From positions 1-64,000 of the forward strand of contig NZ_LGJH01000161.1 in NCBI RefSeq assembly GCF_001298105.1: 64,000 nucleotides of DNA. The letters run 5' to 3'. Below the pieces are notes generated by a model. That model was not told the origin of the DNA and did no database searches. It saw nothing but the letters and a program-made list of their open reading frames with translations. The position numbers and the translations under genes were made by a program. Origin of the DNA: Novosphingobium sp. ST904. Lineage in GTDB: Bacteria > Pseudomonadota > Alphaproteobacteria > Sphingomonadales > Sphingomonadaceae. This document shows, piece after piece, positions 1-64,000 of this stretch (the stretch's first letter is position 1; each line of letters opens with the position of its first letter).

Positions 1-139
1 TTGCCCGGCAACTCAACGAACGGCCAAGGAAAACGCTCGAATACCAAACACCCGCAGAGCGCTTTCAAGCCTGTGTTGCCGCCACCCGTTGAACCCACCC
101 CCCATTACGGACATTAGGCGCGAGGTTAAACATAGCCTT

Positions 140-652
140 ATGACAAGAAAAATTGTGGCACTACTTCTGCTATGCCTTGGGTCTGCTTGCGCCACAGACA
201 TGTATTCTGACACGCCAGCTTGCCGTGATGGTGACGCGAACACGGTTTGTCCGGTCGATGGCTCAAGGGATGGAGACGAAAACGCTAAACCAAGCCGTTT
301 CGCATCGGGGGAAAGCAAGCCTGAGCTTCTCAGGCAAATACAACTGGCGGTCGAAGGAGACATTAGCTTCGCAGGTCACTACTCTACTGCCTACGTTCCC
401 TGTGGCACTGCATGCGGCAGCTACTGGTTTGTGGACCGCCGCAGTGGGCTAGTCTTTTCCGCTCCGGGCGAAGCGGGTGACGGACAGATGATTTGGGACA
501 TCAAGACCAGTCATGATAGCGATGTCGTGGAAGTGACCTACGGGTCGCGCGACGGCACCAACACTGGCGCGTGTGCGAAGCAGGCGTTCCGCTGGATAGG
601 AACGAAGTTCGTTGAGGCAATGCCAAAGGAACCGACTAGCTGCCCCGCCTAA
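140..652 (+). CDS. Conserved hypothetical lipoprotein
   Basis: Predicted lipoprotein of 170 residues; the function is not recognised. The start at 140 is preferred over the upstream ATG at 89 because it gives a basic N-terminus and a hydrophobic run ending at Cys-17 (LLLLCLGSAC), the expected lipoprotein signal layout. The mature part has a segment near residue 80 (FAGHYSTAYVPCGTACGSYW) with a paired-cysteine G-C-G-T-x-C pattern, followed by a DRRSG turn, which I recall from small secreted proteins of unknown function. It stands alone, with no operon partner. Codon use is visibly less GC-biased than in the rest of the window, hinting at acquisition by transfer. The existence of the gene is well supported; its role is unknown. 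Confidence 0.7.
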   Translation: MTRKIVALLLLCLGSACATDMYSDTPACRDGDANTVCPVDGSRDGDENAKPSRFASGESKPELLRQIQLAVEGDISFAGHYSTAYVPCGTACGSYWFVDRRSGLVFSAPGEAGDGQMIWDIKTSHDSDVVEVTYGSRDGTNTGACAKQAFRWIGTKFVEAMPKEPTSCPA

Positions 653-864
653 TGACAGCTTCCCCCCATCATAGCCGCTTACGCTGCGGATCTGCGCCGC
701 CAGGAAACGGTCGGGCAGCTTTACGCCACCAACAAGGGATCGGCGATCCGGAAAGGCAATCATGGGGCGTGTTCGGTCTGGCCGCTTTTTCCATCGATGG
801 ATGAAAACCGGACAGGCTGCTATAGATCGCACCCCATGGCCGTCTGAATGGCGAAGATGGGTGG

Positions 865-1281
865 TTAGCTGCCATCCATCGCATGAGGAGCAAGAGCCAC
901 GTCGCGGCAGATCGCGATGAGGTCGGCTCCGTAGGACGGCACGATTACCACCATGGAAACGTCGCCATCGGCAATGCGGGCTGACTGCCGCTCAACAATC
1001 GCCGCATGCGCCCTCTGGTATTCCTCGGCGGCTGACGGATGCGGTGGGCGGAACAGACGCTCAAGCCCAAAATGCTCGTAAGGAACTTGGCCGCTGACCA
1101 CCTCCACCATGGAGATGGTGTTGCCTTGCCTGAAGTCCTCCATGTGAAGAACCTCAAGTCCAGCGAGTGTTAGCGTGTATCCGTCGCCATTTGACTTGCT
1201 CAAGAAAAGCTTTGCCGTGTTCTCACGGACGATTACTCCGTCGAGCGATCCGTCGTGGAAGTGGGGAATATCAGAAACCAT
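865..1281 (-). CDS. Hypothetical protein
   Basis: Soluble 138-residue protein with no signal peptide or membrane segment; the family is not recognised. The N-terminal half (DIPHFHDGSLDGVIV) reads like a beta-rich domain with acidic and aromatic residues, and the C-terminal third is helical. The ATG at 1281 is the only reasonable start. It lies opposite to and downstream of the lipoprotein gene, with no shared operon. Base composition is again less GC-rich than the catabolic genes that follow, so the two genes may belong to one acquired segment. An immunity-like or phage-derived role is possible but nothing in the sequence demonstrates it. Confidence 0.55.
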   Translation of the reverse strand: MVSDIPHFHDGSLDGVIVRENTAKLFLSKSNGDGYTLTLAGLEVLHMEDFRQGNTISMVEVVSGQVPYEHFGLERLFRPPHPSAAEEYQRAHAAIVERQSARIADGDVSMVVIVPSYGADLIAICRDVALAPHAMDGS

Positions 1282-1439
1282 AATCCAACCTACAGGCTTC
1301 CGCCTGATGTCCGCAACGGGGCGTGTCCGGAATGGCAGGAAATCTCCTTTGTCGGCGATGCGCTATACCGAAGGCGATGGGCAGCTATCTGCCGATCTGA
1401 GCCGGTGAGACGCCTATTTCGCAACCGGCCTCCACGTTG

Positions 1440-1570
1440 TCATCCTGAACTTTTGTCAGGATCCATGTCCAGACCCATGCTTGTTGTTGGGCATGGAAAC
1501 TTGCCCTCGGTTTGGGCGATTTGGCGGCGAAGCTTTCGGTGGGATGGATCCCGAAACAAGTTCAGGATGA
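1440..1570. repeat. Palindromic dispersed repeat (REP-like), two inverted arms
   Basis: The gene-free stretch 1282-1732 holds an inverted repeat. The left arm at 1440-1464 (starting TCATCCTGAAC, ending CAGGATCC) is matched by a near-complementary right arm at 1546-1570 (starting GGATCC, ending GTTCAGGATGA). Between the arms is about 80 bp without a gene. A second partial motif of the same general kind (CATCC...GCGGGGAT) lies at about 1615-1645. Such CATCCTGAACTTG...CAGGATCC elements are scattered between genes in sphingomonad genomes. No transposase or target duplication is visible. The rest of this stretch shows nothing I can name. Confidence 0.6.
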
Positions 1571-1732
1571 GGAACTGCGCGGACGGCACCTTGCCTTCGC
1601 AACAACCATCTTCGTCATCCTTGCGCCGGCGGGGATTCCGCTATTCCGACGGACGCGGCGCGGCAAAAGGCCGCGGGCCCCAGCCTGGGCGACGGAGTTT
1701 GAGCGTTGGGCAGGCGTCTACCCAGCAAGCCC

Positions 1733-2954
1733 TCAGATCGCGCCCACTTCCCGCAATTCCGCCATCCTCGCTTCATCGATACCGATCTCCGCCAGCACTT
1801 CGGCGGTATGTTCGCCCAGCATGGGCGGGGCCATGCGGATGGTTGCCGGGCTGGCTGACATCTGGGCGAGCGGGCTGGCGATGAGGTCCACCGAACCGCT
1901 TTCGGCCCAGGCGTGCGGCGTGGTGGCGCGCAAGTTCCGGTGCTTGACCTGCTCATCCTCCCACACGTCCGCCAGTTCGTTGTAGCGCGCGGCGGGAATG
2001 CCGACGCCGTCGAGCATGTCCTGCATCCGGGTAACGGTGAAGTTCTCGCTCCAGCGGTTGATCAGGTCCATCAGTTCGGCGCGGTTGGTCTTGCCGCGCT
2101 TCAGGTTGCTGTCGAAGCGCGGGTCGGTGAAGAGTTCGGGCTGCTCCATCAACACGGTCAGGCGGCGATAGTGCTCGTCGGTGCCGGCGGTGAGGTAGAT
2201 GATGCCGTCGGCGCAGCGCATCAGGTCTGCCGGGCCGCCGCCGTTGCCGCCGTTGCCGAGGCGGGGAGGGGCCTGCCCGCTGATGAGATAATCCTGCATG
2301 ATGTGGCTGACCATCGCCACCGAACTGTCGAGCAGGGCGATGTCGATGAACTGGCCCTCCCCAGTTCGGTTGCGGTATTGCAGCGCGCCGAGGATGGCGA
2401 GGGCGGTGTTGTGGCCGGTCACGAAATCGACGAGGCTGGGTCCGGTCTTGAGCGGGCCGCCGCCGGGCTGGCCTTCGGGAAGGCCGGTGACGGCCATCAT
2501 GCCGCCGGTGGCCTGGAACAGCCCGTCATAGCCGGGCCGCGCCGCCATCGGGCCGGTCTGGCCGAAGCCGGTCACCGAGCAGTAGATCAGGCGCGGGTTG
2601 ATGGCCTTCAGGCTCTCGTAATCGAGGCCGAAGCGGGCCAGATCGCCCACCTTGTAATTCTCGATCAGCACATCCGCAGTCTTCACCAGCTCCTTGAGGA
2701 TGGCCTGACCTTCCGGCTTGGAATGGTTGAGCGTGATGGAGCGCTTGTTGCGGTTGGACACGGTGAAGAAGCTGGAATGGCGGGTCTCGATCCCGTCCTT
2801 GCCGGGCACCCACGAGAAGCCGTAGCCGCGCCCGTCGTCCCCCACGCCGGGGGCGCTCGATCTTGATGACGTCGGCGCCGAGGTCTCCGAGGATCTGCGC
2901 GCCCACGGGGGCGGCGAAGACGCGGCTCATGTCGATCACGCGGATGCCGGCCAA
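1733..2954 (-). CDS. CaiB/BaiF family III CoA-transferase (frame broken)
   Basis: Formyl-CoA transferase-like enzyme that moves CoA between acyl-CoA and a free acid. The N-terminus (GIRVIDMSRVFAAP, LGADVIKIERP) and the ENYKVGDLARFGLDYESL and TGEGQFIDIALLD blocks are family hallmarks; the restored length of about 407 residues is typical. The frame breaks at about 2859-2864, where a run of five C on the coding strand should be four to continue from IKIERP into GVGDDGRGYGFSW. The N-terminus is also unsure: 2954 is a TTG, while an ATG at 2989 would join the frame if one C were missing near 2965. The gene stands alone, divergent from an SDR. It is probably functional in the cell; substrate unknown. 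Confidence 0.8.
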
Positions 2955-3148
2955 TGCCGCCTTGGCGCGCTCTTGTCGTTGTTGCTCATCGTCCGAACCT
3001 AGTCAGAGCGGAGAGGCGGGCCAAGGCGGGGGGCGGCGCTTATCGCAGCGACGATCAAGGCGGCCTGCCGCCCAAGTCAGGGCTTATCCCGCCCGCCAAA
3101 GCCGGTTAGCGCGGGCGCCACGGACACATGAAAAAGGGACTGGGCGAG

Positions 3149-3931
3149 ATGAAGACGGCCATCATCACCGGGGCAGGCAGCGGCATCGGCCTTGAAACCG
3201 CAAAGATACTCCATGGCGAAGGCTTCGCCATCGTCGGCGTCGGTCGCAGCAAGGACAAGCTGGCCACGCTGGAGGCAGAGATCGGCAACCCCGACCATGT
3301 GCTGGCGATATCGGCGGACCTTACCGACCCTGCGGCGCCCGCGCGGATCGTGCAGGCCGCGCTGGACCGGTTCGGCCGGATCGACGCGCTGGTAAACAAT
3401 GCCGGTGTCGGCAGTCCGAAGCCGCTGGACGAAACCGACGACGAAACGCTGGACGATTTCCTCGACATCATGCTGGTGGCCCCGTTCCGCCTGTGCCGCG
3501 ATGTGATCCCGCACCTTTCGCAGGGCGCGAGCGTGGTGAACGTCACCAGCACTTTCGCGCATATCGGCGGGCGGCGGGGCGGCGCCTACTCGGCGGCGAA
3601 GGGCGGTCTCAAGTCGCTGACCGAACATATGGCCTGCGAATACGGCCCGCGTGGCATCCGTTCGAACTGCGTGGCACCGGGCGTGACGATGACCGACATG
3701 GTGCGCCACCGTTTCGAGGATGAGGGCTTCAAGCGCGCCAATGTCGAAACCACGCCCTATCCGCGGCTTGCCCAGCCCGGGGATATCGCTTCGGTGATCG
3801 CGTTTCTCTGCCTTCCCGGCAGCGAGATGATCAATGGCCAGTCGATCGTCGTCGATGGCGGCTGGACGGCGACGAAATACCTCTCGCCCCGCGTCACCCG
3901 CACCACATGGGTCGAGCCTGACGGACAGTAA
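3149..3931 (+). CDS. SDR family oxidoreductase
   Basis: Short-chain dehydrogenase/reductase of 260 residues, NAD(P)-dependent. The cofactor glycine motif TGAGSGIG is at residues 7-14, NNAG at about 83, and the catalytic set Ser-134, Tyr-147, Lys-151 (YSAAK) is complete. Near the end SEMINGQSIVVDGGW is the usual substrate-side signature of the classical family. I chose the ATG at 3149 because it puts KTAIITG at the normal distance from the N-terminus; an ATG at 3128 would add seven residues. It diverges from the CoA-transferase and converges on the GGDEF gene, six bases away. It may oxidise a hydroxyl in the catabolic island; substrate not deducible. Confidence 0.85.
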   Translation: MKTAIITGAGSGIGLETAKILHGEGFAIVGVGRSKDKLATLEAEIGNPDHVLAISADLTDPAAPARIVQAALDRFGRIDALVNNAGVGSPKPLDETDDETLDDFLDIMLVAPFRLCRDVIPHLSQGASVVNVTSTFAHIGGRRGGAYSAAKGGLKSLTEHMACEYGPRGIRSNCVAPGVTMTDMVRHRFEDEGFKRANVETTPYPRLAQPGDIASVIAFLCLPGSEMINGQSIVVDGGWTATKYLSPRVTRTTWVEPDGQ

Positions 3932-3937
3932 GCGGGG

Positions 3938-4855
3938 CTAAGGCGCGGTGCACACCACGTTGCCGCCGCGCCGTTTCGCCTCGTAAAGCGCCGCGTCGGC
4001 CCGGTGGAACAGGGCTTCCGGATCGACGCCCCCGGCGCTGTCGGGGAAGGCCATGCCCGCGCAGGCGCCAAGCGGGAGGTAGCGTTCCTGCCAGATCACG
4101 GGAGAGGCCAGGGCGTTCATGCGGTGACGCACGCATATTTCGAGCCCCATCCGCGATCCCGTGCGGTCCAGGATCATCGCGAATTCGTCACCCCCGATGC
4201 GGGCGATAAGCCGGGCTTCGGGGAACGTGGCGCGCAGCCGGCGGGCGAAGCCGGTCAGGCAGGCATCGCCGGCGGCATGGCCCCACCTGTCATTGACGGC
4301 CTTGAAGGCGTTCATGTCGAACAGCACGATGGCGCCGATGTCCGAAAGGCTGTCGTCGCCGGCGGGCCGGTCGAGGAATTCGGACTGGAAACGGGCGCGG
4401 TTGGAAAGGCCGGTCAGCGCGTCGTTCTCCGCCATCTGGCGAAGCCGTTCCCAGCGCAGGCGTTCCTCGGTGATGTCCTGCTTCATGCCATAGAGGCTGA
4501 CGGGGCGGCCGTTCTCGACACGGGTTGCCGCGGTCAGGCGCATCCAGCGCAGTTCGCCGTCGGCGCGCCTGATCTGCGCTTCCATCGAGAATCCGGAACG
4601 CGCGGCAATGGCCTGCGAGCGTAGCCGCTCGAGCGTGGCGCGCGAATCCTCGGCGTAGAATTCCAGCGTTTCGCGGCGGTCCATCTGGCGGTGGAGCGGG
4701 GCGCCGAAGATCTGGAACACACCTTCCGTCCAGGAAAGCTCTTGCGTTCGCAGATCGCAGGACCAGGCGCCGATCGATGTCAGTGCCGCTGCCTGCGCGT
4801 ATAGCTGCGCCGGATCGCTTGCCATCATGCGGGCAGCGCCGGGCGCGGGGGTCAT
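3938..4855 (-). CDS. PAS-GGDEF diguanylate cyclase
   Basis: Predicted to make cyclic di-GMP from two GTP. A PAS domain comes first (SIGAWSCDLRTQELSWTEGVF, then the FSMEAQIRRADGELRWMRL strand pair and a PAC-like end YGMKQDITEER), followed by a GGDEF domain with an intact active-site loop IGGDEFAM. The inhibitory I-site RxxD that normally precedes GGDEF is absent: the matching positions read PEAR, so product inhibition may be lost. No transmembrane segment is visible, so it is probably cytoplasmic. The start is uncertain: 4855 ATG is chosen, but GTG 4948 and ATG 4828 are in frame. It sits between catabolic genes without obvious operon partners. Confidence 0.85.
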   Translation of the reverse strand: MTPAPGAARMMASDPAQLYAQAAALTSIGAWSCDLRTQELSWTEGVFQIFGAPLHRQMDRRETLEFYAEDSRATLERLRSQAIAARSGFSMEAQIRRADGELRWMRLTAATRVENGRPVSLYGMKQDITEERLRWERLRQMAENDALTGLSNRARFQSEFLDRPAGDDSLSDIGAIVLFDMNAFKAVNDRWGHAAGDACLTGFARRLRATFPEARLIARIGGDEFAMILDRTGSRMGLEICVRHRMNALASPVIWQERYLPLGACAGMAFPDSAGGVDPEALFHRADAALYEAKRRGGNVVCTAP

Positions 4856-5006
4856 GCGGGACTGGATGACGGCGTGATCCAAAAGGCGGGAACCTCGGGG
4901 GGAAGAGGGTCGCGCTCCGTTACGGGAGCTTGGCTTAGGGGTAAGCACTTAAGGTAAAAGGAATACTAAGCATAGGGTCTTGAATGGTCTCCGGGGGGCA
5001 TCATTC

Positions 5007-5030
5007 ATTGCCGTTTCGCCAACGGCGATG
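5007..5030. other. Perfect-stem hairpin in divergent intergenic region
   Basis: CATTGCCGTT and AACGGCGATG pair around a five-base loop (one G-T pair). It lies between the divergent diguanylate cyclase and VOC genes, about 80 bases before the VOC start. It could be a regulator site or a leader hairpin; no regulator can be named. Confidence 0.35.
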
Positions 5031-5111
5031 CTCCCTCCCGGTCAAGCTGGCGCGGTTGTTCGCCGGCCACCGGGCGCCGATAATGCCGCCTCAATCGATC
5101 GGGAAGAGGCG

Positions 5112-5605
5112 ATGATCCGGGGCATCCATCATGTCGGCGTGAACTGCCGCGACCTTGCGCGAATGACGCGTTTCTACTGCGAAGCCTTCGGTTTCGCGCC
5201 GGTGGACGAAGGGTTCGGCTGGGCGGACGAGCCGGTGATGGACCGCATCGTCGATGTGGCCGGATCGGCGGCGAAGGGCGTGATGTTGCGGGCGGGCAGT
5301 GCTATCTCGAACTGTTCGAGTATTCCGCTCCGCCTTCCGACATCGCCCGGCCGCTCAGGCCCAACGATCGCGGCTATACGCATTTCTGCATCGATGTGAC
5401 CGATATCGAATCGGACATTCTCCACCTGAAGGCCTGCGGCATGACCTTCGGCGACCGGGATTTCGTTGACGTGGGCCATGTCCGCACGATCTACGGCTAC
5501 GACCCCGAGGGCAACGTGATCGAGGTGCAGCAATGCATGCCGGGCAACGGCTTCACGCTGGAGGAACTCGGCCAGGGAAATGCGCTGCGCGCCCGGGCGG
5601 AATGA
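5112..5605 (+). CDS. VOC (glyoxalase/extradiol dioxygenase fold) family protein (frame broken)
   Basis: Vicinal-oxygen-chelate fold protein of about 164 residues, a family of metal-dependent lyases, isomerases and dioxygenases. It begins IRGIHHVGVNCRDLARMTRFY, with the usual first metal-ligand His, and the second module has THFCIDV, GMTFGDR and the terminal GNVIEVQQ, with the expected second His and Glu. The frame breaks at about 5297: one base is missing between GVMLRAG and YLELFEYSAPP. ATG 5112 has GGAAGAGG upstream. The end overlaps the opposing LacI gene by 53 bases. It may be a lactoylglutathione-lyase-like or ring-cleavage type enzyme; the family alone does not decide. Confidence 0.8.
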
Positions 5606-6593
5606 GGGGATCGGAGCCGATGCCTTCCCCGGCGTAGCGGCTGACCGAGCCGCGCGGGCTGAGGTCGGCCGCGAAGGTGTGGCGGGCGGTTGCTCCGTCC
5701 GTGATCCGGGTAAGCGCCTCTCGCGCGATGGCGGCCCAGGGGACGCGCATCGATGTTAGCGGCGGCAGGGTCCGGGCCGCCAGCGGCGTATCGCCGAACC
5801 CCACGACCGAGATCTCGCCCGGTACCGAAGTTCCGGTTCGCGCGGCGGCATGGAGAACGCCGGCCGCCATCTCGTCGTTGCAGCAGACGATCGCGCTGGG
5901 GCGGGGGCTGACGTCGAGCAGGAGCAGGCCCGCCTCGATCCCCGATTCGAAAGTGCCGTTCCCGGAAACGACCAGCGGCGGCCCCCTTCCGCTCCGGTCC
6001 GCCATGGCATCGAGGTAGCCCTGTTCGCGCAGGCGCGGTCCGGGCGAGGTCTCCGGTCCGGCGACAAGGCCGATGCGGCGATGCCCTTCGGCCGCCAGCC
6101 AGTGCACGAGTTCGGCCATCGCCGCGCGGTCGTCACAGGCAAGGCCGGGTTCGCCGGGCCGGGAGCAGGGCACGCCCGCCGCTGCGCACATTTGGGCAAG
6201 GGCGGGATCGGACGAGAGCGGCGGCAGCAGGATCGCGCCGCTCGGGCGGTGAGCGGCCAGGAACCGCTGCAACCGCTGTGCGGGATCGGCGGCGAGCAGA
6301 TGGACGGCCAGGGCCGGGCCACCGTCCTGAAGTTGTGTGAGAAGTTCGGTTTCCATCACGCAGGCAAGGGCGGGGTCCGAGCCGTCGTGCAGAAGGACGA
6401 TGAGCGCGGGGCGAAGCCCTGCGCTGGCCGGTTGGCGATGCGCGAAGCCCAGTTCCGCCATCGCCGCCTCGATAAGGCCGCGCGTATGTTCGCTGATGGT
6501 TGCAGAGCTGTTCACCAGTCGGCTGACGGTCTTGCGCGAAACCCCTGCGAGCCGGGCGACATCGTCCATGGTGGGGCGCGAAGGAGGTGGCAT
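5553..6593 (-). CDS. LacI family transcriptional regulator
   Basis: Repressor of 346 residues. The N-terminal helix-turn-helix is clear (TMDDVARLAGVSRKTVSRLVN), followed by the hinge and a periplasmic-binding-protein-like ligand domain with PSAIVCCNDEMAAGVLHAA and PGEISVVGFGDTPLA, the standard core blocks. ATG 6593 is preferred because a longer in-frame start would add an unrelated proline/glycine-rich leader. It diverges from the acyltransferase gene, and the 176-base space between holds nested palindromes that could be its operator. LacI proteins often sense sugars, but this one is embedded in a non-sugar catabolic island and may control that. The end overlaps the VOC gene. Confidence 0.9.
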   Translation of the reverse strand: MPPPSRPTMDDVARLAGVSRKTVSRLVNSSATISEHTRGLIEAAMAELGFAHRQPASAGLRPALIVLLHDGSDPALACVMETELLTQLQDGGPALAVHLLAADPAQRLQRFLAAHRPSGAILLPPLSSDPALAQMCAAAGVPCSRPGEPGLACDDRAAMAELVHWLAAEGHRRIGLVAGPETSPGPRLREQGYLDAMADRSGRGPPLVVSGNGTFESGIEAGLLLLDVSPRPSAIVCCNDEMAAGVLHAAARTGTSVPGEISVVGFGDTPLAARTLPPLTSMRVPWAAIAREALTRITDGATARHTFAADLSPRGSVSRYAGEGIGSDPLIPPGRAAHFPGRVPPA

Positions 6594-6723
6594 CCGGCCA
6601 TCATGGGAGGGCTGCGCAGACCCACCAAGCACAATCCGCCCCGATCCGGACCGGTCGCCGGGCAATGCCCCTGCGACGACCTGATACAACCCCGTTATTG
6701 CGGAAAACGGGCGAAATCCCTAA

Positions 6724-6758
6724 GTGGGCGGTGCTTCCGCACTGGCGGATCCGCCCAC
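6724..6758. promoter_or_regulatory. Nested inverted repeats upstream of acyltransferase gene
   Basis: GTGGGCGG at 6724-6731 is the exact reverse complement of CCGCCCAC at 6751-6758, and inside this the 12-base perfect palindrome GGCGGATCCGCC lies at 6744-6755. The two structures share bases and exclude each other. They end 11 bases before the acyltransferase start and face the divergent LacI gene. A LacI operator or a leader switch is possible. Confidence 0.4.
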
Positions 6759-6769
6759 CCCACCGGAGA

Positions 6770-7963
6770 ATGATGAAGCCCGTCCCGTCGCAACGCCACT
6801 ATGGAATGGATTGGCTGCGCGTCGGCGCGTTTGTTCTGCTGATCTTCTATCATGTCGGCTTTTCGTTCACGCCGTGGGGCTATCAGACCCCCACGCGCGG
6901 TGTCGTGGCGTGGGCCGAGATCCCGCTGCTCGGTCTGAGCGCATGGCGTCTGGCGCTGCTTTTCGCGATCTCCGGCTATGCCAGCGCGGCGCTGCTCAAG
7001 AAGGACGGCAACAACCGCGTTTTCCTGAAAAGCAGGGTGCTGCGCCTTGGCATTCCGCTGCTGTTCGGGTTGACCGTGGTGGTGCCGCCGCAGCCCTACA
7101 TGGGGCTGATCAACAGCGGCTACGCGCATGGCTACGGCTATTTCCTGCTGCACGACGCCTTCAGCTTCCGGACGGTGGGCTATGAAAGCCTTCCTGCGAC
7201 GATGCACATGTGGTTCGTGATCTACCTGCTGGTCTACACGCTCCTGCTCTGCTTCGCCCTGATGGCCTTGCCCGATGCATGGCGTGCCAAGCTGCAAAAG
7301 GCCGCGGAGCGCGTGCTGTCCGGTCCTGCACTGCTTCCGGCGGGCATCGGCCTGATCTTCCTTGTCCGCCTGATTCCCTATGGCTGGACCGACATCCACA
7401 ACCTGCTGCAGGATCGGGCCGCGCATCTGCATTACGGCGGGATGTTCCTGTTCGGCTTCCTGCTTCGCGGATCGGTGCCGATCCAGCAAGCGATAGCGCG
7501 GCAGTGGAAAGTGGCGCTGGTGCTGGGGATCGCGGGCTATGCGTGGGTGATCCGGGATTCGCTGCTCTATCCGGGCAATATTCCGACCCCGGCGGCCTGG
7601 GAGCAGCCGCTTTCCTTCGCCAAGTCGATGCAATGCTGGGGCACCGTGATCGCGCTGTTCGGCATTGCCGACCGATTCTGGAACTTCGACAGCCGCTGGC
7701 GCGTGACGCTGGTGGAAGCGGTCTTCCCGATCTACATCGCGCACCAGACGGTGATGGTCTTCGTGAGCTACGGCCTGCGCGACATGGGGCTGACCGCGCT
7801 TCCGGAATTCCTGACTCTCTGCCTCACCGTGGCGGGCGGTTCCTGGCTGTTCTATCTCCTCGGGCGCGAAATCGGCCCGCTGCGCCCCCTGATCGGGCTC
7901 AAGCGGCACCGCACCCGCAAGCCTGTAGATGAAAAGGAACCGGCGCTGGCCTCGATCGGCTGA
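6770..7963 (+). CDS. Acyltransferase family 3 membrane protein
   Basis: Integral membrane acyltransferase of 397 residues (acyltransferase_3 / OafA-like fold). The start region RHYGMDWLRVGAFVLLIFYHVGFSF carries the characteristic arginine and the histidine taken as catalytic in this family. Around ten hydrophobic segments follow, with a conserved LKKDGNNRVFLKSRVLRLGIPLL cytoplasmic turn. Such proteins modify polysaccharides, lipids or small molecules with acyl groups; the acceptor is unknown. ATG 6770 and the next codon ATG 6773 are equally possible, with CCGGAGA just upstream. It is monocistronic and divergent from lacI. Confidence 0.8.
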   Translation: MMKPVPSQRHYGMDWLRVGAFVLLIFYHVGFSFTPWGYQTPTRGVVAWAEIPLLGLSAWRLALLFAISGYASAALLKKDGNNRVFLKSRVLRLGIPLLFGLTVVVPPQPYMGLINSGYAHGYGYFLLHDAFSFRTVGYESLPATMHMWFVIYLLVYTLLLCFALMALPDAWRAKLQKAAERVLSGPALLPAGIGLIFLVRLIPYGWTDIHNLLQDRAAHLHYGGMFLFGFLLRGSVPIQQAIARQWKVALVLGIAGYAWVIRDSLLYPGNIPTPAAWEQPLSFAKSMQCWGTVIALFGIADRFWNFDSRWRVTLVEAVFPIYIAHQTVMVFVSYGLRDMGLTALPEFLTLCLTVAGGSWLFYLLGREIGPLRPLIGLKRHRTRKPVDEKEPALASIG

Positions 7964-8061
7964 GTTTCGGTTCTAGCGTGCTTCGGCAAGTTGCCGGTCT
8001 CGCCCCCGCAGGACATCCCCGACCTCGCAGGAGGAGAGCCCGCGAGGTCGGAGTCTACAAG

Positions 8062-9229
8062 TCAATCGCGCGCCAGCAGCAGCGCTGCCGCCATCGGGCC
8101 GCCGCCCGAGGTGCGACCGCGAGCTTGGGGTCGCCGCCGATCTGCCGTTCGCCGGCCGCGCCGCGAAGCTGGGTCACGGCCTCGTGCGCGAAGCCGAAAC
8201 CGTGCAGCCGGCCCGCGCCGAGCTGCCCGCCGAACGTGTTGAGCGGTAATTCGCCATCGCGCGCGATGCGCTTTCCACCTTCGATGAAGCGGCCGCCTTC
8301 GCCCTTGGGGCAGAACCCGAGCCCTTCCAGCCAGGTGATCGGCAGGAACGCGAACCCGTCGTAGAACTGCACGGTATCGACATCGGCCGCCGTGTAGTCG
8401 GTGCGGGTCCAGAGATCGGCGCCGGTTTCGTAGGCGGCGAATTCCTCGACCTGATCCCACGAGTAGCGATCCACCGAACCGGACATGGCGGCGATGCGGA
8501 TCGGCGTTGCCGTGACTTCGTCCAGCGCGTCACCCGCCGAGACGATGACGACGGTGGAAGCGTCCGAGAAGCGGTCGCAATCGTAGAGGCACAGCGGCGT
8601 GGTGATCATCCGCGCGACATGTACTTGTCGAGCGTCAGTTCTTCCTTGGTGATCGCCCGGGCGCGCGGGTTGGCCATGGCGTTCTTCGAACCGTTGATGG
8701 CGATCTGGGCGAGCTGTTCGCGCGTCATGCCGTAGCGGTGCATGTGCCGGGCCGCATACTGCGCCGTCCAGCAGGCTGCCGACGTGGCCCAGAACGGGCT
8801 GGTCCACTGCGAGGACCCGGTGACGGTATCCTGCTTCGCGCCGGACATGTACTGAGCCGGATCGGCCATGCCGCCCGCTTCGTAGACCGTGCGGAAGCAG
8901 ATGACATGGCGGCAGACCCCCTGCTTCACAGCCATGGCCGCCATGCCGATGGCGGAGAGCTGCGCGGGCTGTTCCATCGCGCCCATGTGCCACTTCGACT
9001 TGATGCCGAGCACTTCGATGAGGTCTTCGCTGCCGACCGGGGAGAAGGCGGTATAGCCGTTCATCTTGCCGGGGTAAGTGAAGACGCCGTCGATCTGGTC
9101 GAGCCGGAGCCCGGCATTGTCGAGCGCTTCGCGCACGGCATCGACCGTGAGAAGCAGCGGATGGCGCGGCAGGCGCACGCCGACTTCGGACTGGCCGACG
9201 CCGGTGATATAGGCTTCCTTGCCGGCCAT
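8062..9229 (-). CDS. Thiolase-fold protein, probable Ltp2-type aldolase (two frame breaks)
   Basis: Thiolase-superfamily protein of 389 residues after repair. The beginning AYITGVGQSEVGVRLPRHPLLL and the end GGQLGAGRLHGFGFAHEAVTQLRG match the sterol-carrier-protein/lipid-transfer thiolase group. The nucleophilic cysteine of true thiolases is missing: the expected position near residue 85-90 reads HMGAMEQPAQLS. Loss of this Cys together with a DUF35 partner immediately upstream (TGATG overlap) is the arrangement of Ltp2-ChsH2 steroid side-chain aldolases, so retro-aldol cleavage of a beta-hydroxyacyl-CoA is the better guess. Single-base deletions break the frame at about 8609 (DKYMSR/MITTPLCLYD) and about 8111 (PKLAVA/SGGGPMAAAL). 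It is the last gene of the eight-gene operon. Confidence 0.8.
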
Positions 9230-9633
9230 CAGGCGACTTTCTCGAAGAGGGGATAGAATATGCCGTCCTGTTCCTCGAATGTGACGCGAACCTTGTCCTC
9301 GAAGTCCACGGTTTCCACGGGGCTACCGACGATGTTCGTGGTGAGAAACACGCCGGGCGCGCCGTCCAGCTTCACGCGGGCGATTACGTAAGGCACTTCC
9401 AGCCCCTTGGCCCAGGGCTGGTGGTTCACCGTGAAGCTGTCGATCGTGCCGGTTCCGGGAACGGCGTGAGGGGCAACGTTCTCCGACTGGCAATGGCGGC
9501 ACAGAATGCGCGGCGGATGCGTGAATTCTCCGCAATCGCCGCAACGGGTGATGTTGAGCTGTCCTTGGCCACCGCCGGTCCAGAAGGCGGTGTTTTCCTG
9601 GTCCAGCTTGGGCTTGGGCCTGGGTGGATTCAT
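9229..9633 (-). CDS. DUF35 OB-fold/zinc-ribbon protein, acyl-CoA-associated
   Basis: Protein of 134 residues with an N-terminal rubredoxin-like zinc ribbon (C-G-D-C ... C-R-H-C) and an OB fold (FTVNHQPWAKGLEVPYVIARVKLDGAPGVFLTTN is the core strand region). DUF35 proteins bind the acyl-CoA chain and pair with thiolase-fold enzymes; some are needed for retro-aldolase activity. Its stop overlaps the start of the thiolase-fold gene as TGATG, which suggests translational coupling and a complex. ATG 9633 is preceded by GGGGAGA. It lies 112 bases downstream of the flavin oxidoreductase gene on the same strand. Confidence 0.9.
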   Translation of the reverse strand: MNPPRPKPKLDQENTAFWTGGGQGQLNITRCGDCGEFTHPPRILCRHCQSENVAPHAVPGTGTIDSFTVNHQPWAKGLEVPYVIARVKLDGAPGVFLTTNIVGSPVETVDFEDKVRVTFEEQDGIFYPLFEKVA

Positions 9634-9745
9634 GTCGGGTCTCTCCCCTGTTTTGCCGCGACAGTTCGGTGTGGCGGGGCTTTGCGTCAAGGCGAGCGGG
9701 GGATTGATCGCGGGGGCGCGCGCGATCCTTTCCCGCATTCACCGC

Positions 9746-10666
9746 TCAGCGCAGACCGGGCATGATCTCCTCGGCGATCCACTGGGTGTAATCGCGATAG
9801 GCCTCGATTCCGGGCAGATTCGGGATCGGGATCGAGCTCCAGGTAACGCCCCATTCGGCCAGTTGGCCAAGCCGGTCCAGAAGCTGCTGCCCGGTCTGGC
9901 CGGGCCGGGCGGAAGGGTCGTGCTGTACTTTGTGCCCCTCACCGACGCGCGCTGTGGAAATGCCGTAGAACACGTCCGCAAGCTGGCCGTTGTAGTCCGG
10001 CTGCGAGCGGATGAAGTCGATCCTGTCGGGGATCGTCTCGGGCTTCGTCAGGAACGGCCACCAGCCTTGCGCATAGCGCGCGGTGCGCTTCAGCACGGCA
10101 TCGGCATCGCCGCCGAACCACACCGGGATATGCGGTTTCTGCACCGGCTTCGGTTCGAAAGCGACATCGCGGAAGGAGACGTACTTGCCCTCGAATTCCG
10201 GGTTTTCCTGGGTCCAGAGCGCGAGGATCGCCTGGATGTATTCCTCCGCCATGGCGCCGCGTTCGTGGAAGGGGATGCCGAGCAGGGCGAATTCGTCCTC
10301 CAGCCAGCCGACTGCGAACGTGATCGTCACGCGGCCGAAAGAAAGCCAGTCCATCGTCGCCAGCGCCTTGGCGGTGACGATCGGGTGCTGCGCGGGCAGG
10401 ATGGCGATGCAGGAATTGACCCGCACCCGCTCTGTGGCCCCGGCGAAGTGGCTCATCGCGGTATAGGCGTTGAAGTAGAATGGGCCGGAAAGATCGACGT
10501 GGGCTTTCGGGATCACGTGATGCTCGGGCACCGCGATCATCTCGAACCCCAGCTTTTCCGCCCATTTGGCGAGCGCGGTCTGGTCCGCGCCGGTGACGGC
10601 CAGTTCCCATGGCTGCATCGTCGCCTTGAGTTCGAGCATGTGCGGCATCGCGAATGCGAGTTTCAA
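9746..10666 (-). CDS. LLM class flavin-dependent oxidoreductase
   Basis: Luciferase-like TIM-barrel oxidoreductase of 306 residues using reduced FMN or F420. Recognisable blocks are EKLGFEMIAVPEHHVIP, ATERVRVNSCIAILPAQHPIVTAK, the core GRVTITFAVGWLEDEF and KPHIPVWFGGDADAVLKR. I propose TTG 10666 as start: it gives LKLAFAMPHMLELK, follows AAGGGTG, and lies 11 bases after the stop of the CoA-transferase gene. The longer in-frame start at 10819 would run back through that gene. Whether FMN or F420 is the cofactor cannot be read; the flavin reductase gene near 23.7 kb favours FMN. It may be a monooxygenase or dehydrogenase in the island pathway. Confidence 0.85.
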   Translation of the reverse strand: MKLAFAMPHMLELKATMQPWELAVTGADQTALAKWAEKLGFEMIAVPEHHVIPKAHVDLSGPFYFNAYTAMSHFAGATERVRVNSCIAILPAQHPIVTAKALATMDWLSFGRVTITFAVGWLEDEFALLGIPFHERGAMAEEYIQAILALWTQENPEFEGKYVSFRDVAFEPKPVQKPHIPVWFGGDADAVLKRTARYAQGWWPFLTKPETIPDRIDFIRSQPDYNGQLADVFYGISTARVGEGHKVQHDPSARPGQTGQQLLDRLGQLAEWGVTWSSIPIPNLPGIEAYRDYTQWIAEEIMPGLR

Positions 10667-10677
10667 GAATTCACCCT

Positions 10678-11885
10678 TCAGTCGATCACTTTGCGGGCTA
10701 TCAGATCGTCCATTTCGCTTTCCGACAAGCCCAGAAGCTCGCGGTAGACATAGCCATTGTGCTCCCCGAGCAGGGGAGCGCCGCGTTCGACCTGCGGGCC
10801 TTCGGGGCTGATCCGCCATGACGGACCGATGATCGGACGGGTTCCATTGCGGTGATCGCTGACCATGCGGAAGGCATCGCGGCCCCAGAGGAAACCGTCC
10901 GAGCAGAGGTCCATCGAGCTCATCGCCTTGAACGCCGGAACGCCCGCGTTTCTGAGCTTTTCGGCAAGGTCTGCGGCGTGGTGCGGGCGGGTGAGCGAGG
11001 AGAGTTCGGCATCGAGTTCGGCGCGGTTGGTCAGCCGGTTCGCCAGCGTCGTAAAGCGCGGGTCGTGGCGAGGGCAGGGGCGCCCAGCGTGTTGCAGAGT
11101 GCGCGCCATTCGGCCTCGTTCGCCACCGCGATACTTGTCCAGCCGCTCTCGCCGCAGGGGTAGAAACCGTGCGGGGCCATCTCCGGGTGGTGGTTGCCGT
11201 CGGCCTTGGGCACGTCTCCGGTGACGCTGGCGGCGAAGAGGCTGTCTCCGACGAGGCTGGTCATCGCCTCCACCGCCGACAGGTCGATGAACTGGCCTTC
11301 GCCGGTGCTCTCGCGGTGGTGGAGCGCGGCCACGCAGGCGAGTGCGGCAAGCGCGCCGGCGGTGGAATCGCCGTAGCGGATGTTCATGCCCTTGGGCGTC
11401 TCGCCCTCATGCCCCACCAGCGCGGTGAGGCCGGAGAGCGCGGCGAAGCAGGGGGCGTAGCCGGTCTGATAGCCCAGCGGGCCGTCGCTGCCCCACATCT
11501 TGATCGCGCACTGGATGAGGTCCGGCTTGATCGCCTTGAGGCTTTCGTAATCGAGGCCGGACCGCTCCATCGCGCCGGGGCGGATGTTGTCGATCAGCAC
11601 GTCGGCCTCGGCGATCATGCGCTTCACGAGGTCCAGCCCCTCGGCGGTCTTCATGTTGACCTGAACCGAGAGGATCTCCTGATTGATCGAGAGGAAATAG
11701 GGCGCGGCGTCGATGTTCACGCCGCCATAGGCGCGCATCTCGTCCAGGTTGGAGCGGGATTCGATCTTGATCACTTCCGCGCCGAGGTGGGCGAGCAGCT
11801 TGCCCGCGTAGGGGCCGGCCCAGACTTTGGTGAGTTCGACAAAGCGGATGCCGGCGAGGGGGCCTTTCCGGTCAGGAAGCGGCAT
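10678..11885 (-). CDS. CaiB/BaiF family III CoA-transferase (frame broken)
   Basis: CoA-transferase of about 402 residues after repair. GIRFVELTKVWAGPYAGKLLAHLGAEVIKIE is the family N-terminus; TGEGQFIDLSAVEAMTSL is the second conserved block. It differs from the usual sequence after VIKIE by SRSNLDEMRAYGGVN in place of PP-GxGDxxR. A single missing base at about 11069 breaks the frame between TLGAPALA and DPRFTTLANRLTNRAELDAEL. It overlaps the preceding CoA-transferase gene by 14 bases, so two members of the family are translated from neighbouring cistrons; they could form a heteromer or act on two acids. Substrate unknown. Confidence 0.85.
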
Positions 11886-13032
11886 CGAGGATATCCTCCT
11901 GATCGGCGCCGAGACAGGGTGCTGCGGCCTTCACCGAAACCGGCGTGGCGCTCATGCGGTAGGCAGCGGTGGGGTAGGAGACGTCTCCGAACGCCGGATG
12001 CACCGCCTGCTGGAAGAAGCCGCGATGGACGAACTGTTCGAGGCGGGGCAGGTCATTCGCGGTCTGGACCGGCACCATGGCGACGCCCGCCTTCTGTGCG
12101 GCCTCGGTAATCGGATGCTTGTCCTGCCGGGCGATCCAGCCGGTGAAGTGTTGGCGGAATTTCGCGACATTGGGCGCGGTGCAGTCGAACTCCAGCCAGT
12201 CCTCCCGCAGTTCCCGCGTCCATGCCGGATCGCCCATCAGCGCGCAGAGGCCCTTCCAGTGCGCGCGGCTGGTCATCAGCAGGAAGACATGCCCGTCGCG
12301 GCAGGCAAAGGACGTGCCGGGGCCGCCCATGTCGTAGGCGGTGCGTTCGTCGCTGGGCTCGGCCTCGCCCGCCAGCATGCGGTCGAGCACGCAGTCAATG
12401 CGGTTCAATTGCACTTCCACTTCGGAAATATCGACGAACTGGCCCTGACCTTTGCGGCGCAGGCGCAGCAGCGAGGCCAGGGCGGCCAGCGCGGCGTCGA
12501 TCCCGGCTTCGTAGTCCGAGAGGAACCGGCCCGCGCCTTTCAGCGGCGGCTTGTCGGCAGGCGTTTCGCTAGGGCTGTGATAGGCCCAGCCACCCGCCGC
12601 GATGACGTTGATCGGGCGGGCGGATTGCCAGCCTTCCGGCGCATCCTGCCCGAACGGCGTGACCAGCGTGTGCACCAGCGCGGGATGCGCTGCGGCGACC
12701 GCTTCGGGCAAGAGGCCCATCGCCCTGCACCAGCCCGCGTCGTGATCGTCGATCAGGCCATGGGCGCGAGCGAGCAGGCGGTCCAGCACCTTGCGATCCG
12801 CGGCATCGGCAAGGTTCAGCACGACCGATTTCTTGTTGGTATTGAGGTAGGCGAACAGCGTCGATTCCCCCGCCGCGAACGGCCCCATCGCGCGCGTCGG
12901 AGCGCCGCCGGGGCGTTCCACCTTGATCACTTCGGCGCCGAGATCGGCCAGCAGCTTGCCGGTATATTCCCCGCTCACCCGCTCGGCGACCTCGATCACG
13001 GTCAGCCCTTCGAGGGCACCTCTGCTCGTCAT
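11872..13032 (-). CDS. CaiB/BaiF family III CoA-transferase
   Basis: CoA-transferase of 386 residues in one intact frame. LEGLTVIEVAERVSGEYTGKLLADLGAEVIKVERPGGAPTRAMGPF is the expected start, and GQGQFVDISEVEVQL the second conserved block. ATG 13032 overlaps the stop of the SDR gene as ATGA, and the 3' end overlaps the next CoA-transferase gene by 14 bases. The same frame stays open far upstream on this strand, but that part is the shadow of the SDR and Rieske genes. Together with its neighbour it probably activates a pathway acid by CoA transfer from another acyl-CoA, sparing ATP. Confidence 0.9.
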   Translation of the reverse strand: MTSRGALEGLTVIEVAERVSGEYTGKLLADLGAEVIKVERPGGAPTRAMGPFAAGESTLFAYLNTNKKSVVLNLADAADRKVLDRLLARAHGLIDDHDAGWCRAMGLLPEAVAAAHPALVHTLVTPFGQDAPEGWQSARPINVIAAGGWAYHSPSETPADKPPLKGAGRFLSDYEAGIDAALAALASLLRLRRKGQGQFVDISEVEVQLNRIDCVLDRMLAGEAEPSDERTAYDMGGPGTSFACRDGHVFLLMTSRAHWKGLCALMGDPAWTRELREDWLEFDCTAPNVAKFRQHFTGWIARQDKHPITEAAQKAGVAMVPVQTANDLPRLEQFVHRGFFQQAVHPAFGDVSYPTAAYRMSATPVSVKAAAPCLGADQEDILDAAS

Positions 13033-13781
13033 AGCGATTGCCCGTCGTCGATCGTGAATGTGGCGCCCGTCACTTGCGCGGAGGCGTCGGAAAGCAGGTA
13101 GAGCAGGGTGGGCGTCAGCGCCTCGGCATCGAGCAGGCGGCGGCGGTGGAGGGCGGCGATGTCGGCTTGTCCGCGCTCGCTGGCGAACCAGTCGGTGTTG
13201 ATCTCGGTGGCGATCCAGCCGGGTTGCAGGGTGTTGACGTTGATCCCCTGCCGCATCCATTCGCGCGCCAGTTGCCGGCCCAGGTGGGCAAGACCCGCCT
13301 TGGTGGCCGCATATAGGGCATCGCCGGTGCCGCTCTGCAGCGCGGTGATCGATCCGATCAGCACCACGCGCCCGCGTTGATGCTCGCGACTGCCGCCCGC
13401 GATCAACCGCCGTCCGGCCTCGCGCGCGACCAGCATCGCGCCGAGCAGGTTGGTATCGAGCACGCGGCGCAGCCCGTCTTCCGGCACATCGGTGGAGCGG
13501 CCGCCGGTGCCGACACCGGCATTGCAGATCACGCCATCGATCGTGCCGAACCGGGCCTCTGCCGCATCGAAGGCAGTGCGCACCGAAGCCTCGTCCGTCA
13601 CGTCCAGCTCGACCGCCAGCGCCTCGCCCAGTTCCGCCGCCAGCTTGGCGCAGCGGTCCACCCGCCGCGCGCCCAGCACGACGCGTCCGCCCGCAGAGGA
13701 AATGGCGCGCGCGAAACCGGCGCCGATCCCGGAGGAGGCGCCGGCGACGAAAACAGTGCGACCCGATAGTGAAAACGTCAT
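13029..13781 (-). CDS. SDR family oxidoreductase
   Basis: NAD(P)-dependent short-chain dehydrogenase of 250 residues. AGASSGIG at about residues 14-21 binds the cofactor, CNAGVG replaces the usual NNAG, and the catalytic Ser (LIGSITALQ) and YAATK motif are present. GATFTIDDGQSL closes the protein as in classical SDRs. Start and stop are fused to neighbours: its ATG overlaps the Rieske stop (TGATG) and its stop overlaps the CoA-transferase start (ATGA). The position right after a Rieske oxygenase is that of a cis-diol dehydrogenase, but oxidation of another alcohol of the pathway is equally possible. Confidence 0.88.
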   Translation of the reverse strand: MTFSLSGRTVFVAGASSGIGAGFARAISSAGGRVVLGARRVDRCAKLAAELGEALAVELDVTDEASVRTAFDAAEARFGTIDGVICNAGVGTGGRSTDVPEDGLRRVLDTNLLGAMLVAREAGRRLIAGGSREHQRGRVVLIGSITALQSGTGDALYAATKAGLAHLGRQLAREWMRQGINVNTLQPGWIATEINTDWFASERGQADIAALHRRRLLDAEALTPTLLYLLSDASAQVTGATFTIDDGQSL

Positions 13782-15209
13782 CAGCGTTGAAGGGCCCTAA
13801 AGTCAGGTTGATAGGGCGGCAGCGCCATGTACTTGTCGATGGTCTGTTCGAAGTGGCGCACGCGCACTTCCTGATAGTCGCCCAGGGTGATGCCGGGCTT
13901 GGCACTCGCTTCCAGACCTTCCTGCTGGGCGTAGAGGTTGTCGGTATCCTGATCGAGGATATGGCCGAAACCGGGGTCCATGCCTTGCGCCTCTGCAAAG
14001 GACTGGTGATCCTGCAGGATCTCCACCTCGGCCGTTTCCACCTCGCGGCCGTCCTTGGGCTTGGGCCGCATGAACATCACTTCGTAGATCGTGCGGCGAT
14101 GGTCGCGCGCGTCGGGGCGGAAACGGTAGATCATCGGCAGCGAGATGCCGGGGAACAGGAACAGGTTCGGGAAGAACGTGTAGCTGTAGGTATCGAGCAG
14201 TTCGGTATCCGAAACGTGGCTGAGATCGGTGTTCGTTGCCGTTTCGAACATGTCGCGGAACATGTCTGCCATGACCTGCCGCGCGCGTTCGCCCGCCTTC
14301 AGTTCGGGCTTGCTGCCGCCCAGCGAGGAACTGTCGCCCAGCGTGAAGTTGGCGATGATGTCCGCCTCGCTGTACTTGTCGCGCAGTTTGGGGCTGACCA
14401 CGCCGAGCGTGGAGATGAAGCGGTCCACGTGATCGCCGTAGACATCGTACTGCGAGTTCACGTCGCCATTGGCAGGCGCCACTTGCGGGTGCGTGTCGCC
14501 GACGTGATAGGCCTCCATGAAGGCCTCCATCGTCAGCTTCCAGTTGGCCGGATAGCTCTTCTGGACGTGGAGGTAGATGTAGCGATCCTCCAGCTTCCAC
14601 GCCTTGAGATGAGCGAGGGCCTCGGCGCCGAGGTACTCTTCAAGGCCGGGCGCGGCGGGGTCCGATGTTGATCCAGACGAAGCCGCCCAGCCGCTCCACC
14701 CGTGCTTCGGGCAGGCACATCTTCCGCGTGGCGACATGGGCGAAGTCCCACTTTTCAGGGATTTCCTTCAGCGATCCGTCGAGGTTCCAGGTCCAGCCAT
14801 GGAACGGGCACTTCAGGTTCGCCGCGAAGCCCGCCGTGCCGGAGGGCTTGAGCTTGGTGCCGCGATGGAGGCAGGCGTTGAAGTAGGCGCGGATCTCGTC
14901 ATCGTCACAGCGGGTGACGATGAAGGAGTACGATCCGATGTCGTAGACGTAATAGTCGCCCACTTCGGGAATGTGATCCTCTCGGCAGGCCATCTGCCAG
15001 GTGCGCGTCCACATCCGCTCGAACTCCGCTTTGGCGAAGGCGGGATCGGTGTAGCGCTGCTTGGAAACGTCCTCGCTGCCGAGGTAGTGGTAGCTTTCGC
15101 TGGCGGCCCAGGCGGGGGCGGCGTTGCGGTCTGCGGCGATGATGTCCTGCGTGGATTCGGCGGGGCAGCGGGCCTCGCCGGGCTGCAGCGTTCCGGTGGC
15201 GACGTTCAT
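13781..15209 (-). CDS. Aromatic ring-hydroxylating (Rieske) oxygenase alpha subunit (frame broken)
   Basis: Rieske non-heme iron oxygenase of about 475 residues. The 2Fe-2S cluster motif is complete (CLHRG ... CPFHGW) and the catalytic domain has the iron-binding 2-His region EAFMEAYHVGDTHPQ. Such enzymes hydroxylate aromatic or alicyclic rings or demethylate ethers. One extra G at about 14663 breaks the frame between FVWINI and DPAAPGLEEYLGAEALAHL. ATG 15209 has AAGGAG 7 bases upstream, inside the end of the amidohydrolase gene. No beta subunit or reductase gene is in the window; electrons may come from the ferredoxin encoded divergently at 16747. Confidence 0.9.
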
Positions 15210-15220
15210 TCCGAGGCTCC

Positions 15221-16506
15221 TTATTCCGCCGCTTCGAGCGTCGGCGTGCTCGCATGTGTTGCGAGGGCAGGGCTGATTTTCTGGACCGCGCCGTCCTTCA
15301 TCACGAAGGCGACCTTTTCCGGCCCGGCGAGGATGGAGATATCGGCGATCGGATCGCGTCGATCAGGATCAGGTCGGCCAGATTGCCCGGCGCCAGTGTG
15401 CCGAGTTCGCCGCCGTATCCCATGGCGAGGCCGCCGTTGCGGGTGGCGCAGACCAGCGCCTCGGCCGGGGTGTAGCCGTAGAAATCGACGAAGGATTTGA
15501 GGTCGCGCCCCTGCGTGCCCTGCGGGCTCCAGCCGAAGCCATAGTCGCCGCCGATCAGGTGGCGGATGCCGCGCTTGCGCAGTTCGGTATGCGTGCGCAG
15601 CGAGTTTTCCAGCAGATCCGGAATGTTCATGTAGCCGCCCAGTTCGGGCGAGAGGCCATGCGCCGAAGCCTCACCCGCCATGATCTGCGCGAAAAGGCCG
15701 ACGGTGGGCACCACGAAGATGCGGTCCCGCGCCTCCTCCATCATGTCCAGCAGCTCCTCGTCCACGTATTCGCAGTGGAACAGGCCGTCCACGCCCGCCC
15801 GGACGCAGTGCTTGGAGCCTTCGATGGAGCGGGTGTGGGCGTTGATCTTGCGGCCATAGGCATGGGCCGTTTCGGATGCGACGCGCACTTCCTCGAACGT
15901 CATCGGCGTCGTGTTGCCGGGCGTGCCGGGGTAGAACGGATCGCCCGAGACATCGAGCTTCACGTTGTCGATCCCCTCGCGGCAGTGGAGGCGCACGGTC
16001 TTGCGCATCTCTTCCACGCCGTCGACGATGGCGGAGGGGCCGATCCGCGGATTGTGGAGCTTGCTCTCATCCCCCATCGCGCCGGTGACGGAGATTTCGA
16101 GGCCACCCGCACGGATGCGCGGGCCGGGCAGACGGCCGGCGTTGACCTCGTCCCGCACGGCGACGGCCAGTTTCAGCTTCGCCTCGGAGGCGCCGTAGGC
16201 AGAGGTAAAGCCCGCCTCGATCAATGCCTTGGCCCCGCGCGCGGCGGTGAAGACCTGCGTTTCGGGGCAGGGGGTGATCAGATCCTCGGTCGCGCAGACA
16301 TTCTCGAACGAGAGGTGCGCGTGGCCTTCGACCATGCCGGGCATCAGGAACATGCCGCTGGCGTCGATCGTGATGTCGTCCGGCTGCGCGACGGTTGCGG
16401 TGCCGACCGAGGTGATACGGTTGCCCTCGACCACAAGGTCGCCCTTGATCGTGCTTTTGCCCGTCCCGTCGAATATCGTGGCGTTCTGGATCAGTGTCCG
16501 TCCCAC
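15221..16506 (-). CDS. Amidohydrolase family protein (frame broken)
   Basis: Metal-dependent hydrolase of about 428 residues, imidazolonepropionase-like branch. First metal motif HAHLSFEN, then NVKLDVSGD (candidate bridging lysine), NAHTRS and HCEYVDEE histidines, and the catalytic aspartate in GGDYGFGW are all visible. One missing base at about 15350 truncates the frame; restoring it continues LILIDA into DPIADISILAGPEKVAFVMK and ends in TAA at 15221. GTG 16506 is chosen because AAGGAG precedes it; a GTG 21 bases further out lies inside that site. It is the first gene of the eight-gene operon. It may open a lactone, lactam or amide formed in the pathway. Confidence 0.87.
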
Positions 16507-16522
16507 GGTTTTTCTCCTTCTG

Positions 16523-16542
16523 GCCACGGGTGTTCTCGTGGC
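16523..16542. promoter_or_regulatory. Inverted repeat, candidate operator between divergent catabolic operons
   Basis: GCCACG and CGTGGC, separated by eight bases, form a 20-base dyad 17 bases upstream of the amidohydrolase GTG. It lies in the 240-base region dividing the minus-strand operon from the ferredoxin-P450 operon, where one regulator could control both. A LacI or TetR type protein is a guess from spacing only. Confidence 0.4.
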
Positions 16543-16746
16543 TCTTGGGGAGGCAGGTTAGGAGGGAGGTGCGGCGCGGCAAATGACGGGCCGGGCAGAG
16601 GGCTTGTCCTGTACCGGAAGGCCCGGCGGCTACGTGGTGGCGGTTTTCCCGCTGGGGCAAGTCGCAAGGCACGGGGAGCGCTTTGCGCGGCCTCCCGGCT
16701 GCGGCATCACCTATGAAAACCAAACGAAGAGGACCGGGCCGGACTT

Positions 16747-17082
16747 ATGGGCAACCTTCATGTCACCATGACCGACATCGACGGCGTGAAGCACGAATTT
16801 TCCGATGTGGATGAGGGCGTGAGCCTGATGGAACTCGGCCGTGGGCGCGGGGTTGCCGGGATCATGGGCGATTGCGGGGGAGGCTGCGCCTGCGCGACCT
16901 GCCACGTCTACATTTCGCAGGACTGGTGGGACGAAGTGGGTGAGCCGGACGAGGTGGAGTTCGCCATGCTCGACATGGTGGCGGACGTCATGAAGGACAC
17001 CAGCCGCCTGGGCTGCCAGATCAGGATGAGCGATGATCTGGACGGCTTGGAAGTCACCGTGGCGCCTGCGTCGGGGTACTGA
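16747..17082 (+). CDS. 2Fe-2S ferredoxin (putidaredoxin/adrenodoxin type)
   Basis: Electron carrier of 111 residues. Cluster cysteines follow the C-x5-C-x2-C ... C pattern in GDCGGGCACATCHVYI and LGCQIRMSD, diagnostic of the class that feeds cytochromes P450. The acidic segment VGEPDEVEFAMLDMVADV matches the partner-docking helix of this class. The gene starts the plus-strand operon 119 bases before the P450 gene, so P450 reduction is the likely job; sharing with the Rieske oxygenase is possible because no other ferredoxin is nearby. No ferredoxin reductase is encoded in the window. Confidence 0.93.
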   Translation: MGNLHVTMTDIDGVKHEFSDVDEGVSLMELGRGRGVAGIMGDCGGGCACATCHVYISQDWWDEVGEPDEVEFAMLDMVADVMKDTSRLGCQIRMSDDLDGLEVTVAPASGY

Positions 17083-17201
17083 TCCTTCCCCTCGGGGCAA
17101 GCCTTGGTTCGAGGGCGGGCATGGCTGGCCGTCGCCGCGCGGTCCATAGAACATGACAAGAGGCGGCACGAACCGCTGCATCAATTCACGGGACAGGGTA
17201 C

Positions 17202-18538
17202 ATGGCAACGTCAACGCAAATTGGGGCAAGCGAAGACCGGATCAGCGAGCGGCGGGAACTCACCGCCGAAGAGCAGGCGCTGCTGGGCAGCGGTTCGCTG
17301 GCCGATACCACGATCCAGGCGCAGCCTAACCCGTTCTACCGCGTCATGCGCCACGGCGATCCGATCCACTATGACGAGCGGCTCGGTTCCTGGCTGGTGA
17401 CGCGGCACGAGGATATTGCGCAGATCCAGTCCGACCCGGTGACCTTCTCGGTGAAGCACGGCTATTCCGAACAGCAGGCGCGCGGGATGCGGGAGGAGTT
17501 TCAGGCTTACCTCGAAGAGCATGGCGGGGGCTATTTCCCGGACGCGATCATGTCCGATCCGCCCTATCACACACGCATCCGCAAGCTGATGGAGCAGGCC
17601 TTCACCGCGCACCGCGTGAAGGAACTGGAGCCGCGCATCACCGAAGTGGTGCGCGGGGTGATCGCCGATGTGGTGGCGCGCGGCGATGGCCGGTGCGATG
17701 CCGTAAAGGACATCGCGATTCCGCTGACCATCCGGGTGATCGTGGAGCAGCTCGGGCTCGATCAGGGCATGGAGGAGCAGATTTCGCGCTGGTCGGTCGC
17801 GGTCACCGCGCAGATCGGCGCGATGCAGAGCCGCGAGACGATGCTGGCCAATGCCGCGCAGATCGCGGAGCTTCAGCAATACCTGATCGCCAAGATGAGG
17901 CAGCGCGAGGCGAACCCGTCGGAAGACATGCTTTCCGATCTGGTTCATGCGCAAGTTACCAATGAGGATGGCGGCAAGGAGAAGCTGACCTTTGCAGAGG
18001 CCGTCTCGCTGGTGCGCGCCACGCTGATCGCGGGCAACGACACCACTGCGACCGCCATCGGCAACCTGTTCTACGTCCTCACCACGCGCCCCGGCATGGC
18101 CGAACTGCTGGAGAGCGTGGCGGACGACGATCGCCAGCTGGGTCGCTTCGTGGAGGAGCATTTGCGCGCCGAACCGCCGGTGCGCGCGCTCAGCCGCATG
18201 ACCACGCGCGAAGTCACCGTGAACGGCACGACGATCCCGGCCCATGCGCATATGCTGCTGGTCTACGGATCGGGCAACGTGACGAGACGGTGTTCCCGGA
18301 GCCGCGCAAGTTCGATCTGACGCGCCCCAATCTCGGCCGCCACGTGGCCTTCGGCGGCGGCCCGCACCGCTGTATCGGGCTGGCGCTGGCGCGCATGGAA
18401 GTGAAGGTGGCCGCGCGGGAGATCGTCCGGCAGATGAAGAACCTGCGTCTCGCCATTCCCGAAAGCGCGATCCGCTACACGCCCACCGTCGCCACGCGCA
18501 CCATCGAGTCGCTGCCGATCACTTTCGAGGCGCGCTGA
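17202..18538 (+). CDS. Cytochrome P450 (frame broken)
   Basis: Soluble bacterial P450 of about 445 residues that inserts one oxygen atom into a C-H bond. The oxygen-binding I-helix reads LIAGNDTT, the ExxR pair is EHLR, and the heme loop is FGGGPHRCIGLALARME with the cysteine ligand. A missing base at about 18280 breaks the frame between VYGSGN and DETVFPEPRKFDLTRP, just before the heme loop. ATG 17202 follows GGGACAGGG. The 3' end overlaps the SDR start (TGATG). In context it should hydroxylate the island substrate, with electrons from the ferredoxin upstream; the substrate cannot be told from sequence. Confidence 0.92.
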
Positions 18539-19407
18539 TGGAACTTGCGGGCAAAGTGGCGGTCGTGACCGGCGGCGCCAGCGGCATCGGCCGCGCCACC
18601 GTGGAACTGTTCGCGGCGGAGGGCGCAAAGGTCGTCATCGCCGATATCGCGGACGAGGCGGGAGAAGCGCTGGCGGAAAGGCTGGGCGCTTCGGCGGTCT
18701 ATCAGCGCACCGACGTATCCGATCCGGCGGCGGTGGAGGCGATGATCGAGGCCGCCGTCTCCCGCTTCGGCGGGATCGACGTGCTGTTCAACAATGCGGG
18801 CATGTCCTGCGGCGCGTTTCCCAGCTTTCTGGACGATACGCTGGAGGATTTCGACCGGGTGATGCGCGTCAACGTGCTTGGGCCCATGCTGGGCACGCGC
18901 AATGCGGCGCGGATCATGGCGAAGGCAGGCCCAAATGGTCAAAAACGGGGCGGCGTGATCCTCAACAATGCCTCCATCGCCGGCACGCTCGCAGGCCATG
19001 CGATGATGACCTATCGCGCGTCGAAGGCGGCGCTGATCCAGTTCTCCAAGTCCTCCGCCATCGATCTGGCGCGGCACGGCATCCGGGTGAACTGCATCGT
19101 GCCGGGCCATGTGCGCACCGAATTGTCCTCGTTCGGAGAGAAGGGGGCCGAGAACGGCCTTGCCGCGCGGATCGAGGAGGGGGTGAATGCGGTCTACCTC
19201 TCCAACCAGCTCATCAAGCGGCGCGGAGAGCCGGAGGACGTGGCGCAAGTGGCGCTGTTCCTCGCCAGCGACCGTTCGCGCCACATGACCGGCGCGGTGA
19301 TCCCGGTGGAAGGCGGCGTGACCGTGGGCGATCCGGTCAACCATCTGGAGCAGATATTCGACGCTCGCGCCGCGGCATTCGCGGCGATGGAGCGGCTCGA
19401 CGGCTGA
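18538..19407 (+). CDS. SDR family oxidoreductase
   Basis: NAD(P)-dependent dehydrogenase of 289 residues. TGGASGIG at about residues 11-18, acidic residue after strand beta2 (VIADI) favouring NAD, NNAGMS, and the catalytic YRASK are present. MTGAVIPVEGGVTVGDP is the usual closing strand. It is translationally coupled to the P450 (TGATG overlap), so oxidation of the alcohol made by the P450 is the natural reading. The TonB receptor gene follows after 66 bases on the same strand. Confidence 0.9.
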   Translation: MELAGKVAVVTGGASGIGRATVELFAAEGAKVVIADIADEAGEALAERLGASAVYQRTDVSDPAAVEAMIEAAVSRFGGIDVLFNNAGMSCGAFPSFLDDTLEDFDRVMRVNVLGPMLGTRNAARIMAKAGPNGQKRGGVILNNASIAGTLAGHAMMTYRASKAALIQFSKSSAIDLARHGIRVNCIVPGHVRTELSSFGEKGAENGLAARIEEGVNAVYLSNQLIKRRGEPEDVAQVALFLASDRSRHMTGAVIPVEGGVTVGDPVNHLEQIFDARAAAFAAMERLDG

Positions 19408-19473
19408 AGACCCCGAAGACGGGGCGAAGCATTGGAAGCGGTGGTGTGCCGCTTCCCGGGGAGGAGAGGGACC

Positions 19474-21831
19474 ATGAGGAACTGGCTGAAGGCCGCGCTG
19501 GCGGCTGGAACGGTGCTGTCTGGAATGGACGGCGCCTATGCACAATCGCAGCAGGCATCGCCGGGCGGCGTTACGATCCACGAAGGCGATATCGTCGTCA
19601 CCGCGCGGCGGCGTGACGAAAGCCTGTCCACCGTGCCGGCGGCGATCACCGCCCTCAATGCCACCGATCTGGTCGAGCGCGGGGTGAAGACCGATTCCGA
19701 CCTGCAACGCATCGCGCCGGGCCTGACGATCCGCCAGACGCAGGGCAACAACTCGCTGACCTATTCGATCCGTGGGCAATCGGCGGATACGTTCTCGGGT
19801 TCGCCCTCGGCGGTGATCGCCTACCTCAACGAAGTGCCGCTGACGATCAACAGCGCTTCCTCGTTCTACGATCTCGAGAACGTGCAGGTCCTGAAAGGCC
19901 CGCAGGGCACGCTGTTCGGGCGCAATGCCACCGGCGGCGCGGTGCTCTACAATTCGGCCAGGCCCAGCGACAAGCTGGAGGCGGCGCTGACCGGCCGGGT
20001 CGGCAATTACGGCATGTGGGAAGGCGAGGGGATGCTGAACGTGCCCCTGCTGGCGGACAAGATCCTGCTGCGCGGCGCCTTCGACGTGATCCGCAAGGAC
20101 GGCTACATCCGCAACCTGCTCAACGACGAGCGTCTGGGCGACATCCGCCGCGACAGTGGCCGTGTGACGCTGACGGTGGAGCCCACCGACACGATCAGCA
20201 ACACCACCATGCTGCAATATACCAACACGCGCGCACCAATACCGGTGCGTCCTACACTTACAGCGTCTATTCCTGCGGCCAGACCAACAACGGCTTCGCG
20301 CTGACCTGCGGGGCAGGGCTGCTGTTCGGGCCGACGCTCGATTCCGTCGCCGGACCGGGCGCGTGGGAGGCTTATCTCGCCGCGCATCCGGATGCCTATG
20401 CGCCGGGCCTGATCGACTACGTGAACGAACAGCGCCGCATCGGGCCTTACAAGACGCGCCATCCCGGCGGGGCCAGCCACCATGGCAAGGACTGGTTCCT
20501 CACCAACACAACCGAAGTCGACCTGAGCGACAGCGCCAAGCTGCGCAACATCTTCGGCTGGTCGGATTCGAAAACCCGCTCCGAACAGCCTCAGCTCGGC
20601 GCGCCTTTCGTGACGATCCTGACCGCCAATGCCGCTGCGGGCGAGTTCGGAAACCAGCTGAAGGTCCGCTCCGTCTCCGAGGAATTGCAGCTGGTCGGCG
20701 ATGCGATGGATGGCAAGCTGGACTATATCTTCGGCTATTACTTCCAGAAGCAGCGCAGCGACACGCTCTGGCCGCAGACCTATTTCGATGTCTCGCCGAT
20801 CATTCCGCCCAGCTACGTCACCAACAACTTCCGCATCCGCAACCGGACCAATGCGGTCTACGGCCAGGTGTCCTATGCCGTGTTGCCGGACCTGAAGCTG
20901 ACCGGCGGCCTGCGCTACACCTGGGAGCGGGTCTCGATCGCCCAGTTGCCCGGCGCGACCTATACTTACGGCGCGCGACCAGAAGAAGACCTTCTCCGAT
21001 CCGTCATGGGAAGTGGGGCTGGAGTACAAGGTTTCGCCGGAGTGGTTCGCCTATCTCAAGACGCGCGGCAGCTTCCGTTCGGGCGGCTTCAACGGTGCGG
21101 CCCCGCCGGTCAACGCGACGGCTACCGATGGCGGCAACCTGTTCAATTCCGAACACACGCAGGATATCGAAGGCGGCCTGAAGTACGCCGGTGACGTGAT
21201 GGGCCGCCCCGCGAACTTCGCCAGCGCCGTGTTCATCCAGTGGGTGCAGGATGTGCAGCGCGTGGAGTTCCCCGATCCGGATGGCCCCGGCGGGCTCGCC
21301 TCGATTGCGGTGACCGCCAATGTGCCTTCGGAACGCATCTGGGGCTTCGAGGCGCAGGGCAATCTCCGCCCGGCGACGTGGCTCGAACTGGGCGGTTCGG
21401 CGGCCTATACCAAGGCGACGTTCACGAACGGAAACATCGAACTGTTCGGCACGCCCTATTCCTATGGTCCGGTAGGCGATACGCCGGAGTTCTCCGGCAC
21501 GGCCTATGCGCAAGTCTTCCTGCCGGTGGGTGAGGAGGCGGGCGAAGTCTCGCTGCGCGGCGACCTTTATGGGCAGACGGCGCAATACTTCTCCAATGCG
21601 GCCAACTCGATCGCGCCGGGAACGAAGCTGCCGGGCTATGTGCTGGTGAACGGGCGGCTCGACTGGAACGGGATCATGGGATCGGACTTCTCGGCCGCGC
21701 TCTTCGTCAAGAACGTGACCGACAAGGCCTATTTCGTCGGCGGCATGACGCTGGCCGCAGCGCTGGGCCACAATGCCGCTGCCGTGGGCGAGCCGCGCAC
21801 TTACGGGCTGGAGATCCGCTACCGATTCTGA
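19474..21831 (+). CDS. TonB-dependent outer membrane receptor (two frame breaks)
   Basis: Ligand-gated outer-membrane channel of about 785 residues. A signal peptide ends near AYAQS; a TonB-box-like stretch EGDIVVTARRRDESLSTVPAAI leads into the plug (VQVLKGPQGTLFGRNATGGAVLY), and the barrel ends with GLEIRYRF, the terminal Phe needed for assembly. The frame breaks at about 20235 (one base lost, NTR/TNTGASYTYSVY) and about 20977 (one base gained or two lost, TYTYGA/DQKKTFSDPSW). ATG 19474 follows GAGGAGAGGG. It closes the P450 operon, so it probably imports the hydrophobic substrate or a product of outer digestion, as in many sphingomonad degradation clusters. Confidence 0.9.
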
Positions 21832-22610
21832 ACGAAGGCGGTGATTTCCCCCGCCAGCCTGGCGGGAATTTCGAGGTTGAGCAGGTGGCCGGCGCCTTCA
21901 TGGTCGATCCGCGACACCTGCTCGCTCGCAGCATCGATCAGGGCGGCCATGAGCCGGAAGTCCTCGGTGTCGCGGCTGCCGGTCAGCAGCAGGGTCGGCG
22001 TGGCGAGATCGGTCAGCCGCTCGGCCTCGGGCAGTTCCGGGCGCTGGTCGTCCTGTATCCATTGGCGGCCGTGAAAGGCTTCTATCCCGGCGCGGAGCCG
22101 CTGTGACTCCAGGCTTTCGCGCGTGGTTTCGAACAGGGGGTGATTCCACCAGAGCTCCCGGGCGGACGCGATATCGCCGCCCCGTGCGGCGCGGCCGATC
22201 GCTTTCCAGCGCTCGATCCAGTCCGCGCTCCAGGACCAGCCCAGCATGAGCGGGCTGACCATCACCAGCCGCCGCACGCGCTCCGGGTGGTTCAGGGCGA
22301 AGTTCAGCACGGTGCCCCCGCCAAGCGAGAGGCCGCACAGGTCTGCTTGCGCAATGCCGAGGGTTTCGAGCAGGGCGAGCAGGTCGTCCGAATGGGAGAA
22401 CGGCACGCCGGGAGCGCCGGTGGAATCGCCGAAGCCGCGCTGGTCGTAGGCGATCAACGGAAGGTCGGCGGGCAGGGCGGCCACGATCGGCTCCCAGTCG
22501 TGCCGGGAGCCGCCGAAACCGTGGACCAGTACGAGCGGCGTCCCGGATCCCTCGCGGCGGTATCCCGAAAGCGTGGCTCCGCCGGTTTCGATGCTGAAGT
22601 CTTGCGTCAT
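21819..22610 (-). CDS. Alpha/beta hydrolase
   Basis: Hydrolase of 263 residues with a complete triad layout: oxyanion strand LVHGFGGS, nucleophile elbow GLSLGGG, acid in LLLTGSRDTEDF, and His in DHEGAGHLLNLE. ATG 22610 is chosen because the longer in-frame start at 22646 adds twelve unrelated residues. It converges on and overlaps the TonB receptor gene by 13 bases. Esterase, lactonase or C-C hydrolase activity are all possible; location beside the oxygenase operon suggests an ester or enol-lactone intermediate. Confidence 0.87.
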   Translation of the reverse strand: MTQDFSIETGGATLSGYRREGSGTPLVLVHGFGGSRHDWEPIVAALPADLPLIAYDQRGFGDSTGAPGVPFSHSDDLLALLETLGIAQADLCGLSLGGGTVLNFALNHPERVRRLVMVSPLMLGWSWSADWIERWKAIGRAARGGDIASARELWWNHPLFETTRESLESQRLRAGIEAFHGRQWIQDDQRPELPEAERLTDLATPTLLLTGSRDTEDFRLMAALIDAASEQVSRIDHEGAGHLLNLEIPARLAGEITAFVQNR

Positions 22611-22654
22611 GCGCAGGAGGCTAGCGCGCCCGCACGCATGACGCACTGATCAAA

Positions 22655-23407
22655 TCAGGCAGAGCCCATGTAGCGGCCGCCATTGGTGCTGATCGTCTGC
22701 CCGGTCATGTAGCTGGCTTCCTCGGAGGCGAGGAAAGCTGCCGCCGCCGCGATGTCCTCGACCTTGCCGAGGCGCTTGACCGGGAGGGACTTGCCATAGG
22801 CCTCGGCGTCGATCGGGGCCTGGCGCAGCATCGGCGTGTCGATCGAGCCGGGCGGGATCATGTTGGCGGTGATGCCGGTGCCGCCCAGTTCCATCGCCAG
22901 CGCCTTGGTCATGCCGAGCAGGCCGCCCTTCGACGAGACGTAGTGGCTTTGCGCAAAGGAGCCGGACTGGGTGGAAGAGGAAGTGATGTTGATGATCCGC
23001 CCCCACTGCGCCGCCAGCATGTCCGGCACGATTTCCTTGGTAACCAGCCACGGTCCCTTGAGGTTGATGCGGATCACCTTGTCGAACTCGTCCTCGCCGA
23101 TATCCAGGAAAGGCGTGAAGGGTGCGATGCCGGCATTGTTGACGAGGATGGTGATCGGGCCGAACGTGCCGCGTGTTTCGTCGGCGGCGGCCTTGATCGC
23201 GGCCTTGTCCGAACAGTCGGCGGTGATCGCCAGGGCCTTGCCGCCGGCTTGCTCGATCAGCCGCACCGTTTCGGCCGCGCCTTCGGGATTGAGGTCCCAT
23301 ACGGCGATGGCGGCCTTGTCCTCGGCAAGGCGCAGCGCGATGCCGCGCCCGATGCCCGAGCCGCCGCCCGTGACGACGGCGACCTTGCCTTCAAGCGAAC
23401 GTGTCAT
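22655..23407 (-). CDS. SDR family oxidoreductase
   Basis: NAD(P)-dependent short-chain dehydrogenase of 250 residues. TGGGSGIG at about residues 13-20, an aspartate after strand beta2 (AVWDLNPEG) typical of NAD preference, NNAGIA, SSSTQSG with the catalytic serine and HYVSSK with Tyr and Lys are intact. MTGQTISTNGGRYMG is the expected end. ATG 23407 has GGGAGAG upstream. It reads away from the flavin reductase gene region, 77 bases apart, same strand. 3-hydroxyacyl-CoA dehydrogenase-like activity is plausible; substrate unknown. Confidence 0.9.
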   Translation of the reverse strand: MTRSLEGKVAVVTGGGSGIGRGIALRLAEDKAAIAVWDLNPEGAAETVRLIEQAGGKALAITADCSDKAAIKAAADETRGTFGPITILVNNAGIAPFTPFLDIGEDEFDKVIRINLKGPWLVTKEIVPDMLAAQWGRIINITSSSTQSGSFAQSHYVSSKGGLLGMTKALAMELGGTGITANMIPPGSIDTPMLRQAPIDAEAYGKSLPVKRLGKVEDIAAAAAFLASEEASYMTGQTISTNGGRYMGSA

Positions 23408-23484
23408 GAAATTCTCTCCCGCGGATGCACTCGATTTGCGCTGAACGGGTGAACAGCGAGCGCCCCGGGAGTCAAGAACCCTTG

Positions 23485-23988
23485 TTACATGCGTTCGGCG
23501 AAACCGCCGTAGCGGCCTTTGTGGAACAGCATGGGATCGTTCTCGCGCACTGCTTCCATGCGCAGCACTTCGCCCAGCACGAACCAGTGGTCGCCCGCTT
23601 CGGTTACCGAATAGAGGCGGCATTCGATCGCGGCGATCGAGTCCGCGATGATCGGCAGGTTATGGTCCGATACCGTATATTCCACGCCGACGAACTTCTG
23701 GTCGCCCTTGGCCGTGACGGCCCGGCAGACTTCTGTCTGGTCGCTGGCCATGACGTTGACGCAGAAATGCCCGGCCTTCTCGATCAGCGGCCAGGACGAG
23801 GACTTCCTGTCGGGGAAGAAGCCGACCAGTGGCGGATCGAGCGAAACGGAGGTGAACGAGCCGACGACCATGCCCGCGGGCTTGCCATCGTCGAGCGCGG
23901 TGATCACGCAGACGCCGGTCGGGTAGCTGCCCAGGACCTTGCGGAACTCGGCCGGGTCGATGGTGGTCGTGGTCACTGGGTCTGTCAT
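23485..23988 (-). CDS. Flavin reductase domain protein
   Basis: Protein of 167 residues of the HpaC/ActVB type that reduces FMN or FAD with NAD(P)H for a partner monooxygenase. The sequence FRKVLGSYPTGVCVITALDDGKPAGMVVGSFTSVSLDPPLVGF is the family signature (flavin-binding ST-S motif), followed by FCVNVMASDQ and GDHWFVLGEV. ATG 23988 gives the normal N-terminal length. It could supply reduced flavin to the luciferase-like oxidoreductase encoded at 9746, the only flavin oxidoreductase of that kind in the window. LysR lies just upstream but on the same strand after its own stop. Confidence 0.9.
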   Translation of the reverse strand: MTDPVTTTTIDPAEFRKVLGSYPTGVCVITALDDGKPAGMVVGSFTSVSLDPPLVGFFPDRKSSSWPLIEKAGHFCVNVMASDQTEVCRAVTAKGDQKFVGVEYTVSDHNLPIIADSIAAIECRLYSVTEAGDHWFVLGEVLRMEAVRENDPMLFHKGRYGGFAERM

Positions 23989-24013
23989 CCTGTTACTGCG
24001 ATGTTGCGACGCA

Positions 24014-24907
24014 TCATGGCTTGAGAACTCCCTCCATCCGTCGGGCGGTTTCGTCAAGCCATTGGCGGAAGAGCGTCACCCGCGGAAGCTTGCGGATATC
24101 CTGGTGAGTCACGAACCAGAATGCGCGGGTTATCCGGCATTCGGGCAGGACCTGAACCAGTCTCGGATCGGAATCGGCCATGAAGCAGGGCAGGACGCCA
24201 AGCCCGCCGCCGCTGGCGACGAGACTGTGCTGCGCGGTGATGCTGGGCGAGCGGATCGCCGCCTTCAGGCCCGGCTGGATCTCGTCTAGATAGCGCAGTT
24301 CGGGCGAATAGAGCAGGTCGGGAATGTAGCCGACCATGGCATGGCCCTCCAGCAGGTCTGCCGGGCGCGCGGGGCTGCCGTGGGCATCGAGATAGTCCCG
24401 CGTCCCGTAGAGGGCGAGCGTGTAGTCCGAGAGCTTGTGCGCCACCAGCGGCCCGGTGCGGGGGCGGGAGAGCATGACAGCGACATCCGCCTCGCGCCGG
24501 GTCGGGCTGAGGAACCCGCTGCTGGCGACGAGATCGATGGCGAGGCGCGGGTGTTCAGCCTGGAATCCGGGCAGGTGCCGGGCAAGGAACCAGCAGCCGA
24601 ATCCTTCCGACGTGCTGATGCGCAGGGTGCCGTAAAGGCCGTCGCTGCCCTGGGCGGGTTCGGTGATCCGGCCGGCTGCGCTGGCCATGGCCTCGACCGA
24701 GGAGAGCAGGGTTTCGCCTGCCTCGGTCAGTTCCTGGCCGCTGCGGGTCTGTTCGAACAGCGTGGTGCCGAGCGCGGCTTCAAGGCGGCGCAGGCGGCGT
24801 CCCACGGTGGTGGGGTCCACCCCGAGCAGCCGTGCCGCTCCCGCCAGTTGCCCCGCCCGGGCGATGGCGAGGAAGGCCTGGTAGTCGCTCCAGTCAATGG
24901 AATGCAT
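24014..24907 (-). CDS. LysR family transcriptional regulator
   Basis: Regulator of 297 residues with an N-terminal winged helix (YQAFLAIARAGQLAGAARLLGVDPTTVGRRLRRLEAALGT) and a periplasmic-binding-like effector domain (LRISTSEGFGCWFLARHLPGF ... SGGGLGVLPCFMA). ATG 24907 is chosen over TTG 24913. It diverges from mmsA with a 158-base space that contains a dyad, so control of the valine operon is likely. The family usually binds a pathway metabolite as co-inducer; which one cannot be read. Confidence 0.9.
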   Translation of the reverse strand: MHSIDWSDYQAFLAIARAGQLAGAARLLGVDPTTVGRRLRRLEAALGTTLFEQTRSGQELTEAGETLLSSVEAMASAAGRITEPAQGSDGLYGTLRISTSEGFGCWFLARHLPGFQAEHPRLAIDLVASSGFLSPTRREADVAVMLSRPRTGPLVAHKLSDYTLALYGTRDYLDAHGSPARPADLLEGHAMVGYIPDLLYSPELRYLDEIQPGLKAAIRSPSITAQHSLVASGGGLGVLPCFMADSDPRLVQVLPECRITRAFWFVTHQDIRKLPRVTLFRQWLDETARRMEGVLKP

Positions 24908-24945
24908 CGTCAAGGTATCGTCACTGCGGAGAATTGTCCGTCCGG

Positions 24946-24993
24946 CTGCAAATGTGCAGTTATCGATGGCGTATTTTCAGCTTGCCTGCAAAT
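24946..24993. promoter_or_regulatory. Dyad and repeated half-site between lysR and mmsA
   Basis: CTGCA-AATG-TGCAG at 24946-24959 is a perfect dyad, and the half CTGCAAAT recurs at 24986-24993, forty bases (about four helical turns) on. Two sites of this kind, one dyad and one weaker, between a LysR gene and its divergent target are the usual recognition and activation sites of that family. The last half-site is 72 bases before mmsA. Confidence 0.5.
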
Positions 24994-25065
24994 CGGACCG
25001 GGACCACCTACCCCTCAAAGAGCGCTTGCGGGCGTTCGGGGAAAGAAATTGCGAAAGGATGAGGA

Positions 25066-26559
25066 ATGCGGCTGATTGACCACTTCGTTGTCGGCGGAAG
25101 CGGCGGTTCGGCCGCCCGTCTGGGCGATGTCTTCAACCCCAGCACCGGGCAGGTCCAGGCCCAGGTCCCGCTTGGCGACAAGGCGCTGCTCGACCGTGCC
25201 GTGGCCACCGCCCATGCCGTGCAGCCCAAGTGGGCCGCCACCAATCCCCAGCGCCGCGCGCGCGTGCTGTTCAAGTTCAAGGAACTGATCGAACAGAACA
25301 TGCAGTCGCTTGCCGAAATGCTCGCTTCCGAGCACGGCAAGGTGGTGGACGATGCCAAGGGTGACATCCAGCGCGGCCTTGAAGTGGTGGAGTTCTGCTG
25401 CGGAATCCCGCACATGCTCAAGGGCGAATACACGCAGGGCGCCGGTCCGGGCATCGATGTCTATTCGATGCGCCAGCCGCTCGGCGTCGGCGCGGGCATC
25501 ACGCCGTTCAACTTCCCGGCGATGATCCCGCTGTGGATGTTCGCCCCGGCCGTGGCGGTGGGCAACACCTTCATCCTCAAGCCGTCCGAGCGCGATCCTT
25601 CGGTGCCGAACCGCCTCGCCGAACTCTTCATCGAAGCCGGCGCGCCGGAAGGCGTGCTGCAGGTCGTCCATGGCGACAAGGAAATGGTCGACGCGATCCT
25701 CGATCACCCCGGTATCGCGGCGGTCAGCTTCGTCGGGTCGTCGGATATCGCGCAGTACGTCTATTCGCGCGGCGTTGCCGCCGGCAAGCGCGTGCAGGCG
25801 ATGGGCGGCGCGAAGAACCACGCCATCGTCATGCCGGATGCGGACATGGATCAGGCCGTCAACGACATCATGGGCGCAGCCTATGGCTCGGCGGGCGAGC
25901 GCTGCATGGCGCTGCCGGTCGCTGTCCCGGTGGGTGACGAAACCGCCGAAATTCTGCGCGAAAAGCTGGTCGCCGCGATCGACAAGCTCAAGGTCGGCGT
26001 GTCCAACGATCCCGAGGCCCAGTACGGCCCGGTCGTGACCGCGGTTCACAAGCAGAAGATCGAGAACTGGATTCAGACCGGCGTCGACGAAGGCGCGGAA
26101 CTGGTCGTCGATGGACGCGGTTTCTCGCTTCAGGGTTATGAGGAAGGCTTCTTCGTAGGCCCGTCGCTGTTCGATCATGTGACGACAGAGATGAGCGCCT
26201 ACAAGGAGGAGATATTCGGGCCGGTGCTTCAGATCGTCCGTGCCAGGAACTTTGAGGAAGCCCTGGAGCTTCCCACGAAGCACCAGTACGGAAACGGCGT
26301 CGCCATCTTCACCCGCAACGGTCATGCCGCGCGCGAATTCGTGCAGCGTGTGCAGGTCGGCATGGTCGGCGTGAACGTTCCGATCCCGGTGCCGGTCAGC
26401 TATCACAGCTTCGGCGGCTGGAAGCGTTCCGCCTTCGGCGACCACAACCAGTACGGCATGGAAGGCGTGCGCTTCTGGACCAAGGTGAAGACCGTGACCC
26501 AGCGCTGGCCCGATGGCGGCGCGGGTGACAGCGCCTTCATCATCCCGACCATGGCCTGA
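25066..26559 (+). CDS. mmsA: Methylmalonate-semialdehyde dehydrogenase (CoA-acylating)
   Basis: Converts methylmalonate semialdehyde with CoA and NAD to propionyl-CoA and CO2, the last step of valine (and thymine) breakdown. The 497-residue length, the catalytic Cys-280 in GERCMALPVAV, PFNFPAMIPLWM, VGSSDIAQYVY and the end KVKTVTQRWPDGG identify the family. The residues around the cysteine (GERCMA) distinguish it from ordinary aldehyde dehydrogenases. ATG 25066 has AAAGGATGAGG upstream. It heads the valine operon and is divergent from lysR. Confidence 0.95.
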   Translation: MRLIDHFVVGGSGGSAARLGDVFNPSTGQVQAQVPLGDKALLDRAVATAHAVQPKWAATNPQRRARVLFKFKELIEQNMQSLAEMLASEHGKVVDDAKGDIQRGLEVVEFCCGIPHMLKGEYTQGAGPGIDVYSMRQPLGVGAGITPFNFPAMIPLWMFAPAVAVGNTFILKPSERDPSVPNRLAELFIEAGAPEGVLQVVHGDKEMVDAILDHPGIAAVSFVGSSDIAQYVYSRGVAAGKRVQAMGGAKNHAIVMPDADMDQAVNDIMGAAYGSAGERCMALPVAVPVGDETAEILREKLVAAIDKLKVGVSNDPEAQYGPVVTAVHKQKIENWIQTGVDEGAELVVDGRGFSLQGYEEGFFVGPSLFDHVTTEMSAYKEEIFGPVLQIVRARNFEEALELPTKHQYGNGVAIFTRNGHAAREFVQRVQVGMVGVNVPIPVPVSYHSFGGWKRSAFGDHNQYGMEGVRFWTKVKTVTQRWPDGGAGDSAFIIPTMA

Positions 26560-26631
26560 GGCCGACTGGCGGAACATGGGGGCTTGCGCGGGCGTTGCCT
26601 TGGCAATGCCGCGGAACGAAAAGGACGTTTG

Positions 26632-27114
26632 ATGATGCAGATCAGGAACGCACTCGCCCCCATGGCCGCAGCCGCGCTGGTCCTCGGACTTGCGGCCTGT
26701 TCGAAGGAGCCGGCCGAGCCCGCCGCGCAGGAAACCGGCACCGCCGTGCCGCAGCCCACGCCGAGCAGCGCTGCCGGCACCGGGCCAGCGGTGATGCCCA
26801 CCGCCATTCCCGGCGCCCTGCAGGGTCGCTGGGGGCTCGTCGACGCCGATTGCACCAGCAGCCGGGGCGACGCCAAGGGCTTGCTGACGATCAGCGGCGA
26901 TACGCTGACCTTCTACGAATCGGTGGCGAAGCTGGCGACGATCAGGTCCGGTTCGCCTTCCTCGTTCAATGGTGAATTCGCCTTCACCGGGGAAGGGCAG
27001 AGCTGGAACCTTGACGTCGCGCTGACATCGCCCGACGGCGGCAAGACATTGATCCGCAAGGATACCGGACCGGACGCGATGCCCGGTCCGCTCACTTACA
27101 CAAAGTGCCCCTGA
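26632..27114 (+). CDS. Small lipoprotein of AprI/Inh-like or unknown type within valine operon
   Basis: Lipoprotein of 160 residues. MMQIRNALAPMAAAALVLGLAACSK gives a signal with lipobox LAAC. A Pro/Ala-rich linker of about 40 residues is followed by a compact domain starting PGALQGRWGLVDADCTSSRGDAKGLLTISGDTLTFYES and ending with a second cysteine (YTKCP), which may form a disulfide with the first. The family name is not certain. AAAAGGACG precedes the start. It lies between mmsA and the acyl-CoA dehydrogenase with 72- and 31-base gaps, so it is probably cotranscribed, although an envelope lipoprotein has no obvious part in valine breakdown. Confidence 0.8.
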   Translation: MMQIRNALAPMAAAALVLGLAACSKEPAEPAAQETGTAVPQPTPSSAAGTGPAVMPTAIPGALQGRWGLVDADCTSSRGDAKGLLTISGDTLTFYESVAKLATIRSGSPSSFNGEFAFTGEGQSWNLDVALTSPDGGKTLIRKDTGPDAMPGPLTYTKCP

Positions 27115-27145
27115 GGGCACCTAACCGCACCTGACAGGGACAGAG

Positions 27146-28288
27146 ATGACCGAACAGTTTGGGCTGACCGAGGACCAGCTTGCGATCCAGGAGACCGCGC
27201 GCAAGTTCACCGCCGACCGCATCACGCCTTACGCGGCCGATTGGGACGAGAAGCACCATTACCCGGTCGATGTCTGGAAGGCCGCCGGCGAACTCGGCTT
27301 CGGGGCGATCTACGTTTCGGAGGAAAGCGGCGGCATCGGCCTCGGCCGTCTCGACGCGGCGCTCATCATGGAGGCCATGTCCTACGGCTGCCCGGCGACC
27401 AGCGCCTATATCTCGATTCACAACATGGTCGCCTGGATGATCGATACTTTCGGCGACCAGCAGCTCAAGGACCGCTATCTTCCCGATCTGGTGACGATGG
27501 AGAAGATCGGCTCCTATTGCCTCACCGAACCCGGCTCCGGCTCGGATGCGGCGGCGCTCAAGACTTCGGCGCGGCTGGACGGCGACCATTATGTGCTCAA
27601 CGGCACCAAGCAGTTCATCTCGGGCGGCGGCTACAATGATGTCTATGTCGTCATGGCCCGCACCGGCGATCACAAGTCGCGCGGGATTTCCTGTTTCGTG
27701 GTGGACAAGGACACGCCGGGTGTCTCCTTCGGCGCGCCTGAGAAGAAGCTCGGCTGGAACGCATCGCCCACCGCGCAGGTGATCTTCGAGGATGCCCGCA
27801 TTCCGGTCGCCAACCGCGTCGGCGCCGAGGGCGACGGCTTCAAGTTCGCCATGGCCGGGCTCGACGGCGGCCGCCTCAACATCGGCGCCTGTTCGCTGGG
27901 CGGAGCGCAGCGCTGCCTCGACGAGGCGGTCCAGTACGTGAAGGACCGCAAGCAGTTCGACGTGGCCCTGGCCGAGTTCCAGAACACCCAGTTCCGCCTC
28001 GCCGAAATGGCGGCCGAACTGGAGGCAGCCCGTGCGCTGCTGTACCTCGCCGCAGGCAAGGTCACCGCCGGATCGCCCGACAAGACCCGCTTCGCCGCCA
28101 TGGCCAAGATGATGGCCAGCGATACCGGCTCCTCGGTGGTCGACCGTGCGCTGCAACTGTTCGGCGGATACGGCTATCTTCGCGACTATCCCATCGAGCG
28201 GTTCTGGCGCGACCTGCGTGTCCATCGTATCCTCGAGGGAACCAATGAGGTCATGCGGATGATCATCGGCCGCGACCTCCTCAAGTAA
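27146..28288 (+). CDS. Acyl-CoA dehydrogenase, probable isobutyryl-CoA dehydrogenase
   Basis: FAD enzyme of 380 residues that makes methacrylyl-CoA from isobutyryl-CoA, inferred from the operon. Signature YCLTEPGSGSDAAALKT and the catalytic glutamate in RILEGTNEVMRMIIGRDLL near residue 365 are as in short-chain members. LFGGYGYLRDYPIERFWRDLR is the conserved flavin and subunit contact. It lies 13 bases before the 3-hydroxyisobutyryl-CoA hydrolase gene. Other short branched acyl-CoAs could also be substrates. Confidence 0.92.
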   Translation: MTEQFGLTEDQLAIQETARKFTADRITPYAADWDEKHHYPVDVWKAAGELGFGAIYVSEESGGIGLGRLDAALIMEAMSYGCPATSAYISIHNMVAWMIDTFGDQQLKDRYLPDLVTMEKIGSYCLTEPGSGSDAAALKTSARLDGDHYVLNGTKQFISGGGYNDVYVVMARTGDHKSRGISCFVVDKDTPGVSFGAPEKKLGWNASPTAQVIFEDARIPVANRVGAEGDGFKFAMAGLDGGRLNIGACSLGGAQRCLDEAVQYVKDRKQFDVALAEFQNTQFRLAEMAAELEAARALLYLAAGKVTAGSPDKTRFAAMAKMMASDTGSSVVDRALQLFGGYGYLRDYPIERFWRDLRVHRILEGTNEVMRMIIGRDLLK

Positions 28289-28301
28289 GGGGCCCGAGGA
28301 C

Positions 28302-29375
28302 ATGACGACCGACCTGTTGAGCACCGAAGCCCTTGCCCGGGAACTGCTGACCCGCCGCGAGGGCGTGGCGGGCGTGATCTCGCTCAACCGACCCAAGGCG
28401 ATCCATGCGCTGACTCTGGGCATGTGCGAATCGATGCGCGAATCGCTTGGTGAATGGGCCGGCGATCCGGGCGTGAAGGCCGTGATGATCGAGCATAGCG
28501 AGGGGCGCGGTTTCTGCTCGGGCGGGGACATCAACCTGCTGCGCCGTTCCGCGCTGGAGGATCACGGCGCGGCGGGGCGCAGGTTCTTCCACGAGGAGTA
28601 CCGGCTCAACCACCAGCTCTTCACTTACGAAAAGCCGGTGGTTGCCTTCATGGACGGCGTGACCATGGGCGGCGGCGTCGGCATCTCGCAGCCGGCGCAG
28701 TTCCGCGTGGCGACCGAACATACCCGCTTCGCGATGCCCGAAACCGGCATCGGCCTGTTTCCCGACGTCGGCGGCGGCTGGTACCTTTCGCGTCTCGACG
28801 GCCGCCTCGGGCAGTTCCTGGCGCTGACCGGCGCCCGGCTGGACGGTGCGGAGTGTCTCTGGGCGGGCCTTGCCACGCATTATCTTCCCAGCGAAGCCCT
28901 GCCGGAAGCCAAGCGCCGCATCGCGGCCGGGCATGAAATCGGCGGCGTGCTCGGCGCCCTGTCGGCCAAGGCGCCGGAACCCAAGATCGCCGCGCACGAG
29001 GGCCAGATCCGCAGGCACTTCGCCTTCGACACGCTGGAGCAGGTGCTGGCCTCCCTGGAATCCGACCAGAGCGAGTGGGCCGCGCGCGAGCTTGCCACCT
29101 TGCGGACCAAGAGCCCGCAGGCCTGCAAGGTCTCGCTGCGCCAGCTCGCCACTTCGCTGACGCTGGATACCTTCGCCCGGAACATGGCGATGGAATACCG
29201 CATCGGCAGCCGGGTGATCGTGCTGCCCGATTTCGCGGAAGGCGTGCGCGCGGTGATCGTGGACAAGGATCATGCGCCGAAGTGGAATCCTGCGGCGCCC
29301 GAAGATGTAACCGAAGCGATGCTGGACGCGATCTTCGCGCCGCTGCCCCAAGAGGAGGAATGGAAGCCCCTATGA
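28302..29375 (+). CDS. 3-hydroxyisobutyryl-CoA hydrolase (enoyl-CoA hydratase/isomerase family)
   Basis: Crotonase-fold enzyme of 357 residues that releases 3-hydroxyisobutyrate from its CoA ester. The oxyanion-hole regions [12 protein letters not shown] and [12 protein letters not shown], and the block [23 protein letters not shown], which distinguishes the hydrolase from simple hydratases, are all present; so is the longer C-terminus. Its stop overlaps the next gene start as ATGA. In valine catabolism this step removes CoA before the dehydrogenase MmsB acts. Confidence 0.92.
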
Positions 29376-30154
29376 GCTATGAAACGATCCTGGTTGAAAC
29401 GCGCGGCGCCGTCACTCTCATCACGCTCAACCGCCCGCAGGCGCTCAATGCGCTCAACTCGGTGGTGCTGGAAGAGCTGATCCGGGCCTTCGCGGCGTTC
29501 GAGGCGGACAAGACCCAGGGCTGCGCGGTGATTACCGGCGCGGGCGAGAAGGCCTTCGCCGCAGGTGCCGATATCAAGGAAATGGCCGACAAGCCGGGCG
29601 CCGAGTTCTATTCGGAGGACTTCTTTGCCGGTTGGACCAGCCATCTGGTCAAGGCCACGCGCAAGCCCTGGATCGCGGCAGTAAACGGCTTCGCGCTTGG
29701 CGGCGGGTGCGAGGTGGCGATGATGGCGGACTTCATCATCGCTTCGGAAAACGCGAAGTTCGGCCAGCCCGAGGTGAAGCTGGGCGTGGCGCCGGGCATG
29801 GGCGGTTCGCAGCGCCTGACCCGCGCAGTCGGCAAGTCCAAGGCCATGGACATGTGCCTCACCGGCCGCCTGATGGACGCCGCTGAAGCCGAGCGTTCGG
29901 GCCTCGTCAGCCGCGTGGTGCCGCTGGAGCAGCTTCTCGACGAAGCGCTCAAGGCCGCCGCCGCGATCGCGGCCATGCCGCCGCTTGCTGCGATGATGAA
30001 CAAGGAACTGGTCAACATGGCCTTCGAGACGACGCTGGACACCGGCCTCGTCATGGAGCGCCGCATGTTCCAGGTTCTCACCGCCACCGAGGACAAGGCC
30101 GAAGGCATGGCAGCCTTCGTCGAGAAGCGTCCCGGAGTCTGGAAGGGCCGCTGA
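29372..30154 (+). CDS. Enoyl-CoA hydratase
   Basis: Crotonase of 260 residues that adds water to methacrylyl-CoA (role from context). [16 protein letters not shown] and [14 protein letters not shown] form the oxyanion hole, with the two catalytic glutamates in GGCEVAM and [20 protein letters not shown]. The product ends in the usual [12 protein letters not shown]. It is coupled to the hydrolase gene by a four-base overlap and lies 113 bases before mmsB. General beta-oxidation hydratase activity is also likely. Confidence 0.93.
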
Positions 30155-30267
30155 CGCCGTTCCTGCTCGTCAAAGGTATGCACAAGGGCGCAACCCGATC
30201 CCGTTCCGGCCCATATCGTTCCGGCCGGCGGCGGGATGACAGTGGTGCGACCCAGGGAGAGAATGTC

Positions 30268-31137
30268 ATGAAAATCGCCTTCATCGGACTCGGCAATATG
30301 GGCGGCGGCATGGCTGCCAATCTCGTGAAGGCGGGCCATGAGGTGCGAGCCTTCGACTTGTCCGCCGAAGCCGTAGCCAAGGCGGCGGAACAGGGCTGCG
30401 AGACGTTCGCCGCGGTCTCCCAGGCCGTAGAAGGTGTGGATGCGGTGGTGACGATGCTGCCGAACGGCGCGATCGTGCGCTCGGTCTATACGGCCGAAGT
30501 CTTCGGCCATGGCCCGCGCGGGGCGCTGTTCCTCGATTGCTCGACCATCGACCTTGAAACCGCGCGCGAGGTGGTGGGGCTGGCGCAGGCCGCCGGCTAC
30601 GCGATGGCCGATGCCCCCGTATCGGGCGGCATCGCGGCGGCCAATGGCGGCACGCTGACCTTCATGGTCGGTGGCAGCTCAGACGTGTTCGAGCGCGCGA
30701 AGACGGTGCTCCAGCCCATGGCCAAGGCGGCGATCCATGCCGGGGATACCGGTGCGGGGCAGGTCGCCAAGATGTGCAACAACATGCTGCTGGCGATCCA
30801 CATGATCGGTACCTGCGAGGCGCTGGCGCTGGCGGAAAAGGCCGGGCTCGATCCGCAGACGTTCTACGAGATCAGTTCCAAGGCCACGGGCTACTGCTGG
30901 TCGCTGAACGACTATACGCCGATGCCCGGCGTCGGCGCGGCGAGCCCGGCGGACAACGGCTATGCCGGGGGCTTTGCCTCCGCGCTGATGCTGAAGGACC
31001 TGCGGCTGGCGATGGCGGGCGCGGAAACCTCCGGCGCCGCGGTGCCGATGGGCGAACACGCGACGAAGATCTACGAGGCCTTCGTGGAGGCGGGGAACGG
31101 CGGTAAGGACTTCGGAGCGATCTTCACGACGCTGTGA
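30268..31137 (+). CDS. mmsB: 3-hydroxyisobutyrate dehydrogenase
   Basis: NAD-dependent enzyme of 289 residues oxidising 3-hydroxyisobutyrate to methylmalonate semialdehyde, the MmsA substrate. The dinucleotide motif IAFIGLGNMGGGMAANL at the N-terminus, the substrate motif DAPVSGGIAAANGGTLTFMVGG and the catalytic lysine in GAGQVAKMCNNMLL are all present. ATG 30268 follows CAGGGAGAGAATGTC; an in-frame ATG at 30178 would add thirty unrelated residues. It ends the valine operon and overlaps the opposing small Cys-rich gene by 14 bases. Confidence 0.94.
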   Translation: MKIAFIGLGNMGGGMAANLVKAGHEVRAFDLSAEAVAKAAEQGCETFAAVSQAVEGVDAVVTMLPNGAIVRSVYTAEVFGHGPRGALFLDCSTIDLETAREVVGLAQAAGYAMADAPVSGGIAAANGGTLTFMVGGSSDVFERAKTVLQPMAKAAIHAGDTGAGQVAKMCNNMLLAIHMIGTCEALALAEKAGLDPQTFYEISSKATGYCWSLNDYTPMPGVGAASPADNGYAGGFASALMLKDLRLAMAGAETSGAAVPMGEHATKIYEAFVEAGNGGKDFGAIFTTL

Positions 31138-31344
31138 AATCCTCCCTGCCGTCCTCGTCCTTCTTCCTCTCCAGCACGAAACGGGGCACGCGCAGGCCCT
31201 TGGTTCGACCGGTCAGATGATACTGCCGGCAAAGCGCGCAGCGATAGGGCCGCAAGGTAACGGCCGCTTTCGCTGCGCTTGCAGCGCTTCCGCCTCGGCG
31301 GCGTAGCGCCGCTTGCGCTGGCAGATGCCGAAGCGCGTTCGCAT
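31124..31344 (-). CDS. Small conserved Cys-rich (zinc-ribbon-like) protein (frame broken)
   Basis: Small basic protein of about 73 residues, seen only after correcting one missing base at about 31286. Restored reading: MRTRFGICQRKRRYAAEAEA, then AAVTLRPYRCALCRQYHLTG, then RTKGLRVPRFVLERKKDEDG and a short acidic end with TGA at 31124. The C-x2-C and a Cys/His before it suggest a small zinc site; the sequence resembles short proteins common in sphingomonads, function unknown. Its ATG lies 4 bases after the NUDIX stop on the same strand, so it belongs to the LemA-TPM-NUDIX operon. Its 3' end overlaps mmsB in the opposite direction. Confidence 0.6.
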
Positions 31345-31348
31345 GGGT

Positions 31349-31908
31349 TCAGCCCAGCAGCCGCGCGCCCAGCAGCATGAGCAGCTTCACGTCGATGGCG
31401 TAGCCCTGCGTGCGCCACGCGGCGATCGCCTGTTCGATCCCGGCAAGTGGCACGCGGTGAACGACGATATCCTCGCTGTCCACGCCGCCGCCTTCGCCCA
31501 CTTTCACAAGGTCATGCGCGCGGAACAGGGTGAAGCTTTCGCTGACCATGCCCGGCGAGGAATAGAATTCTCCCAGGTTTTCCATGCGGCCTGCGTGAAA
31601 GCCGGTTTCCTCTTCGAGTTCGCGGGCGGCGGCGACGCTGGCGTCCTCGTCGGCGCTGTCGTCATGGTCGCCGACGAGGCCGGCGGGCAGTTCGATGCAG
31701 CGCTTGCCGAGCGGCACGCGGTACTGGTCGACGAGGATCACATGATCCTCGGCGTCCACCGCAAGGATCACGGCGGCGCGGATGCGCGCGCGCGGCTGAC
31801 ATATTCCCAGCGGCCGCGCTTGCGGGTGGTGATGAACCGGCCCTGCCAGATCACTTCGTCCGGCGCGTCGGCATCGGGCGGCAGGGGAAGGGCGGAGATA
31901 TCGGTCAT
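31349..31908 (-). CDS. NUDIX hydrolase, ADP-ribose pyrophosphatase-like (frame broken)
   Basis: Hydrolase of nucleoside diphosphate derivatives, about 186 residues. The Nudix box is readable with a short insertion after its first glycine: GLVGDHDDSADEDASVAAARELEEETGF contains the E-x7-REL-x-EE-x-G core. EYVSRARG ... AVILAVDAEDHVILVDQYRVPLGKRCIELPAG fits the ADP-ribose branch. One base is missing at about 31784 in a GCGCGCGC run, separating the first 44 residues (MTDISALPLPPDADAPDEVI onwards) from the rest. ATG 31908 overlaps the TPM gene stop (ATGA). Confidence 0.85.
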
Positions 31909-32587
31909 ATTTCGATCAGCCTGTCGGGAAGTTCGTTCACGTCGTCATCGGCGCGAGGGAAGTGCTGGGAAAGGATCGCGCGACTTTGCCGACCGCCACG
32001 ATCATGCCGTCGCAAATGCGGCCTTCGCCGACATGGGCGAGCATGGCCGACATCGCCTTGCCCCAGACTTCGGGGTCGACCTTTTCGGCGATGGCGCGAT
32101 CTGCGACGATCTCGGCGCGGTGCTCGCGCATGGAGAGGTAGATGAGCACGCCGGTACGGCCGGTGGTGCGCTGCTCGGCGCCGATGCGGAAGGCGCGAAC
32201 GGCATGGGCATGGACGCGCATGGTCTTGATCTGCGGCGGAACCAGCCAGAACTTGAGCGGCTGCCAGAACTGGAGCAGCAGCATCGCCCCGAACTTGATC
32301 GCGGCCACGCCAGCCGCAAGGCCCAGCAGCATGCGCGGGGTCCACTCGTGGCCCCAATCGGCCAGCAGGCGCTCGTAAAGGCCCATGTAGAAGCCCGGCG
32401 CGATCACCAGCGCGCCCAGCGCGAGGAAGGCGACGATCGCCGACCATGCGAGCGCGACGTCGGTATAGCCGTCCGAACGGTCCGCCAGAACGGTGACGAT
32501 CTCGCCGGCGCTGTGCATTTCGGCCTCGCCCACGGCCGCGCTGATGCGGTCACGGTCCTCGGCGGAAAGATAGACGGGTGTCGGCAT
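31905..32587 (-). CDS. TPM domain membrane protein (frame broken near end)
   Basis: Protein of about 227 residues. N-terminal segment SAEDRDRISAAVGEAEMHSAGEIVTVLADRSDGY, two hydrophobic stretches (YTDVALAWSAIVAFLALGALV and MLLGLAAGVAAIKFGAMLLL), then a TPM-like domain (RTTGRTGVLIYLSMREHRAEIVADRAIAEKV). A missing base at about 31981 changes the last 35 residues; restored end is GAILSQHFPRADDDVNELPD followed by RLIEI. It overlaps the NUDIX gene by four bases and follows the larger TPM gene by 14. TPM proteins occur with LemA; their exact function is not settled. Confidence 0.82.
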
Positions 32588-32601
32588 AGTCTCAGTCCCC
32601 C

Positions 32602-33424
32602 TTACCAGCTTCCGCTCGCGCCGCCGCCGCCGAAGCTTCCGCCGCCGCCCGAGAATCCGCCTCCGCCTCCGAAGCCGCCACCGCCGCCCCAGCCGCCACC
32701 GCCGCCCCAGCGGTCGTTCGTCATCGTCGTTGCCGAAGCCGCCGGGCATCCAGATGATCGGGCCGCCGAAGCCGCCCCGCCGCCTGCCGCCGCCGCGCGC
32801 TTCATTGACCATGGGCATGACCACGAAGAAGACGATGATGAGGATGAACACGATAACGCCGAACGGGAAGCCGCCGCCGCTGTCCTTGCGCGCGGCATCG
32901 GCATCCGCCGCCACCTTGCGCGCCTGGTCGGGCGGCAGGGTGAGCTGCTTGACGAGAGCGTCGGTCCCTGCCTCGATGCCGCCGGGATAGTCGTCGGCCT
33001 TGAAGCGGGGGAGAATGTCGTTGTTGACGATGAGGAACGAGAGGCCGTCGGTGATGATCGGCTCAAGGCCGTAGCCGACCTCGATCCGCACCTTGCGCTC
33101 ATTGGGCGCCACGATCAGCAGGGCGCCGGTGTTCTTGTCCTTTTCGCCTATGCCCCAGGCACGGCCGAGTTGATAGCCGTAGTCGGAAATCTCGTAGCCC
33201 TGAAGGCTGGGCAGGGTGACGACCACGAGCTGGCGGCCGGAGTTCTTCTCCAGCGCGTCGAGCTTCTGCGTGAGCCGGGCTGCGACTTCGGGCTGCAGGA
33301 GATGGGCATCGTCGACGACGCGGCCGGTCAGTTTCGGAAACGTGGGCTCGGCGGCTGCATGCTGGGCAAGCAGCGCGCCGAACGCCAGGAGGATGGCCGC
33401 GAAGACGGCCCTGAAACGTGTCAC
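32602..33424 (-). CDS. YgcG/TPM domain protein with signal peptide and Gly-rich tail (frame broken)
   Basis: Membrane-anchored protein of about 273 residues. A signal peptide (to AAAEP) precedes a TPM domain (LTGRVVDDAHLLQPEVAARL ... SGRQLVVVTLPSLQGYEISDYGYQLGR ... NTGALLIVAPNERKVRIEVGYGLE), then a transmembrane helix (FGVIVFILIIVFFVVMPMV) and a very Gly-rich tail (GGGGGWGGGGGFGG type repeats) ending GASGSW. One extra C (or two missing bases) at about 32718 throws the tail out of frame. It starts 4 bases after the LemA stop. Such LemA-TPM pairs are widespread and may act in envelope assembly. Confidence 0.85.
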
Positions 33425-33428
33425 GTTA

Positions 33429-34034
33429 TCAGATCTTGCCTTCGAGGCTCGGCGCGACGTCCGCCCCCGGGGTGGCCGCCTGATAGGGAACCAGCGGGTC
33501 CGCGCCGCGCAGCTTGGCGCCGATCATGGTCGGGAACGTGCGGACTTCGGTGTTATAGTCCTGAACCGAGGCGTTATAGTCGCGCACGGCGATGCGGATG
33601 CGGTTTTCCTGGCCCTCGATCTGGGTCTGGAGCATCTGGTAGTTCACGATCGACTTGAGGTCGGGATACTGTTCGACGCTGACCAGCAGGCGCGACAGGC
33701 TCTGGCCGAACTGCGATTGGGCGGCCTGGAACTGCTGCATCTTGGCAGGATCGTTCAGGTCTTCCGCATTGACCTGTACGCTGGTCGCCTTGGCGCGCGC
33801 CTCGACCACGCCGGTCAGGATTTCCTTCTCCTGCGTTGCGGCGCCCTTGGCCACGGCGGCGAGGTTGGGAACGAGGTTGGCGCGTTCCTGGAAAGCGGCC
33901 TGGACGTCGGCCCACTTGGCCTTGGCGGCTTCCTGCTTGGTCGGGACCGAGTTGAAGCCGCAAGCCGCCAGCGAAAGCGCTGCCGCAAGGGCCAGCACGG
34001 CGCGGCTCTTGCGGGCCAGGTTGGAAAGGGTCAT
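33429..34034 (-). CDS. LemA family lipoprotein
   Basis: LemA family protein of 201 residues, here with a lipoprotein signal (LAAALSLAACGF, lipobox LAAC). The helical core is conserved: KWADVQAAFQERANLVPNLAAVAKG, ILTGVVEARAKATSVQ, QSQFGQSLSRLLVSVEQYPDLKSIVNYQMLQTQIEGQENRI and RDYNASVQDYNTEVRTFP. ATG 34034 has AGGAGG upstream. It heads the operon LemA-TPM-TPM-NUDIX-small Cys-rich protein and diverges from mscL. The molecular role of LemA is unknown. Confidence 0.92.
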   Translation of the reverse strand: MTLSNLARKSRAVLALAAALSLAACGFNSVPTKQEAAKAKWADVQAAFQERANLVPNLAAVAKGAATQEKEILTGVVEARAKATSVQVNAEDLNDPAKMQQFQAAQSQFGQSLSRLLVSVEQYPDLKSIVNYQMLQTQIEGQENRIRIAVRDYNASVQDYNTEVRTFPTMIGAKLRGADPLVPYQAATPGADVAPSLEGKI

Positions 34035-34157
34035 GCGTGATCCTCCTGATCGGCGCGGCCAAGGAGCCACGCCTGTTGTCCGCATAGATAGCAGGCGGAG
34101 GTCCCGGTTCAAGGACAGTCGCATTGCGCGGCCACGATGAACATCGCGGCGCAACCT

Positions 34158-34189
34158 ATTGTTACAGGACCGATTGTTACAAAAGGTCC
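34158..34189. promoter_or_regulatory. Direct and inverted repeats between lemA and mscL
   Basis: ATTGTTACA occurs twice (34158-34166, 34173-34181) with a 15-base period, and GGACC (34167-34171) pairs with GGTCC (34185-34189). They lie 60-90 bases before mscL in a 214-base divergent space, which fits a regulator site acting on either gene. Confidence 0.35.
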
Positions 34190-34248
34190 GATGTGGCAGG
34201 TTCGCGCAGCCGCCCGTGGACGGAACAGGATCGAGGGGAAAACGACCC

Positions 34249-34674
34249 ATGCTTCAGGAATTCAAGACTTTCATCGCGCGTGGCAACGTGCTCGACCTCG
34301 CCGTCGGTGTGATCATCGGCGCGGCTTTCGGCAAGATCGTCGCCTCGCTGACCGACGACGTCATCATGCCGTTTATCGGCCTCATCACCGGAGGCATCGA
34401 TTTCAGCAACAAATTCGTCGTGCTGGGCACCGTTCCGGCCGGCTATACCGGCCCCATGACTTACGCAGGGCTCAAGGCGGCAGGTGTCGCCATGTTCGGC
34501 TATGGTGCGTTCCTCACGGCGATCATCAACTTCCTGATTCTCGCTTTCGTCATCTTCTTGATCGTGCGCCAGGCCAACCGCCTGCTGCCCAAGAAGGAAG
34601 AGCCCGCGGCGCCCACCGGCCCCACCGAAGTCGAACTCCTGGCGGAAATCCGGGACGCGCTTAAGAAGGACTGA
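34249..34674 (+). CDS. mscL: Large-conductance mechanosensitive channel
   Basis: Inner-membrane pentameric channel of 141 residues that opens under membrane tension on osmotic downshock. The N-terminal helix and TM1 ([33 protein letters not shown]) carry the conserved gate; a periplasmic loop is followed by TM2 ([25 protein letters not shown]) and a cytoplasmic helical bundle ([15 protein letters not shown]). ATG 34249 follows AGGGGAAAAC. It is monocistronic with its own terminator. Confidence 0.96.
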
Positions 34675-34701
34675 GGCTGAAAAATCCTCTGTGAATTGCA
34701 G

Positions 34702-34731
34702 AAGGGCGGGGTCATTCCCGCCCTTTTCTTT
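34702..34731 (+). terminator. Rho-independent terminator of mscL
   Basis: AAGGGCGGG and CCCGCCCTT pair over nine bases around a six-base loop and are followed by TTTCTTTT, 28 bases after the mscL stop. Confidence 0.85.
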
Positions 34732-34752
34732 TCCGGCCGGCGCCCTATATGA

Positions 34753-35098
34753 GGTTCCGCCGGTTTCGACCGGATATGATGATAAACTGCGCCGTATAAT
34801 AGGCACAGCGGACCCGGGGGCGGTACCCGGCGGCTCCACCATCACCCGTTCCTTCGGAGTTTTCCGGTGGGACAGCCCTGTTGTCGCAGGGGTGATGACG
34901 GGGCCGAACTAGGATCGACGTGTGTTGAAAAGCGGTGTTTTCATTCGGGCTGAGTAACCCGTTCAAGGCTCAAAACTCACAAGTGCCAACGACAACGAAG
35001 CACTCGCTCTCGCCGCGTAATTCTAGGGGCTAACGCCCTGACGTTACAAAGCTAAAGCGCGGTTGGACCCACCGGGCAACAGAAGGGATTCCAGGGGT
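34753..35098 (+). ncRNA. ssrA: tmRNA, circularly permuted two-piece form
   Basis: The transfer-messenger RNA rescues stalled ribosomes. Gene order is permuted: the acceptor piece comes first and ends in GGCTCCACCA at 34841, a spacer of about 58 bases follows, then the coding piece begins GGGGCCG at 34900. GGGGCCG pairs with CGGCTCC as a seven-base acceptor stem whose third pair is G-U, the alanine identity element. The T-arm-like CCGGG-loop-CCCGG precedes the CCA end. The reading frame at 34985-35020 encodes ANDNEALALAA and stops with TAA. A UUCG hairpin lies at 34760-34773. The outer limits are estimates; a hairpin GGGGTGT/ACACCCC at 35101-35128 may end transcription. Confidence 0.92.
34985..35020 (+). 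other. tmRNA proteolysis-tag reading frame
   Basis: GCC resume codon to TAA encode ANDNEALALAA, with the hydrophobic Leu-Ala-Leu-Ala-Ala end expected for recognition by ClpXP-type proteases. Confidence 0.9.
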
Positions 35099-35181
35099 TC
35101 GGGGTGTACCTTGCAACAGAAACACCCCACCTTCCCGGCCTGAAACATGCAGGCGGGCAACCTTGGAGAAGGGGAAGCGGA

Positions 35182-35532
35182 ATGGCTTATTCCGGCAGTT
35201 GCCATTGCGGCGCCGTGTCCTTCACCGTCGATGCCGATCTTCCTTCCGAAGCGATGAGCTGCAATTGCTCGCATTGCCGCCGCAAGGGTTTTCTCCTGAC
35301 ATTCGTGCCCGAGGATGCGCTTGGAATTTCCAGTGGCGAGGACGCGTTGCGGGAATATCGCTTCTACAAGCACAAGATCGTGCACCGTTTTTGCACAACT
35401 TGCGGGTGCCAGCCTTTCGCCGGTGCGCAAGGGCCGGATGGCACGCCGATGGCTGCCATCAACTTGCGCTGCGTGCCCGAGGCGGACCTTGGCAAGCTGG
35501 CGATCAGGCCGGTGGACGGCGCGAGTTTCTGA
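35182..35532 (+). CDS. GFA (CENP-V) domain zinc protein
   Basis: Protein of 116 residues of the glutathione-dependent formaldehyde-activating domain family. The zinc ligands are clear: CHCG near the start, CNCSHC, and CTTCGCQPF. The fold is a small beta sheet binding one or two zinc ions. The family name overstates function: most members have no proven formaldehyde activity. ATG 35182 has GAGAAGGGGAAGCGGA upstream. It is a single gene between tmRNA and a convergent membrane protein gene. Confidence 0.88.
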   Translation: MAYSGSCHCGAVSFTVDADLPSEAMSCNCSHCRRKGFLLTFVPEDALGISSGEDALREYRFYKHKIVHRFCTTCGCQPFAGAQGPDGTPMAAINLRCVPEADLGKLAIRPVDGASF

Positions 35533-35541
35533 GATTTCCCG

Positions 35542-35910
35542 TCAGGCTGCGTCCGGCCTTGCCTGTCCAGCGATCTGGCCCGGAGCCTGAGCGGTTATCA
35601 GGGCAGGGGCACCGCTGTCCTCCGGTTCGGATGTGGTTTCGAGCTTGGCCAGTTCGACCTTTGCGGCGTTTTCGGCTTTCTCGTACTTGATGCAGTCGAG
35701 AATTTTGGCGCCTGCCATGAAGACGGCGCCCGTGCACGCCAGGAACAGCAGCTTCCCGCCCCAGCCGGGAAAGCGCGTGATGTACACGCTGCCGCGTTCC
35801 ACGGCGCCAAGCGCAAGGGCGTAGATGATCATGAACGCTTCCCAGCGTGTCTTGATCACGAACAGTCGGCTGAGTTTCTGAAATATTCCCGGTTTTCGAA
35901 ACATTCCCAT
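35542..35910 (-). CDS. Hypothetical membrane protein
   Basis: Small protein of 122 residues, family not recognised. Two hydrophobic segments, WEAFMIIYALALGAVERG and KLLFLACTGAVFMAGAKIL, are separated by a short positively charged loop; a C-terminal tail of about 45 residues is hydrophilic (KYEKAENAAKVELAKLE) and may form a short coiled coil. ATG 35910 or ATG 35904 are both possible; the latter has GAGGATGGGA before it. It converges on the GFA gene with nine bases between them. Confidence 0.7.
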   Translation of the reverse strand: MGMFRKPGIFQKLSRLFVIKTRWEAFMIIYALALGAVERGSVYITRFPGWGGKLLFLACTGAVFMAGAKILDCIKYEKAENAAKVELAKLETTSEPEDSGAPALITAQAPGQIAGQARPDAA

Positions 35911-36243
35911 CCTCACGTCCTGCCCGGCTTGCGAAAAGGCCCGCCTGAACCAGGGGCAACCCACTGGCGCCGCCGGGCGCCATTACGTTATCCGGTTCAG
36001 CAACACCCGTGCCAACCGCGTGTTCCCGCGCGGCTTTCGAGCAGGGTGAATGTCCTATGTAAGTTATTCCGACGCAAGCTGTAAGCTGATCCGACGTGGT
36101 GCCACTTTGGACCGTAAATGGCGCATGTTGCCATTCCCGCCGGGATGCGGCATAGGATAGGCATCCTCCCCAGGACAGTCTTGAAAAGAATTGTCACGGT
36201 CGCCGCTCGCCCGATGGGCCTGCGCGCGCAAGGAATGCGAGGA
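35911..36243. other. Gene-free region upstream of glcB
   Basis: About 330 bases between the divergent membrane-protein and malate synthase genes. It should carry both promoters. I see a loosely repeated TTCCGACGCAAGCT / ATCCGACG sequence near 36066-36100 and no tRNA, terminator or convincing operator. The malate synthase frame stays open back to 36118, but the residues there do not look like the protein family. Confidence 0.5.
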
Positions 36244-38376
36244 ATGATGACTGACAGCGTTGAACGTTCGGGCCTCCGGGTCGACGCCGCACTGGTGCGC
36301 TTCGTCGAGGATGAGGTTCTGGCCCCCATCGGGCAGGATGCAGGTTCGTTCTGGCTCGGATTTGCCGATCTGCTGGCCAATTTCGCGCCGCGTAACCGGG
36401 CCCTGCTCGAAACGCGCGATGCCTTGCAGGCCCGCATCGATGAATGGCATGGCGCGCGCGCCGGCCAGCCGATCGAACAGGAAGCCTATCAGCAGTTCCT
36501 GCGCGAGATCGGCTATCTCGTGCCCGAACCGGGCGATTTCACCATCGGTACGCGCGGCGTCGATGCGGAAATCGCGACGATGGCGGGGCCGCAACTGGTC
36601 GTTCCCGTGCTCAATGCCCGCTTCCTGCTCAATGCCGCCAATGCGCGCTGGGGCAGCCTTTACGATGCCTTCTATGGTACGGACGCGCTCGATGCCGCTC
36701 CGGCGCAGGGCAGGGGCTATGATCCGGTTCGCGGTGCCGCAGTGATCGCGGCGGGGCGCGCATTCCTCGATCAGGCTCTGCCGCTGGCATCGGGAAGCTG
36801 GGTGGATGCCACCGGTTTCGAAGCAATTCTGGCCGATCCGGCGCAGTATGTCGGGCAGACGGCGCAGGGGCGGCTCTATCGTTCGAACGGCCTTGCCATC
36901 GAGATCGTCGTCGATCCTGAAACCGAAGTCGGCCGGTCCGACAGGCTGGGCATTTCCGACATCGTTCTCGAAGCGGCGCTCACGACTATCGTCGATCTGG
37001 AGGATTCGGTCGCGGCGGTCGATGCCGAGGACAAGCTTGCGGCCTATGCCAATTGGCTGGGCGTCATTCGCGGCGACCTGGTCGAGACTTTCGAGAAAGC
37101 CGGGAAGGTCCAGACCCGCGAGCTTGCCGGCAACAGGCAAGTAACCACGCCTTCCGGCGAAGCGTTCGAGCTGTCGGGGCGGAGCCTGCTGTTCGTCCGC
37201 AACGTCGGCCACCTCATGACCAATCCGGCGATCCTCCTGCCTGACGGCTCCGAAATTCCCGAGGGGATCATGGACGCGGTGCTGACCAGCGCCATCTCCG
37301 CGCAGGACGTGAAAGGGCTGACCCGCTTCGGGAACAGCCGCGAAGGCTCGATCTATATCGTCAAGCCGAAGATGCACGGGCCGCAGGAATGCGCCTTCAC
37401 CAACGACCTGTTCAACGCGGTCGAAGACCTGCTGGGCCTGCCACGCCACACGATCAAGGTCGGCGTCATGGACGAGGAACGGCGCACCTCGGCGAACCTG
37501 GCGGCCTGCATCCATGCCGTGAAGGACCGTATCGTCTTCATCAACACCGGCTTCCTCGATCGCACCGGCGACGAGATTCACACATCGATGCGGGCCGGGC
37601 CGATGATCCGCAGGAGCGCGATCAAGGGATCGGCCTGGATACAGGCCTATGAGAAGCGCAATGTCGCCATCGGGCTGCGCCACGGGCTTTCCGGCATCGC
37701 GCAGATAGGCAAGGGCATGTGGGCCGCGCCAGACATGATGCGGGACATGCTGGAGCAGAAAGTGGGCCACCCCAGGACCGGCGCCAATACGGCCTGGGTG
37801 CCGTCACCCATCGCGGCCACGCTCCACGCAATGCATTATCACGCGGTGGACGTGTTCGGCCTGCGCAAGGAAATGGAAGGCGCAGAAATTCCCTCCCTTG
37901 ATCTGCTGTTGCAGGTGCCGCTGGCAGATGGCGCGAATTGGTCGGAGGAAGAAGTTCGCGAGGAACTCGACAACAATGCGCAGGGGCTGCTGGGCTATGT
38001 CGTACGCTGGATCGATCAGGGCGTCGGCTGTTCCAAGGTTCCTGACATCGATGACGTGGGGCTGATGGAAGACCGCGCCACGCTGCGGATCTCCAGCCAG
38101 CACATCGCGAACTGGCTGCTGCACGGCGTCTGTTCCGAAGCGCAGGTACTCGATTCACTGCACCGGATGGCGGCCAAGGTCGATGCGCAGAATGCCGGCG
38201 ATCCGCTCTATGAACCGATGGCGGGCAATTGGGATGCTTCGCTGGCATTCCGCGCCGCCTGCGACCTCGTGTTCAAGGGCGTGGCCCAGCCCAACGGCTA
38301 TACCGAGCCACTGCTCCACGCATGGCGCCGGAAGAAGAAAGTACTGGTTTCGGATAAGTTTTTCGCTGCAGCCTGA
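36244..38376 (+). CDS. glcB: Malate synthase G
   Basis: Condenses glyoxylate and acetyl-CoA to malate in the glyoxylate cycle; monomeric G form of 710 residues, close to the usual 720. [18 protein letters not shown] holds the catalytic Mg-binding region, [17 protein letters not shown] and [18 protein letters not shown] are hallmark blocks, and [16 protein letters not shown] contains the catalytic aspartate region. The last segment [18 protein letters not shown] is typical. ATG 36244 or the next codon ATG is the start, giving [18 protein letters not shown]. Confidence 0.96.
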
Positions 38377-38405
38377 ACCGATCTTAACTTTAAATTGAGC
38401 TATTC

Positions 38406-38445
38406 CCTCCTAGCGTCTAACGGGAAAACCGGGTCGCTAGGGGGG
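38406..38445 (+). promoter_or_regulatory. Leader hairpin masking the ribosome site of the PilZ gene
   Basis: CCTCCTAGCG and CGCTAGGGGG pair over ten bases (one G-T) across a 19-base loop. The right arm is the G-rich ribosome binding site of the following GTG start at 38451, so the fold would hide it. Confidence 0.5.
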
Positions 38446-38450
38446 CTGGC

Positions 38451-38945
38451 GTGAAGGAAGAAAAGATCAGGCGCGCGCGTACGCGCGCCATGGTTCAAGT
38501 GCGTGTTTGCAGTGAACGTGGGGAAGGCGAAGCATTCGTGCTTGATGCCAGTTCGCACGGTATGCGTCTGACCATGTCGAAACCGCCTGAGCGGGGGGAG
38601 CGTGTGCGGATGGTCGTCGGAGGGCAATCCATCTCCGGCGAAGTGCGCTGGCGGCTGGGCAACCGGTGCGGCGTGGCCCTGCGCGAACCGATCAGCGTGA
38701 TAGCGTTGATCGAGGGCGGAGATATTCCCATCACGCTTTCCGCGGCTGCCGCCGCGCGTGACAAGCGGCAGGGCCTGGCCGGCATCCTGGCTTCAGACGG
38801 GCCGCTGCTGGGCCGGGTTCTTCAGTTCGCCCTGATCGCGGCGGTGCTGGGCTGCGGAGCCCTGATGGTTTCCCATTTCGTCACGGCGAGCATCGGCTCG
38901 CTGGAAGCGGCGCGGGAAACCGTGGCGGGCGCGGGCGATCTTTGA
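38451..38945 (+). CDS. PilZ domain membrane protein
   Basis: Protein of 164 residues. The N-terminus KIRRARTRAMVQVRV and the DASSHGMRLTM block are PilZ-like, where the RxxxR and D/NxSxxG motifs bind cyclic di-GMP; here the first motif is RRARTR and the second DASSHG. A C-terminal transmembrane helix (GRVLQFALIAAVLGCGALMV) anchors it. The start is GTG 38451 after a G-rich site that is inside a hairpin. Likely a receptor for the second messenger, but binding is not shown; it could be structural only. Confidence 0.78.
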   Translation: MKEEKIRRARTRAMVQVRVCSERGEGEAFVLDASSHGMRLTMSKPPERGERVRMVVGGQSISGEVRWRLGNRCGVALREPISVIALIEGGDIPITLSAAAAARDKRQGLAGILASDGPLLGRVLQFALIAAVLGCGALMVSHFVTASIGSLEAARETVAGAGDL

Positions 38946-38954
38946 CGCTGGGCG

Positions 38955-39779
38955 TCAGGCGCGGGTCAGTTCCCGCGCCACGCTCACGAATTCATCCACC
39001 GAAAGCGTTTCGGCGCGGCGCTGCGGGTCTATCCCGAGGCGGTCCACCGCGTCGAGCGCCCCCGGCACGCCCTTGAGGCTCTGGCGCAGCATCTTGCGGC
39101 GTTGCCCGAAGGCGGCTTCCGTCACGCGCTCAAGGATACGCATGGAAACGCCTTCCGGCGCATCGCCGGGTTCGACATGCACGATCGCGGACATGACCTT
39201 GGGCGGGGGCGTGAAGGCACTGCGATGGACCTTCATCGCCAGCTTCGCCTTGGCGCGCCACTGGGCCAGCACCGCGAGGCGTCCGTAAGCCGAAGTGTCC
39301 GGCTCGGCCACGATGCGGCGGGCGACTTCCTCCTGGAACATCAGCGTCAGCGAAGACCATTGCGGAGGCCAGCTTTCGCCGGAAAGCCAGCCGATGAACA
39401 GCGCCGTTCCGACGTTGTAAGGCAGGTTGGCGACCACGGCATAAGGCCCGTCGAAAAGGTCGGCCGGGGCGATCTTCATCGCATCGCCTTCGATCACCTT
39501 GAGTTTGCCGGGAAACGCGGTTTCCAGTTCTGCGAGCGCGGGCAGGCAGCGGCGGTCCATTTCGATGGCGGTCACGGTTGCGCCGGCACGCAGCAGCGCC
39601 CGCGTCAGCCCGCCGGGGCCGGGGCCGACTTCCAGCACCTGCTTGCCTTCCAGCCCGCCGGGGATCGCGGCAATGCGATCCAGCAACTGTTCGTCGAACA
39701 GGAAATTCTGCCCCAGCGCCTTCGACGCCGAAAGCCCGTGCTTCGCGATGACTTCGCGCAAGGGAGGTAGGGTGGTCAT
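38955..39779 (-). CDS. rsmA: 16S rRNA dimethyladenosine transferase
   Basis: KsgA/RsmA, 274 residues, dimethylates two adenines near the 3' end of 16S rRNA with S-adenosylmethionine. The SAM motif [16 protein letters not shown], acidic [16 protein letters not shown] and the catalytic NLPYN motif are intact; [16 protein letters not shown] and [12 protein letters not shown] are typical of the C-terminal domain. ATG 39779 overlaps the pdxA stop (ATGA), confirming it over a start 24 bases upstream. It ends the lptD-surA-pdxA-rsmA operon. Confidence 0.96.
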
Positions 39780-40794
39780 TTGCTTGCTCTCCGGCCGGCG
39801 CATTCGCCGGCCATGCGCAGCGCCGCGATGGTGGCGCCGGGGCTGGCCACGCCCTTGCCGGCGATGCCGAAGGCGGTTCCGTGATCGGGCGAGGTTCGCA
39901 CGATCGGCAGGCCCAGGGTGACATTGACGCCCGCATCGAAATCGAGCGTCTTGATCGGGATAAGTGCCTGATCGTGATACATGCAGAGCGCCACGTCGAA
40001 CTTCTCGCGCTCATGCGCGGCGAACAGGGCGTCGGCGGGGTGAGGGCCGGTTACGGCAAGCCCCGATTCGCGCAGCGCAGCGATAGCGGGGGCGATCGTC
40101 TCTATCTCCTCGCGGCCCATGCGGCCGTCTTCCCCGGCGTGGGGGTTGAGCCCGGTAATGGCGATGCGTGCGGGAGAAAGCCCGAAATCGCGGCCAAGGG
40201 CATGGGCGACGATCCGCGCCTTGCTCTCGATCAGATCGCGGGTCAGCAGGGTGGGCACCTCGCAAAGTGCGACGTGGACCGTCAGCGGGACGGTGCGCAA
40301 GTTGGGCCCTGCGAGCATCATGACCGCGCTTTCATGCGGAATTCCGCAGGCGTCGGCGAGGAATTCGGTCTGGCCCGGCTGGGTAAAGCCGATCTCGGCT
40401 AGCCGCGACTTCGCGATGGGGCCGGTGACGACGGCGCCTGCCTCGCCCGAGATGGCAAGCTGCGTGGCACGGGTGAGGGAGTGCAGCGCCAGCGCGGCGC
40501 CTTCACGATCGGGCGCGCCGAACGATGCGCCGGCATCCTCGCTTCCCAGCACCGGGAGTGCTTCGCCGAATAGGCTCGCGGCCTCGGCCGGCGCGGCGAT
40601 GCGCGCTACGGGAAGGTCGATCCCCCGGCTGCGCGCGGCGGCGACAAGCACGCCCGCGCCGCCGGTCACGAAGAAGGGCGAAAGTCCGGCCTCATGCCGC
40701 CGGGACCAGGCCTCGGCGAATAGTTCCGGGCCAACGCCCGCCGGGTCTCCGAGCGAAACCGCGAGGGCGGCGCGCCGTTGGAACTGGCCGCCAT
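39776..40794 (-). CDS. pdxA: 4-hydroxythreonine-4-phosphate dehydrogenase (frame broken near start)
   Basis: Oxidises 4-phosphohydroxythreonine in pyridoxal phosphate synthesis; about 339 residues after repair. Metal and substrate residues are visible in [19 protein letters not shown] and [16 protein letters not shown]. The intact frame alone lacks the start: residues [17 protein letters not shown] precede it without a start codon. An ATG at 40794 reads [10 protein letters not shown] and joins this if one C is missing in the CCC run near 40767. It lies 20 bases after the surA stop. Confidence 0.9.
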
Positions 40795-40814
40795 GCTTGC
40801 CGCCCCTGCTATCG

Positions 40815-42184
40815 TCAGTTGTATTCGATCACCGCATCGCGGCGAAGATCGCGCAGGTACATCTGCGCGCGCTTGTTGATGCGGTCGTCTTCGAGCTGCG
40901 ACATGACCTGGTCGAAGTTCGGACCCGAATCGACCTGCTGCGGATCGTCGCGGCCGCAGAGCATCAGGATGCGCACACCCTCGGTCAGCGAGCCGAACGG
41001 GGGCAGGGTCTCGCCGGGCGAGAGGTTGAGGATCGAGGCCTGGATCGGGCCGGGCAGGTCGCGCGCCTTGACCTGATCGTTGGCGACGACCTGTGCGCCG
41101 ATCGTGGCGGCAACCTTGTCGACGTCACCGCAGCCCTTGGCGGTCTGGATGGTCTTGGCGAAGCTTTCGGCCCTGGCATTCGCCTGCGCTTCGCTAATGC
41201 CCTTCGGGAATTCCATCGAGATCTGCTTGAGCGCGAGCAGCGCGTCGCGCGGATCGGCGGTGAGCACCTGACGCTTGTCGATCAGGTAGAGGATCGAATA
41301 GCCGCCGGGAATCTCGATCGGACCGGCGAGCTGGCCGGCCTGCATGTCCCGCGCGGCGGTGCCCAGTTCGTTGGGCAGCTGGGCAAGGCGAATCCAGCCC
41401 AGATCGCCGCCGACCGCAGCCGTCGAAGCCTGCGAGTACTGGCGCGCATAGGCCACGAAGCTGCCGCCCTGACGGAGCTGCTGCATGATCTGGTTGGCGT
41501 TGTCGAAGACCTGCTGCTGCGAATCCGGTGTGGCTGCGAGATAGATTTCGCCAAGCCGGTATTCCTCGGTGCCCTTGGCGGCCTTGAGGCGATCGATCAC
41601 TTCGTTCACTTCGTCGTCGGAGACGTTGACGAAGGGCTGGACGTTGCGCTGGAGCAGTCGCTGCCACGACATTTCGCCGCGGATCTGGCGCTTGAGCGAG
41701 TCCGGCGAAGAACCGACGCGCTTGAGATAAGCGTCCATCGCCTGCGTGTTCTGGTTGAAGTTCTGCGAGGCGACGCGGGCGTAGGACTGTTCGACTTCGG
41801 CGTCATCGACGGCGCGTCGGCGGCCTTGGCTTCCTGGATCTGGAGCGTTTCGTCGATCAGGTTGCGCAGCACCTGGAGGCGCAGGCGCTTCTGTTCTTCT
41901 TCGCTGATCTTGCCCTGGTTGGCGGCGAGGATCAGGGCGAGGCGCTGGTCGACGTCGGTGCCGGTGATGACGGCGCCGTTGACCACGGCAGTGGCGCGGC
42001 GGACGTTGGGATTGTCGTTGCCGAAGATCTTCACGTCGTCAGGGATGACGATTTCGCCCTGGGGGGCGGACTGGGCGAAAGCAGCGCTGGACGACAGTGT
42101 CGCTACCCCGGTGCCGCAGGCGACCAGGGCGCCGCAGGCAAGAGCCGCGCGCTTGATGAACTTGTTGCCTTGGATTGCTTTCAC
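40815..42184 (-). CDS. surA: Periplasmic chaperone/peptidyl-prolyl isomerase SurA (frame broken)
   Basis: Helps outer-membrane proteins such as LptD fold. About 456 residues: signal peptide ending SSAAFAQ, N-terminal chaperone domain (ATAVVNGAVITGTDVDQRLALIL ... LRLQVLRNLIDETLQIQEA), and a parvulin domain (SQASTAAVGGDLGWIRLAQLPNELG, GPIEIPGGYSILYLIDKRQVL). A base is missing at about 41814, between EAKAADA and VDDAEVEQSYARVASQ. GTG 42184 is chosen as start because it gives a standard signal peptide. It follows lptD on the same strand. Confidence 0.92.
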
Positions 42185-42363
42185 CTTGACCTGTATCCCG
42201 TATTCGACCCGTACGGCCGACGCCGCTCGATGGAAAAATTCGCCGAGGGGCATCTCTTCGGCCCTATGTCGGCACGCGGCTTAACCGAAACTGAGCACGT
42301 CCGATAGTCGCTTTGCAGCACGGTGCCAACGCCCGCGACGTTCCGCGTCCACCATGGCCGGAT

Positions 42364-44667
42364 TTACCACGCGCCGATGTTCTTGAGCGCGAAGCCGAGC
42401 TGGAACGAGTTGCCCTTGCGAGCGTCTCCGAACGTCACGTAGTCGCGCCGCCAGGTGAACGAGACCTGGAGGCAATCGTCCTCGTAAGCCATGCCCACGC
42501 GGGTGCGCAGGGGCTGGAAACCGTCGGAGCCGTAAGTCGGGTCTTCGTTGCGGTCGGTCAGGTTGACCACCGCGGAGCCGAACATCGACCAGTAGTTGGC
42601 GAAGGCGACGCGGCCGGCGGCGCGCACTTCCTCGCGGTCCTTCAAGTCCTCGATGTCCATCGAGATGTCGCGGTTGAGCTTGGTATAGCCGAGTTCGAGG
42701 TAGGTCTGGTTGTTGCCCAGCGCGATGTCGAACTCGTTGCGACGGACCGCCAGCGTGTCCTTGTCGACGCGGAAGCGGTGGATGATGTTGAAAAAGTTGC
42801 GATAGCGCAGTTCGGTGCGGCCGACGATATCCGAGGTCTTGCTGGTGAGGCCGGTGCCGTCAGGCAGGATCGAGGGCTTGTTGCTCAGGCGGACCGACTG
42901 TCCGATGGTGGACTTGATCCGCCAGCGTGGACGTTCGAACATCCAGTCGAACCCGTAAGTGACGCGCGCGCCGTCCTCGAACCGGTCATAGCCGGGGAAG
43001 CGGTTGAGCGCGAAGAGGTTGGAATCCTCAAGCTCGATCGCGCGCGAATCCTCGTTCGGGATCGCCAGGTTCTTGACCGGCGGCGTGGCGACGAACTGGA
43101 TGCGCGGGGTCAGCACCTGGCTGCCGCCGAACACCTGCCCGACCAGCGGCCACTTCACGTCCACCGCGGCGAGTGCGATCGCGCGGCCCTGCCACCCCGC
43201 ATTGCCCCGATAGAGCGCGGTGGTGGTCAGGTCGTTTTCGTCCGAGTGATAGACATCGCCGCGCACGAGGCCGGTGAAGGTCACTTCCTGGCCCAGTCCG
43301 GTGATCTTGCGCAGCGACCACTGGGTGCTGGCGAAGGCGCGCTGGGTATCCTGACCGTCGACGCGGGTGACGGCCATGGTGTTGACCTGCGTCTCGATCT
43401 TGCCGCCGAGCAGGGGGTCGTCGAAGCGGTGGCGATAGTCCAGCACCGGCAGTGCCACCGGGATCATGCCCTGGTCGCGGCTCGATTGCAGGGTCTGCGT
43501 CGCGTAGCCGGCGAAGGAGAAGTAGCTGTCCTGGTCGATCCGCTCCAGTTCGACCGACGAACGCAGGCGATCGTCGCGCGAGATGTCGTAGCGGCGCACG
43601 AAAGTACGGTCGGTCGCGCGGCGGATCGAGGCGGTGATGCTCCAGTTCTCGTCGAGCTGGAACTTGCCGTTGGCGAAGATGTATCCGCGGAAGGCGCGTT
43701 CGCGGTTCGGGTCGGGATTGCTGCTGTTGATCGGTATGCGGTTGCTAGAGGTCGCATAGCCGGTGATCTGGTAGGCACCGAGGTCCGTCAGGGCGCGGTA
43801 CTGGAACGAGGCCATCGGCGCGGCCTTGGTATAGGCGTGAAGCGAGCCGGTGAGGTCGCGGTTTTCCGCGATCTTCCAGTAATAGGACTGTGCAACCTCG
43901 ATGCCGTTCGACGGGCTCGACCGCAGGTCCGGCACGAGGAAGCCGGAAACCGCGCCGCCATTTGTGCTGACCGAGAGACCGAACAGCGGAAGCTGCACGG
44001 CGCCGAACAGTTCGAGGCGGGCATCGCTGAACCGCACGCGATTCTGCGTCTCGCTGTAGACCACCGTCTTGGCGACGACGCGCCAGGTCGGGGTCTTGGG
44101 GCAGCCTTCGTCGTTTTCCACCGCGCAGCCGGTATAGGCGGCGTGCTGGAGTACGACGTCGCCATTGGCGATGCGCTCGCCCTTGTTGGCGGCGAGGCGG
44201 CCGCCCTGGCGCATGACGAGAAGCAGGTTCTCCATCATGCCGGTCTTCAGTTCGTCCGTCAGCTCGACACTCTCTGTGTAGAGCTGGTTGCCGTCCTGAT
44301 CGACCATGCGGACATTGCCGCTGCCCAGGATCTGGCCGGTCTTGCGGTTCCATGTCACCTTGTCGGCGCGGACGGACTGCTTGTCCTTGCGCAGCACGAC
44401 ATTGCCGGTGGCGGTGACGAATTCGTCGTTCTGGGCATATTCGACGGTGTCGGCCTCGAAGGCGATCGGCACGGTATCGTCGGTAGAGGCGGGCGGGGCG
44501 GCGGGCGCACCCTCGATCGGCCCGGTATCGACAGGACGCGAAAGGTCCTGTGCCCAGGCACCGGCAGGCAGGCCGATGCAGGCGATTCCAAGGGCGAGCG
44601 CGCGCAGCGAAATAGGTCGCAAGCGGCGATCGGGGGCTTGCAGCGGAGACGGCGCGGCAGGGAGCAT
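42364..44667 (-). CDS. lptD: LPS-assembly protein LptD
   Basis: Outer-membrane barrel of 767 residues that inserts lipopolysaccharide with LptE. The signal peptide ends at GAWAQ; the N-terminal OstA-like beta-jellyroll repeats are seen (IAFEADTVEYAQNDEFVTATGNVVL, VRADKVTWNRKTGQILGSGNVRM), followed by the large barrel domain (LFGAVQLPLFGLSVSTNGGAVSGFLVPDLR). ATG 44667 is chosen because it begins the signal sequence. It heads the lptD-surA-pdxA-rsmA operon and diverges from pepA. Sphingomonads carry glycosphingolipids in place of LPS, so the substrate here deserves thought. Confidence 0.93.
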   Translation of the reverse strand: MLPAAPSPLQAPDRRLRPISLRALALGIACIGLPAGAWAQDLSRPVDTGPIEGAPAAPPASTDDTVPIAFEADTVEYAQNDEFVTATGNVVLRKDKQSVRADKVTWNRKTGQILGSGNVRMVDQDGNQLYTESVELTDELKTGMMENLLLVMRQGGRLAANKGERIANGDVVLQHAAYTGCAVENDEGCPKTPTWRVVAKTVVYSETQNRVRFSDARLELFGAVQLPLFGLSVSTNGGAVSGFLVPDLRSSPSNGIEVAQSYYWKIAENRDLTGSLHAYTKAAPMASFQYRALTDLGAYQITGYATSSNRIPINSSNPDPNRERAFRGYIFANGKFQLDENWSITASIRRATDRTFVRRYDISRDDRLRSSVELERIDQDSYFSFAGYATQTLQSSRDQGMIPVALPVLDYRHRFDDPLLGGKIETQVNTMAVTRVDGQDTQRAFASTQWSLRKITGLGQEVTFTGLVRGDVYHSDENDLTTTALYRGNAGWQGRAIALAAVDVKWPLVGQVFGGSQVLTPRIQFVATPPVKNLAIPNEDSRAIELEDSNLFALNRFPGYDRFEDGARVTYGFDWMFERPRWRIKSTIGQSVRLSNKPSILPDGTGLTSKTSDIVGRTELRYRNFFNIIHRFRVDKDTLAVRRNEFDIALGNNQTYLELGYTKLNRDISMDIEDLKDREEVRAAGRVAFANYWSMFGSAVVNLTDRNEDPTYGSDGFQPLRTRVGMAYEDDCLQVSFTWRRDYVTFGDARKGNSFQLGFALKNIGAW

Positions 44668-44761
44668 CACTTGCCTATCGCACCGCCTGTGCCTAACTGC
44701 AATCCGCTGTTGCGGTGAAGCGCACAAGTTCGGCGCTCGCCCACGTGATTCAGGAGATCCC

Positions 44762-46225
44762 ATGAATATCCAGTTCCTTGACGCCGCTGCCCCCGCCCCG
44801 GCGCGTCTCGTCGCCCGCTTCGTGAATCAGGATTCGATTCCGGCCGATATCGAGCAGGTTCTTGTCGAAGGCGCTAAGGCTTCGCGGTTCGCGGGCAAGG
44901 CTGGCCAGGTATTCGAGGGCTTCGTGGAGCGCGACGGCAAGGTGGTGCGCGTGGCGCTCGCCGGGATCGGCGCGGCGGACGGCAAGGACCGCAAGGGCGC
45001 GATCGAGCGCGCGGGCGCAGGCATCGTCGCCCGTTACCTGACCTCGGGCGAGACGGCGGTAACGCTCGACCTTACCGGCGCCGGCCTTTCGGCGGACGAA
45101 GCGGCGGGCGTGCTGCTGGGCGCGGTCCTGCGCAGCTGGCGCCTCGACACCTATCGCACCAAGCTGGCCGACGACGCCAAGCCGAGCCTTGTGGACATTG
45201 CCGTGGTCGGCGCGCCGGAAGGCACCGAGGCGGTCTGGGCGGTGGAGCAAGCCATCGTCGAGGGCGTGTCCTTCACCCGCGAACTCGTGACCGAGCCGGC
45301 GAACGCGATCTATCCCGAAACCTTCGTCGCGCGCTGCGAGGCGAAGATGGCGGGCAGCGGCCTCAAGGTTCGCGTGCTGGACGAGAAGGAAATGGCCGAT
45401 CTCGGCATGGGCTCGCTGCTCGGCGTGGCGCAGGGCTCGGTGCGCCCGGCGCGCCTGCTCGTGCTGGAATGGCTCGGCGGCGCTGACGGCGAAGCGCCCG
45501 TGGCCTTCGTCGGCAAGGGCGTAACCTTCGACACCGGCGGCATCTCGATCAAGCCTGCGGCCGGCATGGAAGACATGAAGTGGGACATGGGCGGCGCTGG
45601 CGCCGTTGCGGGCACCATGCTCGCCCTCGCGCTGCGCAAGGCGAAGGCCAACGTGATCGGCGTGTGCGGACTTGTGGAGAACATGCCTGACGGCAATGCC
45701 CAGCGTCCCGGTGACGTCGTCACCTCGATGTCGGGGCAGACCATCGAAGTCATCAACACCGACGCGGAAGGTCGCCTGGTGCTCTGCGACGCGCTGACCT
45801 GGGTGCAGCGTGAATACAAGCCCGCCAAGATCGTAGATCTCGCCACGCTGACCGGCGCGATCATTCTCAGCCTCGCCCATGAATATGCCGGGCTGTTCTC
45901 GAACAACGACGACCTTGCCGGCCAGCTCGCCGCCGCCGGCGACGCTTCGGGCGACCGCCTGTGGCGGATGCCGATGGGCCCGGCCTACGACAAGATGATC
46001 GACAGCCCGATCGCCGACATCAAGAACGTCGGCCCGCGGTTTGGCGGTTCGATCACGGCGGCGCAGTTCCTGCTGCGCTTCATCGAGAACGACACCCCTT
46101 GGGCGCACCTCGACATTGCCGGCACCGTGTGGACCGACAAGCCGGGCGCAACCTGGGACAAGGGCGCCTCGGGCTTCGGCGTGCGCCTGCTCGACCGCTT
46201 CGTGCGCGACAACCTGGAAGCGTAA
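44762..46225 (+). CDS. pepA: Leucyl aminopeptidase
   Basis: Cytosolic M17 aminopeptidase of 487 residues with two metal ions. The signature NTDAEGRLVL, the lysine/aspartate metal block VGKGVTFDTGGISIKPAAGMEDMKWDMGGAG and WTDKPGATWDKGASGFGVRLL are all conserved. ATG 44762 follows CAGGAGATCC. HolC is encoded 21 bases downstream, the usual pepA-holC arrangement. Confidence 0.96.
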   Translation: MNIQFLDAAAPAPARLVARFVNQDSIPADIEQVLVEGAKASRFAGKAGQVFEGFVERDGKVVRVALAGIGAADGKDRKGAIERAGAGIVARYLTSGETAVTLDLTGAGLSADEAAGVLLGAVLRSWRLDTYRTKLADDAKPSLVDIAVVGAPEGTEAVWAVEQAIVEGVSFTRELVTEPANAIYPETFVARCEAKMAGSGLKVRVLDEKEMADLGMGSLLGVAQGSVRPARLLVLEWLGGADGEAPVAFVGKGVTFDTGGISIKPAAGMEDMKWDMGGAGAVAGTMLALALRKAKANVIGVCGLVENMPDGNAQRPGDVVTSMSGQTIEVINTDAEGRLVLCDALTWVQREYKPAKIVDLATLTGAIILSLAHEYAGLFSNNDDLAGQLAAAGDASGDRLWRMPMGPAYDKMIDSPIADIKNVGPRFGGSITAAQFLLRFIENDTPWAHLDIAGTVWTDKPGATWDKGASGFGVRLLDRFVRDNLEA

Positions 46226-46246
46226 TCGGGAGGCGGGGAGCGCGAC

Positions 46247-46684
46247 ATGCGCGTGGATTTCTACCAGCTCAGTCGCGACCCTGCCGAAAGCGCGCTGGCG
46301 CTGATCGCCGGAAAGGTCGCGGGGAATGGCGAGCGCCTGCTCGTCGTCTCCGCCGACCTCGGCCAGCGGCAGCGCATCTGTCAGGCTCTCTGGTCCGTGG
46401 GGCCGGAGAGCTTCCTTGCCAACGGCTTCGCGGGCGAAGGCAGCGAGGATCGCCAGCCGATCCTCCTGTCCGACGTGGCGGAGCCTGCCAACGGCGCGAA
46501 GTACATGGTGATCGCGGACGGCCAGTGGCGCGAGGGCGAGGTTCCGTTCGAGCGCACGTTCTTCCTGTTCGACCAGTCCACGCTCCAGCATGCGCGGGAA
46601 ACCTGGCGGGCCTTGCGGGAACGCGAAGGCGTGGAACACTACTACTGGAAGCAGGACGGCGGGAGATGGGTTCAGGCCGGATGA
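46247..46684 (+). CDS. holC: DNA polymerase III chi subunit
   Basis: Clamp-loader accessory subunit of 145 residues linking polymerase III to SSB. MRVDFYQLSRDPAESALALIAGKV, RLLVVSADLGQRQRICQALWSVGPESFLANGF and FERTFFLFDQSTLQHARETWRAL match the chi fold. The position right after pepA supports it. Strong ribosome site GGGAGGCGGGGAG. Confidence 0.92.
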   Translation: MRVDFYQLSRDPAESALALIAGKVAGNGERLLVVSADLGQRQRICQALWSVGPESFLANGFAGEGSEDRQPILLSDVAEPANGAKYMVIADGQWREGEVPFERTFFLFDQSTLQHARETWRALREREGVEHYYWKQDGGRWVQAG

Positions 46685-46795
46685 TTCTCCGCCGCTATCC
46701 CTGACCTTCACGACGCCTAATTCTTGCGGAGCGGCGCGTTCCCGGCTAGGGGCGCGCGCAACAATTCAAAACCCTTACTTCGCAAGGAACATATC

Positions 46796-47218
46796 ATGGC
46801 GGTTACCCGCACCTTCTCGATCATCAAGCCCGACGCGACCCGCCGCAACCTGACCGGCGGCGTGACCAAGCTGCTTGAGGAAGCCGGCCTGCGCGTCGTC
46901 GCCTCGAAGCGTATCCAGCTCTCGCAGGAGCAGGCTGAAGGCTTCTACGCGGTCCACAAGGAGCGTCCCTTCTTCAACGACCTCGTTTCCTTCATGATCT
47001 CCGGTCCGGTGGTCGTGCAGGTTCTCGAAGGCGAAGACGCCGTGAAGACCAACCGCGACGTGATGGGCGCCACCAACCCGGCCGACGCCGCCGAAGGTAC
47101 CATCCGCAAGACCTTCGCCGAATCGATCGAAGCCAATTCGGTCCACGGTTCGGACTCGGACGAGAACGCGGCGATCGAGATCGCCTACTTCTTCAAGCCG
47201 GAAGAAATCGTCGGCTGA
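46796..47218 (+). CDS. ndk: Nucleoside-diphosphate kinase
   Basis: Transfers phosphate between nucleoside tri- and diphosphates; 140 residues, the normal length. The phosphorylated His-117 lies in [24 protein letters not shown] is the conserved start and [18 protein letters not shown] the nucleotide loop. ATG 46796 follows AAGGAAC. It has its own terminator and a 110-base upstream space, so it is probably transcribed alone. Confidence 0.97.
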
Positions 47219-47241
47219 AGCACCCGCTTCGCGACATGATG

Positions 47242-47276
47242 AAAAGGCCGTCCGAAAGGGCGGCCTTTTTGTTTTT
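47242..47276 (+). terminator. Rho-independent terminator of ndk
   Basis: AAAAGGCCGTCC and GGGCGGCCTTTT form a twelve-pair stem (one T-G) closed by a GAAA tetraloop, followed by TGTTTTTG. Confidence 0.92.
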
Positions 47277-47403
47277 GTGCTGGCACAATTGCTTGGTATC
47301 CAGGCGGGCGTGAAGATCGGCGGGGCGAAGCGGCTCCAGGCGGCTTTTCGATTTGGCCACTGCCGGTTCTGCGTTAGGCTGTCTCTCGGAGAGGAGAGCG
47401 AGA

Positions 47404-47649
47404 ATGCAAGGCATGGGTACGGCGGACGAGGTCTGCCCGTTCGAGTTCAATTTCGACGAGAAAACCTTCAAGGTCGGCGATACGGTCAGCTACCGCGTCG
47501 GCGGGAGCCTGGAAGGGTTTCCGTTCGTCGGCACGCTGGTCGAAGTGCATGACGACCATGTCGTGATCGCCGGGGATCCCCGCGAGCCTGACAAGCGTTA
47601 TCGCGGCACGCGCGAAAGCCGCCCGCAAGTGGACTATTCCGAAATCTGA
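47404..47649 (+). CDS. Hypothetical protein with SH3-like beta fold
   Basis: Small acidic protein of 81 residues, family not recognised. The sequence FKVGDTVSYRVGGSLEGFPFVGTLVEVHDDHVVIAGDPREPD alternates like a small beta barrel (KOW/SH3-like), a visual guess only. ATG 47404 is preceded by GAGAGGAGAG; an earlier in-frame ATG at 47353 lacks such a site. It stands alone between ndk and the DUF465 gene. Confidence 0.65.
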   Translation: MQGMGTADEVCPFEFNFDEKTFKVGDTVSYRVGGSLEGFPFVGTLVEVHDDHVVIAGDPREPDKRYRGTRESRPQVDYSEI

Positions 47650-47665
47650 CGATCAGTGCCGGTCC

Positions 47666-47679
47666 TTGATCCTGCTCAA
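47666..47679. promoter_or_regulatory. FNR/FixK-like box
   Basis: TTGATCCTGCTCAA has the TTGA-N6-TCAA core of FNR/FixK sites, with one mismatch from TTGAT-N4-ATCAA. It lies 112 bases before the DUF465 gene, which could be oxygen-regulated. Confidence 0.4.
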
Positions 47680-47790
47680 GGTGGAGTTGGGCGGAACAGG
47701 GCAGCTTCGGTCAGGTTGGGGAAGCGGTACCATGCTGCCGAGGCGTATCGCCCCAGCTTTCCGTGTGTTTTCGAGCGAAGAGGATAGCCG

Positions 47791-48045
47791 ATGTCCCACA
47801 AAGCCCACGAACTCGCCGCCGAATTTCCGGACGATCTGGAAGTTCTTCACCACCTGAAGGCAACGCGCGGACATTTTGCGGTTCTTGCCGACCGCTACGA
47901 CGAAGTGAACGGCGCGATCCACCGGATCGAGGCCGAACTGGATGCCGCGTCCGACACCCGGCTTGAGGAACTGAAGAAGGAGCGGCTCTGCCTGCTGGAC
48001 CAGCTTGGCCGCATGATCCGCGATGCAGGCTCCGTCGGCGTCTGA
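47791..48045 (+). CDS. DUF465 (YdcH family) protein
   Basis: Small helical protein of 84 residues. The family pattern is clear: LKATRGHFAVLADRYDEVNGAIHRIEAEL followed by EELKKERLCLLDQLGRMI, two helices likely to pair as a coiled coil. Function is unknown. ATG 47791 follows GAAGAGG. It converges on dctD. Confidence 0.85.
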   Translation: MSHKAHELAAEFPDDLEVLHHLKATRGHFAVLADRYDEVNGAIHRIEAELDAASDTRLEELKKERLCLLDQLGRMIRDAGSVGV

Positions 48046-48080
48046 CGCGGCCGTGCCGGGTCCGGAGCCCGGCGCACCGT

Positions 48081-49391
48081 TCAATCCTTGCGCCGCAGGG
48101 CGGCAAGGTCGATCCCGTGCTTGTTGACCTTGTAATAGAAGGTCTTGCGCGGCAGATCGAGCGAGCGGATGGCCGCGCCGATCTCACCGCCGGCGGCCTG
48201 CACAGCGGCAACGATCTCATCCCGTTCGAAGGCATCGACACGCTCGGTCAGCCCCTTGTTCCGGGCGGCTGATGGCGTGGGCGATGGCTCGCCGAGGCCC
48301 AGCACGAACTGTTCCGCGAAATTGGCGAGTTCCCGCAGGTTGCCCGGCCAGTCGTGCCGTTCGAGCATCGTGCGCACCGGCGCGGTGACGGGAGGAAGCT
48401 CCCGGCCCATGCGGCTTGCGGCATCTCCGGCGAAACGGGCGAAAAGGGAGCCGATATCCTCGCGCCGTTCGCGCAGCGGGGGGATGCGCAGGCGCATGGC
48501 GGCAAGGCGGTAGAACAGCGGGGGCAGCAGGGATGGCGGCGGGCCTTCGGCGGCATCCTGGCTGGTGGAGATCACGCGCACGTCGATCGGCGTCGCCTCG
48601 CCGCGATGGCGCAGCACGCGCTGTTCGACGAAGGGCAGCAGGCGCTCCTGCAAATGCGCAGGGGCGCGGTCCACGTCGTCGAGATAGAGCGTGCCCCGAT
48701 GGGCCGCGGCGAGCCCCGGTTCGGCCAGCCCGCTTGCCGCGAACAGCGGTTCGGACAGCGCCTCGGGCATGGCGGCGCAGGCGATGGGCAGGAAGCGCTG
48801 GCGCGCCCGCTTCCCCGCGCGGTGAACGAGGCGGGCGAACAGGTCCTTTCCGGTGCCGGTCTCGCCTTCGATGAACAGGTCTATGTCGGCGTTGGCGAGG
48901 ACGGGGATCATCTCGCGCAGGCGGCGGATGGCGGGGCTTTCGCCCAGAAACACCGGGGCGTCGGTATCCTGCGCCATGGCCCGCAGGCGCCGATTTTCGA
49001 GCGTCAGCCCGCGCGCGGTGGCAGCGCGCGTGACGGCGGCGATCAGGGTGTCGGGTGCGAATGGCTTGGTGAGGAAGTCCCATGCCCCAGCTTTCAGCAT
49101 CTGCACGGCCATTTCGATGTCGCCGTGGCCGGTGACGAGCACGACCGGCAATTCCGGGTCGCGCTCGTGAAGCTGGCGGAACAGGTCTATCCCCGAGACA
49201 TGCGGCATCCGGACATCGCTGACGACCACGCCGGGCCAGTCGGCGGTGAGGGCGGCGAGGGCGGGGGGCGCAGCGGCGAAGAGTTCGACCTCGAACCCGG
49301 CAAGCCTGAGCAGTTGCGCGGTCGAGCGCGCAAGGTCTTCGTCATCCTCCACAAGGGCGACACGCCGAGGGGCGAGGGGGGCAATGGACAT
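48081..49391 (-). CDS. dctD: C4-dicarboxylate response regulator DctD, GAFTGA loop absent
   Basis: Response regulator of 436 residues. Receiver domain with phospho-acceptor Asp-59 (VVVSDVRMP), AAA+ domain with Walker A GETGTGKD and Walker B GTLYLDDVD, and a Fis-type helix-turn-helix (AIRSLDLPRKTFYYKVNKHG). The loop that contacts sigma-54 (GAFTGA, normally between ELFGHE and GTLFLDE) is missing: the protein reads EPLFAASGLAEPGLAAAHRGTLYLDD. It may therefore act on another polymerase form. It overlaps dctB by one base (TGATG), so the pair is coupled. Confidence 0.9.
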   Translation of the reverse strand: MSIAPLAPRRVALVEDDEDLARSTAQLLRLAGFEVELFAAAPPALAALTADWPGVVVSDVRMPHVSGIDLFRQLHERDPELPVVLVTGHGDIEMAVQMLKAGAWDFLTKPFAPDTLIAAVTRAATARGLTLENRRLRAMAQDTDAPVFLGESPAIRRLREMIPVLANADIDLFIEGETGTGKDLFARLVHRAGKRARQRFLPIACAAMPEALSEPLFAASGLAEPGLAAAHRGTLYLDDVDRAPAHLQERLLPFVEQRVLRHRGEATPIDVRVISTSQDAAEGPPPSLLPPLFYRLAAMRLRIPPLRERREDIGSLFARFAGDAASRMGRELPPVTAPVRTMLERHDWPGNLRELANFAEQFVLGLGEPSPTPSAARNKGLTERVDAFERDEIVAAVQAAGGEIGAAIRSLDLPRKTFYYKVNKHGIDLAALRRKD

Positions 49392-51100
49392 CAGGCCAGT
49401 CTCAATCGAAGCTCGAAGGCGGCCCCGGTTTCGCCGGGTACGAGGCGCAGCGTGCCGCCGAATTCCTGCGCGATATCCTGCGCGATCACGAGGCCAAGGC
49501 CGAGCCCTTCGGCGCGGCTGGTGGCGAAGGGGGTGAACAGGCGGTCGGCGATCTCGGGCGCGATGCCGGGCCCGTTGTCCGCTACGGTGAGGCGCAGGAT
49601 CCCGCCATCCACGGCGAGCGTGAGCGTTATGCGCGGGTCCGGGCGGCCAGCCAGCGCCTCGGTGGCATTCTGGAGCAGGTTCACGAGGATCTGCTCCAGC
49701 CGCACCTTGTCGCCCCGCACCTTGAGGTCCGCGGGAATCTCAGGGGTCTCGAAGGTCAGCGCGGCGAGGCGTTCCTTGAGCAGCAGGTGCGCGCCGTCCA
49801 GCACTTCGGCCAGGGGCACGGCGCTTTCCCCGCCGCTGCTCTTGCGCGCGAACCCGCGCAACTGCGCGGTGATGACACCGATGCGCTCGGCCAGACGGTC
49901 TATCGCGGTGAGGTTCTCGCGAACGTCGGCGGCGGCGCCGAGGTCCAGCAACTGTCCCGCCGAACTGGCGTAATTGCGGATGGCGGCAACGGGCTGGGCG
50001 GTTTCGTGCGCGACGCTGGCGGTAACCTGACCCAGCGTGGCGAGGCGATTGGCGAGGCGCAGTTCCTCGCGCAGGAGGGCGGCGCGCTGTTCGAGCGCGG
50101 CGCGTTCTTCCATTTCCCGGCGCAGTTCCGCTGTACGTTCGGTGACGGCGGCTTCGAGCAGCGCGGTGCGTTCGCGGCGGCGGCGGCTTTGCTGGGCCAG
50201 CCACCAGAGCGCACAGACCGCGACAAGCGCGAGCGTGGCCGCGACGGCCTGCGCGCTGCGCATGGGCGTGGTAACGGCGACGCGGATTGGCAGGGCCAGG
50301 TTCACCCGCCACTGGTCGCGGTTGGGCGGGCTGGTGGCGAGAAGGAGCCGCGCCCTCCGTCCCGGAATGCGCAGAAATCCGTCACCGTCCGTGCCGTAAG
50401 GGGCCGTGGTCAGACCCGGAATGCCGATATCGCCCGCGATCGCTTTCTGCCGGGCGGGATCGATCGGACGGGTCATGGCGAACCGCCAGTCGGCCCGGCT
50501 GGCGACCAGGATCACGCCATCGCGGTTGGTCACGAAAGTCTCGCCGCCCGCGGTGCGCCACTGGGCCTCGATCCGGTCGAAATCGAGCTTGATGACGATC
50601 ACGCAGTCCCCGGCCGCCTTGCGCGCGAGGTAGAGCCCGGCGCGATGGCTGACGGTGCCGAGCGCGAACTGGGCGCCGTCGCCGTGCCTGCGGGCATCGC
50701 GGTAATAGCGGCGGAAGCGATAGTCGCGGCCGACGAAACTGTCCGAGCGGCGCCAGTTGCTGGCGGAAATCGCGAAGCCGTCGTCACCGACGAGGTATAT
50801 GGCGGAGGCCCCGATCTGGCTTGCGAAGGCTTCGAGCTTGGCATTCAGCCGGCGGTCCGCGCCGGGCTCGCCACTGGCGGCGGCGATCACGTCACGGTCG
50901 TCTGCGAGGGTCTGGGGAAGCAGGCGGAAGCGGGCGATCTCGCTTTCCAGCAACGACTGGCGCAGGCGCGCGTCGGCTTCTACCGACGCCGAGAAAGCGG
51001 TGGTGGCCCGCTGTCTCACGATCTCACCCGCGATGCCGCCGGCGATCAAAGCGGCAGCGATTGCGGCGAGCGTCCAGTAGAGGGTGTGGCGGCGATTCAC
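49391..51100 (-). CDS. dctB: C4-dicarboxylate sensor histidine kinase DctB
   Basis: Membrane sensor kinase of about 569 residues. Two transmembrane helices (LYWTLAAIAAALIAGGIAG and AVAATLALVAVCALWWLAQ) flank a periplasmic PAS/Cache sensor (GASAIYLVGDDGFAISASNW, VGRDYRFRRYYRDA). A short coiled coil leads to the phospho-His box SVAHETAQPVAAIRNYA and an ATPase domain (NLLQNATEAL, VADNGPGIAP, GLGLGLVIAQ). GTG 51100 is chosen; an ATG at 51148 would start inside the repeat region. It probably detects succinate, fumarate or malate and phosphorylates DctD. Confidence 0.88.
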   Translation of the reverse strand: MNRRHTLYWTLAAIAAALIAGGIAGEIVRQRATTAFSASVEADARLRQSLLESEIARFRLLPQTLADDRDVIAAASGEPGADRRLNAKLEAFASQIGASAIYLVGDDGFAISASNWRRSDSFVGRDYRFRRYYRDARRHGDGAQFALGTVSHRAGLYLARKAAGDCVIVIKLDFDRIEAQWRTAGGETFVTNRDGVILVASRADWRFAMTRPIDPARQKAIAGDIGIPGLTTAPYGTDGDGFLRIPGRRARLLLATSPPNRDQWRVNLALPIRVAVTTPMRSAQAVAATLALVAVCALWWLAQQSRRRRERTALLEAAVTERTAELRREMEERAALEQRAALLREELRLANRLATLGQVTASVAHETAQPVAAIRNYASSAGQLLDLGAAADVRENLTAIDRLAERIGVITAQLRGFARKSSGGESAVPLAEVLDGAHLLLKERLAALTFETPEIPADLKVRGDKVRLEQILVNLLQNATEALAGRPDPRITLTLAVDGGILRLTVADNGPGIAPEIADRLFTPFATSRAEGLGLGLVIAQDIAQEFGGTLRLVPGETGAAFELRLRLA

Positions 51101-51129
51101 TCCCGGCAATCTAGGCCCGGCCGCAGCGA

Positions 51130-51168
51130 TGTGCAACTTTCGGCACATCGCTGCACTGCAATGTGCCG
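51130..51168. promoter_or_regulatory. Overlapping dyads in the dctB-dctA intergenic region
   Basis: TGTGC-N8-GCACA (51130-51147) overlaps CGGCACAT-N12-ATGTGCCG (51141-51168), an eight-base perfect inverted repeat; GCACA recurs at 51201-51205. These TGTGC/GCACA half-sites lie between dctB and dctA and are good candidates for DctD binding. No clear -24/-12 (TGGCAC-N5-TTGC) promoter is seen before dctA. Confidence 0.55.
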
Positions 51169-51335
51169 ATTTCTGCTCGAAAGGCAGGGCGCTTCCGTTC
51201 GCACATCCCCGCAAAACAGGCATTTAGGGCGAGTGCAAAAATGTCTTTGGCCGCAGCGTGGAATCGAACAGTCTCTGCCCAGCCCGCGATAAGCATAAGT
51301 CTTGCGCGGGCAGAGAGAGGAAGAAAGGCCTGACC

Positions 51336-52657
51336 ATGCACACCACCTTGCCCGATACGCACGAATCGTCGGCGCCAAAGCGCTGGTACGGTCATCTCTA
51401 CGTGCAGGTGCTTATCGCCATCGCGGCGGGTGTGACGCTCGGCCACTTCTTTCCGGCCACCGGCGAAGCGCTGAAGCCCCTGGGCGATGCCTTCATCAAG
51501 CTGGTCAAGATGGTGATCGCCCCGGTCATCTTCCTGACCATCGTCACCGGCATTGCCTCGATGCGCGATCTCCGCTCGGTCGGGCGCGTCGCGGGCAAGG
51601 CGTTCGGCTATTTCTTCTTCTTCTCGACCCTGGCTCTGATCGTCGGGCTGGTCGTCGCGAACGTCGTTCGCCCCGGCCACGGCCTGAACATCGACCCCGC
51701 CTCGCTCGATGCCTCGAAGGTCGCACTTTACTCCGAGAAGGCACACGAAACGTCGATCACCGGGTTCCTGATGGAAATGATCCCGGACACTTTCCTCTCC
51801 TCCATGACCGAGGGTAATATCCTTCAGGTCCTGGTGATCGCCATTCTCTTCGGCATCGCGCTCGCCATGCTGGGCGACCGGGGCGCGCGTCCGCTCTCGC
51901 TGCTCGAAGACGTGTCGCTGGTGTTCTTCAAGCTGGTCTCGATCGTCATGAAGGCCGCGCCCGTCGGTGCCTTCGGCGCGATGGCCTTCACCATCGGCAA
52001 GTACGGCGTCGCAGCCTCGCCAACCTCGTGGGGCTGGTGGCGACGTTCTATCTCACCTCGGCGCTCTTCGTGGTCGTGGTGCTGGGCCTTGTCGCGCGGT
52101 TTGCCGGCTTCTCGATCTTCTCGCTGATCGCCTACCTCAAGGCCGAACTGCTGCTGGTGCTGGGCACCTCCTCCTCGGAAAGCGCGCTGCCTTCGCTGAT
52201 GGAGAAGATGGAGCGTGCCGGTTGCCCCAAGAGCATCGTCGGCCTCGTCGTGCCGACCGGCTACAGCTTCAACCTCGACGGCACCAATATCTACATGACG
52301 CTGGCGGCGCTGTTCATCGCGCAGGCTTGCAACGTGGAACTGACGCTGGGCCAGCAGGTGCTGCTGCTGGGCGTTGCCATGCTCTCGTCCAAGGGTGCGG
52401 CGGGCGTCACCGGCGCGGGCTTCATCACGCTGGCTGCCACGCTCTCGATCGTGCCTTCGGTGCCGGTCGCGGGGATGGCGCTGATCCTCGGCGTGGACCG
52501 CTTCATGTCGGAATGCCGCAGCCTGACCAACTTCATCGGCAATGCCGTGGCAACGGTCGTGGTCTCGCGCTGGGAAGGCAAGCTGGACACCGAGCGTTTC
52601 AAGGCGGTGCTCGCCAATCGTGAGCCCGCCGCCGCGGTGAGCCCCGTGCTCGTCTGA
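51336..52657 (+). CDS. dctA: C4-dicarboxylate transporter DctA (frame broken)
   Basis: Inner-membrane symporter of 440 residues for succinate, fumarate and malate with protons or sodium (DAACS family). Conserved blocks: [39 protein letters not shown] (serine-rich re-entrant loop) and [27 protein letters not shown] missing base at about 52012 breaks the frame between KYGVA and [17 protein letters not shown] 51336 follows AGAGGAAGAAAGG. It is divergent from dctBD and followed by a porin gene. Confidence 0.95.
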
Positions 52658-52669
52658 CCTGACTGCACC

Positions 52670-52685
52670 CGGGGCGAAAGCCCCG
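52670..52685 (+). other. Intercistronic GNRA hairpin between dctA and porin gene
   Basis: CGGGGC-GAAA-GCCCCG is a perfect stem with a GNRA loop, with no T tract, 16 bases before the porin ATG. It may stabilise or process the dctA transcript, or reduce expression of the downstream genes. Confidence 0.5.
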
Positions 52686-52701
52686 CACAGGAATCACGGA
52701 C

Positions 52702-54165
52702 ATGAAGACGAAGTTATCGCGGCTGCTGGCCGCCACCCTTTGCTGCGCCCCTTTCACGGCTCATGCCGAAGAGGCCCGGACCGCGAATTCGGCCACTTCC
52801 CCGGTCTATCCGGTATCCTCCAACGGCGACGGCGCCGTCACCAAAGGCTACAGCATCTCGCGCTGGGCCGAGGACTGGCGGGGCATGGCCGACAAGTCGA
52901 AGCGGGACGATCCGCTCGACCGGCTGAAGTTCCTGCCGCTCGGTGCAGACGGCGATATCTACCTCACGCTCTCGGGTGAACTGCGGCTGCGGGTGAACCA
53001 GACCACCAATCCCAACTTGCGCGAGGCCGAGGCGCAGCGGCAGGATATCAGCCGCGTCGTTGCGGGGCGCCGACCTTCATGTCGGCCCGCACTTGCGCTT
53101 CTACGGAGAGCTGGCGCATGCCGGGATCGGCGGCCGGAATATCGGAACGCCGGCCACCAGCATGCGCAACGGCCTTGTCGCCCAGCAATATTTCGCCGAG
53201 GCGAGCGGCCAGATCGCAGGGCTCGACGTGGGCGTGCGCTATGGGCGGCAGGAATTCGTCGATGGGCCCAACCTGCTGACGTCGCAGCGCGACAACAACA
53301 CGGTCCACTACACCCTGAACGGCGTTCGGGCCTGGGTGAGGGGCAAGGCGCTGCGCGCCGACGTCTTCGACCTGTGGCCCACCGCCTATGGCGAGGACGG
53401 CATCGGCGACGATCGCAGCGATCCCGAACGCCGCTTCTCCGGGGTGACGCTGGGATACGCCGTGCCCAAGGCTTTTCTGGGTGATTCGAAGATCTTCGTC
53501 GATCCCTTCCTCTGGCGGCGTCAGAACGGCGTCGGCACATGGGGAGGGCGGATCGGCCCGGCAACGCGCTGGTATGGCGGGGTCCACGTCTACGGCGATG
53601 CCGGGCGGTTCAGGTCGACTGGACGGTCAACCACCAGTGGGGCGAGTTCATCGACCAGAAGATCGATGCCTGGCAGGTGCTGCTGGCTCAGTCCTACCGG
53701 CTGGGATCGGCCAAGGCAGCGCCCCGCATCGGGTTCAGCGCGGACTATGCGAGCGGCGGCGGCGGCTATGGCGACGGGAAGCTGCGGGACGCCTATTCGC
53801 CCTTCGGCAACAACATCTACTTCAGCTATCAGCTCTACCTGACGCCTAGCAACATTCGCGCGATTGCCCCCACTTTCAGCTTCTCGCCGCTGAAGAATGT
53901 GAAAGTGAATGCCGAATACCGTTTTGCATGGCGTGACAGTGTCACGGATGCCGTCTATCGGGCGAACGGCCAACCCTTTGCCGGCACCCAGAACGGGCGG
54001 GCGCGCAAGATCGCCGAACTGGCCCGCCTCCAGGCGGTCTGGACGATCTCGCCCCGCGTTTCGTTCACCGGGCGCTACGAGCATCTCGAAGCCGGGCCCG
54101 CGCTGACCGATGCGGGTTACCGCAGCTCCGATTTTCTCGCGGGCTGGCTGAGTTTACGATTCTAG
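52702..54165 (+). CDS. Alginate-export-type outer-membrane porin (two frame breaks)
   Basis: Outer-membrane barrel of about 487 residues resembling the AlgE-like alginate export family. The signal peptide ends HAEEA; RWAEDWRGMADKSKRDDPLDRLKFLPLG, then strands such as YLTLSGELRLRVNQTTNP and VDPFLWRRQNGVGTWGG, ending DFLAGWLSLRF with the terminal Phe. The frame breaks at about 53067 (one extra G in a G4 run, SRVVAG/ADLHVGPHL) and about 53611 (one base lost, GDAGRF/QVDWTVNHQW). It follows dctA, so it may let dicarboxylates through the outer membrane. Confidence 0.85.
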
Positions 54166-54177
54166 GAAAGGTCGCAG

Positions 54178-55798
54178 ATGTCCCCCACCCGTCACGCCGC
54201 AGCCCGCGCGCTGCTCTCCGATCCTCTCACCAACAAGGGGACCGCATTCACCGCCGAGGAGCGTGACGAGTTCGGCCTGCACGGTCTGCTGCCGCCGCAT
54301 GTCGGCACGCTCGACAGCCAGATCGAACGTCGCCGCAAGGCACTGGAAGAAAAGGAAAGTGACTTCCAGCGCTACGCCTTCCTGCGCGAGCTTCAGGATT
54401 CGAACGAAGTGCTGTTCCACGCGCTGGTCCAGAGCGACCTGCCGCGCATGCTGCCGCTGGTCTACACGCCCACCGTGGGTGAGGGCTGCGAGCGCTTCAG
54501 CGAAATCTGGCGCCGTCCGCGCGGCCTCTTCCTGAGCTATCCCAACCGCGACCGCATCTCCGATATTCTCGCCGATCCTGCCTATGACCGGGTGAAGGTG
54601 ATCGTCGTCAGTGACGGCGAACGCATCCTCGGCCTGGGCGACCAGGGCGCGGGCGGCATGGGCATCCCGATCGGCAAGCTGGCGCTCTACACCGCCTGCG
54701 CGGGCATCCATCCTTCCGAAGTCCTGCCGATCCTGCTCGACCTGGGCACCGACAACCACGCCCGCCGCGAAGATCCGCTCTATGTCGGCTGGCGCGCGCC
54801 GCGCGTGCGGGGCCAGGACTACGACGATTTCGTCGAGGCCTTCGTGAGCGCCGTGGACGATCGCTTCCCCGGCGTCCTCCTCCAGTGGGAGGATTTCGCG
54901 GGCAAGAACGCCTACGATCTGCTGGGCCGCTACCGCGACCGTCTGCTGAGCTTCAACGACGATATCCAGGGCACCGCCGCCACGGCTGTCGGCACCCTGC
55001 TGGCGGCGATCCGCAAGACCGGCGTGCCGCTTACCGAGCAGCGCGTGGTCCTGTTCGGCGCGGGCGCGGCAGGCAGCGGCGTGGCCGAGATGCTGGTGCA
55101 GGCAATGATCGCCGACGGGCTGGACGAGAAGGAAGCGCGTTCGAAGATCTGGGCGGTCGATCGCGACGGCCTCATCCTTTCCGACATTCCGCGTCTGCCG
55201 CCGCAGCAGGTCAAGCTGGCGCGCGATCCGGCCGAGATCGCCAGCTGGAACGCGGGCGGGCAGAACATGATCTCGCTTCAGGAAGTCGTGGCGAACGTCC
55301 ACCCCACGGTGCTGATCGGCACGTCGGGCCAGAAGGCTTCGTTCAGCGAACGCACCATCCGCACCATGGCCGAACATGTCGAGCGGCCGGTGGTCTTCCC
55401 GCTGTCGAACCCGCTGTCGCGCGCCGAGGCGCATCCGGCGGATATCCTCGAATGGACCGGCGGCAAGGCGATCGTCGGCACCGGCAGCCCGTTCGGCACG
55501 CCCGGCGTCACGCAGGTCAACAACGTCTATGTCTTCCCCGGCGTGGCCTCGCGCGCTGGCCAGCGGGGCCACGGCAATCAGTGACGGCATGTTCATGGTC
55601 GCGGCGCGCCGTCTGGGCGAGCTGAGCCAGGGCGAGAACGGCCTGCTTCCCGCCGTTACCGAGCTGCGGGACGTGGCGCTGGAGATCGCCGTGGTCGTGG
55701 CCGCGCAGGCACAGGCCGAGGGTCTCGCCACGGCGGCACCCGAAGAACTGACCCGCGAAAGCATCGCGCAAAGCATGTGGCAGGCTGTCTACAACTGA
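54178..55798 (+). CDS. NAD-type malic enzyme, large form (frame broken)
   Basis: Decarboxylates malate to pyruvate, about 540 residues, the size of MaeA-like enzymes. Motifs: LVYTPTVGEGCERFSEIW, VVSDGERILGLGDQGAGGMGIPIGKLALY, FNDDIQGTAATAVGTLLAA and the NAD-binding FGAGAAGSGVAEML. The 3' part is out of frame from about 55560 (two missing bases or one extra) around FPGV...ALASGATAISDGMFMVAARRL. The gene starts 12 bases after the porin stop. With dctA and the porin it makes a route from external malate to pyruvate. Confidence 0.92.
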
Positions 55799-55827
55799 AC
55801 CTGACACCATACTGAAAGGCACTGAAC

Positions 55828-56916
55828 ATGGCCCTGGCGACCGATACCCTGAAGGCAGGCCTTCTCGGCTACGGCTATGCCGGGGCCACGTTTCATGCAC
55901 CGCTGATCCGGGCGGTGCCGGGCCTCGATCCGACCCATTTCGCGAGCCGCCAGCCCGATGCGATCCGCGCGCATTTTCCCGATGCGGCGATCCATGACGA
56001 TCCGGCCGCGGTGCTCGGCGATCCTTCGGTCGATCTCGTTGTTGTCGCCACGCCGAACGCCACGCATTTCCCGCTGGCGCAGGCAGCGCTTCGGGCCGGC
56101 AAGAGCGTGGTCGTCGACAAGCCCTTCACGCTGGACCTTGCCGAAGCCCGGGCGCTGATCGCGCTGGCGGAGGAAACCGGCGGGCAGCTCACGGTCTTTC
56201 ACAATCGCCGCTGGGACAGCGATTTTCGCACTGTACGCAAGGCCGTAGATGCAGGGCTGGTCGGCATGCCGGCGCATCTTGAAATCCACTTCGACCGCTT
56301 CCGCCCGCAAGTCCGGGACCGCTGGCGGGAATCCGGCGGTCCGGGAGGCGGCGTGTGGTTCGACCTCGGGCCTCACCTTGCCGATCAGGCCCTGCTGCTG
56401 ATGGGGCTGCCGCTGCAGGTGACCGCCTCTCTCGCCCTCCAGCGCGAGGGTGCGCGCAGTGACGACTGGGCCCATGTCGTGCTTGGCTTCGAGGGAGACC
56501 GGCGCGCCATTCTCCATGCCTCGATGCTGGTGGCGGGCGGGGTTCCGCGCTTCATCGTCCACGGCACTGCGGGCAGCGCGGTGAAGCAGGGGATGGACGT
56601 GCAGGAAGGCCAGCTCCTTGCCGGCATGGCGCCCGGAGCGCCCGGCTGGGGCATCGATCCCGATCCGCTGGTGATCTACAATGCCGAAGGACAGGCCAGC
56701 CGGGTTCCGGCCGAGCCGGGCGACCAGCGCGAATTCTACCGCCTCGTCGCCGAGGCCATGCGGGGCAGGGCGCCCAACCCGGTCCCGCCGATCCAGTCCC
56801 TGGCGGTCATGGCGGTGATCGAGGCGGCGCAGCAATCCGCTGCCGAAGGGCGCACCGTTGACCTGCCGCTGACCGAGGCGGAACGACAGGCCTGGGCCGC
56901 CAGCTTCCGGGACTGA
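55828..56916 (+). CDS. Gfo/Idh/MocA family oxidoreductase
   Basis: NAD(P)-dependent oxidoreductase of 362 residues. Rossmann start KAGLLGYGYAGATFHAPLI, then VVVATPNATHFPLAQAALRAGKSVVVDKPFTLDLAEAR with the conserved EKP-type lysine (DKP here) and NRRWDSDF, as in the YvaA/scyllo-inositol branch. It lies 29 bases after the malic enzyme on the same strand, but no link to dicarboxylate use is evident. Substrate likely a sugar or polyol; not certain. Confidence 0.9.
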   Translation: MALATDTLKAGLLGYGYAGATFHAPLIRAVPGLDPTHFASRQPDAIRAHFPDAAIHDDPAAVLGDPSVDLVVVATPNATHFPLAQAALRAGKSVVVDKPFTLDLAEARALIALAEETGGQLTVFHNRRWDSDFRTVRKAVDAGLVGMPAHLEIHFDRFRPQVRDRWRESGGPGGGVWFDLGPHLADQALLLMGLPLQVTASLALQREGARSDDWAHVVLGFEGDRRAILHASMLVAGGVPRFIVHGTAGSAVKQGMDVQEGQLLAGMAPGAPGWGIDPDPLVIYNAEGQASRVPAEPGDQREFYRLVAEAMRGRAPNPVPPIQSLAVMAVIEAAQQSAAEGRTVDLPLTEAERQAWAASFRD

Positions 56917-57034
56917 CGCGCGCCGGGGCTCCAGCCGAATTATCGACAGGCGACCAGACGGACGGACCGGCGTTTGGCGGACCGTTCGCTTCGCGGATGC
57001 TGGCGGCAGGGTCGCCGCGTCAGGGGGAGTGTCG

Positions 57035-58017
57035 ATGATCGGGAACGTTCGAAGGCGGGTTGCACTGGGAATGATCGGCAGCGGCTCCATTGTCGGCACG
57101 CTGGGGCCGTTTTCGCACTCGGCCGGGGCTGCATCGCCCGCCGCCGTCACGCCGGGAGCCCCGCCACGGGAAAAGGCCGGCCCCGCCGCGATGAAGCAGT
57201 CCGCGGCGATGCGGCGCGCCTATGCCGACGGTCCATATGGCCAGATCCATTATCTCGATGCCGGAACCGGGCGGCCGCTGGTCATGCTCCATCAGGCGGT
57301 GATGACGGCCAACCAGTTCGATTATGTCTTCGCGCCGCTGATTGCGCGCGGACTGCGGCCGATCGCCATCGACATGCCGGGGTTCGGTCTTTCGGATCGC
57401 ACGCCGTTCGAACCGGCAGTGAGCGATTATGCGCCCGTCGTTCCGGCGGTGCTCGATGCCCTGGGCATAAGCCGCGCTGCGTGGTGGGCCATCATACCGG
57501 GGCGCTTGTGACCAACGAAGTGGCGATTCGCTATCCCGAGCGGGTGAGCGCCAACATCCTTTGCGGCCCGCTTTTCATCAGCGACGAACAACGCGCCGCG
57601 CTGATCGCCGATATCGGCGGGCGGGAGCGGGCCTTTCGTGCCCTGCCTCACGCCGCGCACATGAACCAGCTTGCCGAAGCGCGGGAGCGCTATGCCAATG
57701 GCTCGATCAGCGCGGAGCGGATCAGCGACTATGTCGTCCAGGCCATGCTGGCGGTGCAGCGCGGCGCTTACTGGTACGGCCACAATGCGGGGCTGAACTA
57801 CCGGCAGGAAGAGGCGCTGATGAAGATCACCCAGCCGACCCTGCTGCTCACCAATACCGGGGACATGCTCTATGCGTCCGCGCTGCAGGCGAGGAAAATG
57901 CGGCCGGATTTCGCATTCACCGAACTGGAGGGCGGCGGGATCGACATCGTGGACCAGCAGCCCGGGCCATGGTCCGCCGCGATCGCCGATTTCCTCGCCG
58001 CCGCCGCTATCGACTGA
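57035..58017 (+). CDS. Alpha/beta hydrolase-fold protein with degenerate triad (frame broken)
   Basis: Protein of about 327 residues with a possible signal or anchor (VALGMIGSGSIVGTLGPFSHSAGA). Fold blocks: GQIHYLDAGTGRPLVMLHQAV, LIARGLRPIAIDMPGFGLSD, and later LLTNTGDMLYASALQARKM. A missing base at about 57480 breaks the frame just before the elbow, VVGHHTGALVTNEVAIRYP. The elbow reads G-H-H-T-G in place of G-x-S-x-G, and the final block EGGGIDIVDQQPGPW has Asp where the catalytic His is expected. So it may be a non-hydrolytic member. Start ATG 57035 follows CAGGGGGAG. It converges on uup. Confidence 0.75.
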
Positions 58018-58032
58018 CCGGCGCGGGCGGGC

Positions 58033-59829
58033 CTAACCCTCTACCAGCTCGGCCAGTTCCAGCCAGCGCTCTTCAGCCGCTTCCTTTTCCCTGTTCGCCT
58101 TTTCGATGGCGGTGGTGAGGGCCGCGAATTTCGCCGGGTCGCGGGTGTAGAGCGCGGGGTCGGCCATGGCGTTCTCGTCGCGGGCGATGGCCGCTTCCAG
58201 TTCCTCGATCCGCTTGGGCAGCAGTTCGTAGTCGCGCTGGTCCTTGTAGGAGAGCTTGCCCTTCTTCGGCGGCATCGGCGGCGGGGGGGCGGCATTCTCG
58301 CCCTTCGTCTTGGCTTTCCCTGCGCTCGTGCGTTCGCGGCGCTTGGCCTCCCAGTCGGCATAGCCGCCCGCGATCACGTCGATATGCCCCGAACCGTCGA
58401 GGCCGAGAGTGACGTTGACGGTGCGGTCGAGGAAGTCACGGTCATGGCTGACGATCAGCACGGTGCCGTCGTAATCGGCGATCACTTCCTGGAGCAGGTC
58501 CAGCGTTTCGAGGTCGAGGTCGTTGGTCGGTTCGTCGAGCACCAGCAGGTTGGAGGTGCGGGCGAATTCGCGGGCGAACAGCAGGCGCGAGCGTTCGCCG
58601 CCCGACAGCGTGCCGACTTTCGCCTCGACCAGGCCCGGATCGAACAGGAAGTCCTTGAGGTAGCCCTGGATGTGCTTGCGCACGCCGACCACGTCGATCC
58701 AGTCACCCCCTTCGGCCAGCACGTCGCGGATGCGCATTTCGGGGCTCATCCGGCTGCGCTGCTGGTCGATCACGGTGGCATCGAGCGTGGCTGCGCGCGT
58801 CACCTTGCCATCGTCGGGCTGAAGTTCGCCCATCAGGATCTTGAGCAGCGTGGTCTTGCCCGAACCGTTCGCGCCGACCACGCCGATGCGGTCGCCGCGC
58901 TGGATGCGCAAGTTGAAGTCCTTGATGACCGTGCGCTGGCTATCGCCTTCGCCGAACCGCTTGGTGACGTGTTCGGCGACGATGACCGACTTGGTCTTGC
59001 TGTCGTCCGCCACCACGGCGAGCTTGGCCGCGCCTTGCGGGCCCATCATCGAGGCCCGCTGGGCGCGCATTTCCCAAAGCTTGGCAAGGCGGCCCTGGTT
59101 GCGCTTGCGCCGCGCGGTGACGCCGCGCTCCAGCCAGTGGGCCTCGATCTTGAGCTTGGCGTCGAGCTTCTGGGCGGCGCGCGCTTCCTCGGCGTAGACT
59201 TCGTCTTCCCAGGCCTCGTAGCCGCCGAAGCCGATCTCGCGGCGGCGCAGGCCGCCCCGGTCCAGCCAGAGCGTGGCGTTAGTCAGGCGGGTCAGGAAAG
59301 TACGGTCGTGGCTGATGACCACGAACGCGCCGTTGTAGCGCTGGAGCCAGGATTCCAGCCAGTCGATCGCGGCAAGGTCGAGGTGGTTGGTCGGCTCGTC
59401 CAGCAGCAGCAGGTCGGGTTCGGAGGCGAGGGCGCGGCACAGCGCGGCGCGGCGGCGCTCACCGCCCGATGCGCTCTTCGCTTCGCGTGAAAGGTCGATG
59501 CCGAGCTGGTCGGCAATGGCTTCCACTTCGTGCTGCTGGGGCGCATCGTCGCCGTGGATGGCGAAATCGAGCAGGGTGTCGAAGCCGGTGAAGAACGGGT
59601 CCTGCTCCAGCGTCACCACGCGCGTGCCCGGCTGGACGGAGCGCGTGCCCTTGTCCGCATCCACCGTGCCGGCGATCAGCTTGAGCAGCGTGGTCTTGCC
59701 CGCGCCGTTGCGGCCGATCAGGGCCAGCCGGTCGCGCGGGGCGATGTTGATGTCGAGATCCTGGAAGAGCCAGCCGGAGCCCTGGATGAGGCCGAGGTTT
59801 TCCCAGCTGAGAATTGGTGCAAGTGCCAT
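58033..59829 (-). CDS. uup: ABC-F family ATPase Uup
   Basis: Cytosolic protein of 598 residues with two ABC domains. Walker A GRNGAGKTTLLKL and GANGSGKTTLLKI; signature SASGGERRRAALCRAL and TLSGGERSRLLFAREF; Walker B LLLLDEPTNHLDL and LLVLDEPTNDLDL; a linker between the domains (EEARAAQKLDAKLKIEAHWLER) and a C-terminal coiled coil (KRIEELEAAIARDENAM ... EKANREKEAAEERWLELAE) typical of Uup. ABC-F proteins act on ribosomes; Uup also affects DNA branch-migration. ATG 59829. Confidence 0.93.
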   Translation of the reverse strand: MALAPILSWENLGLIQGSGWLFQDLDINIAPRDRLALIGRNGAGKTTLLKLIAGTVDADKGTRSVQPGTRVVTLEQDPFFTGFDTLLDFAIHGDDAPQQHEVEAIADQLGIDLSREAKSASGGERRRAALCRALASEPDLLLLDEPTNHLDLAAIDWLESWLQRYNGAFVVISHDRTFLTRLTNATLWLDRGGLRRREIGFGGYEAWEDEVYAEEARAAQKLDAKLKIEAHWLERGVTARRKRNQGRLAKLWEMRAQRASMMGPQGAAKLAVVADDSKTKSVIVAEHVTKRFGEGDSQRTVIKDFNLRIQRGDRIGVVGANGSGKTTLLKILMGELQPDDGKVTRAATLDATVIDQQRSRMSPEMRIRDVLAEGGDWIDVVGVRKHIQGYLKDFLFDPGLVEAKVGTLSGGERSRLLFAREFARTSNLLVLDEPTNDLDLETLDLLQEVIADYDGTVLIVSHDRDFLDRTVNVTLGLDGSGHIDVIAGGYADWEAKRRERTSAGKAKTKGENAAPPPPMPPKKGKLSYKDQRDYELLPKRIEELEAAIARDENAMADPALYTRDPAKFAALTTAIEKANREKEAAEERWLELAELVEG

Positions 59830-59981
59830 GGCTGCGCGCCCTACAGGGCAGAGCGGGGGGCTGGCAAGCTGGCGCGCAGGAAAGCGTGGATGTGGGATTT
59901 GGGCAACAGGCGCTTGCTCCTGCCGCCTTCCGGCCACATTCAGGACTTGTTCAAGGCGATGGGGTTAGGCAGCAAGTCGAT

Positions 59982-60305
59982 ATGAACAAGTCCCTTTCCC
60001 TTCTCTTGGTCCCGGTCACGCTGGCACTCGGCGCGTTCGGCATGGTTGCGCCTTCGCTGACCGCGCATGCCGCCGATCCCGGCGGCGAGCAGGGCGAGGT
60101 GCGCCGCGAACGCAAGGCCGGCAACGTCCGCCCCTTGCGCGAAATCGAACGTGAAGTGCTGCCGCGCATGTCCGGAATGCAGTACCTCGGCCCGGAATAC
60201 GATCCCGCCGCCATGGCTTACCGCCTGAAGTTCATCCAGAACGGCAAGGTCTATTTCGTCGATGTCGATGCCCGCACCGGGCGGGTGATCGGGCAATCGC
60301 GATAG
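59982..60305 (+). CDS. PepSY domain periplasmic protein
   Basis: Secreted protein of 107 residues. Signal peptide MNKSLSLLLVPVTLALGAF to AHAAD; then a PepSY-like domain, REIEREVLPRMSGMQYLGPEYDPAAMAYRLKFIQNGKVYFVDVDARTGRVIGQSR, with the family YRLKFI ... VDVDARTG strands. It lies 171 bases upstream of the two-component genes on the same strand and may belong to their regulon or modulate the sensor. ATG 59982. Confidence 0.85.
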   Translation: MNKSLSLLLVPVTLALGAFGMVAPSLTAHAADPGGEQGEVRRERKAGNVRPLREIEREVLPRMSGMQYLGPEYDPAAMAYRLKFIQNGKVYFVDVDARTGRVIGQSR

Positions 60306-60476
60306 AGGTGCAGCGCTGAAATGTGGATGAACCGATCTTGTTCATCTTTACGTTCAGGTTGAAGCGCCTACAGATGAATTTGCAAGCGACGCCGGGGAAC
60401 CTTGGAGTTTTCCGTCGCTTGACGCTTCCGGGCATCCGCCCCATCTCAAGCTCGCTCATCTTAGGGAGAGACCGAA

Positions 60477-61153
60477 TTGCGCATCCTGATCGTCGAGGAT
60501 GAACCCACGCTCGGCAACCAGCTCAAGACCACGCTCGAACAGACCGGCTATGCCGTGGATCTGTCCGTTGATGGCGAGGATGGCCATTTCCTGGGGTCGA
60601 CCGAAGACTATGACGCCGTGATCCTCATCTCGGCCTGCCCGAGATCGATGGACTGACGGTGCTCGGCATGTGGCGCCGGGAAGGGCGGAACTTCCCCGTC
60701 CTCGTGCTGACCGCGCGCGATTCCTGGTCGGACAAGGTGGCGGGCCTCGATGCGGGGGCCGACGATTACCTCGCCAAGCCCTTCCAGACCGAGGAACTGA
60801 TCGCCCGCCTGCGCGCGCTGATCCGCCGCGCCTCGGGCAATACCTCCAGCGAACTGACGGCCGGCGACGTGCGGCTGGATACGCGCTCGGGCCGCGTCAC
60901 GCTGGCCGGCGAACCGGTGAAGCTCACCGCGCAGGAATACAAGCTGCTGTCCTACCTCATGCACCACAAGGGCAAGGTGGTCAGCCGTACCGAACTGATC
61001 GAACATATCTACGATCAGGATTTCGACCGCGATTCGAACACCATCGAAGTCTTCGTGACCCGCATCCGCAAGAAGCTGGGCGCCGATGTCATCACCACGA
61101 TCCGCGGCCTCGGCTACAGCCTCGACGATCCTGCGGAACCCGGCCGCGCTGAA
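60477..61153 (+). CDS. OmpR/PhoP-type response regulator (frame broken)
   Basis: Two-component response regulator of about 225 residues. Receiver LRILIVEDEPTLGNQLKTTL, winged helix LTAQEYKLLSYLMHHKGKVVSRTELIEHIYDQDFDRDSNTIEVFVTRIRKKLG. The phospho-acceptor aspartate sits at the frame break: one G is missing at about 60625, so AVIL-DLGLPEIDGL is out of frame. TTG 60477 is the start after AGGGAGAGACC. No stop is read before the kinase gene; the expected end near 61153 (GRG plus TGA) requires one more lost base. GTTCA direct repeats at 60340 and 60352 precede it. Confidence 0.88.
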
Positions 61154-61177
61154 TCGTCCGCCACGGCGACCGAGCAT

Positions 61178-62577
61178 ATGCAAGACGGGCAGAATCAGAC
61201 AGGAGAAGCCCAGGCCGGGCCGCACGTGAAGGCGGCCAACACGGGCTCTCTCGCGCGGCGCATGATGCTGATCGCGGCTGGATGGATCTTCATCCTGCTG
61301 CTGGTCGGCGGGCTCGCGCTCGACCGCACGCTGACCGGTCTCATCACCCGCAACTTCGACGAACAGCTCGGCTACATGCTCACCGGCATGATCGGCTCGG
61401 CGGAAATCGGGCCGGACGGGGAGGTCTTCTTCATCCGCCCGCTCGGGGACCAGCGTTTCCTGGAGCCGGGGTCGGGCCTTTACTGGCAGATTCGCGCCAA
61501 GGGGCATGAGGATTTCCCCTCGCGCTCGCTGTGGGACCGCAGCCTCAACGTGCCCGAGGACCATTTCGACGCCCAGCCGCACGTCTATGACAGCACCCAG
61601 TTCGCAGGCGAACCGCTGCGCGTGATGGAACGCTCGATCATCCTGCCCGGCAGCGATACGAAGTGGATGTTCACGGTGGCGGCGAGCCGCGTGGACCTCA
61701 ATGACCAGATCAAGATGGTGCGCGGCATTCTCGTCTACAGCTTCGTGGCGCTCGGCTTCGGGTTGCTGCTGATGGCGGGGATGCAGACATGGTACGGCCT
61801 GTTCCCGCTGCGCCACGTCCGCCGCGCCATCCAGAAACTGCGCACCACCGGCGCCAGCCGCGTCACCCAGCCGCTGCCACAGGAAGTGGAGCCGCTGGTG
61901 GAGGAACTCAACGCGCTGCTCGCCCATACCGAGCGGCAGGCAGAGGAAGCGCGCATGCATGCGGCAATCTCGCCCATGCGCTCAAGACCCCGCTGACGGT
62001 GGTGATGAACGCGGCGACGGCCAAGGCGCCGGACCTGTCGGACACGGTGATTCGCGAGGCCGCGGTGATGCGCCGGCAGGTCGATCATCACCTCGCGCGG
62101 GCAAGGGCCGTGGGCCGCCGCGCCGTGGGGCAGTCCCGCGCCGAAGTCTGGCCCAGCCTTGAGGCGGTGCTGCGCGCGGTGGAGCGGCTCTACGACCAGG
62201 CCCGCCTCGATCTCGACGGCAATCACGAGGCCGTGGTGGCCCTGGAAAAGCAGGATCTCGAGGAAATTCTGGGCAATCTCATAGAGAACGCCGCGAAATA
62301 CGGCGGCGGCAGCGTCTTCGTGACCGTCGATCCCGATCGCGCCGCCCCGCTTTGCGAGGTCTGGATCGAGGATGACGGAATGGGCATTCCCGAAGCGGAA
62401 CGCATCCGCATCTTCGATCGCGGCGCCCGCCTCGACACCGGAAAGCCCGGCACCGGCCTTGGCCTTGCCATCGTGCGCGATGTCGTGGAAATCTATGGCG
62501 GCACGGTCGAACTGGACGAGAGTGAGGATCTGGGCGGCTTGCTGGTCAAGCTCAAGCTGCCTCGCGTTCTCGCCTAG
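61178..62577 (+). CDS. PhoQ-like sensor histidine kinase (frame broken)
   Basis: Membrane sensor of about 466 residues. Two transmembrane segments (MMLIAAGWIFILLLVGGLAL and GILVYSFVALGFGLLLMAG) enclose a periplasmic sensor with EVFFIRPLGDQRFLEPGSGLYWQI; then HAMP-like linker and phospho-His in NLAHALKTPLTVVMNA. A missing base at about 61964 puts the His box out of frame with the first part. ATPase motifs: NLIENAAKYGGG, VWIEDDGMGIPE, GTGLGLAIVRDVVEIYGG. Its start is uncertain (ATG 61178 or GTG 61226), as the frame runs on from the response regulator. Confidence 0.87.
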
Positions 62578-62690
62578 TTTTCAAGACCGATCGGCTTCCG
62601 GCGGGATTTTTGGGGGAACCGGCGCAGAGGCGGTTGCGGCTCCCGTCATTCGTCCCCATTGGCGCGGTTTACCAGATCAAGGACACCCTC

Positions 62691-62894
62691 ATGACCGATT
62701 CCATCAATCTTTCGCTGTCGTCGGACGAGATCGAAATCATCGTCGATGCCCTGGAAGTCGATCTCGAAGGCTATGTGGAAGCCGCCAAGGAAGCGCGCGG
62801 CAACAACAACCGCGAAGACGTGACGACCTTCACCGAAGCTGCCACGCGCATCCAGACGCTGATGTCGAAGCTTCAGGATCTGGTCGAGGAATAA
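62691..62894 (+). CDS. Hypothetical small acidic protein
   Basis: Acidic protein of 67 residues, no family recognised. INLSLSSDEIEIIVDALEVDLEGYVEAAKEARGNN and VTTFTEAATRIQTLMSKLQDLVEE read as two or three amphipathic helices. ATG 62691 has AAGGA upstream. It follows the kinase after 113 bases and is followed by a cluster of hairpins, so it may be a free-standing gene. Confidence 0.7.
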   Translation: MTDSINLSLSSDEIEIIVDALEVDLEGYVEAAKEARGNNNREDVTTFTEAATRIQTLMSKLQDLVEE

Positions 62895-62901
62895 GGTTCA
62901 G

Positions 62902-62988
62902 GCAGCCTCGTCCCGGGATCGGCCCGGGACGGCTGCTTCAGGCGCTGCGGGACGCAGCGCGGCCCTTTCCCGGCCGGAGCCGGGAAAG
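62902..62988. repeat. Array of three adjacent perfect or near-perfect hairpins
   Basis: Three hairpins lie end to end between convergent genes: GCAGCC-TC-GTCCCGGG with CCCGGGACGGCTGC (62902-62936, two-base bulge), GCGCTGCG-GGA-CGCAGCGC (62942-62960) and CTTTCCCGGC-CGGA-GCCGGGAAAG (62965-62988). They may be a bidirectional terminator or a REP cluster; none has a U tract. Confidence 0.6.
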
Positions 62989-63037
62989 CGGCAACTTTGC
63001 GGCTTCGATTTTACGAAACGCCGGTTCCGGCCTCGAA

Positions 63038-63340
63038 TCAGGCTTCGTTCTTGGCGCGTTCGTGGTGGCGGATCACTTCGTCGATGATGAAGCGGATGAA
63101 TTTCTCGCCGAAATCGGGGTCGAGATTGGCCTCTTCCGCCAGGTTGCGCAGGCGCGCGATCTGGCGCTCCTCGCGGCCGAGGTCGGAGGCGGGCAGGTCG
63201 TTCTGCGCCTTGTAGGCGCCAACGGCCTGCGTGATCCGAAATCGTTCGGCCAGCATGTGGATCAGGGCGGCATCGATATTGTCGATACTCGACCGGAAGC
63301 TGGCGAGAACGGGGTCGGCTGCGGGAGTGTCCTGAGTCAT
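63038..63340 (-). CDS. Chorismate mutase (AroQ class)
   Basis: All-helical enzyme of 100 residues turning chorismate to prephenate for Phe/Tyr synthesis. Catalytic residues of the AroQ type are seen in SFRSSIDNIDAALIHMLAERFRITQAVGAYKAQNDLPASDLGREERQ, the arginines and the lysine in GAYKAQ included. ATG 63340 is preferred; an in-frame start at 63400 would add twenty residues. It diverges from the polyprenyl synthase gene. Confidence 0.9.
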   Translation of the reverse strand: MTQDTPAADPVLASFRSSIDNIDAALIHMLAERFRITQAVGAYKAQNDLPASDLGREERQIARLRNLAEEANLDPDFGEKFIRFIIDEVIRHHERAKNEA

Positions 63341-63448
63341 CGGCAGGTCCGCTAGCACGGCTTGGCGGCCTCTTCCAGTCGGCCCGTTCCACCATTCCAT
63401 GGCATTCGCTCTTGCGTTACGGACGCCGAACGCGCAATGCGCGGGTCG

Positions 63449-64000
63449 ATGAGTGCCGATGTCATTCCCCTGCGCGCACGCGGGTCGCAGCCCACCCTCG
63501 CTCCCATGCTGGCGCTTACCGCCCCCGGCATGAACAGCGTCAACGCCGTCATTCTTGACCGGATGCAGAGCGAAATTCCGCTCATCCCGGCGCTAGCCGG
63601 GCATCTGATCTCGGGTGGTGGCAAGCGAATGCGCCCGATGCTGATGGTCGCCGCCGCGGAACTGTGCGGCTACCAGGGCGCGCGCCATCACAAGCTGGCC
63701 GCCGCCGTGGAATTCCTCCACACCGCCACGCTGCTGCATGACGACGTCGTTGACGGTTCCGACATGCGCCGGGGCAAGGCCGCCGCCAATATCGTGTTCG
63801 GCAACCCGGCGACGGTGCTGGTGGGTGACTTCCTGTTCACCCGCGCCTTCGAGCTGATGGTCGAGGACGGCAGCCTCAAGGTCCTCAAGATCTTCTCCAA
63901 GGCCAGCTCGATCATCGCCGAGGGTGAGGTCGACCAGTTGACCGCCCAGCGCCGGATCGAGACGAGCGAGGAACACTACCTCCAGATCATCGGCTCCAAG
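63449..64000 (+). CDS. Polyprenyl diphosphate synthase, partial (window end)
   Basis: Trans-prenyltransferase, first 184 residues only; the gene runs past the window. The first aspartate-rich motif is complete: FLHTATLLHDDVVDGSDMRRGK (DDxxD), and GGGKRMRPMLM is the isopentenyl-diphosphate site. Sequence fits octaprenyl/decaprenyl diphosphate synthases that supply ubiquinone side chains. ATG 63449 is the first suitable start; the other ATG nearby at 63436 is out of frame. Confidence 0.93.
   Translation, partial: MSADVIPLRARGSQPTLAPMLALTAPGMNSVNAVILDRMQSEIPLIPALAGHLISGGGKRMRPMLMVAAAELCGYQGARHHKLAAAVEFLHTATLLHDDVVDGSDMRRGKAAANIVFGNPATVLVGDFLFTRAFELMVEDGSLKVLKIFSKASSIIAEGEVDQLTAQRRIETSEEHYLQIIGSK

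Follow-up and report, generated by a model that had tools for sequence, protein, structure and literature searches.

A conserved Novosphingobium island encoding a predicted F420-dependent oxidoreductase and a probable retro-aldolase

A divergent catabolic island and its boundaries

The window, a 64,000-nucleotide stretch of the Novosphingobium sp. ST904 genome, carries at 8062–21831 twelve genes in two divergent sets, in the order and on the strands described by an earlier reading made without database searches (the sequence-only reading). The minus strand encodes an Amidohydro_1 hydrolase resembling Xaa-Pro dipeptidases (15301..16527), a Rieske oxygenase alpha subunit (13781..15209), a short-chain dehydrogenase (SDR1, 13029..13781), two class III (CaiB/BaiF) CoA-transferases (CaiB2, 11872..13032, and CaiB1, 10678..11885), a 306-residue LLM oxidoreductase (9746..10666), a DUF35/ChsH2-like partner protein (9229..9633) and a thiolase-fold protein that is probably a retro-aldolase subunit (8062..9229). 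The plus-strand set comprises a [2Fe-2S] ferredoxin (16747..17082), a cytochrome P450 (17202..18538), a second short-chain dehydrogenase (SDR2, 18538..19407) and a TonB-dependent receptor (19432..21831). Most minus-strand junctions had been described as overlapping or shorter than 15 bases. This holds for five of the seven, with four overlaps (1, 4, 14 and 1 bases) and one 11-base gap, and not for the junctions between the amidohydrolase and Rieske genes (91 bases) and between the LLM and DUF35 genes (about 110 bases). No promoter was detected when the gap between the divergent sets was scanned.

The proposal that CoA esters are built by transfer agrees with this inventory. Both CoA-transferases match PF02515 over its full length (CaiB1 in two pieces, 1–267 and 251–366 of 366; CaiB2 over 1–365), and the nearest solved relative of CaiB2 is the benzylsuccinate CoA-transferase subunit 9fn0. 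Among the 20 open reading frames scanned at 8–24 kb there is no acyl-CoA ligase, as the sequence-only reading had said, and no Rieske beta subunit.

Six of the twelve genes are frameshifted as assembled, which the sequence-only reading had missed: those for the thiolase-fold protein, CaiB1, the Rieske subunit, the amidohydrolase (at its 3′ end), the P450 (at 18279) and the TonB receptor (two frameshifts). In G110, a same-species reference in two contigs, the frames are open, giving for instance 389 residues for the thiolase-fold protein, 402 for CaiB1, 475 for the Rieske subunit, 445 for the P450 and 800 for the receptor. Alignment to G110 over 38.8 kb revealed 23 indels, 22 of a single base, with 11 inside the island (13.8 kb) and 12 in the remaining aligned 25.1 kb. 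Because the G110 frames are open and the indels also fall outside the island, they look like sequencing errors. Decay of the island in ST904, leaving it with no present function, would account for the half of its genes that are broken as assembled and for an indel density somewhat higher inside than elsewhere; with 12 of 23 indels outside the island and intact frames in the same species, we regard decay as very improbable.

The earlier boundary of the island is too narrow. Directly beyond it on the minus strand lie an alpha/beta hydrolase (21819..22646), a FabG-like short-chain dehydrogenase (SDR3, 22655..23407, start set by eye) and an HsaB-like flavin reductase (23485..24057; 178 bits, under the NF045630 cut-off of 230). 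These three genes (21819–24057) accompany the LLM gene in relatives in varying combinations, SDR3 in the cluster of some of them, and belong to the cluster. The absence of a reductase gene, correctly noted for 8062–21831, thus holds only within those coordinates. A LysR-type regulator (24014..24913, minus strand; family name assigned by eye) adjoins the flavin reductase here and in relatives. On the other side of the island, a VOC/glyoxalase-fold gene recognised by eye (5112..5533, plus strand) is frameshifted at about 5293, and a similar gene adjoins the thiolase gene in two other genomes (G012 and G016).

A search for the same gene order shows the twelve-gene island to be genuine and conserved within Novosphingobium, well above chance, bearing out the view of it as a co-inherited catabolic unit. 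The genes for the amidohydrolase, Rieske subunit, both CoA-transferases, ferredoxin and P450 lie beside the LLM gene in 18 of 45 loci, all found through the LLM and several ending at contig ends, so that the frequency of the other genes apart from the LLM cannot be read from them. Thirteen of these 18 also carry the DUF35 and thiolase genes; dispersal of the genes in all relatives, which would have spoken against the island, is not what the loci display. The LLM itself is not indispensable to the cluster, since it is missing from the islands of some close relatives (G005, G070 and G125), as well as from that of G214. In the three close relatives the TonB gene is a different one and SDR3 has no match in the cluster, and SDR1 is missing from G005 and G125. 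We considered whether a short-chain dehydrogenase substitutes for the LLM in G214 and dropped the idea, as the same dehydrogenase occurs alongside the LLM in L093, L076 and L037/L078.

A thiolase-fold/DUF35 pair related to Ltp2–ChsH2

The thiolase-fold protein is closest among solved sequences to TcLtp2 (E 2e-41), and its partner, which comprises zf-ChsH2 and OB_ChsH2_C domains (PF12172, PF01796), to ChsH2-DUF35 (E 1e-14). Both top matches thus belong to the Ltp2–ChsH2(DUF35) retro-aldolase of Thermomonospora curvata (6ok1), and the two genes are adjacent. As in that complex, DUF35 carries a four-Cys zinc site (C-x2-C-x10-C-x2-C), and the tyrosine that serves as the base in the YDHF motif of Ltp2 is kept, here within YDGF, in 25 of 25 aligned rows (three genomes are counted twice). 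The island differs in that the His of YDHF is Gly, the second catalytic tyrosine, Tyr344, is replaced by GRLHG at the aligned place, and no MaoC domain occurs among the 20 open reading frames scanned at 8–24 kb. The bile acid aldolase CtSal–CtShy of Comamonas testosteroni likewise combines a thiolase fold, DUF35 and a Tyr base, but its essential Cys304 (YDCY) is Gly in all 25 rows, and its Cys3His1 zinc finger does not occur in the C4-type DUF35 of the window; the catalytic roles of the Ltp2 and Sal residues are taken from the available part of one study (PMC12329534).

The description of the two proteins as a probable aldolase pair is borne out by their nearest solved relatives and weakened by the retention of one known catalytic residue only; given that single residue, we infer aldolase activity rather than observe it. 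On the residue pattern, the invariant signature YDGF...GRLHG probably represents a third active-site type of predicted retro-aldolase, besides Ltp2 and Sal. A probable C–C cleaving class related to the steroid aldolases would be of interest for biocatalysis and would also bear on tracing the breakdown of recalcitrant natural products.

Weaker matches of the pair to BbsA/BbsB and PhlB would suit a different function, that of a thiolase or acyl-transfer enzyme of the BbsAB or PhlABC kind, with the pathway ending in thiolysis. We consider this unlikely, as TcLtp2 is the top match and every row keeps the Tyr of YDxF that acts as base in the aldolase. The N-terminal segment aligned at residues about 79–96 also contains no Cys in any of the 25 rows, whereas the nucleophilic Cys of SCP2-type and canonical thiolases would be expected near residue 90.

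Association of the LLM oxidoreductase with F420

Given its link to F420, the LLM, to which the sequence-only reading had assigned no pathway role, is the most unusual member of the island. It scores 200.6 bits against the F420 model TIGR03619 (F420_Rv2161c; curated cut-off 166.9), and its own genome encodes fbiC, cofD and cofE for F420 biosynthesis and the F420 reductase NpdG, all above cut-off; it is probably an F420 enzyme. What sets it apart within this subfamily is that it sits among CaiB, Rieske and DUF35/thiolase genes in an operon of a sphingomonad, and its cofactor is a prediction.

Across the genus, cofH is present in 54 of 55 LLM-bearing genomes versus 25 of 140 others. The corresponding counts for a control, an FMN-dependent LLM family, are 50 of 89 with and 29 of 106 without (p 7e-5 before tree correction). 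Among LLM-bearing genomes reached through the loci, of which 22 of 45 went into the cofH search, cofH occurs in 21 of 22, or in 15 of 16 once six that share cofH coordinates with genomes of the genus count are set aside; the class background is 44 of 289. The exception is Solimonas soli, where the match spans LLM residues 1–82 only. Paralogous LLMs also map close to cofH, 11 of the 18 at a distance of no more than 6 kb (30 cofH places were used, including every one on a contig with an LLM match). Against the link, a broken LLM is also present in an F420 maker, Pseudonocardia parietis.

The association is weaker after correction for ancestry. When an rpoB tree was divided into independent pairs, F420 followed the LLM in 4–6 of 11 and opposed it in none (median p 0.031, range 0.031–0.125), for 60 genomes picked by label (24 with the LLM, 16 with F420 only and 20 with neither), on which picking the pair counts depend. 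The check independent of selection through the LLM was a search with the P450: its orthologues (n=36, by a hand cut at at least 68% identity) all fall in cofH-positive genomes, six of which lack the LLM, and on the rpoB tree F420 goes the same way as the P450 in a mean of 4.2 of 10 pairs, never the opposite way (median p 0.125). Because these orthologues are confined to F420 makers even where the LLM is missing, lineage or lifestyle may account for part of the LLM–F420 association.

Structure was rejected as a pointer to the cofactor, since FMN and F420 enzymes both match, with FMN slightly ahead. The best PDB profile match is the FMNH2-dependent SfnG (74 bits; Mer, 66), and Foldseek with the LLM model (mean pLDDT 84.7) put an uncharacterised LLM first, followed by SfnG and MsuD, with F420 enzymes appearing from rank 37 onwards; VIA Z values are 26.8 for a luciferase and 25.7 for the best F420 enzymes.

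This lean towards FMN gives some weight to the LLM being a two-component FMNH2 monooxygenase of the type II Baeyer–Villiger type that receives its FMNH2 from the cluster's flavin reductase. A ketone would then arise through P450 and SDR, the LLM would insert oxygen and the alpha/beta hydrolase would open the lactone, with the F420 link reflecting lineage or lifestyle. Camphor breakdown follows a comparable course from ketone through oxygen insertion to lactone opening, and its diketocamphane monooxygenases are an LLM-fold comparison. A flavin reductase, expected for such an enzyme, does lie near the LLM in Novosphingobium, and together with SDR3 and the hydrolase directly precedes it in N. resinovorum G029. 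There is also a sphingomonad precedent in the pdc cluster of Caenibius tardaugens, whose luciferase-like LLM is reported to carry out Baeyer–Villiger oxidation of progesterone, a role that differs from what the F420 link suggests; the available main text of that paper names no DUF35, thiolase, CoA transferase, Rieske protein or F420 (PMC12239570). We nevertheless find a monooxygenase doubtful: the LLM co-occurs with F420 biosynthesis within and beyond the genus, its paralogues sit in F420 loci, G005 and G070 retain the flavin reductase despite loss of the LLM (the G125 stretch stops earlier), and no such reductase appears in the fetched flanks of non-Novosphingobium loci (E 1e-10; several of these loci are short).

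A possible pathway and its relation to known systems

With the LLM taken as an F420 enzyme, the gene content suggests a path for a substrate that is probably a hydrophobic, alicyclic or polycyclic carboxylic acid or amide conjugate. The TonB receptor would import it and the amidohydrolase release the acid; P450 and ferredoxin, followed by SDR2, would convert C–H to alcohol and ketone, and the two CaiB enzymes would place CoA on the carboxylate. The Rieske oxygenase may help to position a hydroxyl beta to the thioester. The LLM would act by F420 hydride transfer to fix the oxidation level of the CoA ester or ring, most likely drawing on F420H2 that NpdG produces from NADPH. The DUF35/thiolase-fold complex would then cleave the beta-hydroxyacyl-CoA by a retro-aldol step to acyl-CoA and a ketone, with the YDGF tyrosine as base, and the hydrolase, SDR3 and flavin reductase could serve later ring steps. 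Both substrate and step order derive from gene content, and we put the chance that the island encodes such an aerobic pathway, with an F420-using LLM and a retro-aldol end, at about even. Abscisic acid, used by Novosphingobium sp. P6W according to the accessible part of one report (PMC9599779), has chemistry that would suit a retro-aldolase; we found no gene link, and it stays a guess.

For Novosphingobium and other Proteobacteria with the island LLM, a further idea, which we advance tentatively and at somewhat less than an even chance, is that F420 is made at least in part for aerobic CoA-ester catabolism of a cyclic natural product, the LLM acting by F420-dependent hydride transfer between the CoA-transferases and a third-class retro-aldolase. 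The purpose of F420 in newly identified producers such as Proteobacteria was named as an unanswered question in 2021 (PMC8498797, available portion), and the part of a genus paper at hand lists F420 biosynthesis genes with no role given (PMC13318209). Among the literature matches listed, we recognised no paper describing this gene set, or F420 in Novosphingobium catabolism. The island LLM offers a concrete and testable F420 client, being a single gene in a defined operon with several hosts that are isolates, and G005, G070 and G125, which keep the island without the LLM but also differ in a few other genes, offer material for comparison.

Several known systems share parts of this arrangement. 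The ibuprofen ipfABDEF system of Rhizorhabdus/Sphingomonas relies on a CoA ligase and on a two-subunit dioxygenase that includes a beta subunit, its ring oxygenase being of the Rieske type. As in our proposal, a thiolase-type step, there the release of propionyl-CoA by the ipfDE-encoded thiolase, is preceded by a ring oxygenase (PMC9195938, partial text); unlike ipf, the island has CoA-transferases, and ligase and beta subunit are absent from the 20 open reading frames at 8–24 kb. Plasmid pIBU218 encodes a lipid-transfer protein, not established as IpfD, that is 31% identical to the thiolase-fold protein and has YDHF.

The bile acid cluster of Sphingobium Chol11 contains a ligase, an acyl-CoA dehydrogenase, a Rieske protein and an amidase. 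As a match to the island, this side-chain cluster was set aside because the gene set differs. For SAR202, predicted pathways for alicyclic compounds feature co-occurring FMN/F420 LLM paralogues, CaiB proteins and SDRs, but as paralogue families over single-cell genomes, with no defined operon and no DUF35 aldolase named in the accessible text (PMC5395668). Plasmid pBSY17_1 of Sphingobium sp. RAC03 differs in having an AMP-binding protein and an acyl-CoA dehydrogenase, and its annotation lists no LLM over the stretch displayed; it shares P450, ferredoxin, OB-fold, amidohydrolase and CoA-transferase genes with the island, and its thiolase is 71% identical and carries YDGF.

Gene content and extent of the island

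The sequence-only reading had named the genes of the divergent island (8062-21831) as an amidohydrolase, a Rieske oxygenase, an SDR (here SDR1), two CoA-transferases (here CaiB2 and CaiB1), an LLM oxidoreductase (LLM), a DUF35 protein and a thiolase-fold protein on the minus strand, and a ferredoxin, a P450, SDR2 and a TonB receptor on the plus strand; each name is supported by Pfam and NCBIfam. The minus-strand junctions, most of them described as overlapping or under 15 bases, are tight in five of seven cases and not in the other two. Frameshifts split six of the island genes in the window, which is the start of contig C122 of a 6.27-Mb genome in 165 contigs. Comparison with G110, a two-contig genome labelled as the same species, gave 98.7% identity across 38.8 kb and 23 indels (window 1318-40142), of which 22 are single-base and one is two bases long; 11 fall within the island and 12 outside it. 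The same reading frames are open in G110, and we treat the frameshifts as sequencing errors. The ferredoxin (window) and the P450 and Rieske proteins (both read from G110) carry the motifs that functional enzymes would be expected to show. Errors in the draft assembly probably occur all along the contig, and other reading-frame findings in the window need care.

In relatives, LLM is accompanied in varying combinations by an alpha/beta-hydrolase, an SDR and an HsaB-like flavin reductase, the companions that occupy 21819-24057 in the window. Novosphingobium resinovorum has a row of flavin reductase, SDR3, hydrolase, LLM, DUF35 and thiolase, with no P450/Rieske/CaiB module at that place. A valine-type operon (aldehyde dehydrogenase, acyl-CoA dehydrogenase, two hydratases and a 3-hydroxyisobutyrate dehydrogenase family member) follows the cluster at 25-31 kb. 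The window has a third CaiB at 1.7-3.0 kb, and near it, beyond the start of the window's contig, G110 encodes a second Rieske oxygenase alpha subunit of 487 aa (L105:4999-6462).

The cluster is co-inherited. A single LLM-profile scan over named genomes yielded 45 loci, which were then classed with identity thresholds fixed in the script. Both modules (P450/Rieske/CaiB and DUF35/thiolase) were present in 13; five had the P450/Rieske/CaiB module and LLM with DUF35/thiolase missing from the fetched stretch, one of which (L090) ends at LLM; eight had other combinations; and 19 had neither. The last group comprises Frankia relatives, mycobacteria, other single genomes and MAGs (three from Sphingomonadales), with neighbours that differ by homology search, four loci also being viewed by eye. 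Two loci (L042 and L044, from G016 and G012) display a variant core of flavin reductase, ferredoxin, LLM, DUF35 and thiolase, adjoining genes that by eye are acyl-CoA dehydrogenase-like, enoyl-CoA hydratase-like and nitronate-monooxygenase-like. L078, whose record bears the title Actinobacteria bacterium 21-64-8, contains a Novosphingobium-type island; the genome panel puts it in the genus, and the title looks wrong.

Co-occurrence of LLM with F420 biosynthesis

The island LLM protein exceeds the cut-off of TIGR03619, an F420 subfamily, and its own genome encodes npdG, cofE, cofD and fbiC, all exceeding their cut-offs, at one locus (contig C89, locus L106, 5272-12552). By eye, a further LLM-like gene and an SDR-like gene lie beside this locus, a layout repeated in G005 (L117). 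Across a panel of 195 genomes of Novosphingobium, the genus of the window, including our own, LLM (E 1e-60 or better) occurs in 55 and cofH, the marker searched for F420 biosynthesis, in 79. LLM-bearing genomes have cofH in 54 of 55 cases, against 25 of 140 others (Fisher p 2e-27, uncorrected for descent), the sole exception being G186, which is 71% complete. For the orthologues of LLM, a hand-cut set of 44, the figure is 43/44. Among LLM-bearing genomes reached through loci, cofH was found in 21 of 22, or 15 of 16 after removal of six already in the panel; eight of these 16 are not actinobacteria by record title, and seven of the eight have cofH. The exception outside the genus is Solimonas soli, where the match covers LLM residues 1-82 only; Pseudonocardia parietis also has a broken LLM, yet has cofH. 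The background for cofH in the class is 44 of 289 sampled genomes. Of 18 LLM matches that are paralogues (46-52% identity), 11 have cofH within 6 kb, compared with 0 of 45 other matches.

An FMN-dependent control family, TIGR03860, gave cofH in 50 of 89 bearers and 29 of 106 others, an odds ratio of 3.4 versus 248 for the island LLM. The control is still associated with cofH (p 7e-5 before correction for descent), indicating that lineage or lifestyle matters. In a 60-genome rpoB tree, its genomes picked by label, 13 changes are needed for LLM and nine for F420. Among 11 independent pairs differing in LLM, F420 differed in the same way in 4-6, in the opposite way in none and not at all in the rest (median p 0.031, range 0.031-0.125), and so the link outlasts correction for descent, modestly; the control pairs mostly agreed in 3/14, with 0-1 opposite (median p 0.25).

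Part of the F420 association may reflect the lineages in which the island occurs: orthologues of its P450 are present in 36 genomes, every one with cofH and six without LLM at threshold. Islands in G005, G070 and G125 (L110-L112, L114) pass directly from CaiB1 to DUF35 with LLM absent, SDR3 unmatched in the cluster and a different TonB gene, and those of G005 and G125 also lack SDR1. An SDR occupies LLM's place in G214, and the contigs of G094 and G174 stop before it. Since islands without LLM exist, it is dispensable in some lineages, and G005, G070 and G125 are useful comparison strains. We also keep alive the reading that LLM is an FMN enzyme. A flavin reductase neighbours LLM, and PMC12239570 supplies a precedent in the pdc cluster of Caenibius tardaugens, where a luciferase-like enzyme is reported in Baeyer-Villiger oxidation of progesterone. 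Profile searches placed FMN enzymes first, with the F420 enzyme Mer 8 bits below the FMNH2-dependent SfnG; Foldseek likewise placed FMN enzymes first and the first F420 enzyme at rank 37, and VIA gave Z 26.8 for a luciferase versus 25.7 for the best F420 enzymes.

A possible catabolic route

Every part of the cluster belongs to a known family, and the family assignments and shared inheritance of the genes are established; we infer the order of steps, the redox directions and the substrate. In the reading we favour, import would be followed by an amidohydrolase step that frees an acid, oxidation by P450 and SDR, CoA transfer and Rieske hydroxylation; F420-linked hydride transfer would then precede retro-aldol cleavage, with hydrolase, SDR3 and flavin reductase acting in later steps. 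Among the matches listed, literature on the gene set or on F420 in Novosphingobium catabolism contained neither this gene combination nor the F420 client role. The interest lies mainly in the question of why Proteobacteria have F420 (PMC8498797).

Active site of the thiolase-fold/DUF35 pair

The best solved match of the thiolase-fold protein is TcLtp2 of 6ok1, and that of the DUF35 protein is its partner ChsH2. PMC12329534 assigns TcLtp2 Tyr294 of YDHF as base, a histidine aiding the oxyanion and Tyr344 as acid, and CtSal essential residues Tyr302 and Cys304 of YDCY. At the YDHF place, YDGF appears in 25 of 25 rows (G110 plus matches at 72-93% identity, with three genomes entered twice); GRLHG stands where TcLtp2 has Tyr344, and the aligned nucleophile segment of these rows contains no cysteine. 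From the alignment we infer that the thiolase-fold protein probably represents a third active-site type, and propose the GRLHG histidine, also in TcLtp2, as a candidate second residue. Relatives from Sphingobium RAC03 and Pseudofrankia share YDGF and GRLHG with the island protein, whereas a lipid-transfer protein encoded on plasmid pIBU218 shows the form found in Ltp2. The stretch shown of the Sphingobium sp. RAC03 plasmid pBSY17_1 (L107), with no LLM annotated, carries a P450, an OB-fold protein, the YDGF thiolase, DUF2889, an amidohydrolase, an AMP-binding protein and a CoA-transferase.
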